A stretch of DNA of 35,915 nt, from the IMG/VR virus record IMGVR_UViG_3300015261_000161, positions 1 through 35,915 of that record; one strand, given 5' to 3'. The translations under genes were made by a program, and so were the position numbers. The notes below the pieces were generated by a model. The model searched no databases and was not told the DNA's origin. It worked only from the letters and a program-made list of their open reading frames with translations. Position 1 is the stretch's first letter. Each line of letters starts with the position of its first letter. Origin of the DNA: a virus. Below are positions 1-35,915 of this stretch, piece after piece.

Positions 1-441
1 ATGCAAAATTTTGATGAGTTGTGGAAGGCGATTGAAAAGCGAGTGCGTGAAAACAACGACATTCCTTTTGCTGAAATGGAAAACGAAGACAGTAACCTGG
101 GTAATGCCACCCGACAACGTATCGCACAGATATTCATCCTCGAAGTGCTGCTTTCCCGACATCGCGATAAATATGCCAGCGTTTACGTGCCGCTGTCAGG
201 CGAAGAAGCGCTGTACCACCTGATATTCAAGCGCACCGGGTGGAAACCTTTTGAAATTAAACAGCTGTCATTTAATGATGCCATGTTTGTGATCGCGGAA
301 TTATTCCGTGAGGAAAGCCTGCCCGTCGAGGCGCGTGAAATGCTGCTCGCCCAGGGCGTTCGTGATACGTTCTTCCCGGTATTTGATTTCTCAGAAAAAG
401 ACTGGTCACCACGCGAAAACGCCCTCTTCCTGCAACGCTGA
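1..441 (+). CDS. Uncharacterised 146-residue protein
   Basis: The frame is open from the first base of the window, where there is an ATG, so the true start may lie further left. I do not recognise the family. The product is acidic, rich in predicted helix, and has no signal peptide or membrane segment. Codon usage is like an ordinary enterobacterial chromosomal gene. It converges on dgcZ, with 42 bp and a shared hairpin terminator between the two stops. It is probably host DNA flanking the prophage. No function is proposed. Confidence 0.6.
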   Translation: MQNFDELWKAIEKRVRENNDIPFAEMENEDSNLGNATRQRIAQIFILEVLLSRHRDKYASVYVPLSGEEALYHLIFKRTGWKPFEIKQLSFNDAMFVIAELFREESLPVEAREMLLAQGVRDTFFPVFDFSEKDWSPRENALFLQR

Positions 442-448
442 TTTATCC

Positions 449-482
449 CTTCCCGCGTCGCCGCGGGGAGTGGCCATTTTTG
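449..482. terminator. Convergent rho-independent terminator
   Basis: A nine-pair stem with one G-U pair (449-457 with 462-470, loop tcgc) is followed on the plus strand by a short T run at 477-481. It lies exactly between the convergent stops of the first CDS and dgcZ, so it may serve both directions. Confidence 0.6.
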
Positions 483-483
483 G

Positions 484-1380
484 TTACACCTCAATTTTAA
501 CCATCGTTTTTTCACGATCGATATAAATACAGCGGTTCCGCCCGGTTTCTTTGCCGTGATATAACGCCTTATCCGATCGTTCCAGCACCTCACGCAATAC
601 TTCGTCTTCCTCAATTCGGGTCAGCCCGGCGGTAAAAGTGATCATAATTTTATGCCCGGACACATTCATAACTTTACCGGCAATTAATTTGCGAATGCGC
701 TCGGCGGCAATACAGGCTTCTTTATGCGTGGCTGCATGTAAAATAATAATAAATTCTTCGCCACCATAGCGATACACCGTCTCGCTTTTTCTGACATTAT
801 CTTCCAGCGTCAACGCCAGGGAACGCAATACCCCGTCGCCGACCAGATGCCCGTAATTATCGTTTATTTTTTTGAAGTGATCGATGTCGAGTAATAACGC
901 ATACAGTCCGGTCTGGCTGAATTGATCCACCATGCCGGCAAAAGAGTCATCCAGCGTGCGGCGTAACGGCAGGCCGGTCAGCGTATCGTAGCTGCTGCGT
1001 AATTGCAGCAGATGGGTTTTGTACTCTGTCAGGGAGGCATTAAAGGCCAGCAGGGCCGACTCGAAACGCTCGAAACGTTCACAGGATGCCTCGCCTCGGC
1101 GCACCGCCTCCACCAGCGCCCGGCAGGTAAAATGGATATCGGTATGCTTGCGATCAATATTGAGCAGAAAACTCCTGTCATTGCGATCTTCCGCCAGATG
1201 TTCATTGATCCACTGACCAAAATCACAAATCTTATGCGCATCGCAGCAGGTCAACTCCGGCATCACGGCATTTTTATTGGCGATAAAATGCAGGACTTTT
1301 ACCAGCCATTTAAAATGTGCTTCCGACGAATTATTCAGCCCAAGAATAGCTGAGTCAATATAGCTGTGTTTTTTGTTCAT
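484..1380 (-). CDS. dgcZ: Zinc-sensing diguanylate cyclase, DgcZ (YdeH)-like
   Basis: 298 residues from an ATG at 1380 with an AAAGG Shine-Dalgarno; the longer open frame to 1446 has no comparable site. The N-terminal third matches the CZB zinc-binding domain of E. coli DgcZ: a His in EAHFKWL, a Cys before DFGQWI and the HTDIH pair correspond to its four zinc ligands. A linker leads to a GGDEF domain beginning near TLTGLPLRR, with active-site YGGEEF and the substrate region LLDIDHFKKIND. It makes cyclic di-GMP from two GTP and favours biofilm and exopolysaccharide; in E. coli, zinc inhibits it. Signature residues are intact, so activity is expected. It is the clearest host-chromosome gene in the window. 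Confidence 0.9.
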   Translation of the reverse strand: MNKKHSYIDSAILGLNNSSEAHFKWLVKVLHFIANKNAVMPELTCCDAHKICDFGQWINEHLAEDRNDRSFLLNIDRKHTDIHFTCRALVEAVRRGEASCERFERFESALLAFNASLTEYKTHLLQLRSSYDTLTGLPLRRTLDDSFAGMVDQFSQTGLYALLLDIDHFKKINDNYGHLVGDGVLRSLALTLEDNVRKSETVYRYGGEEFIIILHAATHKEACIAAERIRKLIAGKVMNVSGHKIMITFTAGLTRIEEDEVLREVLERSDKALYHGKETGRNRCIYIDREKTMVKIEV

Positions 1381-2308
1381 ATATAACCTTTGTGAATATT
1401 TACGCGCACAGAAAATAATAAAATGACCCGCGAAAATACCACACATTAATTAGTTTTATTTAACCTTCCCGTGCCGCAAAAATAACTTTGTCAGCGCCGC
1501 CACGCGGGATGAACGCAAAAAGCGCCAAAAAAGGGGTTGGATACGCTACAAAAAACGTTTACCTTGTAACCCATGGCAGGCAAACGGCGCTGCAAAGCCA
1601 CCTGCTTGCCAGGCTTTTGATGTGAAAAAAGAATAAAAAAAGACCGAATACGATTCCTGTTTATGATTCACTAACTAATAATTCAGTAAAATCAATTAGT
1701 TAACCCCCTAAACACCCCAAGGTAAGCGTTGCTACAAGTATCATTAAGTTCTTTCAAGATCAGTCACTTGCCAATTCCCTCGAGTATTCGACGAGTAGAT
1801 TTCGAGGAAGGTTAGGCTCGACAATTCATTTTATGGGGCTGGCATCCACGCCTACCGGCGAATCGGGAATATACTAAAATTTAGCTCCTTGACGATCGGC
1901 AAATCAAGCTATCTCGTTGTATAGCATAGCAAGAGCATTTTCTACTTCATTTGCTATACTCAATGGGTACGATGACTCTAAAACAAAGCTTGCTCCAAAA
2001 CTGTTTATTAAAGACAACAGCACGTATATATCAGCAGTGCATGCTGTTAACGATCTGTGCATTTTTTCAAAAAGACTTGGTGATAATGAGATGGCATTTG
2101 AGTGTTTGCTGTGGGCTTGGAGCGGAAATTGCCATGTGCGTCAGATCATAATAGGAAAAATGAAAGTCATATCAGATACCCTGTAACCAGAATCTACATC
2201 CTTTAATGCTGGGTGATGGCCCGCTCTGAAATATCCTACCAAAATGAGGTCAGTTATTCCTATTATATCTTATATCATGTTTGAGAGCAGGGCCGTCTCA
2301 CCTGTATT
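1381..2308. other. AT-rich non-coding stretch, host/accessory boundary
   Basis: About 930 bases without a convincing gene. It holds the dgcZ upstream region (1381-1480), AT-rich sequence (1620-1720), and a decayed minus-strand reading frame (about 1915-2130) ending in residues IANEVENALAMLYNEIA. That frame resembles a remnant near 5.45 kb. The boundary between host and accessory DNA probably lies here, but I cannot place it because the other prophage end is outside the window. Confidence 0.4.
1915..2079 (-). pseudogene. Remnant of an unknown small gene (left copy)
   Basis: An open minus-strand frame without a good start or ribosome-binding site ends in SIANEVENALAMLYNEIA followed by TGA. The last residues resemble GIADEAGYAVSMLYDEV, encoded near 5.42-5.47 kb on the same strand. 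The DNA is also alike: ctcgttgtatagcat here and ctcgtcgtatagcat there. The two copies bracket the Septu-like cassette. Family and function are unknown; it may be a degraded gene end duplicated when the cassette was acquired. Confidence 0.35.
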
Positions 2309-3172
2309 TTATACGTTCCTCGGCTGAACTTTAGGATCAAAGTTGTCAAAACCACCTTCAATATACCACCTTTCTTTCAGTAATTGAGTGTACAATGCAA
2401 ATTCCCATGAGTCAGGCCTATGTAAGACAGCCTTCAAATGAATCCTGATTTCCGAATCAACTCCATCCCAATCCTTAGTTTCAATCATTTTTTGAAAGGA
2501 GTTTTTCATATCGTATAATTTAACTAATGCATGTGAAGTATAGAGTTCATTTAACTTTAATCTAGTGAAATGACTTTTAAGTTTAGCAAGTTTTAGCTTT
2601 TCCATTTTTTCATCTTCGATACATTGAAAACTTATTTCAATAGGGTTTTTGTTTAAAATCACCATTTGCATCCATGTACATTTTGAAAAATCATCATAAT
2701 ATGGATGAATGAATTGCTTGTGAGCCTTATTAGGCATTGTATGCCTTTTCTTTTTATTGCACCGCGCACAAATAGGAACCAAGTTTTTTGTATACACTGA
2801 GAATTCATAGTAGCTGTTTTTGGGGAGATGATGATCAAGTTCTGTAACTGTACTTTCAGCACACATAGGACACTTTGAAAAAAGCGGAGATGCTAAAATT
2901 CGGTCATAGGTGTCTCGGCAAACGCCTTCTGAGCCAACAAATTGCTCTGTATATAGTTTTTCCATGTAATCTTGATCAAAATTTCCACAAGGTGTAGAAC
3001 GCGATATATTTATTACATTACCATTTGTCATTTTATTATCGAAATCAGTGAACCTTTCAGCCAAAATACTTTTCATTTGCATGATTTCAAGAGGTGTAAC
3101 TATACCTTTTGCTTGGGCACATTTTTCGAAAATCTTAACGTCATCATCATTTGGGCAAGCTATCGAGTACAT
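2309..3172 (-). CDS. ptuB: HNH endonuclease, Septu PtuB-like
   Basis: 287 residues. The ATG at 3172 lies one base after the ATPase stop and has a GTGAGG site six bases upstream; the longer frame uses a GTG without such a site. The central nuclease motif is clear: CPMC at about 101-104, ELDHHLPK at about 111-118, then FSVYTKNLVPICARCNK at about 124-140. This is a zinc-ribbon HNH with the DHH pair and second Cys pair seen in PtuB-type nucleases. Helical regions lie on either side. Tight coupling to an ABC-type ATPase fits Septu, in which PtuA and PtuB form one complex that cuts DNA during phage infection. AT-rich, unlike the prophage genes. Naming by family architecture; not verified by search. 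Confidence 0.75.
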   Translation of the reverse strand: MYSIACPNDDDVKIFEKCAQAKGIVTPLEIMQMKSILAERFTDFDNKMTNGNVINISRSTPCGNFDQDYMEKLYTEQFVGSEGVCRDTYDRILASPLFSKCPMCAESTVTELDHHLPKNSYYEFSVYTKNLVPICARCNKKKRHTMPNKAHKQFIHPYYDDFSKCTWMQMVILNKNPIEISFQCIEDEKMEKLKLAKLKSHFTRLKLNELYTSHALVKLYDMKNSFQKMIETKDWDGVDSEIRIHLKAVLHRPDSWEFALYTQLLKERWYIEGGFDNFDPKVQPRNV

Positions 3173-3173
3173 G

Positions 3174-4748
3174 TTAGGCCTCACTCTTTTTAATTTTCAA
3201 TAGTGAGCGAGCTAACGCACGACCTTCCGCTCCTAACCTTTCCTCAAAATAATCATAAAGTGTTTCAAAATCATCAAACTTTTCCACTGCATCAGTGACC
3301 ATTTTGTAAAACCCAGTGTCAGTAACTTCATGATTGAAAACTTCGCCTGTAAGAGTACCTACATTTTCACCAAATGTTTCAATTTGTGGTCGATTAGCTT
3401 GAATATAAAGTTTCGTTCTATTAAGTATCCAGGCGCAATCTGAACGAACCTCTTGAAGTACAACAGGTGAATGAGTTGCGACAATAGCGACACCATTTCT
3501 ATCACTCATTAGATCTGAAACAGCTCGTATATAGGCAGAAATTAGTGGTGGATGTAAATGCGCCTCTGGCTCATCAATCAAGGTTAGAGACCTGTCTTCA
3601 GTTACCTCAACCAGTTTTGTAATACTTATCAAAGTAACTAAATGTCCCGAACTAAATTTATGGAGATATTTATGCATCTCCTTTTTCCAATCTTCATTAT
3701 GAATTTGTATATTCGAATCCGCAAGCTTTGATATTTCTACTTCTTTAAATAATGGATCGTTTTCAAGAGTTTGTAAACACGCTTTCCACCTTTCTTTTCT
3801 TGCACCAATTAAACATTCAAGCATACTCATACAGAATTCATTGTGTAACGTATCAAACGATTTTGGAACTAAACGTCCACTTTCTTTTTCCTTTTCCATT
3901 AAGCCGATGTATTGATATTTAATGCCTGTTGGAATCTTGGTTATTTCAACTGGTCCAAATTTGTCAAATGGACTGTATGATAATAATGTTAATGATGTAA
4001 AATAATTAGGCTGATTAACCAATTCTCCATCTTTCGGAACAAGAAGCCATCCAGCGAATTCTTCAGGTATCGCATTCTGGTTGATAATCCCTTTAATGAA
4101 TCCGGCAAAAAGAGTTGTTTTCCCAACTCCATTCCTGCCTATAATAGCATGAATATTACTTGGTGGTACTGAATTAGGTTGGATGCTAAAATCTAATATG
4201 ACCTTTTCGTTTTTGTGATCTTTATATGGGAACATATATGCAAAACTATAATTGGCGGATGAGTTATCACCCTTAGCCAATTTATGCAAAGCATCCAAAA
4301 GATGCCTTTCACTTATATCTCGCATTACTGAGTTTATCATTGCTGGATGTAATTTGTAATTGTCATAAATATCAATGCTATAAGCAACATCTCTTAATGC
4401 TACCAGAATATCTTTTTTAACTGTTGTGGGCAGGAGATTAAGAGTTTCATAGTAATTCTCGCTTTGACCTAGAGAAAAGTAATCGTGGTCTAACTTGTCA
4501 AATTCATTATCTATTATTGGCTTGCTAAAAATCTGTTTTTCTTCATTGCTCTCACATTCAGCCTCAGACTTCATCCTACCTTGGCCAATCTTTATTGAAC
4601 CAAGTACTGTAACGCTAGTATCATTACCACAATATATTAAATTAAATTGCGTTTGCCAATAATACCAATCATTCCAGTTATCTCTTATTAAGTACACAGT
4701 ATTTTTTTGCCACGCGTTAGGTGTGGAATCAACTTTCAGAAACTTCAT
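3174..4748 (-). CDS. ptuA: AAA/ABC-type ATPase, Septu PtuA-like
   Basis: 524 residues from the ATG at 4748 (AAAGGA, seven-base spacing); an upstream TTG at 4778 lacks support. The nucleotide-binding core is complete: Walker A GRNGVGKTT at about 204-212, an ABC-signature-like FSSGHLVTL, Walker B with LTLIDEPEAHLHPP, and an H-loop in VAIVATHSPVVLQE. This is the OLD/AAA_21 type of SMC-like ATPase. The roughly 200-residue N-terminal region is not recognised. Directly followed by the HNH gene, the pair forms the two-gene Septu layout; no reverse transcriptase is nearby, which argues against a retron of the Eco7 kind. Expected role: ATP-dependent sensor that licenses the nuclease. Low GC points to horizontal acquisition. 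Confidence 0.75.
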   Translation of the reverse strand: MKFLKVDSTPNAWQKNTVYLIRDNWNDWYYWQTQFNLIYCGNDTSVTVLGSIKIGQGRMKSEAECESNEEKQIFSKPIIDNEFDKLDHDYFSLGQSENYYETLNLLPTTVKKDILVALRDVAYSIDIYDNYKLHPAMINSVMRDISERHLLDALHKLAKGDNSSANYSFAYMFPYKDHKNEKVILDFSIQPNSVPPSNIHAIIGRNGVGKTTLFAGFIKGIINQNAIPEEFAGWLLVPKDGELVNQPNYFTSLTLLSYSPFDKFGPVEITKIPTGIKYQYIGLMEKEKESGRLVPKSFDTLHNEFCMSMLECLIGARKERWKACLQTLENDPLFKEVEISKLADSNIQIHNEDWKKEMHKYLHKFSSGHLVTLISITKLVEVTEDRSLTLIDEPEAHLHPPLISAYIRAVSDLMSDRNGVAIVATHSPVVLQEVRSDCAWILNRTKLYIQANRPQIETFGENVGTLTGEVFNHEVTDTGFYKMVTDAVEKFDDFETLYDYFEERLGAEGRALARSLLKIKKSEA

Positions 4749-4776
4749 TTTTAAATCCTTTATAGATGGTGAAGTC

Positions 4777-4797
4777 AATCATTGCCCTGCAATGATT
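4777..4797 (-). promoter_or_regulatory. Perfect inverted repeat upstream of ptuA
   Basis: Nine-base arms aatcattgc (4777-4785) and gcaatgatt (4789-4797) separated by three bases, about 30 bp upstream of the ptuA ATG. It could be an operator or a 5'-leader hairpin that restrains cassette expression. No regulator gene is visible in the cassette. Confidence 0.5.
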
Positions 4798-4945
4798 CAG
4801 TAGAAATGAATAATCGCTGTAAAATTAAAAATAGATTTGCATATTTTACGGCCATCATATGTTACTCAGTACTAGCCTAAAAGTTTTTTTAATTTCACAA
4901 TTCATTCCCTAATTATTTTCACAGAGATTCGCTGCGGTCGTTATA

Positions 4946-4972
4946 TAAAAATGCACCTTTTCTTCAAAGGTG
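4946..4972 (-). terminator. Weak terminator-like hairpin
   Basis: Stem caccttt/aaaggtg with a five-base loop (4954-4972); read on the minus strand it is followed by a T-rich run. It would stop prophage read-through before the Septu-like genes. The stem is short and AT-rich, so this is tentative. Confidence 0.35.
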
Positions 4973-5409
4973 AATTATTAAAAACACATTTATTACATAA
5001 AGTAAATGCATGCATCATGATTTTTTTAATTTTGCAAGTTTCCTGACCTTGATCAAAACTTAGTAAACCAATCAGAAAAATCAAAGTCACAAATTTCTCC
5101 TTTCAGGCCATGCCACTAGGTGATGACAGATAAGGGCTTTACTTGGTGCATGAAACATTAACGTTTCAGCAAGTTACCTCAAAAGAGCGTAATGGTATGC
5201 TGAATATCACGTAGTAAACAGACGTTATGTGAATACTAATGTCCTTATGCCATACGGTTAAGTCACGATGGTGCCGTTTACTCACGATATGTGATCTTTT
5301 CATTCATAACAACCGCTGCCCTCTTCAGATTGAGCCTGCTTAAACTTTAGGCAACGATAATTAACATTTATAAAATGAAAATTGGCAAGGACAACTCGCA
5401 GATCTTTTA

Positions 5410-5610
5410 ACCTCGTCGTATAGCATGGAGACAGCATATCCCGCTTCATCTGCTATGCCGATTAGACGCTCAGTCCGGCATAATACAACATGTCTCTTTG
5501 CTGTTTTGTGAGCCTGGCCATAAACGTAATCAGCGTGCCGCTTTCTGCCCAAGGCGCGTTGTCATCAAACAGATTGAGGTGGACCCATGTTTATGAAAAA
5601 TTACCTACAT
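5410..5610 (-). pseudogene. Overlapping remnant frames downstream of gene D
   Basis: Two minus-strand frames without usable starts. One is a gene-end-like peptide containing DNAPWAESGTLITFMARL and ending LYYAGLSV (stop near 5460). The other contains GIADEAGYAVSMLYDEV and resembles the remnant near 1.95 kb. Neither has a full-length frame. They look like decayed ends of accessory genes; family unknown. Confidence 0.35.
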
Positions 5611-5641
5611 GATTTTCACGTTATGATATCGGTGACCATCT

Positions 5642-6691
5642 CTACTCAAGATCAAGGCTTAATGTCGCGCCCTGCGGGCCGTAACGAAACTGTGCTTTAC
5701 TGATGTGCCACTCCCGATCTTCCACGCTGCCGAAGCCTTTCGTGGTGATCCGGCACTGCGCCGTCAGGCTGATCAGTTCCGGCATCAGCGGCATCTCAAG
5801 ATTCATCTGGCGCAGTTTCTTTTTGTTCTTTACCGTCATGCCGGCGGCGATCTCTTTTGCGGCCTCGAGGTTGTACATGGTCACCTCTTCATGCACCACC
5901 GGATCGCCGCTACCGACGGTGATGGATTTGACCTTTCCGCCGTCGGTGAGATCGTGATAGCGGATCACGTGCGTCCCGCCTTCGTTTTTGCTGCTGTCCG
6001 GATGGTCTGAATTATTACGAAAGCTCCAGCGCGATACCTGTGAAGGGGTGATGATCACCATCCTGATATCGTTGCCCTTACTGGTTTTTGTGGCCTCGCG
6101 TGGCATCACCACCCAAGTGTCATGGGTGACCTTACTCACTGCGCCATAACGGGCCGCGAGTCTGGTCACCAGATTCATGTCGCTTTCGCCAGCCTGGTCT
6201 TCATGTTCGATATTTTTCGCTGCCAGCGTCTCATCGATGCGCGCCGTCAGCCCGTGCTCTGAGGCAACCGTGTTCAGCAGGTCACCCAGCGTCACGTTCA
6301 TCCAGCTGCGGTGTTTCTGGGACTGCAGGGTGCCGTGCCCTTTTGCGGATGATTTTGAGTACGCACGGGCGGTGACCTGCACGATGCGCGGAGCGCCCGC
6401 GCTGGCACCAGATGCGGTGCTGTCCACCACAAACGTGCCCTTGCTCACCCGCCGGGTACCAAAGCCCAGACTGAGCGACACCTTTACCCCCTTTGCTGGC
6501 AGCGCCAGCTTTTCATCGACTACCGCAAAGGACACTTCATCGCTTTTTTTCTCCCCGGCACCATAATCCGTCAGCGTCAGGTTGACCAGGTTAGCCGCCA
6601 CCAGGGTGGTAATATCTTTACCCTCAACGGCGAGGGTAAACGCCGGTTCCTGGTCTGACTGTCCGGCTGCAGGGGGGTTAGTCACTCCCAT
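5642..6691 (-). CDS. D: Phage late control / tail hub protein gpD
   Basis: 349 residues of the P2 gpD family, a baseplate hub protein equivalent to T4 gp27, on which the gpV spike sits. The ATG start overlaps the end of gene X by 10 bp. Typical internal features include the conserved DLLNTVASEHGL region and GESDMNLVTRLAARYGA, found in phage D and related contractile-tail hub proteins. It is the last gene of the minus-strand tail operon, as in P2. No ogr-type zinc-finger activator follows. Confidence 0.92.
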   Translation of the reverse strand: MGVTNPPAAGQSDQEPAFTLAVEGKDITTLVAANLVNLTLTDYGAGEKKSDEVSFAVVDEKLALPAKGVKVSLSLGFGTRRVSKGTFVVDSTASGASAGAPRIVQVTARAYSKSSAKGHGTLQSQKHRSWMNVTLGDLLNTVASEHGLTARIDETLAAKNIEHEDQAGESDMNLVTRLAARYGAVSKVTHDTWVVMPREATKTSKGNDIRMVIITPSQVSRWSFRNNSDHPDSSKNEGGTHVIRYHDLTDGGKVKSITVGSGDPVVHEEVTMYNLEAAKEIAAGMTVKNKKKLRQMNLEMPLMPELISLTAQCRITTKGFGSVEDREWHISKAQFRYGPQGATLSLDLE

Positions 6692-6897
6692 AAAACGTGC
6701 TCCTCCTGCGGCTGTATGGTTTCAGATGCACTGATGGCCGGCAGGTTAATTTCCACGCCGGCAGGGAAAACTTCACAGGTTGTCAGGTCGTAATTGGCGG
6801 GATCAAACATCACCGCCTCCACCACACCATCGGTGGTGCCATAGTGTTTCCGGCAAATCGTATCGAGGCGATCGCCATCACTGGTTTTGTATTTCAT
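6682..6897 (-). CDS. X: Tail protein X (LysM-like)
   Basis: 71 residues, the usual size of P2 gpX. The core resembles a LysM fold: YKTSDGDRLDTICRKHYG near the N terminus and VFPAGVEINLP near the end. In contractile tails this protein helps glue the hub and wedge of the baseplate. It lies between T and D and overlaps D. In R-type pyocins gpU lies between T and X; here U is absent from that position and is found next to V instead. Confidence 0.88.
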   Translation of the reverse strand: MKYKTSDGDRLDTICRKHYGTTDGVVEAVMFDPANYDLTTCEVFPAGVEINLPAISASETIQPQEEHVLWE

Positions 6898-6914
6898 AGC
6901 GGGGATTCACTGTT

Positions 6915-8642
6915 TCAGAGGGAAGGCATATCAAACGCGTTATTGCCGGAGAAGCTCTCGCCGCCGGGCAGACTTTTCAGAAAAGCGTCATACACACTTT
7001 TACCGACGTCTTCCGTATTTTGTCCGGGTGCGGCATTCACCGTGATGGTGACATTAGGGTGATTATTGATTGTCTGGGTAGGTACCGGGCGAAAAGGAAC
7101 AGCAGAAAGACCGGTAGTTGTGGGATCGCCAGCCGCATCCTTAACGCCTGTTCTCGCGGCCTCCCGCTGCGCTTTGCGCTCCCGAATAAGCTTTTCTACA
7201 ACTGCTGGATCCTCAAATCGCTGCGCCTTAAACCATCCGGCAAGATCCTTGTCTTCAGCCAGCGATTTTGCACCGGCGACAGGGTTACCGTTTGAGAGAT
7301 AATCAATTATTTGTTGCTGATCGCGTGTTATCTGCTCTTTGTCCGGAAGCAACCATTGCAGTTTTTCAGCAACCGCCATCACCACATCTGCTACTTTTTC
7401 AACGCCATCACCGAATTTCACCATGCCATCCCACAGGCGCTGCGGCCCGGTTTTACCGTTCCCGTCTGGCTTTATCCAGTCAATGACTGCGCTGGTAATC
7501 TTAGGCTGCATATCTTTGATCCACTTCGCCAGCCCCACGGAGGCATCATCAATGGAGGGAACCAGTTCCTTAGTGATTTTCCCCACCGTGTCCTGCATAC
7601 CGCTTTCCGCCACACCCCACAGCCGGTTTACCGCCGTATTGGCCTGCATTGCCCCTTCTGCGCCCTCCTGAGTCAGCAGGTTGTAGCGATTCGCCTCCTG
7701 CATCGCCTGGTTATACGTTTTGTCGATGGTGTGAAGGCCGGTAAGCAGTTTATTGGCTTCCCCTCCCATCAGCTGGTCAGCCAGCGATGCAGCGGCTGCC
7801 CCGTTTTTCATGGTGGACAGTTTCTGCATGAGAAGGTCAAAGGCTTTCTGCCGTCCCATCTTCATCACAACGCCTTTTGACAGGCCCAGCTGTGTGAGCA
7901 TCGGGTTAAGCGTTTTTTCGTTACCGTCCTCCCAGATTTTATTGGTGCCTTCTTCAGCCAGGTCTCCGTAGTTCTCCGCATTCAGTCCGAACTGCGCGGC
8001 AAGCGCGCCGCCGGCTTTATACTTCTCAATGTTCATGCCATAGCCGCGCGCCTGGCCCAGTTCTTCTGCCGTCTGAGCGTTAAGCATGATCGGGGACGCT
8101 ATTGCTGCGGCGCCACCGGCAAGCACGCCGGCAGACGCCCATTTCCCGATATTCATTAGGCCGTGGCCCATACTGCCCGCCAGTCTGCCGCTGCCCCGCA
8201 TGGCAAGCCCTGCACCGGCGCGCATGTGGTTGCGGATCCGCGCCCTCCGAACTTCCACCCGCTCTGCCCGTTCAGCCACCTCGATTTCCCGGCTCATGGA
8301 GTCAGTAAGCCTGTCCTGCACACGCCGGGCGTGTTCAAGTTCACGGGCAATATCGGCATACCGCCTTTTAAGGCGGGACGTATCCCTGCCCGCCAGAGTG
8401 GCCTCCTGGATACTTTTTTTCAGCGTATCCTGCGCGCGGCTCAGTTTTTCCGTTTCACCCGCCGCCCCGTTCAGCGTGCGCGCCAGTTGCTGGCCCCATG
8501 CCGTCTGCAGTGTGCGGTTACGCGCGGTTTCCGTGCCGATCCCTTTCAGTGCTTTATTCAGCGCCCCGGTGGCCCCGGTGAAGCTGCTGTCTATCCGGGC
8601 ACCGAAGTTGATCGTGGTCCGTAGATTAGTGTTGGCTGCCAT
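6915..8642 (-). CDS. T: Tail tape measure protein gpT
   Basis: 575 residues. The first 130 or so are highly charged and coiled-coil-like, followed by a Gly/Ala-rich hydrophobic stretch near 170-190, as in tape measure proteins that determine tail length. It is shorter than P2 gpT (about 800 residues), which predicts a shorter tail. It directly follows the E/E' chaperone gene, whose frameshifted form ends inside the first codons of T, the standard chaperone-tape arrangement. Confidence 0.88.
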   Translation of the reverse strand: MAANTNLRTTINFGARIDSSFTGATGALNKALKGIGTETARNRTLQTAWGQQLARTLNGAAGETEKLSRAQDTLKKSIQEATLAGRDTSRLKRRYADIARELEHARRVQDRLTDSMSREIEVAERAERVEVRRARIRNHMRAGAGLAMRGSGRLAGSMGHGLMNIGKWASAGVLAGGAAAIASPIMLNAQTAEELGQARGYGMNIEKYKAGGALAAQFGLNAENYGDLAEEGTNKIWEDGNEKTLNPMLTQLGLSKGVVMKMGRQKAFDLLMQKLSTMKNGAAAASLADQLMGGEANKLLTGLHTIDKTYNQAMQEANRYNLLTQEGAEGAMQANTAVNRLWGVAESGMQDTVGKITKELVPSIDDASVGLAKWIKDMQPKITSAVIDWIKPDGNGKTGPQRLWDGMVKFGDGVEKVADVVMAVAEKLQWLLPDKEQITRDQQQIIDYLSNGNPVAGAKSLAEDKDLAGWFKAQRFEDPAVVEKLIRERKAQREAARTGVKDAAGDPTTTGLSAVPFRPVPTQTINNHPNVTITVNAAPGQNTEDVGKSVYDAFLKSLPGGESFSGNNAFDMPSL

Positions 8643-9041
8643 TTTTACTCCGCTTGATCGCCTGCTGGCGGAACGTCCGGTAAACGCTTACCGGCAGCGC
8701 CAGCTGCTCGGCAAGCGTCAGCCGGCACCAGTAATGAATACCGGGATGATCGGCTATCAGCTGTTGTTCTGTCGTTCCGCCGGCGGGAGCAAAAAATCGT
8801 TAAACGCCTTCACCAGCTGCTGATAGTCATATGACGGCAGGCCGTATAAATCTTCCGGCGCGCGGCCACACAGGGAGGCGATCATGGCCAGCTCCTTCTC
8901 CATAAAATCGCCTCTGGCTTTTTCGAACATGATTTTGTCGCGTACGGTGGGTTCGCGGACGGTCAGACTGGTAACGGTTTCGCCGTTCAGATCAACGGGG
9001 CGTGACAGGGTAACGGTGGTGGTGGTTGCCGGATAATTCAT
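8626..9041 (-). CDS. Tail assembly chaperone gpE+E' (-1 frameshift product)
   Basis: The E reading frame contains T TTT TTG (minus strand, 8796-8790) shortly before its end. A -1 shift there gives an extension of about 55 residues rich in Gln, Leu and Arg, including RLTLAEQLALPVSVYR, ending with TAA at 8628-8626 just inside gene T. P2 and lambda make their chaperone pairs with the same type of slip. Both heptamer position and extension fit; the efficiency is not visible. Confidence 0.85.
8757..9041 (-). CDS. E: Tail assembly chaperone gpE
   Basis: 94 residues from the ATG at 9041 (AAGGAAT site). P2 gpE family, a cytoplasmic chaperone that coats the tape measure protein during tail assembly. 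It ends in FNDFLLPPAERQNNS; codons for DFL form the slippery site used to make the longer E+E' protein. It lies between the tube gene and T, and a terminator separates it from the tube gene. Confidence 0.88.
   Translation of the reverse strand: MNYPATTTTVTLSRPVDLNGETVTSLTVREPTVRDKIMFEKARGDFMEKELAMIASLCGRAPEDLYGLPSYDYQQLVKAFNDFLLPPAERQNNS
8790..8796 (-). promoter_or_regulatory. -1 programmed frameshift site T TTT TTG
   Basis: Heptamer in the reading frame of gpE (GAT TTT TTG). The overlapping -1 frame is open from here into gene T. Identical in type to the P2 E/E' slip site. Confidence 0.85.
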
Positions 9042-9074
9042 GAATAATTCCTTATGTTTCTGTTTTTCAGGTAA

Positions 9075-9106
9075 TAAAAAACCCCGCACTGCTCACACAG
9101 TCGGGG
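9075..9106 (-). terminator. Terminator after the tail tube gene
   Basis: Stem ccccg-actg paired with cagtcgggg (9082-9091 with 9098-9106, one bulged base) followed on the minus strand by TTTTTT. It lies in the gap between FII and E and could reduce transcription from the abundant sheath/tube genes into E and T. A T run on the other side could make it bidirectional. Confidence 0.75.
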
Positions 9107-9126
9107 CCGAATTTTTTCTCAGTGCA

Positions 9127-9636
9127 TCACATCAGCAGCGCGTCTTTTTCGTCGGCCAGAACGTTCACACCGTTCACCGCGCGGATCATGTTCTGCGGGT
9201 CGATTTCGTACACCGCTTTATTGTCGACCGTCAGTTTGTAATAACTGAGGTTCAGCGTGGCGCTCATCCCCACACCTTCCTTGCTGTCGGATCCATGCTC
9301 ATCCGGTGTCAGCGTGCCGATAATCCCCTGCATTTCGTCCACGAACGTGTGCAGGCTGCCGTTACTGTCCTTATAAGTCCGGCGCGCCTGTACGCGGGTG
9401 GTGCTGCCGGGAATAAAACCGAACAGCGCCAGCACGTCACTGTCTGCGGATACCTTAAATTCGCAGCTCATCGGCTCCATGCCGTTATCCACCGGCATCG
9501 CCATGTCCATCCAGGCTGTTTTATAGTTGCCGATGGTGGCCGCAAGCGCCGGCGGCGTGAAAGACTGTAGTCCGGCAATGCGCGTGCCGTCCTGGGTGTA
9601 CAGGGCGCTTTTGCTGTAGACGTAGGTAAGTTCCAT
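9127..9636 (-). CDS. FII: Major tail tube protein (P2 FII-like)
   Basis: 169 residues, ATG with AAGGAGT site. FII family tube protein: conserved TPPAL near 28 and IDPQNMIRAVNGVNVLAD at the end, where family members carry an IDP/INP motif. It polymerises into the inner tail tube under the sheath. Directly downstream of the sheath gene, as in P2. A second FII-like gene lies at 27817-28347. Confidence 0.92.
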   Translation of the reverse strand: MELTYVYSKSALYTQDGTRIAGLQSFTPPALAATIGNYKTAWMDMAMPVDNGMEPMSCEFKVSADSDVLALFGFIPGSTTRVQARRTYKDSNGSLHTFVDEMQGIIGTLTPDEHGSDSKEGVGMSATLNLSYYKLTVDNKAVYEIDPQNMIRAVNGVNVLADEKDALLM

Positions 9637-9645
9637 AGGGACTCC

Positions 9646-11142
9646 TTATGCGGCCATCACTTCGGTGACGGTGTAGGTGTTATCGATCGCGTAGGTCAGG
9701 GTGATTTCTTCTGCCGGTGATTTCGGCGCGAACGCTATATTGAAATAAATTTTGCCGGCTGCCAGAGACTCCGCGGTATTCAGCTCCGGATCCAGTTCAC
9801 AGCGCCCGCCATTAATCGCCCCCAGTTTTGTCTGGCTGCGCAGGTAGCTGTTAACCGAACCCAAAAGCGAGGTGGCAAACGCCTTATCAATCGGGCGATC
9901 AAGGTAGTTTTTCGTCACCATCACCTGAATGGAATCCTGCAGCATGTCAGCGGTCCGGCGCACCGCCTCAAAGCGCCACTGCGGATCGGATGAGCACAGG
10001 CGGTTACCCCAGTGACGGTAGCCGTCCAGCTGGATGATAGTGGAGACGTTCTCCTGGTTAAGCTGGTTGGCCACGCAGTTTTCATCCCCGATAAGCCAGG
10101 TATCCACCTGCTCCAGACCGGTAAAGCCCAGCACCTTCTGGTTGGACTTAGACCACCACCAGCCCAGCTCACTGTCGATGCGCACACGGTGGCCGGCTGC
10201 GGCAGCAGAATACGGACGGGAAATACTCTCCCCCGTCACGTCGCTGGTGACCATAATGCGCGGGCGCAGCATCTCCACGCGGGCACCGTATTTCTTCGCC
10301 CGCTGCGCCACCTCCACCGCCGTGGCACCGGTGGGTGAATCCAGATAGGTCACCGCGCGCAATTTTGTGGCCATGCTCTCGAGCGCCTTGCCCACGCTAT
10401 CGTCCGTGCTCCACTCCGGCGCGATAAGAATGCGCGGCTGATAGTTCAGGCTGCCCTGCGCCAGCTGCAGCGCTTCGATGCCCTGCAGGATGTTTGCGCG
10501 CTGCTGATTCTCTTCCTCACTGGCTTCAACCCTTACCAGCACCACCAGTGCGCCGGTCTGGGCCAGGATGTCCTGCATATCGGCGTACAGCGTGCCGGTC
10601 GTGCCCAGCTTTTTCGCCTGTGTCCTGCTGCCGGAAATAATCGTCGGTTTATACAGCGGAAACGGCTCGTCCGTGCCCCCGGAAAGCGATGTGGCCGGCA
10701 GTTCAGCCACCACACCAGCGCCGGTCGTGCCCGCATACAGCGCGGCGGTTATACCGGCATCCTTCAGATCGTTAACGACTTTCACGACCTCTGATGCCGT
10801 TGCGTTAATGACGCCTTCCTCATTGGTTCCGAGCGTGATCGTCAGGAGACTGTCCGTAAATAGCGCTTTCGTGACGGCTCCCGTGGCCTCGTTTTCATCC
10901 GTTGCTTCTGTCGGTTCCCCCGCCACCATCACCACTTTCAGCTTCTTGCCACCGGTACCGGGACTGGTCGCGGTAAACGTCAGGGCATTGTCAGCCAGCA
11001 CGCTGCCGGTAATCAGGCTGGCCGCCGTGCCCTGCTCCGCATCCGGTGCTGTCCCCACCAGGCCAATAACGGACAGATTTACGTTCGTGACAGCCTTTGT
11101 GGCGCTGTCTTTTTCCTTCGTGCGTACACCGTGAAGGTCCAT
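9646..11142 (-). CDS. FI: Tail sheath protein (P2 FI-like)
   Basis: 498 residues from the ATG at 11142, preceded by GGAGAAAAT; an in-frame extension to 11220 crosses a terminator and is not used. Contractile sheath family: N-terminal HGVRTKE, a central inserted beta-rich domain, then C-terminal domain with EVAQRAKKYGARV and the conserved RRTADMLQDSIQ helix. Forms the contractile outer sheath. A terminator sits just before the start, so the gene needs antitermination, read-through or its own promoter. Confidence 0.93.
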   Translation of the reverse strand: MDLHGVRTKEKDSATKAVTNVNLSVIGLVGTAPDAEQGTAASLITGSVLADNALTFTATSPGTGGKKLKVVMVAGEPTEATDENEATGAVTKALFTDSLLTITLGTNEEGVINATASEVVKVVNDLKDAGITAALYAGTTGAGVVAELPATSLSGGTDEPFPLYKPTIISGSRTQAKKLGTTGTLYADMQDILAQTGALVVLVRVEASEEENQQRANILQGIEALQLAQGSLNYQPRILIAPEWSTDDSVGKALESMATKLRAVTYLDSPTGATAVEVAQRAKKYGARVEMLRPRIMVTSDVTGESISRPYSAAAAGHRVRIDSELGWWWSKSNQKVLGFTGLEQVDTWLIGDENCVANQLNQENVSTIIQLDGYRHWGNRLCSSDPQWRFEAVRRTADMLQDSIQVMVTKNYLDRPIDKAFATSLLGSVNSYLRSQTKLGAINGGRCELDPELNTAESLAAGKIYFNIAFAPKSPAEEITLTYAIDNTYTVTEVMAA

Positions 11143-11153
11143 ATTTTCTCCAT

Positions 11154-11178
11154 AAAAAAACCGCCCGGCGTGGGCGGT
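11154..11178 (-). terminator. Terminator just upstream of the sheath gene
   Basis: Seven-base GC stem accgccc/gggcggt (11160-11166 with 11172-11178) followed on the minus strand by a run of T. It ends 11 bp before the sheath start codon and closes transcription coming from the H/G direction. Confidence 0.85.
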
Positions 11179-11199
11179 GATATTGCAGAACAGCGCAGA

Positions 11200-11220
11200 T
11201 TGATCGCTGATAACGATCAA
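11200..11220. promoter_or_regulatory. Inverted repeat ttgatcg/cgatcaa
   Basis: Perfect seven-base arms separated by seven bases, upstream of the plus-strand moron. Possible operator; no regulator identified. Confidence 0.4.
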
Positions 11221-11272
11221 TTCCTGGCGTATCGATCTGCGAAACCAATTTGAGTTAAGTCACATAACCATG

Positions 11273-11300
11273 ATTCCATTGCGGGAATGTTTAATGGAAT
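11273..11300 (+). promoter_or_regulatory. Inverted repeat attccatt/aatggaat before the moron
   Basis: Perfect eight-base arms 12 bases apart, the right arm ending eight bases before the ATG at 11309. It could fold in the leader RNA and mask translation start, or act as an operator. Confidence 0.45.
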
Positions 11301-11308
11301 GAAAATCA

Positions 11309-11758
11309 ATGAATAAGAAGAAAGTCAGCCTGGTCGCTACATACAACGCAAATAACAGGCACGTTGTTGAATCTTTGTTAACGAATAACGCAGCAAAAGA
11401 CCTGTACGAACTCATTCTGGTAAACGAGGGTAATGCAGAGGATATTATTCATCCTGGCGCAATATCTCTGCGGGTAACTACTTTCAAAGCCCATTGTGAG
11501 CCACTTGTTATGGCCATTGGTGCCCACTATGCCAGCGGCGATGTCATTGTCCTTTGCCGGAAACCAGACTGTATTACTGACAAGGTGTGCAGAAAATTCC
11601 ACAAAGCCAGACACCACCATAGCCCCGTAGATGGTCTTTATGTTTTTATGAAATCAGACCTACCCTGGGAATATGAAATCGACACGGGTTTTGTAAAAGG
11701 AAATAAAGGGCGTTTCATTAACCTTGAATGGGAAGCTGTAAATCATGTGGAAAGGTAA
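11309..11758 (+). CDS. Unknown moron protein with glycosyltransferase-like N terminus
   Basis: 149 residues, on the plus strand against the tail operon and more AT-rich than its neighbours. I do not recognise the family. The opening VSLVATYNANN, then YELILVNEGN and later YASGDVIVLCRKPDC, follow the beta-strand pattern of GT-A (family 2) glycosyltransferases, but the usual DxD is not evident and the protein is about half normal length. Overlap with a following small membrane protein gene suggests a two-gene lysogenic-conversion unit. Function is open. Confidence 0.65.
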   Translation: MNKKKVSLVATYNANNRHVVESLLTNNAAKDLYELILVNEGNAEDIIHPGAISLRVTTFKAHCEPLVMAIGAHYASGDVIVLCRKPDCITDKVCRKFHKARHHHSPVDGLYVFMKSDLPWEYEIDTGFVKGNKGRFINLEWEAVNHVER

Positions 11759-11888
11759 TCCTCACATTGAATTTATTTTTGCTGTCTTTACTGCTGCAGT
11801 TGTTTTCACCGCACTGGTTTTACTGACAGTGGACAGCTGGATTTTAATAAGACAGTTTATGAAATCCAGAAAAAATAAGGGGCAGTGA
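11745..11888 (+). CDS. Small membrane protein, 47 residues
   Basis: ATG at 11745 overlaps the end of the previous gene by 14 bp, which suggests translational coupling. One hydrophobic segment of about 22 residues (FIFAVFTAAVVFTALVLLTV) is followed by a basic tail (KSRKNKGQ), predicting a single-pass inner-membrane protein with basic C terminus. It ends 14 bp from the convergent tail-fibre assembly gene. No family recognised; a partner for the preceding protein or an envelope-modifying moron are possibilities. Confidence 0.6.
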   Translation: MWKGNPHIEFIFAVFTAAVVFTALVLLTVDSWILIRQFMKSRKNKGQ

Positions 11889-11902
11889 TGCCCTTTTGAT
11901 GT

Positions 11903-12328
11903 TTACACCATCGCCTGATCCGGCCAGTTAACATCAGGCGCATTTTCAGGATTTATCGCCTCAAGTGCTTCGATATAATCCAGGGTGGCCTCAAGCCTTT
12001 CTCTCTCCTCATCCGTCAGTGCTCGCCCGTTCATCTGCTTTAACTGAATGACCGCCAACGACTGCATAGCATTTGAGATAAGCTTCTTTTTTTTCTGCTC
12101 CGCCAGTTGAACATAATCAACTGACGGTTCTTTCAGTACCGGATAACCATCTTTATCACTCACAATCTGTTTACCTGCGGACTGGCCTGCAAGTAATGCC
12201 TGCCACTCTTTAACAGTAAGCTCCACACAATCAGAAGGGAAAGTGCCTTTTTTTTCATATATCTCCCTGTCGCCACTCCAGATAAAACCGCCCAGCTCAT
12301 GGCTGTAATAATAGAATTCATCTTTCAT
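11903..12328 (-). CDS. G: Tail fibre assembly protein gpG
   Basis: 141 residues from the ATG at 12328, one base after the fibre gene stop (TAATATG). Typical of the tail-fibre assembly family: N-terminal FYYYSHELGGF, a middle segment in which the chaperone names the fibre-ready residue run, and a C terminus with PDVNWPDQ. It assists folding and attachment of the H fibre, and its C-terminal part usually varies with the fibre. Confidence 0.9.
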   Translation of the reverse strand: MKDEFYYYSHELGGFIWSGDREIYEKKGTFPSDCVELTVKEWQALLAGQSAGKQIVSDKDGYPVLKEPSVDYVQLAEQKKKKLISNAMQSLAVIQLKQMNGRALTDEERERLEATLDYIEALEAINPENAPDVNWPDQAMV

Positions 12329-12329
12329 A

Positions 12330-13709
12330 TTAATATCCGACTGCAAAAATAAGAGGTGCAACACGCCCATGACTACCGTATGCGAGGTTTGGCATGACAT
12401 TACATGAAGCATTTGACCAGTTCACCATTTGGTAATTCTGTTCACAATTTGCATTGTTATCCGGATTGAGGGTTGAGACACTCGCAAACAGACAGGCATT
12501 TGGAAAGGCCACCGGGAAATTTATCAGTTGTGTCGCATCACCTGTAGTTTCACCGCCTAAACACCACTGCAAATACATTCCCGTTGTCGGATCATGAAAC
12601 CACCCGTTGCCTCCGGCGGCCCAGTTCGGTTTATTGGCAAAATTTAGACCTACCCATTCAGCCGTAGCGAAGCCGTTAGCATTTACCCATGCTACCGTAG
12701 CGAAATTACCGTCCACATAATCCCGACGGGCGAGGTATATGATCGCTTCACTGTCAGCGTGTCGCATATACGGGCTTTCGGCATCCCCCGCCACAAAGCC
12801 AGCCACCCGGCAAAAATCACGGGTTATCGAGTTTGTATCGTCGCCGGTAGGCTTAGCTATCGTGTCATAATTCCTCGCCCACGCTGACCACTCATCGCCG
12901 TAAAAAGTGCGGGTGTACGTTCTCCCGGCGCGGTATTGCGTGTAAACCTGAATTATTCCCGCGGCTTTCTTCACCTCAAGCGATCCGGCGCTAAGCTCCG
13001 GGTAGTTAGATCCATTTGCGGCACTGTGATCGGACGGTTGAAAATAAAGTCCCGGCGTAGTGATGTCGTTTAAATTCTCAACGTCGCCTAACTGCACAGC
13101 GCCGCCGTAAATATCCCACGGCGTCACCACCACGTCTGCGGTCAGAGGATGACCGTTAACGGTGCGCCCCGACGGAACTGCATCAACATCTGCCGGTGTC
13201 AGCGTGAGATCAGCTGTCAGATCGTGTCCGTTGATTTTTCGCGGCAGCGGCACATAAAGCTGATCGCCCTCTTCTTTTGTCAGCCAGGCACCATCGGTGA
13301 CGTTCAGCGTCACATCTGCGGTGTCAGACACGGCCAGCTGCGCCAGAATCTCCAGTGACGCCGCATAGCCGGTATCGGGTGCAGGCTTTGGCTGGTCGGG
13401 ATAGTTTCCCACCGCATACAGCGTGTCACCGGTATAAATGCCAATCCCCCGGATGGTGTAGCCCCCGCTTGAGGCCGGAATGATGCACTGCGCCACCAGT
13501 ACCGCGGGATCGTCCGCGCTCACCGCCAGCGAACTGATGTCACCCCGGTACACCTCATTCGCCAGCGCGGTTAATGTCGGATCCGGGGTAAAGGCCGCAC
13601 CGCCATCGCACACACCGAAGGCGGTTAATACCAGCGGTTCGCCGGCGGCATGCGCCGCAGCTTCCAGCGCCGCGCCTGCATCAGTTATCAGAATGTAAAA
13701 GTCAGCCAT
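12330..13709 (-). CDS. H: Tail fibre protein gpH
   Basis: 459 residues; GTG and ATG are adjacent at the start and the ATG at 13709 is taken, overlapping gene I. The N-terminal 150 residues are the P2-type fibre attachment domain (phage tail-collar fibre), then a shaft with repeated NGHDLTADLTLTPADVDAVP-like blocks (NGHxLTAD twice), then a C-terminal region with GNGWFHDPTTGMYLQW and INFPVAFPNA, matching the gp53-like receptor-binding tip. It is much shorter than P2 gpH (about 670). Determines host range. Confidence 0.9.
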   Translation of the reverse strand: MADFYILITDAGAALEAAAHAAGEPLVLTAFGVCDGGAAFTPDPTLTALANEVYRGDISSLAVSADDPAVLVAQCIIPASSGGYTIRGIGIYTGDTLYAVGNYPDQPKPAPDTGYAASLEILAQLAVSDTADVTLNVTDGAWLTKEEGDQLYVPLPRKINGHDLTADLTLTPADVDAVPSGRTVNGHPLTADVVVTPWDIYGGAVQLGDVENLNDITTPGLYFQPSDHSAANGSNYPELSAGSLEVKKAAGIIQVYTQYRAGRTYTRTFYGDEWSAWARNYDTIAKPTGDDTNSITRDFCRVAGFVAGDAESPYMRHADSEAIIYLARRDYVDGNFATVAWVNANGFATAEWVGLNFANKPNWAAGGNGWFHDPTTGMYLQWCLGGETTGDATQLINFPVAFPNACLFASVSTLNPDNNANCEQNYQMVNWSNASCNVMPNLAYGSHGRVAPLIFAVGY

Positions 13710-14247
13710 CACGTCTTTTTGCCTTAATGGTTACTGATTGATGAGTGAAAAATGCCCCGCCCGCCCAGGCTTTCCCTGTGATGCCCTGCTCGGTAATGCT
13801 GATCCCCGACAGCAGGCTGCGGGCGTTTTTGGCATCGTTGACCTGCGAGGTCAGTTTTGCCAGCGTGGCCTCTGAAATGCTGTTTCCGTGAATTTCCACC
13901 CGGAACGTGTAGGGCTCAGCCGGGGGCGAGTCACTGAACCACTCGATCACATCACAGGGGTAATCAACGGCAGCCAGCGCACGTCTTACGGCTCCCACGG
14001 TTCCACGCCGTTTATTTACGGCAGCGGCGCTTTTTATCACGCTGCGCTTTTGCGCTTCGGTCCAGCTTTCATCCCACCAGGTGATCGCATATTCCCACGC
14101 AAGCCAGGGAAGCAGCACCGCCGGACAGGTGTCAGGATTTTTTATGCTGCGGATATCGAGGGGGAGATCGCCGGCGTGGGCCATCACCTGCTCAAGCGCC
14201 CGTTCTGCTGCGGTGGAATTGGGTGGCAGCAGTGACTTAATGCTCAT
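13702..14247 (-). CDS. I: Baseplate protein gpI
   Basis: 181 residues of the P2 gpI family: LLPPNSTAAERALEQ at the start and LPWLAWEYAITWWDESW, the family hallmark. A wedge component that links gpJ to the fibre. Its start overlaps the gpJ stop (TGATG) and its end overlaps H. Confidence 0.93.
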   Translation of the reverse strand: MSIKSLLPPNSTAAERALEQVMAHAGDLPLDIRSIKNPDTCPAVLLPWLAWEYAITWWDESWTEAQKRSVIKSAAAVNKRRGTVGAVRRALAAVDYPCDVIEWFSDSPPAEPYTFRVEIHGNSISEATLAKLTSQVNDAKNARSLLSGISITEQGITGKAWAGGAFFTHQSVTIKAKRRDG

Positions 14248-15140
14248 CAGTCAGGCTCCTGTGTGCTGAGGGTGACGCTTTCACACCAGGCGGCCTGTCC
14301 CACCCCGACAGCCAGCGTCGCGGCAGGAGAACGCAGAATCACGTCATCCACGCCAGCCTGTTTCAGCGCGGCGTAAATACCGGCGATCGACACGTCCGTT
14401 TCAATTTTGTGTACGCTGGCGGTATAGCTGGCCAGCGCCTCCTTTGCTGCTGTCACCACCGCGTCGGTATCCGGGCCGGTGCTGATAACCAGCGTGGCGT
14501 CCACGCTGTAGCCGATAATTTCCGGTGCCTTCACGGTGACAAAATCCGTCAGCGGTCGGACATCCTCAGGACTCAGCGCGTCATTAACCGCCGCCAGCAG
14601 GTCAGCTGAAGGTGTACCGTCTCCCTCAGCGGAGAGCACATACACATCCACATAACCCGGCTCGGTGTCCGGCGGGCCGTAGGCATGCGCATCGAGTACG
14701 ACACTCCCCACACCGCGGGCATAGTATTCATACGCCTCGCGGGCACCGGCGGTATTGCGCGCATACCATGAAAGGCGGATACGCTGCCGGTAGCTCTCAT
14801 CATCCTCCATCACCGCCTCTGTGGGCGGGATGGTACTGTCATCGGCAGGGGTCACCACCTGACGCGCCACATCAAAATTCGCGCCGATTTGATCAAGGTC
14901 ATCACCTTTCGCATAGGCCAGAAGTGTCGCCAGCACACCACTGTTAAACCGGGCAATATTGACCATTTCCCGGTAAACCAGTATTTCCAGCAGCTTCATG
15001 GCCGGATCGCTTTCCAGCAGCGCGTTAAACGTGCTGTCCAGGCCCTGCAGTTCTGCCAGCCGCAGTGCCTTCTGCTCTTTAAAGAGCGGCATTTCCAGCA
15101 CCGACGGTGGCGGCAGCTGGCTCAGGTCAATGGTATTCAA
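14247..15140 (-). CDS. J: Baseplate assembly protein gpJ (TTG start)
   Basis: 297 residues of the P2 gpJ / Mu gp47 baseplate wedge family, with LLAYAKGDDLDQIGANFDVAR and SYRQRIRLSWYARNTAGAREAYEYYA as family signatures. The start appears to be TTG at 15140, overlapping the gpW stop (TTGA) and preceded by GGAGGGG at good spacing; the N terminus then reads as in homologues. A rare start codon in a coupled gene. Confidence 0.92.
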   Translation of the reverse strand: MNTIDLSQLPPPSVLEMPLFKEQKALRLAELQGLDSTFNALLESDPAMKLLEILVYREMVNIARFNSGVLATLLAYAKGDDLDQIGANFDVARQVVTPADDSTIPPTEAVMEDDESYRQRIRLSWYARNTAGAREAYEYYARGVGSVVLDAHAYGPPDTEPGYVDVYVLSAEGDGTPSADLLAAVNDALSPEDVRPLTDFVTVKAPEIIGYSVDATLVISTGPDTDAVVTAAKEALASYTASVHKIETDVSIAGIYAALKQAGVDDVILRSPAATLAVGVGQAAWCESVTLSTQEPD

Positions 15141-15472
15141 ACCGTCAGCCCCTCCAGTCGGATTAGTTTTTGCGTTTCGGCGTCAGTGGCCGCCAGATCA
15201 ACGACGATCCGCCCGGCTCCCGTCCGGCTGGCCGTCACGGACTGCACGGTGATCCGCGGCTCCCATTTTTCCAGTGCCACCGCGGTGGCCATCACTGCGC
15301 GGATTTGTGTCAGCGCATCAGCCGGGGCGTCAACCAGTGCAGGTAAATCACTGCCATATTCCGGCAGCATCACCCGCGTGCCGGCGGGGGTGGACAGAAT
15401 GTCCTGAACGGACTGGCGGATATGCGCCGTATCAGACAGCGCGGCACCGGTATTTCGTTTCATGCCTCGCAT
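15137..15472 (-). CDS. W: Baseplate assembly protein gpW (sheath initiator)
   Basis: 111 residues of the P2 gpW / T4 gp25 family: PAGTRVMLPEYGSDLPALVD is the core, followed by the EPRI-containing strand. ATG at 15472 has AAGGA upstream; a second ATG at 15463 is possible. Starts sheath polymerisation on the baseplate. The regulator moron is inserted between this gene and V, which are adjacent in P2. Confidence 0.92.
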   Translation of the reverse strand: MRGMKRNTGAALSDTAHIRQSVQDILSTPAGTRVMLPEYGSDLPALVDAPADALTQIRAVMATAVALEKWEPRITVQSVTASRTGAGRIVVDLAATDAETQKLIRLEGLTV

Positions 15473-15629
15473 ACAAATTCCTTACTTATGATAAAAACAG
15501 CCAATTTGTTCAAAGTTTTTTTAAAGTTAAAGCCAAAAAATTCACATTCGACGCAGTTTGAAACAACTGTCAGTATTTAATAACACTCCCCCATACAACC
15601 TGAGGTTAATATCATTTGAGAGGGAGAAG

Positions 15630-16013
15630 ATGATGTTGAAAAAAGAGACTGAACACTTTCACAAGCTAATCATTGAAGATGTCACAAAGTACATAAAATT
15701 AAATGCATGGAATTCAAAATTAAATGGCATATCAGTATGCGAGCACAGTGGCTATTCCGTTGCATACATGGGAAGGATTTTCAAAAAACACTATGGGAGC
15801 AGCATTAAAGATTTCATAAAAAAAGAACACTTCGCATACCTGGAATATGAATTAAAATATACAGGTAAATCCATAGGGAATATTGCATCCTTCTCTAATT
15901 ACGCCTCGCTTTCAGACCTTACCAAGCGCTTCAAACGTAGATATGGGATCCCCCCCAGCCAGTACCGCAGACGTTATTTCAAGATGAAGAATGATGGAGG
16001 CATAGAAAAGTAA
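15630..16013 (+). CDS. AraC/MarA-type transcriptional regulator (moron)
   Basis: About 127 residues from the ATG at 15630 (or 15633) behind AGGGAG; an upstream ATG at 15558 has no ribosome-binding site. It consists almost only of the double helix-turn-helix AraC domain: ISVCEHSGYSVAYMGRIFKK for the first helix pair and SIGNIASFSNYASLSDLTKR with YGIPPSQYRRRY for the second. This is the size of MarA or SoxS, with no ligand domain. It is AT-rich, points against the tail operon, and its stop touches the gpV stop with no terminator between. A likely lysogenic-conversion regulator of host or satellite genes; targets unknown. Confidence 0.85.
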   Translation: MMLKKETEHFHKLIIEDVTKYIKLNAWNSKLNGISVCEHSGYSVAYMGRIFKKHYGSSIKDFIKKEHFAYLEYELKYTGKSIGNIASFSNYASLSDLTKRFKRRYGIPPSQYRRRYFKMKNDGGIEK

Positions 16014-16604
16014 CTACATATTCGGATTTGGTTCACCAGTCGATTTCCCGTCATGACCGTTCGGGTGTTCATGCTCGTTATAGATAGCGCGTATTTCCTG
16101 CATGCTGCCTTTTTCATCCGATACGGTCGTGGCCGTAAGCCCGCCATTGATATTTACATCCCCCTCAATATGAACGCCTCCCGGTGAGACGACAGACAGC
16201 TTTCCACCACCAGGCAGACTGATGGCCATCGCGTTTTCGGTGGTGCTGTATGAGACGCCTGCACCGTTCCCGTAGCGCGTCACGTACTCATCCCCGCTTT
16301 CCCCGGCAGGCGTCTGGTCATCGGTGATAAGCCCGACAAGCACGACGCCGTTTCTCAGGTCACCGCCCTCGCTCAGTACCGTGGCGGGACAACCGACTGC
16401 CGGCACGCTCCAGGACTGCACCCCGGCATCTGCGCGGGTGTACCACGGCAGCCAGGCGGTAACATGTTCCGTGTTGTTCACCGGATCGGTACCGAACGTC
16501 ACCCGCACGCGCGGTGGCTTCAGCTGCACGCTGTGCACGGTGCCGCGCCTGATCATGTTGTTCATTCGCCGCCACATTTCAGCCAGCGTGTAATCAATGC
16601 TCAC
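16014..16604 (-). CDS. V: Baseplate spike protein gpV
   Basis: 196 residues. N-terminal OB-fold region (RRGTVHSVQLKPPRVRVTFG), then a beta-helix/needle portion with SPGGVHIEGDVNINGG, and a C-terminal tip YNEHEHPNGHDG. The HxH at the tip corresponds to the iron-binding apex of the P2 membrane-piercing spike. Starts immediately after U. In P2 V begins the baseplate operon V-W-J-I. Confidence 0.93.
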   Translation of the reverse strand: MSIDYTLAEMWRRMNNMIRRGTVHSVQLKPPRVRVTFGTDPVNNTEHVTAWLPWYTRADAGVQSWSVPAVGCPATVLSEGGDLRNGVVLVGLITDDQTPAGESGDEYVTRYGNGAGVSYSTTENAMAISLPGGGKLSVVSPGGVHIEGDVNINGGLTATTVSDEKGSMQEIRAIYNEHEHPNGHDGKSTGEPNPNM

Positions 16605-17131
16605 AGGTACGGCTCCAGAAAATTTTTCATGCTGTCATACGCGCCGCTGATTTTTTCGCTTTTGGTCTGCGTTTTCAGGGCGGAAAGGTCTTCTGTCGCG
16701 CCTGCAAACGTGGAGCTGTAATACTGAAGCGTCAGGGAGACTGTCTGGTGGGTGTGCTGCCCATTCAGGCCGAAGGTGTCCATCACCTGGCTGAGTTGCG
16801 TCAGCGCCCAGTACCCCATCACCCGACCGGTGCCGGTGACCAGCATGTATGGCATGTGCGTGTTCGCCTGCATGCGCAGCTGCTCCACCGGATCCATGCC
16901 TGAGGATGAAAATAAACCGTAGGATTCAAGGGCGCTGGTCAGCAGCGAATCGTTCACCAGCGCGGCATAGATTTCACCCTCAAACTGAATGACGGGTGCT
17001 TTTTTGCCGGTGTACTGCAGGCGTTCGGTTTCCCCGATACGCGGCTGCGCGGCCCAGTTCCAGCCCTCCTGCACCGTCAGGCGCTGATAGGCCAGCGTGC
17101 TGAGGGAAAAAATAAAGCTGCCCCACATCAT
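16601..17131 (-). CDS. U: Tail protein gpU, main 3' part, cut from its N terminus by the satellite
   Basis: 176 residues from Met-Met at 17131. Matches the P2 gpU family (MMWGSFIFSLSTLAYQ; SRVMGYW-like block TGTGRVMGYWALTQLSQV; C-terminal SLTLQYYSS). Its first two codons lie in the 11-bp repeat catcatcagcg; the same two Met codons continue a 27-residue N-terminal piece at the other satellite end. P2 gpU itself starts Met-Met, so this part could be functional if translated, but no Shine-Dalgarno precedes it here. gpU is a baseplate-hub component in P2-like tails. Its place next to V, rather than beside X, is unusual. Confidence 0.85.
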   Translation of the reverse strand: MMWGSFIFSLSTLAYQRLTVQEGWNWAAQPRIGETERLQYTGKKAPVIQFEGEIYAALVNDSLLTSALESYGLFSSSGMDPVEQLRMQANTHMPYMLVTGTGRVMGYWALTQLSQVMDTFGLNGQHTHQTVSLTLQYYSSTFAGATEDLSALKTQTKSEKISGAYDSMKNFLEPYL

Positions 17132-17136
17132 CAGCG
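17126..17136. repeat. Satellite attachment site, left copy
   Basis: catcatcagcg, identical to 27741-27751. On the minus strand it reads CGCTGATGATG, supplying the Leu-Met-Met codons of gpU. The neighbouring bases ccc are shared apart from one position. Confidence 0.8.
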
Positions 17137-17293
17137 TGTGTAAACTATCTGTAGGTTATTGAATAAATTGTTCATTCTTAGATGTGAAAAAATGGTTTAG
17201 TCCTGTTTTTGGTGAACCGCAAATCAAACAAATTCAGCAATTACCATATATGGCAATGCGTTACCGGACACCCTCACAAAGTTTACCGGAACC
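17137..17293. other. Satellite left end, non-coding
   Basis: 157 bases between the attachment site and the small terminase stop. AT-rich, no reading frame of note. The near-repeats cgttaccgga and gtttaccgga at about 17260-17290 could be integrase arm sites. Confidence 0.3.
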
Positions 17294-17809
17294 TTACGAT
17301 TGCTCACTCTGATACGTAGCAATGTATTCGGCGGCCAGCTCCGGCAGACGTTCACCAACACTGGCGGCGCGGTTCGACGCTTTGGCCACTTCGGCGCGGA
17401 TCCTTTCTATCTGGTAATCTGGCATCTGCGGGTAAGCCCGGTTGATGCTCAGCGGCAGACCGTCCAGAATTGAGGATATTTCGCCAGCCAGCCGGGAAAG
17501 CGTCCAGATGATAAACTCCGTGTCGATCACCTTCCCGTTCTTACGTTTGGTTTTCAGCTCCTGCATATCAGCCTGGGCGTTAGTCAGCCGGATCCGTGCC
17601 TTTAGCAGCTCCTCATCGTCAGCTTCCACGGGTTCAGGTTCCGCCTGGCGCAGCTGCGCATTCAGCAGACGGTTACGCAGGACGCTGGCCACATCGTAGA
17701 ACGCTTCCCGTCCTTCTCGCCGGGCTACCTCCACGCCCCATTTATCAAACGCGCTGACGCTGACGCCACAGCTTTTAGCCATCGTTTTTTTGTTAAGTAA
17801 ATGCTGCAT
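17294..17809 (-). CDS. Small terminase, Nu1-like (DUF1441-type)
   Basis: 171 residues. The N terminus LLNKKTMAKSCGVSVSAFDKWGV is a winged-helix DNA-binding region shared by lambda Nu1-type small terminases; a charged coiled coil (70-100) and a C-terminal region follow. In lambda, Nu1 binds cos and brings in the large terminase. Here the gene lies about 130 bp from a lambda-like cos, in the same relative orientation as in lambda, but no large terminase follows. It probably directs a helper's large terminase to satellite DNA. Confidence 0.82.
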   Translation of the reverse strand: MQHLLNKKTMAKSCGVSVSAFDKWGVEVARREGREAFYDVASVLRNRLLNAQLRQAEPEPVEADDEELLKARIRLTNAQADMQELKTKRKNGKVIDTEFIIWTLSRLAGEISSILDGLPLSINRAYPQMPDYQIERIRAEVAKASNRAASVGERLPELAAEYIATYQSEQS

Positions 17810-17935
17810 CTTTTTTCACACCTTCATAACGTTATTTTTTGTACAGGTTGTTGTATTAGAACGATATTATTTATTTAAATCAATGCGTTAACAGCAACAA
17901 CAAAACCACCACCCACCCTCCCAGAAAAAGGTCGT

Positions 17936-17970
17936 ATATAGTGAAAACCTGCGGGTTAGCGCCCCCGTGG
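17936..17970 (-). other. Lambda-like cos (cosN) site of the satellite
   Basis: Minus strand: GGGCGCTAACCC (17964-17953) followed by GCAGGTTTTCACTATATA. Lambda has GGGCGGCGACCT followed by CGCGGGTTTTCGCTATTT. Spacing, the GGTTTTC block and the CTAT segment agree, and the small terminase lies downstream as Nu1 does in lambda. The right side of the site is part of an inverted repeat, ttagcgcc/ggcgctaa (17956-17976). Cleavage position is inferred from lambda. Confidence 0.75.
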
Positions 17971-18016
17971 CGCTAAAATCTCTGGAAAGGACCCGTGAAA
18001 GTCAGCCAAGCGGCTG

Positions 18017-18041
18017 TAAAAAAGCCAGCACGAAGCTGGCT
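18017..18041 (-). terminator. Terminator after the AlpA-like gene
   Basis: Stem agccagc/gctggct (18023-18029 with 18035-18041), loop of five, followed on the minus strand by TTTTTT. It ends the capsid-decoration-regulator transcript before cos and the small terminase. Confidence 0.8.
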
Positions 18042-18065
18042 CTGGTTTTCGCTGGCGTGGCACGC

Positions 18066-18569
18066 TTATTCGTCTTCGCCGTCTTCAGGCTCGTAGCAGC
18101 CCCACGGACGCGGCGGCAGACGGTTAGCAGCTTCATGCAGGCGGTGTGTGCGGATGACGTTGCAGAATTTCAGCATATGTTTACGTTCTTCATCGTCCAG
18201 TTCCGGAGCGTTCCGGATGATGGTCGCCCACTCCTGAACTTCCATCCAGCGATTCACGTCTTTAGAGTGCCAGCCCTTGCGGCCCTCGCTGATAGTCAGG
18301 CGCTGCGGGAATGTGCCTTCTTTCTCCATACGCTCGAGCGTGGAACGTGACAGGCCTGTTTTTTTGATGGTTTGGGCCATTGAAAGGAAACGATACTGAC
18401 GAGTGGCCACACGCTCCTTCAGCGCGCGATAGTCGTCTGCGTTTTCCGGCAGTGTGCGGATCGCTTCGTCTGCCGCATCGGTGTTGATGTGCAAAATAAT
18501 AATTTCACGTAATTTGCTGATTTCGAAATCGGACAGCTGGCCCGCTTCTGCTCGTTCTAATAAATTCAT
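18066..18569 (-). CDS. AlpA-like DNA-binding protein in the capsid operon
   Basis: 167 residues from the ATG at 18569 (GAGAG site); an upstream TTG is weaker. The middle (about 64-115) is a MerR/AlpA-type helix-turn-helix: FLSMAQTIKKTGLSRSTLER, KEGTFPQRLTI, HSKDVNRWMEVQEW. It is thus a second AlpA-type regulator in the satellite, with extra N- and C-terminal helices and an acidic tail. It follows the capsid and decoration genes and precedes cos. It could control late satellite genes or act in DNA packaging; role unproven. Confidence 0.75.
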   Translation of the reverse strand: MNLLERAEAGQLSDFEISKLREIIILHINTDAADEAIRTLPENADDYRALKERVATRQYRFLSMAQTIKKTGLSRSTLERMEKEGTFPQRLTISEGRKGWHSKDVNRWMEVQEWATIIRNAPELDDEERKHMLKFCNVIRTHRLHEAANRLPPRPWGCYEPEDGEDE

Positions 18570-18627
18570 ATTCAATTCTCTCTCAAAACATCCAGGCCCG
18601 CTAAACCTCGCAGCCCAGACCGGTTAT

Positions 18628-18822
18628 TCACGGGAAATACTTATACAGCCGGAGCAATTCATCCATGGAAAGCTGTCCATTTTCAGCCCGGTATAAAATG
18701 TCTCTTACCATTTGAGCCTCATAACAATTCGGATCGATGTAGTAAGCGACATGTGAACGCAACTGGTTCAATACAAAATCAGGCGCTTTCACACTACGCG
18801 CGACGTCATCCCAGCATTTCAT
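18628..18822 (-). CDS. Small uncharacterised satellite protein
   Basis: 64 residues from the ATG at 18822 (AGGTG upstream); a GTG at 18864 would overlap the decoration gene. Helical, with no membrane segment and no recognised family (contains DDVARSVKAPDFVLNQLR and DELLRLYKYF). It lies between the decoration gene and the AlpA-like gene in the same transcript. Possibly a capsid-associated or packaging accessory factor; that is guesswork from position. Confidence 0.6.
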   Translation of the reverse strand: MKCWDDVARSVKAPDFVLNQLRSHVAYYIDPNCYEAQMVRDILYRAENGQLSMDELLRLYKYFP

Positions 18823-18835
18823 GACCGGCACCTGA

Positions 18836-19192
18836 TTAACCAAGTGGTTGGGCGGATAGAGCACTGCCAGCGAACGCCGCCAGCTTTTGTGCCTGGGTCA
18901 GTTCGGTCGTTGTGTCTTCGCTTGTGACGGTTGGCCAGTTGATAACATCGATGTTAAACGTGCCTGATTTGTACACCTGCGCGTTCACATCGCCAGTGGC
19001 ATCAATAAATGACGCGGTGAGATAAACCGCATCCCCCGACGCGGCACCGTCCCACACTTTGAAAAGTCCATGCGCAGCATCAACCATCAACGGCGTGTAG
19101 GCCGGAATCTCTCCCTGACCACCAGCGATAGTGACCATAGTCGTTGCTACCTGTTGCGTGCCGGAATAAAGCTGTAAATATGGGGTATCCAT
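18836..19192 (-). CDS. Satellite capsid decoration protein (lambda gpD-like)
   Basis: 118 residues from the ATG at 19192 behind GAGGTG, eight bases after the capsid stop. Lambda gpD family: PAYTPLMVD, VWDGAASGDAVYLTA, then NWPTVTSE and the C-terminal LAAFAGSALS. The helper copy (31398-31778) has the same blocks (LTPLMVS, AWDGTQGRAIGLTA, VAWPKMTQ, STAFAGTAIHLG). It stabilises the expanded shell. Gene order is capsid then decoration, the reverse of the helper. Confidence 0.88.
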   Translation of the reverse strand: MDTPYLQLYSGTQQVATTMVTIAGGQGEIPAYTPLMVDAAHGLFKVWDGAASGDAVYLTASFIDATGDVNAQVYKSGTFNIDVINWPTVTSEDTTTELTQAQKLAAFAGSALSAQPLG

Positions 19193-19199
19193 AGTCACC

Positions 19200-20234
19200 T
19201 CACTTAACGAATACGGTAACGAATTTATCAATACCTGCCGGGATCGGCTGAGGTGCAGATTGTGTCTGAACGTATTCAATCTCCGGATCGCCAGGCACAA
19301 CATAATTTTTGGGATAAACGCTGGATTCGGTCAGACCTTCGCGCGCAGCAGCTGGATCCTGAATAGCACCATAGGCCACCAGCCCTTTATGCGACGTATT
19401 CCCCATCACGATAGTCATCGGGTCGAGGTAATACTCCTCGGTACCGTCCTCGTTTTTGTACTTCCCGGTGTAGACGATGATTGCAACATCTCCCACATAG
19501 CCCTTATGACTGACAAACTCCCCAAGGTTCTGCAGGGTGGTTTCCAGACGGCTGTTAGAGCCGCGGCGGGTATCAAGAGCCTGCTTTACGGATTTGAAGG
19601 AGCGGTACAGCTGCCAGGCCTTTTTGCCGAAAATAATCACGTTGATCGGCGCCTGGGCCGCTTCCGCATAGTTTTCGAGGTCGTCATTCGGATCGTAGGT
19701 ATCTTTGTCCTGAGCAGACCACGCGGTACCGGAGGTCTGAGAGATACGATTTGCATCGCTCATTTTCCAGTCGATTTCGTATTTCTCGATGCCATCACCA
19801 GAAATGACGTTTTTTCCGGAGGTAATAGCCTGTACAGCCAGCCATTCTTTACGCGCATCAATAGCACCCTGCTGTTCGTCCAGCGCTTTTGCAATCAGCG
19901 CGTCACGGTTGCCTGACATATCGGAGATCACTTCGCCCGGCCAGCGTGGAACAAGTTTTGAAACGTCGATCTCTTTTTTAGGTTTGAGATAACCCGGCGT
20001 AAAGGATTTAGTCTCGTAGCCTTTGTCACGCATCACGCGGCTACCGACCATAGGCGAGCAGAACGCCGCCATAGGCACATCAGAGGAATCAATCAGATCC
20101 AGTGCAATATCACGCGCCGGAGAGGTCACTTCCTGACGAAAGAACAGGCTAAGGAAGAGATTTGTTTTGGGCTTGTCTGCCGTGGTGATCACGGAGATTA
20201 GTTCTGAGGGAGTGTAGGGAATAATTTCTGCCAC
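19200..20234 (-). CDS. Satellite major capsid protein (lambda gpE-like)
   Basis: 344 residues, starting with GTG at 20234, with a weak GTGAGA site. It is the same length as the helper capsid at 30303-31337 and shares blocks with it: FTPGYLKPKK/FKPGYTKPKH, DTYDP, LDTRRGSNSRLET/MDTRRGSNSQMET, VSHKGYVGDVA/VSHKGYYGDVA, REGLTESSVYPKN/KEGLTEGTRYPKN. Overall divergence is large, so this is not a recent copy. A complete HK97-fold shell protein in an element with no portal or protease suggests that the satellite builds its own shell on helper portals, perhaps of another size. Confidence 0.92.
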   Translation of the reverse strand: MAEIIPYTPSELISVITTADKPKTNLFLSLFFRQEVTSPARDIALDLIDSSDVPMAAFCSPMVGSRVMRDKGYETKSFTPGYLKPKKEIDVSKLVPRWPGEVISDMSGNRDALIAKALDEQQGAIDARKEWLAVQAITSGKNVISGDGIEKYEIDWKMSDANRISQTSGTAWSAQDKDTYDPNDDLENYAEAAQAPINVIIFGKKAWQLYRSFKSVKQALDTRRGSNSRLETTLQNLGEFVSHKGYVGDVAIIVYTGKYKNEDGTEEYYLDPMTIVMGNTSHKGLVAYGAIQDPAAAREGLTESSVYPKNYVVPGDPEIEYVQTQSAPQPIPAGIDKFVTVFVK

Positions 20235-20755
20235 TGTTTTTTCTCACAAGATTAAGAGTGGGGAAAGTCTAATCAGGGGCGGCGGGGGAGAAAATACATG
20301 TGCGGAGTTTCGCTTTGTCATAATGCATCAACGAGAAAACCGGCTGGGTCCGGGTGGGGTTCAGTGGTGAACAAAAAACACGCCATTTCACCACTGATAT
20401 TATTTTAGTCATTATTATTCAGATGGTTACACCAGTGGTGACACTGCAAAAAAATCAGAAAATGCGTTTTTTACCGCGAGTTTGCGCCCCGTGGTATCCA
20501 AGACCGCCAGGAGTACCTGCAAAAAAGGCGGCACCTGACCGCCATACGAATGACCCAGCGATTAAGGCATGGTCAGTATGTCACCGGAATTTAATTCCGG
20601 TTCTTTACTCATTGTTTTTATAGCAAAGCTCAAAATTGAGCTGATTAAGATCAGCTGCGCAATCAGATTCCAGCCGCTTGAAGGTATGGTCATATGACCA
20701 CACCCATACTTCTCCACCAAAGGTGGGAAAGTCTATCAATGGTCATAATGATGTT
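20235..20755 (-). promoter_or_regulatory. Control region upstream of the satellite capsid operon
   Basis: 521 bases with no convincing gene but many symmetric elements: tcagtggtga/tcaccactga (20361-20370 with 20388-20397), a further cagtggtga copy (20433-20441), accggaat/attccggt (20583-20601), agctgat/atcagct (20639-20656) and the 14-bp palindrome tggtcatatgacca (20687-20700). The motif tggtca recurs near 20571 and 20738. Likely holds the capsid-operon promoter and sites for the satellite's own regulator or a helper activator. Confidence 0.55.
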
Positions 20756-21100
20756 TTATTCGGTAATCGAGTCACTACTTTCTATTTCTGCCAGCCACCA
20801 GTCTATTGTCGTCTGCGTGTCTGCCAGATGATTCTTAACGCGCTCTTCGCATCTGGCGCCGCGTCGTATTTTGTCCAGCGCTTGCAAGCGAACCTCTTTA
20901 ATTGCGGGTTTAACAAAGTTCTCTTCAAACTCAGTCAGCCTGGATTGCTTCAGAAGCTTCTTATGCTCGGTTTCCACATAATCTTTCAGCCCCCTGATAT
21001 GTCCCTTAACTTCTTGCTCAGAATTCGAAAGCATACTATTGCTCTCGACTGCCACAATGATTTTATCAAGACGTTTTTTTATCTCTTTCAGACGGTGCAT
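20756..21100 (-). CDS. Uncharacterised helical/coiled-coil satellite protein
   Basis: 114 residues from ATG at 21100 (GGAG six bases upstream); an in-frame ATG at 21112 has no site. Strongly charged and helical throughout (MHRLKEIKKRLDKIIVAVES, then LKDYVETEHKKLLKQ), ending acidic. No family recognised. It lies between the origin and the capsid control region. A replication accessory, scaffold or size-determining protein would fit, but nothing in the sequence decides. Confidence 0.65.
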   Translation of the reverse strand: MHRLKEIKKRLDKIIVAVESNSMLSNSEQEVKGHIRGLKDYVETEHKKLLKQSRLTEFEENFVKPAIKEVRLQALDKIRRGARCEERVKNHLADTQTTIDWWLAEIESSDSITE

Positions 21101-21149
21101 GCCTTTCTCCATTAAGTAGCGAGGTTTAAAAATAAAAAATATACTTACA

Positions 21150-21380
21150 ACTGTTCACCTGTTCACCCTGGCACTTTTTTTCACTAAATTCATTGATTTA
21201 GAGGGTGATTAGTTTCGTTTTAAGTATTCACAACTGTTCACCCTAACCGTTCACCCTGTGACTAAAAAACAACCAAAAGGTGAACAGGTGAATAGTTGGT
21301 GAATAGTTTATAAATAAGTGTTCACCCCTTAATTCATTGTTATTAAATGACTTTTCAACAGGGTGAATAGTGGTGAACAC
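21150..21380. other. Iteron-type replication origin of the satellite
   Basis: About ten copies, in both orientations, of ggtgaacag/ctgttcacc and variants (ggtgaatag): 21150-21159, 21158-21168, 21233-21243, 21247-21256, 21279-21287, 21287-21295, 21298-21306, 21318-21328, 21361-21380. The P4 alpha protein binds iterons of this GGTGAACAG type. The cluster is AT-rich between units and lies immediately downstream of the helicase gene, which fits an origin served by that protein. Confidence 0.8.
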
Positions 21381-21388
21381 TTTATCTA

Positions 21389-23197
21389 TTACTTTTGATT
21401 TTCTCCGGTTGTATTGAGTGATTCATTGCATCTTGGTAACCACTCTTCTGAATCGTCATGAAGATTCACGTTTGAACGTAACCCCTGCTTGGTCTTCTTC
21501 TTCAGGTACTCCTTGCCGTACTCAGCCATAGCACCAGGCATGTCGGTACCGAACCGGGTGAGCGAAACGGGTTTGGTCAGCCCGTTGGATCGCATGTATT
21601 CCAGATAGGCATGATAGAGATAGCGCCGCGGGCTGAACGGCATGATCCCGGCATTGCCAATTAACATGCCATCGCACACGCTGGAGGCCATAAGGTAGCC
21701 GCAGAAGTCCACCAGCGAATCTCCTTCGCGCTTAATGGCCAGCGCCTCTTCTGATTTCTGCTGTTCATGTAAAAGCCGTTTGGCCTCGTTCTGGTCAGCA
21801 AAGCGCATAAGCAGATGCCGGATAATTACCGCCAGCTCCCCCTCTATCTTTTCGGCCAGCATCGGATCACGCTCGTTTTCCGGCACCACCTCGGTGAAGT
21901 TGAATATCACCCGGCGACGGGAGATCCCCCCGCTCCGGTCGCTGAACGACATAGCGTTGTTATTGACGGCCAGCACCACGGCGGGAATACGCGTTGAATA
22001 CGGCGGTTTGTGCTTGGGGTCGATAGAAACCTTATCCCCGCCCGTTATAGCCTTAATCCCGGCCCCGTCTCCTGCGTAGCGGGTCATGTCCGGCAGGATA
22101 ATCAGCGAATAACCCACCACCAGCGCCCTCTCACGCGGATTTTCCAGCGCGGCCATACTGGCCGATACTGTATTAGCCTTACCCGCCAGCATGGTGCAGA
22201 TCTCCGCCATCACACTTTTACCGCTACCGCCCGGCCCGGTGACTTCCAGAAACAGCTGCCAGTCATAACGGTTGGCCAGCACCATAAACAGCGCCGCCAG
22301 CACCCGATCCGTTTTGCGGTCACTGTTGGCCACTGAACGACGTAACCACTTCCAGAAGTTCGGCGCATGGTTCGCCAGCGTCTCACCTGCAGCGGGTTCG
22401 CTGAACGGCAAATCGCTGGCCACTATCAGCCAGTCTTCCGGATCATGGCTACGGAATTCGCCTTTCCGGGTATCAAAAACACCATTGCTGAATCCGATAA
22501 GATTTCGTGCCGTAACCCCCATAACCGGGAGGCCAAGTTTCATCGTGTCGACCGCTGATTTGATCGCGTTCTGCGAGTAGGCCACCTCCGCATCAATGAA
22601 AATCTGCGCCATTCGCCGCTGAAGCTCTTTATCCGTCAGCGGCAGCCACACCACACCGTTGTAATGGTGCACGGTGTCAGAATCTGCATGAATCGCCAGG
22701 TTACCGTCATAGTAAGCCAGTAGCACTTCCCCGCGCTGGCTGGCGCCCATCTGGTTAAGCGCCGGAGCTACCTTCTCTTTGTGCGTGCTGACAGGCAGTT
22801 TCACCACCACGCTGTCCCCGCGTTCGGCTTCAGCTTTCAGCCTAGTAAGGCGTGGTGTCCAGTCCTCCAGCAGTTCGAAGCTCTCAGAGTAAAAACGCGC
22901 ATCTTCCACGCCAGCCAGCGCCAGCCGCGTGGCAATTGCCGTTGTGTCTGCCTCGCTCAGTTCACCCGCGCGGTAAACACGGGCGTAACGCCGCCCGTTA
23001 TCTATGATTTGCAGGTCGTCCAGCTCCGCCAGCTGTCTTGGGCCAAGATAAACAGGAGGCGTGTTGTCGCCAGCGATCCTCTGCCCTGTACCCTCAGTCC
23101 AGTTTTTTGCGTGGTTGTAAGCATCGGCCCCGGCGAAGATGATCGCCTCTGTGAATTTGTCCTTCGGCAGTTTTTTCAGGTTCGGCGCGTTTTTCAT
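21389..23197 (-). CDS. P4/D5-type replicative helicase (primase-helicase family)
   Basis: 602 residues. Its ATG overlaps the preceding stop (ATGA). N-terminal ~190 residues unassigned; then a D5-N-like domain (VWLPLTDKELQRRMAQIF...) and a superfamily 3 helicase core with Walker A GPGGSGKS at 321-328, Walker B around SLIILPDM, sensor-1-like LAVNNN and the Arg-rich SGGISRRRVIF. Compared with P4 alpha (777 residues) I see no TOPRIM primase motif, so priming may come from the unassigned N terminus or from the host. It should recognise the adjacent iterons and unwind the satellite origin. Confidence 0.85.
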   Translation of the reverse strand: MKNAPNLKKLPKDKFTEAIIFAGADAYNHAKNWTEGTGQRIAGDNTPPVYLGPRQLAELDDLQIIDNGRRYARVYRAGELSEADTTAIATRLALAGVEDARFYSESFELLEDWTPRLTRLKAEAERGDSVVVKLPVSTHKEKVAPALNQMGASQRGEVLLAYYDGNLAIHADSDTVHHYNGVVWLPLTDKELQRRMAQIFIDAEVAYSQNAIKSAVDTMKLGLPVMGVTARNLIGFSNGVFDTRKGEFRSHDPEDWLIVASDLPFSEPAAGETLANHAPNFWKWLRRSVANSDRKTDRVLAALFMVLANRYDWQLFLEVTGPGGSGKSVMAEICTMLAGKANTVSASMAALENPRERALVVGYSLIILPDMTRYAGDGAGIKAITGGDKVSIDPKHKPPYSTRIPAVVLAVNNNAMSFSDRSGGISRRRVIFNFTEVVPENERDPMLAEKIEGELAVIIRHLLMRFADQNEAKRLLHEQQKSEEALAIKREGDSLVDFCGYLMASSVCDGMLIGNAGIMPFSPRRYLYHAYLEYMRSNGLTKPVSLTRFGTDMPGAMAEYGKEYLKKKTKQGLRSNVNLHDDSEEWLPRCNESLNTTGENQK

Positions 23198-23487
23198 TTC
23201 AGCCCCCTGTCCCAGCCCTCAGAACCGAAAGTGATCGGCAGTGAACTACGCAATTCAGCGATTTTTTTACGCGCGCCGGCAGCGGCTTCTGCCTGATATT
23301 CTTCCGTCTCGTCCGGAAGGTACGAAAATTCACGAAGCAGACGATCCGCTGTGGTGCGGCAGTCATGTTCATACCCGTCACGCAAAAAAGTGATCCGATG
23401 TTCGTCAATACGGGTGACAGTAATTTTTACGCCCCAGCTGTCAATCCAGCGGCTGTTTAACGTGATTTCTGGTTGTTCTTTTTTCAT
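23194..23487 (-). CDS. Small protein, DUF4222-like
   Basis: 97 residues, ATG with AGGTGAAG site; stop overlaps the helicase start by four bases. The part SWGVKITVTRIDEHRITFLR followed by DGYEHDC resembles the small DUF4222 proteins of lambdoid phages, with an added C-terminal helix. Translation is coupled to the helicase. Function unknown. Confidence 0.6.
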   Translation of the reverse strand: MKKEQPEITLNSRWIDSWGVKITVTRIDEHRITFLRDGYEHDCRTTADRLLREFSYLPDETEEYQAEAAAGARKKIAELRSSLPITFGSEGWDRGLK

Positions 23488-23574
23488 TTCTTCACCTGGC
23501 TAATTATTTCAATACGATTTCAGGACGAGCGCGGCCACCAGCAAAAAGCCGGAATAATTTTTTCAGCATGTTTT

Positions 23575-23781
23575 TTATTCCTTGTCGGTAGTGCTCATCG
23601 CCTCATAAATAGCCTTTCGGGCTACCGTATCGATATATGCAAAAAGCTCGAATGACAGTTGCAGGTCACCGTCTCCGGCAATGTAGCCACCAGCAGCAGC
23701 TAATGTGCTGATTTTTTCCAGTGCATCTTCATAACGCACTGCATCATTCAGAACCGTGTCGCAGGTTTTGACATCAGGCAT
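23575..23781 (-). CDS. Small uncharacterised satellite protein
   Basis: 68 residues, ATG with a strong AGGAGG site, overlapping the Icd-like gene by eight bases. Acidic and helical (MPDVKTCDTVLNDAVRYEDA). No family recognised; part of the early leftward operon. Confidence 0.65.
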   Translation of the reverse strand: MPDVKTCDTVLNDAVRYEDALEKISTLAAAGGYIAGDGDLQLSFELFAYIDTVARKAIYEAMSTTDKE

Positions 23782-24073
23782 GGCTTGCCTCCTGATGGAT
23801 ACGATTTTCCAGATAATTAAGTTCGGGAATTACGCCGCCGATGATGCTCCAGCATGACAGGGTTTCTCTCTCAGCCCAGCAGTAGTTCATCGGGCTATCG
23901 GTGCGGATTTTCGCGGCAAAGGTCAGCTCCCAGCCCTTAAATTCCGCGCGTGCGGCGGCTTCCGTTTCGGCTACGGTACGTAGTACGGTAGGTGCGGCTT
24001 TATCGCCAGTGTGTTTGCCCAAGAACAACCATGTAAATTTTGGGCGAGTTTGGGTATGCTGTATTTCAGCCAT
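23774..24073 (-). CDS. Icd/Ash-like satellite protein
   Basis: 99 residues from the ATG at 24073 (GGAGAAAA site); an in-frame extension runs to 24214 but lacks a site. The core KFTWLFLGKHTGDK, then AAARAEFKGWELTFAAKIR, resembles the Icd-like cell-division-inhibitor proteins common in P4-like satellites and prophages. First gene of the leftward replication operon, as in those elements. A second, decayed copy of its core lies at 24412-24500. Assignment by resemblance of the core only. Confidence 0.6.
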   Translation of the reverse strand: MAEIQHTQTRPKFTWLFLGKHTGDKAAPTVLRTVAETEAAARAEFKGWELTFAAKIRTDSPMNYCWAERETLSCWSIIGGVIPELNYLENRIHQEASHA

Positions 24074-24098
24074 AACTTTTTCTCCGGTGGTTTGGGGA

Positions 24099-24144
24099 GT
24101 TGTGGTCAGACGCCTCGGTAGTGTTCCACCACTCCGGGGCGTTG
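24099..24144 (-). ncRNA. Structured leader / possible P4-type regulatory RNA
   Basis: Between the promoter region and the Icd-like gene the minus strand can fold ACGCC-CGG-AGT against ACT-ACCG-AGGCGT, an imperfect long hairpin with loop ggaac. P4-like elements control their replication operon through an RNA from exactly this interval. Here only the fold and position support it. Confidence 0.35.
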
Positions 24145-24154
24145 TTTTTTTAGA

Positions 24155-24214
24155 TAACACCGTGTTAAGGTGTGTACCTATTGCAAAAAAAACATTACTC
24201 CAATAGGTACACAC
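24155..24214. promoter_or_regulatory. Divergent operator region with long inverted repeats
   Basis: Palindrome taacac-c-gtgtta (24155-24167) followed by two perfect 14-bp arms, gtgtgtacctattg (24170-24183) and caataggtacacac (24201-24214), separated by a 17-bp A-rich spacer. The right arm abuts the ATG of the ribbon-helix-helix gene. Symmetry and position suggest an autoregulated divergent switch. Confidence 0.75.
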
Positions 24215-24409
24215 ATGTCAATAACCATTAAACGCGATCGACAACCGAAAGGCACTGGGAAAGCGCCAGCTTTCCAAATCCGAATCCCTCCCGAGTTGAA
24301 GGAGCAATTCGAGAACGAAGCCCAAAAGGATGGGGTAAGCCTCGGTAACTGGTTGAAGGAGCTAGGTCGTGCAGAGTTAAAGCAGCGTGGCATTGAGCCA
24401 AAAGGCTGA
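24215..24409 (+). CDS. Ribbon-helix-helix (Arc/CopG-like) regulator
   Basis: 64 residues from ATG at 24215 (AGGT site seven bases upstream). After a basic N terminus, AFQIRIPPELKEQFENEAQK gives the strand-helix and DGVSLGNWLKELGRAEL the second helix of an RHH DNA-binding dimer. It is divergent from the Icd-like operon, and its leader has paired 14-bp repeats, fitting an autorepressor that also controls the leftward replication operon, as satellite master repressors do. Confidence 0.75.
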   Translation: MSITIKRDRQPKGTGKAPAFQIRIPPELKEQFENEAQKDGVSLGNWLKELGRAELKQRGIEPKG

Positions 24410-24411
24410 TT

Positions 24412-24500
24412 TTGACCATCAGCTTTACGCAGGACGGTCGGTACGGCTTTATCGCCCAGGCGACTGGCCAGAAACAGCCAAATGAATTTATTCAGGTAGT
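24412..24500 (-). pseudogene. Decayed second copy of the Icd-like core
   Basis: Minus strand encodes KFIWLFLASRLGDKAVPTVL, matching KFTWLFLGKHTGDKAAPTVL of the intact gene at 23774-24073. No start or full-length frame remains, and it runs into the end of the RHH gene. A tandem-duplication or recombination remnant. Confidence 0.6.
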
Positions 24501-24558
24501 GTGAATCCCGCCCTTGCAGCGATGTAGGGGCTAAATCATAGGCTGATTTACATCATGA

Positions 24559-24577
24559 AATGATTTTAATCATTTTC
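24559..24577 (+). promoter_or_regulatory. AT-rich inverted repeat before the WYL-like gene
   Basis: aaatgat/atcattt with a four-base centre, about 60 bp upstream of the GTG at 24635. Candidate operator or promoter element. Confidence 0.4.
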
Positions 24578-24634
24578 TAATAACCACACTGATATCATGC
24601 CAAATTAATTTCGCCACTATCAGGAGGTTACGGC

Positions 24635-25111
24635 GTGAGCACTATCCTAATATTCATTGTGATTGGTTTAATTTTCTATTTTGGTCTTAAAAAACTTTCA
24701 CCTCATGTTTCCGATGAGCATGACGAACACACCAGAAGAAGGAACGAATCAACCAGGCGTATCATCGAGGCTGAGCTAGAAAAAGCACGACTGTACGACG
24801 AGCAAAAAAAATACACTCCAAAGCCGACTCGAAAGCAACGACCGCCCAAAAAAGCACTCAATGGGTTGCCATTAAAAATTACTTATGAAGATGCGGGGGG
24901 AGATATAACGGTTAGAGATATAAGTGTCGTTGAGTACGATTCATTTAGCCAAAAAACATACGCCTGGTGTTATGCCCGTAATGACTGGCGCTCTTTTTTT
25001 ACATATAGAATGCTTGAAGTTATAGACAAGTCTACAGGTGAAGACATCAAAGATATTGACTCATTCTTTGATGAAGCGTTCAAACCTGTCACGAAGAAAG
25101 TAGCTCATTGA
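24635..25111 (+). CDS. Membrane-anchored protein with WYL-like domain
   Basis: 158 residues with a GTG start behind a near-perfect AGGAGG. Residues 3-19 (TILIFIVIGLIFYFGL) form a membrane anchor, then a charged coiled stretch, then a C-terminal domain with LPLKITYEDAGGDITVRDI, YAWCYARNDWRSF and DKSTGEDI. That pattern resembles the small beta-barrel WYL ligand-sensing domain. A hairpin terminator follows. Satellite cargo, perhaps a membrane sensor linked to defence; role inferred. Confidence 0.65.
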   Translation: MSTILIFIVIGLIFYFGLKKLSPHVSDEHDEHTRRRNESTRRIIEAELEKARLYDEQKKYTPKPTRKQRPPKKALNGLPLKITYEDAGGDITVRDISVVEYDSFSQKTYAWCYARNDWRSFFTYRMLEVIDKSTGEDIKDIDSFFDEAFKPVTKKVAH

Positions 25112-25182
25112 GTCAGAAGACTGATTTTGACCACCAGCTGCAAGCCTGGTCATCTTCTCCCGCTGACAAGCGTATCCGCACT

Positions 25183-25206
25183 GGCGGCCCAGCATGGCCG
25201 CCTTTA
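25183..25206 (+). terminator. Terminator after the WYL-like gene
   Basis: Perfect GC stem ggcggcc/ggccgcc (25183-25189 with 25196-25202), loop of six, then tttata. Confidence 0.7.
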
Positions 25207-25214
25207 TATACTCA

Positions 25215-26006
25215 TTATCCCCTGTAAGGTACATTAGAAAAATTTACAGCAACGTGCTGATACCCACTACTATCAAGTAAAAATCTAATTCCTTTTTTAA
25301 TTTGTTCTTTTTCTTTAACTGGACCAATGCAAACAGATTTAATCGGCAATTTTTCTTTTGCCTTAAATATCACATAAGGAATATAACCATTATGTGTAAC
25401 CCTAAAGTTTACTGCCGGGGCATTGTCTTTAGATGTGAATACAAAGCGATACTCCCGCTCCTCAGAAAAACCCTCATGCTTTATGAATGCAACAAGTCCT
25501 CTTAGTAACATTGCTCTATGAACATTTGCATTTCTGTTGCCATCAGTAAACGCTAATTCAAGATGTTCAATGGGTGAAAACCTCTCAATTACCTTCCATA
25601 TTTCCTCATAATTATTTTCACCCAAGTAATCCACCTCACCTCGCTGTATGTAATAGCCACAATCTTTCAATGCCGCATGTAAATAATCCTCATCAAATTC
25701 AATGCACACACCATTTTCTTTTCCATAGCCTCTCCACTGACTTAATTGATCGCCAACCTTTGAAAATGATATGCTATAGAAAGGAAGTACACTAACATCC
25801 TGCATTAGATTGATAAAGTCGGTCACTTTACCTCTTAATTCAGGCGTAACTCTATCACGATAGAAAGCCAACGCATTTAAATAGCACTTTAGACCATGAC
25901 GGAATTCCAGACGATCATTCAGAAAATATATATTGGTTGCCCATAATTCGCTTTTAGAAACAATGCCAAGTAATCCATGTAAATCAGTATAATGATAAAT
26001 GCTCAC
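25215..26006 (-). CDS. DUF2971 protein, probable accessory/defence cargo
   Basis: 263 residues with a GTG start (GAGG seven bases upstream). DUF2971 features: IYHYTDLHGLLGIVSKSELW, LNDRLEFRHG, then YSISFSKVGDQLSQWRGYG with GVCIEFD and, later, FSEEREYRFVF. The family is of unknown biochemistry and common on mobile elements. It lies where satellites carry variable cargo, and is AT-rich. An anti-phage role is plausible by location only. Confidence 0.8.
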   Translation of the reverse strand: MSIYHYTDLHGLLGIVSKSELWATNIYFLNDRLEFRHGLKCYLNALAFYRDRVTPELRGKVTDFINLMQDVSVLPFYSISFSKVGDQLSQWRGYGKENGVCIEFDEDYLHAALKDCGYYIQRGEVDYLGENNYEEIWKVIERFSPIEHLELAFTDGNRNANVHRAMLLRGLVAFIKHEGFSEEREYRFVFTSKDNAPAVNFRVTHNGYIPYVIFKAKEKLPIKSVCIGPVKEKEQIKKGIRFLLDSSGYQHVAVNFSNVPYRG

Positions 26007-26103
26007 TTAATATCCTCACTTCTTAATTATCTGATTTAAGTAGAATATCCAATAGTTGTTTGAACATCTATGTTTTTCTGAAGGGCTATAAAGCAAGCCA
26101 CAA

Positions 26104-26129
26104 GACACCCCGCCTCACTGCGGGGTGCC
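26104..26129 (-). terminator. Terminator after int-alpA
   Basis: Strong stem caccccgc/gcggggtg (26106-26113 with 26120-26127), loop ctcact, 14 bp after the alpA stop on the minus strand. The T tract is short. Confidence 0.6.
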
Positions 26130-26140
26130 TCGAGTGATGG

Positions 26141-26347
26141 TTAAAGTGAGTTTGCTTGCTCTCGCTGCTTATCCAGCCATGCCTCTACATCTTCTCGATA
26201 CCATGTATTCTTACCACCAATTTTGAAAGGCTGTGGAAAGGATTTATCTTTCCGTAAAAACTCAGAGAAGGTACTACGAGCACCAAAACGCAGGAAAGTC
26301 ATAACATCACTGGAAAACATGATTTTGTCGTTCATATAATCACTCAT
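26141..26347 (-). CDS. alpA: AlpA-family excision/transcription regulator
   Basis: 68 residues. ATG overlaps the int stop by eight bases. MerR-like HTH of the AlpA family, with FLRKDKSFPQPFKIGGKNTWYREDVEAWL as the core (read in two blocks around FPQPFKI and TWYREDVEAWL). In PICIs and P4-like elements AlpA-type proteins activate the satellite programme or integrase/excision. The int-alpA order and coupling is the Gram-negative PICI hallmark. Confidence 0.88.
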   Translation of the reverse strand: MSDYMNDKIMFSSDVMTFLRFGARSTFSEFLRKDKSFPQPFKIGGKNTWYREDVEAWLDKQREQANSL

Positions 26348-27572
26348 TAACTAACTTGAGGCCCTTATGACCATTTTGTCTATTGATAATCCCGCAGCGA
26401 GCTGAATCCATAAAATCACCAACCCACTGCATCATTTTTCTACGTTGCTCTATATATCTTGAGCGGTTGTACACGTTTCTTATGGCATTACCATTTTTGT
26501 GAGCGAGGGCTGCCTCGATCACATCAGGATTAAATCCTTCCTCATTTAACAAAGTGCTCCACATAGCTCGAAATCCGTGCGGAGTAACTTTCCCTGAATA
26601 AGGGCTATCAGAAATCACTCCTGAAACAGAGCGTCGAGGGATCGGCTTCCCAGCTATTCTGGATGGGAACACATATTTACCATGTTTGATTTTTTGCATC
26701 TCTTTGATGATTGCTAACGCCTGAGATGAAAGCGGCACCACATGTTCACATTTGGTTTTAATCCTCGTTGGTGGGATTTTCCATATACTGGCATTGAGAT
26801 CAAATTCACTCCATTCAGCCTCAAAAGCTTCTCTAGGCCTTACCATTGTCAGCATTAAAAACAATAGTGCTTTTTTATATCTTTCTGGAGCCTCGGCCTC
26901 CCACCAACTGATAAATCCCGGCAATTCATCTATCGGTAATGCTGGAAGTGATTTCACACGTTCAGCATTGAATACATTTTTAATTTTCTGCAATGGGTTT
27001 ATTTTTATAATTCCGCTATTAACTGCGTAATTCATTATTTCGTTAAGAGTGGAAATCAATCGATGCAGGGTGTTATTTCTGTCTTCATATTTTTTCAGAA
27101 GTGAAATAACAATCGGTGCATTAATGTCATGGATAGACATCTCCCCAAATAGTGGAATAACCTGTTTATTTATAATGCGTTCAATGTTCTCGATAGTTTT
27201 TGCGCGTAGGTTTCCACCTTTTTTAAACGCTACCCAGTTTCCTACAACCGTTTTCATGGTTTGCGCATACAGCTTTTCCCTATCTTCACGTAATTTCTTC
27301 TTTTCCTCACAAGGATCTATGCCCCGCGCTCGCAGGCGTTTCAGCTCATCACGGCGTTCGCGCGCCTCGGACAGGGTGAAATCAGGATAGCGGCCAATGG
27401 TATAAGTCTGACGTTTTCCGGTGACCGGGTGTGTATATCGATAAACCCAAGACTTACCACCAACCGCCGATACATTGAGTACCAGGCCTGAATAGTCATA
27501 GAGGGAGTAAGGCTTGCCGGTGCCCTTTGCTCCCTTAACGTCCGCCACGGTAAGCGATTTCATTACAGCCAT
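26340..27572 (-). CDS. int: Tyrosine integrase of the satellite (P4-like)
   Basis: 410 residues from the ATG at 27572 (AGGAG, eight bases); the frame extends upstream without support. N-terminal DUF4102-type arm-binding domain (SLYDYSGLVLNVS, KSWVYRYTHPVTGKRQTYTIG), then core-binding and catalytic domains: Arg in MVRPREAFEAEW, Lys near PTRIKTK, HGFRAMWSTLL and the nucleophile Tyr in IRNVYNRSRY. It begins about 170 bp from the 11-bp repeat. It should recombine the repeat within phage gene U, an unusual target for this family, which normally uses tRNA or housekeeping genes. Confidence 0.92.
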   Translation of the reverse strand: MAVMKSLTVADVKGAKGTGKPYSLYDYSGLVLNVSAVGGKSWVYRYTHPVTGKRQTYTIGRYPDFTLSEARERRDELKRLRARGIDPCEEKKKLREDREKLYAQTMKTVVGNWVAFKKGGNLRAKTIENIERIINKQVIPLFGEMSIHDINAPIVISLLKKYEDRNNTLHRLISTLNEIMNYAVNSGIIKINPLQKIKNVFNAERVKSLPALPIDELPGFISWWEAEAPERYKKALLFLMLTMVRPREAFEAEWSEFDLNASIWKIPPTRIKTKCEHVVPLSSQALAIIKEMQKIKHGKYVFPSRIAGKPIPRRSVSGVISDSPYSGKVTPHGFRAMWSTLLNEEGFNPDVIEAALAHKNGNAIRNVYNRSRYIEQRRKMMQWVGDFMDSARCGIINRQNGHKGLKLVNE

Positions 27573-27701
27573 TACATTACTCCTGGGGTTATTTTTTAGG
27601 CCTTTTTTTAGTCCATTAAGGGAGGTATTAACCGTTAAAATCCGTAAATCACAGAACAATCTGGACAAGCCGAATGAAATAACCCGCTGAAAATGAACAA
27701 A

Positions 27702-27827
27702 TTAGACACATAGGAACGAATCAATCCTAAAGATTACCCTCATCATCAGCGGTGGCAGTTCTTCCAGCCAGTTTTCCGCCTGTTCGCGCACATTAGCGGA
27801 AATGACGGATAAGGGGTTAAAACTCAC
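27702..27827 (-). pseudogene. U: gpU 5' fragment cut off by the satellite
   Basis: Begins with GTG at 27827, inside the end of the upstream gene and behind AAGGAG at good spacing. It reads VSFNPLSVISANVREQAENW then LEELPPL and Met-Met, where the 11-bp repeat occurs; beyond that the satellite adds 12 unrelated residues and a TAA at 27704. Joined at the repeat, the frame runs on into gpU (MMWGSFIFSL at 17131). This is the main evidence that the element sits inside U. Confidence 0.8.
27741..27751. repeat. Satellite attachment site, right copy
   Basis: catcatcagcg, identical to 17126-17136, next to the integrase gene. Site-specific recombination between the copies would remove about 10.6 kb and restore an open gpU frame of about 203 residues. 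Confidence 0.8.
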
Positions 27828-28347
27828 CGATAAGGCTCCTTAAATCCGACACCACGTTATCTGACAGGCTCAGCGCATTGATACCGGCGATGCGGCGCAC
27901 GCCCAGCAACGGGTTAATCTCCAGCAGGGGGATCAGCCCGTTGGCCAGCACGCTGTAGTAGCTGGCTGAAACCGTCATCACCTGCCCGACGTCGGAACGG
28001 TTATCTGCCCCGTGCTCGTCGCTGCTTATATCGCTGATAAAACCTTCCACCTGCTCCTCAAGGAAGGTCACGCCATCCATCACGCCACGGTAAGCCCGCC
28101 GGATGGTCAGGCGCGCCTTTACACCCGGTACCGCGCCGAACAGCAGAAAGGCGGAGTGATCCATACCCGGCACTTTGTAGGTCGCCGTCAGTTCCTCCGT
28201 GCCCGTATCCACCGGCACCGGGGCGTTCATGTTGCCGGCACGGAACAGCTTTTTTGTGATGCGCAGCGCCGGCGGAGTGTAGGCCACCACATCTGACAGC
28301 TGAAAACCGTTGAGCAGCAGCGTGCAGCCGCGGTAAATCGCCATCAC
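27817..28347 (-). CDS. Second tail tube-family protein (FII paralogue)
   Basis: 176 residues. Like the tube protein at 9127-9636 it has VVAYTPPAL, PVPVDTGTEELTATYKV, LLFGAVPGVKARLTIRRAY, SDEHGADNRSDVGQVM and LEINPLLGVRRIAGINAL. Both are FII-family, so this phage encodes two tube-type proteins. This one lies in the head-tail connector region, before U. It could form a specialised ring such as the tube's first or last layer. Its last codons overlap the 5' fragment of U. Confidence 0.82.
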   Translation of the reverse strand: MMAIYRGCTLLLNGFQLSDVVAYTPPALRITKKLFRAGNMNAPVPVDTGTEELTATYKVPGMDHSAFLLFGAVPGVKARLTIRRAYRGVMDGVTFLEEQVEGFISDISSDEHGADNRSDVGQVMTVSASYYSVLANGLIPLLEINPLLGVRRIAGINALSLSDNVVSDLRSLIGEF

Positions 28348-28898
28348 TCCTCCTTCGCTATCAGCTTGTAATCCTGCTCATGGTCTTTGCCGACATCCGG
28401 GAAGATGCCCAGCCAGAATTCTTTCAGCCGCGGCGCGTCCGGCTCATCGAACGGATCCGCGCCCACTGCCAGCCGCTGCGAAAAACTCACGCTCCAGATC
28501 GCATGATCTGCGCCGCCTTCGCTTTTCTGCCAGACAACCGGCTCCGCGCCGATAAACTCCGCCGGCGCGGTGCACCTGCCGAACTGGCGGCCATGTACCC
28601 AGTCAGATAATTTGAGCGCCGCGTTGCGCACCCGGGTGTCGGCACTTTCGCCCGTCCCGTCCGGGTCGGCCACGGAAAAATGTCGCAGCACAAACAGGTT
28701 ACAGCGCAGCTCCAGCGTGACGTTCCCGCCCATCTCTGTGTCTGCCCGTTGCCAGCCGGCCACGTCAAAAAAAATCGCAGGCGTCGGAAAATCCGCCGGA
28801 ATGTCCGGGTACAGTCGCACGGTATGCGCCCACGGGATTTTCATCAGCGCCGCCTTTACCGCGTCCTGATAATCACTGAGAAAACTGACGCCGTTCAT
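28344..28898 (-). CDS. Head-tail connector / tail terminator-like protein
   Basis: 184 residues, overlapping the next gene by four bases. Begins FLSDYQDAVKAALMKIPW, then RLYPDIPADFPTPAIFFDV and FSQRLAVG. Similar short phage proteins lie between gpZ and the tube and cap or complete the tail. Assignment rests on position and general resemblance to tail-completion proteins; no strong motif. Confidence 0.55.
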   Translation of the reverse strand: MNGVSFLSDYQDAVKAALMKIPWAHTVRLYPDIPADFPTPAIFFDVAGWQRADTEMGGNVTLELRCNLFVLRHFSVADPDGTGESADTRVRNAALKLSDWVHGRQFGRCTAPAEFIGAEPVVWQKSEGGADHAIWSVSFSQRLAVGADPFDEPDAPRLKEFWLGIFPDVGKDHEQDYKLIAKEE

Positions 28899-28910
28899 CA
28901 GAATGTCCTC

Positions 28911-29528
28911 TTACTTAATGCCACCGGCGATGCGCCCTTTCATATCCTGCTCAAAACGCTTCAGCAGGTCGTCGTTCATTTCCTGGTACAAATCATCGGA
29001 AACTGCCCGCCGCACCGGGCCATAAATCGGTACGGTCGCCTCATGCACAAATCCGCGCCCGTTGCGTTGCCAGATACTCTCCCGCCCGCGCACAATGCCG
29101 ATAAAGGAATCCGGGAAGGACAGTGTGGCCAGTTGCGGGGAGTCGGGGGTAAAAGTCACCCCCCGCGCACCGGCCATACGGATAAACCGGCCTCTGGCGT
29201 CGCGCCGTCGTTCAGGCTGTGGCGGCGCTTCCATGCGGCCTTTTACCGCACTGACCGGGAGCGCGTTAAGACCAAACCAGAGTTTTCCCTGCCCCGGTGC
29301 GGCAGCAGTCAGCGCCAGACGCTGGCCAAATGTTTTGACGCGCCGTTGCAGGGCTTTTTTGTTCTTCCCGCCGGTCTGCGCCATCATCAGGTTCAGCGCC
29401 TGGCGGCGGTATTTCGCCAGCGTGCCCCGGAGCGCTTTGTTATAAGCCCCGCTCATCTGGGCGGGGGTGGCACCAACCCGATCGGCAAGCGCTTTCAGCT
29501 CACCGGCATCCAGATAAAATCCGGTCAC
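28911..29528 (-). CDS. Z: Minor tail protein gpZ-like
   Basis: 205 residues of the lambda gpZ family: N-terminal AYNKALRGTLAKYRRQALN, a basic middle with KNKKALQRRVKTFGQRL and a later RDARGRFIRMAGARG. Works in maturing the tail end that binds the head. Overlaps the upstream gene by four bases, so they are translated together. Confidence 0.85.
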   Translation of the reverse strand: MTGFYLDAGELKALADRVGATPAQMSGAYNKALRGTLAKYRRQALNLMMAQTGGKNKKALQRRVKTFGQRLALTAAAPGQGKLWFGLNALPVSAVKGRMEAPPQPERRRDARGRFIRMAGARGVTFTPDSPQLATLSFPDSFIGIVRGRESIWQRNGRGFVHEATVPIYGPVRRAVSDDLYQEMNDDLLKRFEQDMKGRIAGGIK

Positions 29529-29878
29529 AGCAGACCTCCTGATCGATCCAACGGGGATTTTTTATAAGCCGACAGGTAAACCACCGTCAGGCCGGTACCG
29601 TCCGGCTGCAGGCTTTTCACAGACTGCATTACACCCCGCACAACGACAGCATCCCCTTTTTCCAGCCCGGCAATATCCCGGTCAAAAGCCGTAAAACAGG
29701 CATCACGCCCCTGGATTTGTCCGCCGTCCGGCACGTCCGTGCCCTGCCAGGGGGCATCGTATATGGCAGGAATAACGGTGCGCCGGGAAGTGTCCGGCCA
29801 GAGCGTGACGCCGCCAGGCTCCGCGAACGTCCCAATCATCTGTTCATCACCGGCCGCAAGGTCACGGGCGAAACTCAT
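29525..29878 (-). CDS. Head-tail joining protein (lambda FII-like)
   Basis: 117 residues. Begins MSFARDLAAGDEQMIGTFAE; VTLWPDTSRRTVIPAIYD and KGDAVVVRGVMQSVKSLQPD match the Phage_attach family (lambda gpFII), which closes filled heads and receives the tail. Position after FI is as in lambda. Overlaps both neighbours by four bases. Confidence 0.82.
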   Translation of the reverse strand: MSFARDLAAGDEQMIGTFAEPGGVTLWPDTSRRTVIPAIYDAPWQGTDVPDGGQIQGRDACFTAFDRDIAGLEKGDAVVVRGVMQSVKSLQPDGTGLTVVYLSAYKKSPLDRSGGLL

Positions 29879-30261
29879 GCATCCTCCGCATGCCCTGCCG
29901 CAATGCAGGCCGCGGCATCGTCCGTACTCACCTCAATCACTTCACCGGGCTGGATGATGGCCCTGACCGCGAGGCTGCGCCCTGCCGGGTAGTGAAAAAC
30001 ATCCAGCGCATGCAGCACGCGAATGAAGCGGCGATCGCCGGATCCGGATGAGGAAGCCGGGGCATGATTTTGATCTGACTCTTTTTGGGGGTGGTTCTGC
30101 GTAATTATCTCGCCGTCCTGTTCATCATCCAGCAACCCGGCTTCGGCCTGTGCTTCCGCCAGACGTGCTTCCAGTTCGGCCACGTTTCCCTCGGTGCTGA
30201 GCGGACGTCCCAGCTTTTCACTCAGGTCCTTCAGCGCGGCAATTAATTCAGGTTTAGTCAT
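29875..30261 (-). CDS. FI: DNA packaging protein FI (lambda-like)
   Basis: 128 residues. N terminus MTKPELIAALKDLSEKLGRP closely follows the lambda gpFI start (MTKDELIARL...), then an acidic linker and a C-terminal IQPGEVIEVSTDDAAACIAAGHA, comparable with lambda's RVSAGVAAEM. FI promotes terminase release and prohead docking. It follows the capsid gene and a terminator. Confidence 0.85.
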   Translation of the reverse strand: MTKPELIAALKDLSEKLGRPLSTEGNVAELEARLAEAQAEAGLLDDEQDGEIITQNHPQKESDQNHAPASSSGSGDRRFIRVLHALDVFHYPAGRSLAVRAIIQPGEVIEVSTDDAAACIAAGHAEDA

Positions 30262-30274
30262 GTTTTGTCTCCGG

Positions 30275-30294
30275 AAAAGGGGGCATACGCCCCC
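30275..30294 (-). terminator. Terminator after the capsid gene
   Basis: Stem gggggc/gccccc (30279-30284 with 30289-30294), loop atac, followed on the minus strand by TTTT. Lies between capsid stop and FI start. Confidence 0.7.
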
Positions 30295-30302
30295 GTTAAC
30301 AC

Positions 30303-31337
30303 TTATTTAAGGGATACCACCACAAAGGCGTCCGGATCCGGCAGCACCATCGCCGGCGCGGACTGGGTCATGGTCTGCTCAATGGACGGATCGCCTTGCT
30401 GGATCCAGTTTTTCGGGTAGCGGGTGCCTTCGGTCAGCCCTTCTTTAAACGCATCGGCATCGACAATGGCACCATAGGTACGAAAACCCCTGACCTGGGT
30501 ATTACCCAGGATCAGCGTGTTATCCGGCAGGTAGCGGGTTTTGGATTTCGTCTCAGGATCGATGTACTGGCCCTTATAGACCACCACCGCCACGTCGCCG
30601 TAGTAGCCCTTATGGCTCACCACCGCGCCCAGGTCCTTCAGGGCGGTTTCCATCTGGCTGTTCGAACCGCGGCGGGTGTCCATTTTTTCGCGGAACAGCT
30701 TAAAGCTGTTCAGCAGGGTCCAGGTCTTCCCGTCCATCACCATGATATCCACCGCGCCGGAGGCATAATCCGCCCAGGCATCGATGTCCGCGGCCGGATC
30801 GTAAGTGTCGCGGTCCTGTTTCGACCAGGCCGTACCATCTGTCTGTGCAATGTTGTTTGACGCGCTGCGCTGCATATCAATTTCGTAGGTCGGGAAGTTA
30901 TCGCTGGTCAGGGTGTACTTGCCGTACAGGACCGCCTGCACCGCCTGAAATTCTTCCAGCTGCTTGATGGCCATGTCCTCATCCTGCAGGTTCTGCATGA
31001 TGATGGCATCGCGGCGATCGGCCAGGCTCATCGGCTCGTCCGGATCTTCCCCCGGCAGGCGCTTAATCAGCTGCCCCGGATTCACAGTGTGCTTCGGCTT
31101 CGTATAACCCGGTTTGAAAGACCAGGTTTTGCCGCCGCGGGTATGGTCAACCTTGCCGGTGACCAGCGGCGCGCAGTACACGGCCATGGCCACATCGCCA
31201 GGGATTTTATCCAGGAACACTTCTTCGGTCTGGAAGGTGTAGGTTTCCCGGAAGAACAGCTTCAGGAACAGCGGATCGAATTTGAACGTCTGGGTGGTGA
31301 CCGCCAGCAGTTCGCGCATGGTGTAAAAATCGCTCAT
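30303..31337 (-). CDS. E: Major capsid protein (lambda gpE-like) of the prophage
   Basis: 344 residues, lambda E family with HK97 fold. FKPGYTKPKHTV, DTYDPAADID, MDTRRGSNSQMET and VSHKGYYGDVA are the conserved blocks. Flanked by terminators on both sides, suggesting separate control of shell protein. Paralogous to the satellite capsid at 19200-20234. Confidence 0.94.
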   Translation of the reverse strand: MSDFYTMRELLAVTTQTFKFDPLFLKLFFRETYTFQTEEVFLDKIPGDVAMAVYCAPLVTGKVDHTRGGKTWSFKPGYTKPKHTVNPGQLIKRLPGEDPDEPMSLADRRDAIIMQNLQDEDMAIKQLEEFQAVQAVLYGKYTLTSDNFPTYEIDMQRSASNNIAQTDGTAWSKQDRDTYDPAADIDAWADYASGAVDIMVMDGKTWTLLNSFKLFREKMDTRRGSNSQMETALKDLGAVVSHKGYYGDVAVVVYKGQYIDPETKSKTRYLPDNTLILGNTQVRGFRTYGAIVDADAFKEGLTEGTRYPKNWIQQGDPSIEQTMTQSAPAMVLPDPDAFVVVSLK

Positions 31338-31350
31338 GAATTTTTCTCAC

Positions 31351-31372
31351 AAAAAAACCGCCCGGAGGCGGT
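31351..31372 (-). terminator. Terminator between decoration and capsid genes
   Basis: Stem accgcc/ggcggt (31357-31362 with 31367-31372), loop of four, then a run of seven T on the minus strand; about 14 bp upstream of the capsid ATG, similar in place and sequence to the one before the sheath gene. Confidence 0.85.
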
Positions 31373-31397
31373 GATAAACAGGATCAGTAAAAAGGGA

Positions 31398-31778
31398 TTA
31401 ACCGAGGTGAATGGCGGTACCGGCAAAGGCGGTGCTTTTCTCCGCCTCCGTCAGCTCACGCTCTGAGGCTTTGGCCTCGCCACCGTCCGCCCCGCCGTCG
31501 CTCTGTGTCATTTTCGGCCAGGCCACCTGCGAGGCGCGGAATCCGCCTTTGATGTAATAACTGACCACATCGCCGGCAACAGCGGCGATGGCGGTTGCCG
31601 TTAAGCCGATAGCCCTGCCCTGCGTGCCGTCCCAGGCCGCCAGCGTGCCGTCGGCAGAGACCATCAGCGGCGTCAGCCGCTCAGCGTTCATGTCGGCAGA
31701 CAAAATGCCGGTGGTGCTCACCGGCAGGTCGGGGCCAAGAATAAAATCATCATGTACAAAAATCTGTACTTCACTCAT
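31398..31778 (-). CDS. D: Head decoration protein (lambda gpD-like)
   Basis: 126 residues, ATG with AAAGGAG site. Lambda D family: LTPLMVSADGTLAAWDG, then SYYIKGGFRASQVAWPKM. Trimeric cap that stabilises the expanded shell. Overlaps the protease gene by eight bases. Same family as the satellite gene at 18836-19192. Confidence 0.9.
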   Translation of the reverse strand: MSEVQIFVHDDFILGPDLPVSTTGILSADMNAERLTPLMVSADGTLAAWDGTQGRAIGLTATAIAAVAGDVVSYYIKGGFRASQVAWPKMTQSDGGADGGEAKASERELTEAEKSTAFAGTAIHLG

Positions 31779-32163
31779 GGACGGCTCCTTTCAGTCGCGC
31801 AGCGTTTTTCATCAGTCCCGACAGGCGGGCTTCCTTTGCTGAGGGTTTTCCCGCGCCGGTGTCAACCGGTTCGGGTGACTCATGCTGCATCAGCGTATCC
31901 AGCGCCGTTTCGGTTCGCGCCTGCGCGGCTACGGGCGAGGCCAGCAGAATGGTGCGGGCGGCATCGGCGCTCATGCCCGGCGTGGCGGCCAGCGCCTGCG
32001 CCAGCGCTTCGCGGCCTTTCGCTTCATCACAGGACAGAATGCCCATAATGCGCTCGCGCTCCTGCGCGGCTGCCATTTCAGCGGTGTTTACCTGGTGATC
32101 GGCGGTGGCAACTGGCACAACATTTTCTGCAGTTGCCTGGGCCATTGTGTTTTCCGGCTTCAT
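31771..32163 (-). CDS. nu3: Internal scaffold protein Nu3-like, in frame inside C
   Basis: 130 residues from an in-frame ATG at 32163 within the protease gene. AAGGAGG lies five bases upstream, better than that of C itself. In lambda, Nu3 is the scaffold made from the 3' end of gene C in the same frame. The segment is Ala/Gln/Glu-rich and helical (ATADHQVNTAEMAAAQERER), as scaffolds are. Confidence 0.8.
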   Translation of the reverse strand: MKPENTMAQATAENVVPVATADHQVNTAEMAAAQERERIMGILSCDEAKGREALAQALAATPGMSADAARTILLASPVAAQARTETALDTLMQHESPEPVDTGAGKPSAKEARLSGLMKNAARLKGAVHE

Positions 32164-33045
32164 CAGCCCTCCTTTTTTCTTAAGAAACTCGGACATGGTG
32201 GTCACCGCATCCGCGTAATTAATTACTTCATCCGCCAGGCCCAGCCTGACCGCCTCTTCGCCGTCAAATGTTCTGGCCTCTGTGCCCAGTACAGTCTTCA
32301 GCGACAGGCCTGTGTTATCACTGACCTTCTGCGCAAACATCATGCGCGTCTCATCGATCCGTGCCTGAATGTCTTTGCGTACCTCGTCCGGCAGCGCCTC
32401 ATAAGGGTTGCCGTCCACCTTGTGAGAACCTGCGTGTATAAGCGTGATTTCCACCCCTTCATCCTGGAGTTTCTTTTCAACACTACGGTGAGCCACCACC
32501 ACGCCGACAGAGCCCACCGTACCGGTCTGGGTGATCAGCCGGCGGCTGCAGGCCGATGCCAGCAGATAGGCCGCTGACGTTGCCGTATCCCCCGACAGCG
32601 CCCAGACAGGCTTAACTTTCCCCATGCGGGCAATGAGGTCTGCCGTATCAAACGCCCCCGACACCTCCCCTCCGGGAGAGTCGATATCCAGCAGCACCCC
32701 TTTCACGTCCGGATCCCCGATGGCCATATTTATGCGGGCGACAATGCCGTCGTAACCTGTCATGCCGCACAGCGGCTTCATATAGCCGAACTTGTGGACC
32801 AGCGTGCCGGTGACGCCGATCACCGCAATGCCCTGCTCCACCCGGTAAGGCCGCGCTTCCCGCTCAGGGCTGCTGCTCCAGGCTCCCTGCGGCGAAAGTC
32901 CCTCTGCCGCAGCGGCGTCCTTCGCCGCCGTCGCCCCCAGCCGTTCGCCCAGCGTGTTGAAAAACCCCTGTGCCCAGCCGGGATCCATCATTAACGGCTG
33001 GTTAAGGACGCGGGCGGCGAGGTGCGGATAATTAGTCCAGCTCAT
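31771..33045 (-). CDS. C: Head maturation protease gpC (S49 family)
   Basis: 424 residues from the ATG at 33045 (GAGGAAA site), overlapping the portal gene by 14 bp; a longer open frame to 33204 is a shadow. S49 (SppA-like) protease: IDSPGGEVSGAFDTADLI, the catalytic Ser in TATSAAYLLAS, and the Lys in HAGSHKVDGNPY. Cleaves scaffold and capsid-associated protein in the prohead. The C terminus is the scaffold, also made alone as Nu3. Confidence 0.9.
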   Translation of the reverse strand: MSWTNYPHLAARVLNQPLMMDPGWAQGFFNTLGERLGATAAKDAAAAEGLSPQGAWSSSPEREARPYRVEQGIAVIGVTGTLVHKFGYMKPLCGMTGYDGIVARINMAIGDPDVKGVLLDIDSPGGEVSGAFDTADLIARMGKVKPVWALSGDTATSAAYLLASACSRRLITQTGTVGSVGVVVAHRSVEKKLQDEGVEITLIHAGSHKVDGNPYEALPDEVRKDIQARIDETRMMFAQKVSDNTGLSLKTVLGTEARTFDGEEAVRLGLADEVINYADAVTTMSEFLKKKGGLMKPENTMAQATAENVVPVATADHQVNTAEMAAAQERERIMGILSCDEAKGREALAQALAATPGMSADAARTILLASPVAAQARTETALDTLMQHESPEPVDTGAGKPSAKEARLSGLMKNAARLKGAVHE

Positions 33046-34621
33046 CGTTGTTTTTTCCTCGTTTGTTGTCCGGTTCTCTCGTATCGGAAGGCGCGGTGAC
33101 CGCCCAGTCCGGATCGCTGAGCCCCAGCTGCCGGCGGCGGGTGATTTCAAATTCCTGCTGCTCAAACACCTCCTCATAATCCAGCCCCTGCAGGGCCAGC
33201 TCATGCTGGAAGGTACTTAATCCGGCGGTAATGCGCATGGCGCTCTCCTGCACCTCTTTCAGGCCGTCGATAGCCATTCGTCCGGCCCCGATCCACAGCG
33301 CATTGGTCCAGGCGTTCCGCGCCTCATGAAAAGCGTAACGGGCGCTGGCCGGCAGCGTGATGATGCCGCGGGCAACCGCTTCCTCGAACCAGCAGGCGAA
33401 CATCTGCGAGGCCTGCCGCGCGGCGATAAACCGGCGACGGCCCATGTAAAAGCGCCAGCTGACGTTGGCGCTGGCCCGTGCACTGGAATAGCTCACGCGA
33501 CTGTAGTCGCGGGACAGCTCCTCGTAGGACACGCCGGTACCGGCAGCAATATGGCGCAGGATGGACGCCTCCAGCGCCGAAAAGCCGTTATCCGCGCTGC
33601 GGCCGGTCTGCAGGTTCAGGGAGTCGCCCGGTTTAAGGTGCGGTACCCGCACACCGCCCAGGCGGATATTGGCCCCCTGGTAATAGGCGATGCTGTGGGC
33701 GATCATCCTGTTCAGCGGATTCTCAGGGTCGTTAACATCCGCGCCGCCGATGTACTCGAGGGCTTTTTCCGTATCCAGTTCGCTCTCAATCGTGGCGGCG
33801 TACATGGCCTGTACCACCGCCGACTGCAGCTGGGTCTGCTGCAGCGTGTCGAGCATTTTGAGCCGCTCCAGCACGCTGTAGAAAATGTTATCCCCGCGGG
33901 TCTGGCCGTCTTCCAGTGGTTCGAAAATATGGATAAACGCCGGACGCCCGTTGCTCAGGCGTGCCGGAATGCGCCGGCATTTTCCTGTTCCCCGGTTCGG
34001 GTAGCTGTCTTCTTCGATCCAGTACCCCACCGGCGCGCCGTTACGGTTAATTTCCACCCCCGCGCGGCGCTGCGGCGTATCGGCCCCGCGGCCTGGATTA
34101 CGGATGCGCTTCGGGCTGACCATTTTAAAACAGGTGCGGAACAGGCTTCCCGGTGATGCCTCCCAGACCGGCTGGACGCAGGCTTCGCCGTTGAACGCAT
34201 GCGTGGCCACGCCCTCACGGATCATCATGGTGAAGGTGCGCCGGCGCTCCACGTCAATCAGGCAGTGTGGATCCTCGGCGTATTCCGACCAGGCGGCCTC
34301 CACGTCCTTTGCCATCGCCCGCGCGTCTTCCCGGCTGATGCCCAGGTAGTGATAGTTCGGGCGGTAGCTCAGTTTAAAGAGGTTGCCGACAACGTGATCC
34401 TGATGCAGCTGCACGGCGTTCGAGGCGATGCCGTTATTACGCACCAGGTCATCCGCCCTGGCGTTGCCCCGGTAGAACGTCGGCAGCAGGGCCGCATCGG
34501 GACTCTGCAGCGGCGCCCGCCAGCCCTCCAGCTGGCCACCGAAGCCCGGCCCGGCACCGTTATAGGCCGCCTCGTGTTTCAGCGGGGTAATACCGTCGGC
34601 GCATACCAGCTGCGGCGTCAT
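33032..34621 (-). CDS. B: Portal protein gpB
   Basis: 529 residues of the lambda portal family: PDAALLPTFYRGNARADDLV at the start, DPHCLIDVERRRTFTMM, YEELSRDYSRVSYSSARAS and the C-terminal LALQGLDYEEVFEQQ. The dodecameric ring at the unique vertex, through which DNA enters. ATG with AGGAG site. The satellite has no counterpart. Confidence 0.93.
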   Translation of the reverse strand: MTPQLVCADGITPLKHEAAYNGAGPGFGGQLEGWRAPLQSPDAALLPTFYRGNARADDLVRNNGIASNAVQLHQDHVVGNLFKLSYRPNYHYLGISREDARAMAKDVEAAWSEYAEDPHCLIDVERRRTFTMMIREGVATHAFNGEACVQPVWEASPGSLFRTCFKMVSPKRIRNPGRGADTPQRRAGVEINRNGAPVGYWIEEDSYPNRGTGKCRRIPARLSNGRPAFIHIFEPLEDGQTRGDNIFYSVLERLKMLDTLQQTQLQSAVVQAMYAATIESELDTEKALEYIGGADVNDPENPLNRMIAHSIAYYQGANIRLGGVRVPHLKPGDSLNLQTGRSADNGFSALEASILRHIAAGTGVSYEELSRDYSRVSYSSARASANVSWRFYMGRRRFIAARQASQMFACWFEEAVARGIITLPASARYAFHEARNAWTNALWIGAGRMAIDGLKEVQESAMRITAGLSTFQHELALQGLDYEEVFEQQEFEITRRRQLGLSDPDWAVTAPSDTREPDNKRGKNNDELD

Positions 34622-34851
34622 AACCGGACTCCTGCGGGCCGGCTTCGACCACTGTACAGACCCAGCCGGGATTTTAGCTGGCTGATGTAGCGCTCAAGAC
34701 GCGGAATATCCGCCTGAGCGTACTGGTAGGATCGGTTATTACCGCCGGCATCGCCGCGAGATAACGAGACGGCGGCCTTGCCGATCATCAGCTGATGCAG
34801 TGCCTCCTCGGCCTCTTTCAGCCGTTTAAGCAGTGTGATTCTGTCTGTCAT
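34618..34851 (-). CDS. W: Head-tail joining protein gpW
   Basis: 77 residues, lambda gpW family (68 in lambda). Helical N terminus MTDRITLLKRLKEAEEALHQ, then QADIPRLERYISQLKSRLG. It joins filled head to tail. Start overlaps the large-terminase stop (TAATG), end overlaps portal. Confidence 0.88.
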   Translation of the reverse strand: MTDRITLLKRLKEAEEALHQLMIGKAAVSLSRGDAGGNNRSYQYAQADIPRLERYISQLKSRLGLYSGRSRPAGVRL

Positions 34852-35915
34852 TACGGGCTTCCTAACTGACGCGCCATTTCGGTAAGCGATATGGCGGTAT
34901 TTTTTTGCGGTTGTGACTGCTGTTCGCTGAGGCGCTCCAGATTCACCTGGAATCGGCAGATGCTGATGCGCAGTGCGGCGAGGGCATACACGAAGCAGTC
35001 GAGTGTTTCGTTGCGGCGACCCTGATTGTCCCAGCGGTAGACCACCCGCCCGTTAAGCGGCTTTGGCACCAGCACCTCGGCGGTGAGCTGCTTTGCCTCG
35101 GTTTCACCGAACAGGTCATCGTCGAGGGGAAAATGCACTGAGCCAGGGCCTTCTTCCAGCTGCAGGCGCTGGTGAATCAGGTCTTTGGCGGTATCGGAGC
35201 CCACCATCGTGAGATAGACGCGCTGCTTGTTCCGCGTGCGGGGCATGTCTGCCACCGGACCGCCGTACTTACTGGCCCCCTTGATGGGGATGACCCAGAG
35301 CGGCCCCAGCTTCAGCGAGCGGCGGTAAACAATATCCGGATCGATACCGCCGGTATCCCACGCCCAGCGGCTGACGCCCAGGAGCGTCCCGTCGGCGCGC
35401 CGGTACTGACGACGGATCACGTCATCCACGCGCCGCAGCGTCTCTTCGTCATCGATGCGACCCAGAATAATAATCTTGTCCACCAGCCAGGCCTCCTCCC
35501 CGGCCCCCCAGCCCCAGATGTAGCACTCATAGCGCCCGCTGGTCTGGGAATCGATGCCGCCTGTCAGGTAAACCGCACCGGGCGGAACCTGTGCCGGATA
35601 CGCCTCGCGGCGCGCCAGCAGCACTTCATGATCAAGCTGTTCGCCGGCGGCCTCTTCCCAGGTCTCGCCCAGCGTGGTGTTGACGAAGGTTTTTTGCTTG
35701 CCGATATCGCCTTTAGTTTTTATCCAGTCACGGACTATCTGCCCCCACGTGGTGAACGGGCTGTAGGCCGTCCAGATATGGAACGTCACGCTTTCCGGCG
35801 GCGGTATCATCTCACCGCCCGCCGCGAACCATTCCAGCCCGTCGCGGGTCCAGACGCCGGACCGCTCACAGATATAGCGGGCGTGAGTAAAATCAAGCTC
35901 GGGCTGGCGTATCAC
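34851..35915 (-). CDS. A: Large terminase gpA (partial, N terminus outside window)
   Basis: At least 354 residues; the frame is open to the window edge and the N-terminal ATPase part lies beyond it (lambda gpA has 641). The visible part includes FHIWTAYSPFTTWGQIV, the nuclease domain with TGGIDSQTSGRYECYIWGWG and the family C-terminal ETLDCFVYALAALRIS. It cuts cos and translocates DNA. The satellite lacks such a gene and would need one like it. Confidence 0.92.
   Translation of the reverse strand: MIRQPELDFTHARYICERSGVWTRDGLEWFAAGGEMIPPPESVTFHIWTAYSPFTTWGQIVRDWIKTKGDIGKQKTFVNTTLGETWEEAAGEQLDHEVLLARREAYPAQVPPGAVYLTGGIDSQTSGRYECYIWGWGAGEEAWLVDKIIILGRIDDEETLRRVDDVIRRQYRRADGTLLGVSRWAWDTGGIDPDIVYRRSLKLGPLWVIPIKGASKYGGPVADMPRTRNKQRVYLTMVGSDTAKDLIHQRLQLEEGPGSVHFPLDDDLFGETEAKQLTAEVLVPKPLNGRVVYRWDNQGRRNETLDCFVYALAALRISICRFQVNLERLSEQQSQPQKNTAISLTEMARQLGSP

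Follow-up and report, generated by a model that had tools for sequence, protein, structure and literature searches.

A Gram-negative PICI with its own capsid and decoration genes probably lies nested in the gpU tail gene of its helper prophage

The window analyzed here, a 35,915-nucleotide stretch of viral DNA (IMG/VR record IMGVR_UViG_3300015261_000161), appears to contain a 10.6-kb Gram-negative PICI (GN-PICI) nested in gpU, a tail gene of the prophage that would also be its helper (Table 1). We put the probability of this reading at roughly 0.7. The element is integrated in a late gene of the helper, is oriented with the helper late genes, and interrupts a gene that is intact in relatives, which is the configuration of helper-embedded PICIs (HE-PICIs). 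These were described in 2023 in a survey whose text reports 491 cases at 14 sites, one integrase clade, and a doubled attP motif (PMC10111431). What would be new here is the integrase lineage and the gpU target; the configuration itself is the same.

Table 1. Coordinates of the satellite, its insertion site, and helper genes within the window
Feature	Position	Strand	Remarks
11-bp att repeat CATCATCAGCG	17126..17136	.	distal (terS) side
11-bp att repeat CATCATCAGCG	27741..27751	.	int side
Helper gpU, 5′ part	27752..27827	-	GTG start overlaps stop of upstream head-closure gene
Helper gpU, remainder (Phage_P2_GpU domain)	16601..17136	-	Pfam E = 5.8e-24
Satellite (predicted GN-PICI)	17126..27740	-	10.6 kb; int, alpA, replication and late genes share orientation of helper late genes
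Tyrosine integrase	26340..27572	-	Pfam and tree; likely start ATG 27572 behind AGGAG; open frame to 27668
AlpA-type excisionase/activator	26141..26347	-	weak HTH_17/AlpA match; adjoins int as in GN-PICIs
DUF2971 protein, accessory	25215..26006	-	match to candidate defence family is weak
Small ribbon-helix-helix (HicB/Arc-like) protein	24170..24409	+
Icd/phrog_1743 transcriptional repressor-like protein	23774..24214	-
DUF4222 protein	23194..23487	-
Primase-helicase (D5/DUF5906)	21389..23197	-	77% identity to 11capE primase
Satellite major capsid protein (Phage_cap_E)	19200..20234	-	Pfam E = 6.7e-48
Satellite decoration protein (gpD-like)	18836..19192	-	most likely ATG 19192; 118 aa, not 155
Late-zone AlpA-like HTH protein	18066..18569	-	Pfam 2.5e-9; position equals that of the 11capE HTH
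cosQ GGGTCCTTTCC	17984..17994	-
cosN region CGGGGGCGCTAACCCGCAGGTTT	17945..17967	-	common to helper type
Small terminase (Nu1)	17294..17809	-	Pfam 5.7e-26, phrog_57
Helper major capsid protein	30303..31337	-	PHROG major head 1e-143; Phage_cap_E
Helper decoration protein	31398..31778	-
Helper head protease and scaffold region	31771..33204	-
Helper portal	33032..34621	-
Helper large terminase	34851..35915	-	cut by window edge

Removal of the satellite in silico restores a single open gpU frame (MSFNPLSVISANVREQAENWLEELPPLMMWGSF..., MSFNPLS...LPPLMM/WGSF). In four IMG/VR contigs (L009-L012; 96, 85, 85, and 78% identity), the gene runs through all 203 residues without interruption, and two genomes hold prophages in which the N-terminal part is likewise retained. 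Since gpU is intact across all 203 residues in these relatives, the integrated satellite severs the start of the gene. Inspection of the sequence indicates that the remaining P2-type domain still has an ATG, with no clear ribosome site before it. The satellite thus does more than adjoin the prophage: it sits within the gpU gene of that prophage, between the two repeats. This is the single case of a satellite in gpU that we found, and the survey text (PMC10111431) does not name P2-type gpU as an HE-PICI site.

The content of the element is that of a GN-PICI: int beside alpA (though the AlpA match is weak), a unidirectional core, a primase/replication gene, a length within 10–20 kb, specific att repeats, and a late zone with a capsid gene. 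Read along the minus strand from 27740, the element begins with genes for the integrase, AlpA, DUF2971, an opposite-strand ribbon-helix-helix protein, an Icd/repressor-like protein, and DUF4222; these are followed by the primase-helicase, a small gene, capsid, decoration, the AlpA-like HTH protein, cos, and TerS. This matches the Integration-Bro-Replication-Late order given for GN-PICIs in the survey text (PMC10111431). The DUF2971 protein, which is encoded in the satellite variable zone, has weak matches to the candidate defence family PDC-S31. An inverted repeat at 21148-21298 (20-nt arms, 95%) lies just downstream of the primase gene, where GN-PICI origins sit, and is a possible replication origin. 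No P4-type immunity RNA was found in the satellite by an Rfam search, and the Sid, Psu, and delta homologues that would mark a P4-like element were absent from it in Pfam and PHROG scans.

Judged by its genes, the helper is a hybrid prophage, joining a lambda-type head (TerL, portal, protease, decoration, capsid, FI-like protein, connectors) to a P2-type contractile tail (gpU, spike, baseplate, fibre, sheath). Its tail genes are followed, at 2309-4778 (-), by a candidate defence pair of Septu-like type, in which a PtuA-type ATPase is accompanied by an HNH protein (PADLOC PtuA1 2e-154, PDC-M01A/B). An AraC-type regulator on the opposite strand within the tail operon (15558-16013, +) is likely a moron.

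In a tree of 36 proteins, the integrases of the window and of contig L135 group together (support 100/100); at 50% identity, the L135 protein is the nearest relative of the window integrase. The pair falls within the tRNA-Pro/tmRNA/P4 integrase group and is split (99/99) from the 11capE, portal-site, fis, and EcCICFT073 integrases, although the lineage has two members on long branches and its exact placement is less certain. The window integrase thus lies outside the HE-PICI integrase clade as described in the survey text (PMC10111431). The doubled attP motif tgTGTATTGCantgTGTATTGCa, which we recovered on both sides of 11capE with 0 and 1 mismatches as a positive control, is absent from the window (best 7 of 16). 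Scanning viral contigs with the integrase yielded no relatives. In L135, positions 1-18660 hold a satellite-like element in a late gene of a SEN34-like contractile-tailed prophage, with a second integrase-like gene at 7074-7949. The int end of this element meets prophage DNA 19 bp inside the gene that follows the head protease; this junction is clean, while on the far side ~8 kb of phage genes, including capsid and tail, have been lost and an att pair is not demonstrable. Because the window integrase is outside the HE-PICI clade and its nearest relative also occupies a late gene of a prophage, the targeting of late genes probably has two separate origins.

Related loci were collected with a capsid profile, which matched 171 viral contigs, of which 80 were kept, along with three genome loci. 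Genome contigs scanned with a single capsid protein gave no match; scanned with the capsid alignment, they yielded satellites of Superficieibacter, Kluyvera, and Kosakonia. The resulting 88 satellite loci are biased to close relatives and E. coli, so that the counts are not population frequencies: decoration follows capsid in 88/88, an HTH or FI-like gene follows in 87/88, cosQ is present in 72/88, and TerS within 3.5 kb in 54/88, with 32 loci lying within the helper capsid gene and 7 within the portal gene. No other head genes were found inside such elements. A head-gene flag in locus L062 was set aside, as no integrase was found there and the default boundary had been used. The block of capsid, decoration, AlpA, and small terminase genes to which the preliminary description drew attention does occur elsewhere, being found exactly, as capsid-decoration-HTH-TerS, in E. 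coli KE47 (L006) and recurring in the surveyed loci. A sister satellite (L003, 5178-6594) shares the whole late block (about 90–96%), but its helicase is of the RepA type and its integrase is unrelated, which suggests that the late block is stable while the modules around it are freely exchanged. Another locus, in E. coli A33 (L005, NZ_CP028742.1), contains tandem capsid-carrying satellites of ~10.5 kb per unit, with many genes annotated as frameshifted.

As first noticed, the window encodes two divergent capsid proteins of equal length: both are Phage_cap_E proteins of 344 aa and are 44% identical over 342 aa. The decoration proteins also pair, at 41% identity over 91 aa. The accompanying description of the satellite capsid as paralogous to that of the host prophage holds insofar as the two are homologous, but is misleading, as the satellite protein belongs to a separate satellite lineage. 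In the capsid tree, 14 satellite and 12 phage capsids are cleanly split (support 100/99), and the window satellite protein is, by its position there, a member of the satellite-only clade, which is marked by 21 diagnostic positions. It is 96% identical to the L003 capsid, 50–58% to other GN-PICI capsids, 44% to that of its own helper, and 43% to that of lambda; among the 411 phage records with a match, none exceeds 60%, and the matches listed reach at most 44.8%. That it is a recent copy of the helper capsid was considered and rejected, given its own clade and its near-equal identities to helper and lambda. Comparison with L003 gave dN/dS values of 0.042 for capsid, 0.115 for decoration, and 0.151 for TerS; on this measure, purifying selection is strong, and the capsid is kept by selection. 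The nearest solved structure is 3BQW, followed by lambda gpE (7VI9). PDB 3BQW is titled a prophage capsid protein, and its sequence, as read from alignments, matches the EcCICFT073 satellite capsid.

Between int (26340) and TerS (17294), neither family scans nor tblastn with marker proteins turned up a gene for portal, protease/scaffold, or large terminase, which agrees with the initial claim that the satellite lacks these genes. The initial view of the element as a satellite that contributes shell subunits and no other head parts is upheld; together with these it has TerS and cos, and it would have to borrow portal, protease/scaffold, TerL, and tails from its helper.

The satellite cos, which was located by comparison with sister satellites, consists of cosQ GGGTCCTTTCC and CGGGGGCGCTAACCCGCAGGTTT upstream of TerS. 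The latter is unlike lambda cosN GGGCGGCGACCT, for which the window holds chance-level matches only. This 23-nt cosN stretch is common to the satellite, its sister L003, and the cos of a helper relative, G394; among 2.9 million viral contigs (the window itself excluded from the scan), it occurs only in L003 and G394. As the window helper's own terS and cos lie beyond the window edge, the cos and TerS comparison uses G394, which resembles the window helper in TerL (92%), capsid (97%), and an intact gpU (85%). The satellite and G394 TerS proteins are 38% identical, and the downstream cosB sequences differ as well. EcCICFT073 likewise shares its helper's cosN and uses a different cosB with Rpp (PMC6092414, PMC6739421). 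Most simply, satellite TerS and its own cosB would load helper TerL, which would cut the common cosN. From the shared cosN, we also infer that the satellite would be induced and mobilised by the helper phage.

How might such a satellite be transmitted? In the integrated state, gpU would lack its first ~27 codons and ribosome site, so that the helper could make normal tails only once induction has led the satellite to excise. The satellite would then replicate with its own primase, and its TerS would bind its own cosB and recruit helper TerL to cut the cosN that satellite and helper have in common. The DNA would then enter heads built on helper portal, scaffold, and protease, with satellite capsid and decoration forming all or part of the shell, and helper connectors and tails would finish the particle. 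Since the satellite has neither portal nor scaffold, co-assembly of its shell proteins on those of the helper is most likely. These proteins may nonetheless be dispensable, as EcCICFT073 still interferes with lambda when its capsid and decoration genes are deleted, and the heads that receive its DNA are phage-sized (PMC6092414, PMC6739421).

Other explanations concern both the locus and the role of the shell. We consider it very improbable that there is no satellite, and that what we see is a misassembled chimera or a prophage into which recombination has brought another capsid cluster: although this is one contig from a viral sequence collection, the element has its own integrase, AlpA, primase, and cos, its exact att repeats restore gpU, and the same late block is present in L003, outside this prophage. 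As to the shell, it is possible, if rather doubtful, that satellite capsid and decoration mix into helper procapsids to give smaller shells that fit 10.6 kb and exclude helper DNA. The Ccm protein of SaPIbov5, a homologue of capsid protein, occupies pentamers and alters shell geometry (PMC8569155), PmCI172, which also has a capsid homologue, forms small heads (PMC6092414), and satellite capsids are a conserved lineage of their own, with the 21 diagnostic positions; however, EcCICFT073 has a capsid from this clade, and with lambda as helper its heads are phage-sized (PMC6739421).

The text of the HE-PICI survey proposes that late genes are captured and retained as spares for helper functions (PMC10111431). 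This would suit HE-PICIs embedded in cap_E, which have their own capsid, but seems unlikely here, where the interrupted gene is gpU rather than the capsid gene and therefore no capsid backup is needed. The satellite-only capsid clade and the nearly equal identity to helper and lambda capsids also argue against a spare copy of the helper's gene. That the satellite capsid poisons helper head assembly is, in our view, distinctly improbable. GN-PICIs do interfere with their helpers (PMC6092414), and a divergent subunit could be dominant negative, but deletion of capsid or decoration in EcCICFT073 left lambda interference unrelieved (PMC6092414), and Rpp accounts for the interference by that element (PMC6739421).

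Comparison with known satellites does not uphold the suggestion that the window element differs from them and follows an intermediate strategy. According to the survey text, 21/29 reference GN-PICIs carry a capsid gene (PMC10111431), and we saw capsid and decoration genes directly in EcCICFT073 (c1499 and c1500; PMC6092414) and 11capE; the late zone of Gram-negative PICIs usually looks like this, and the capsid-decoration block is not new. The HE-PICI 11capE of E. coli NRG857c (PMC10111431) matches the window satellite in GN-PICI content and order and has a primase 77% identical, whereas the window integrase is ~24% identical to its integrase and belongs to another clade, and the window satellite lacks the doubled TGTATTGC attP motif. 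From the HE-PICIs of that text, the window satellite differs in its target, a P2-type gpU, and in a helper with a lambda-type head and contractile tail. EcCICFT073 is alike in gene order, capsid and decoration, and a lambda-type cos upstream of a packaging-specificity gene, but it has a chromosomal site, Rpp in place of its own TerS, and a capsid 51% identical (PMC6092414, PMC6739421). SaPIbov5 likewise brings only a homologue of the helper capsid protein, Ccm (PMC8569155), but in a Gram-positive host with a prolate-headed helper, and we set it beside the window capsid by description only. The capsid-forming PICI at the E. coli fis site (L004) has a primase 79% identical and its own capsid; it also has an HK97-type portal, protease, TerL, TerS, and connectors, whereas the window satellite has no portal, protease, or TerL and so falls outside that class. 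Satellite P4 shares the wider P4/tRNA-Pro/tmRNA integrase group but differs from the window satellite, which has its own capsid.

The private cosN that the satellite shares with its helper identifies the helper from sequence alone. Why GN-PICIs retain a capsid gene is now testable, given the solved 3BQW structure and the 21 clade-marking positions. Finally, we tentatively propose, at somewhat less than even odds, that a second integrase lineage, represented by the window and L135, independently evolved nesting in helper late genes, with contractile-tailed prophages as its targets, and that the class carries an old, dedicated lineage of shell proteins that build satellite particles with the portals and scaffolds of the helper. 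If this is true, nesting inside the helper would be a repeatable strategy rather than the oddity of one lineage, and its predicted benefit would be that the satellite controls the time at which helper tails can be completed.
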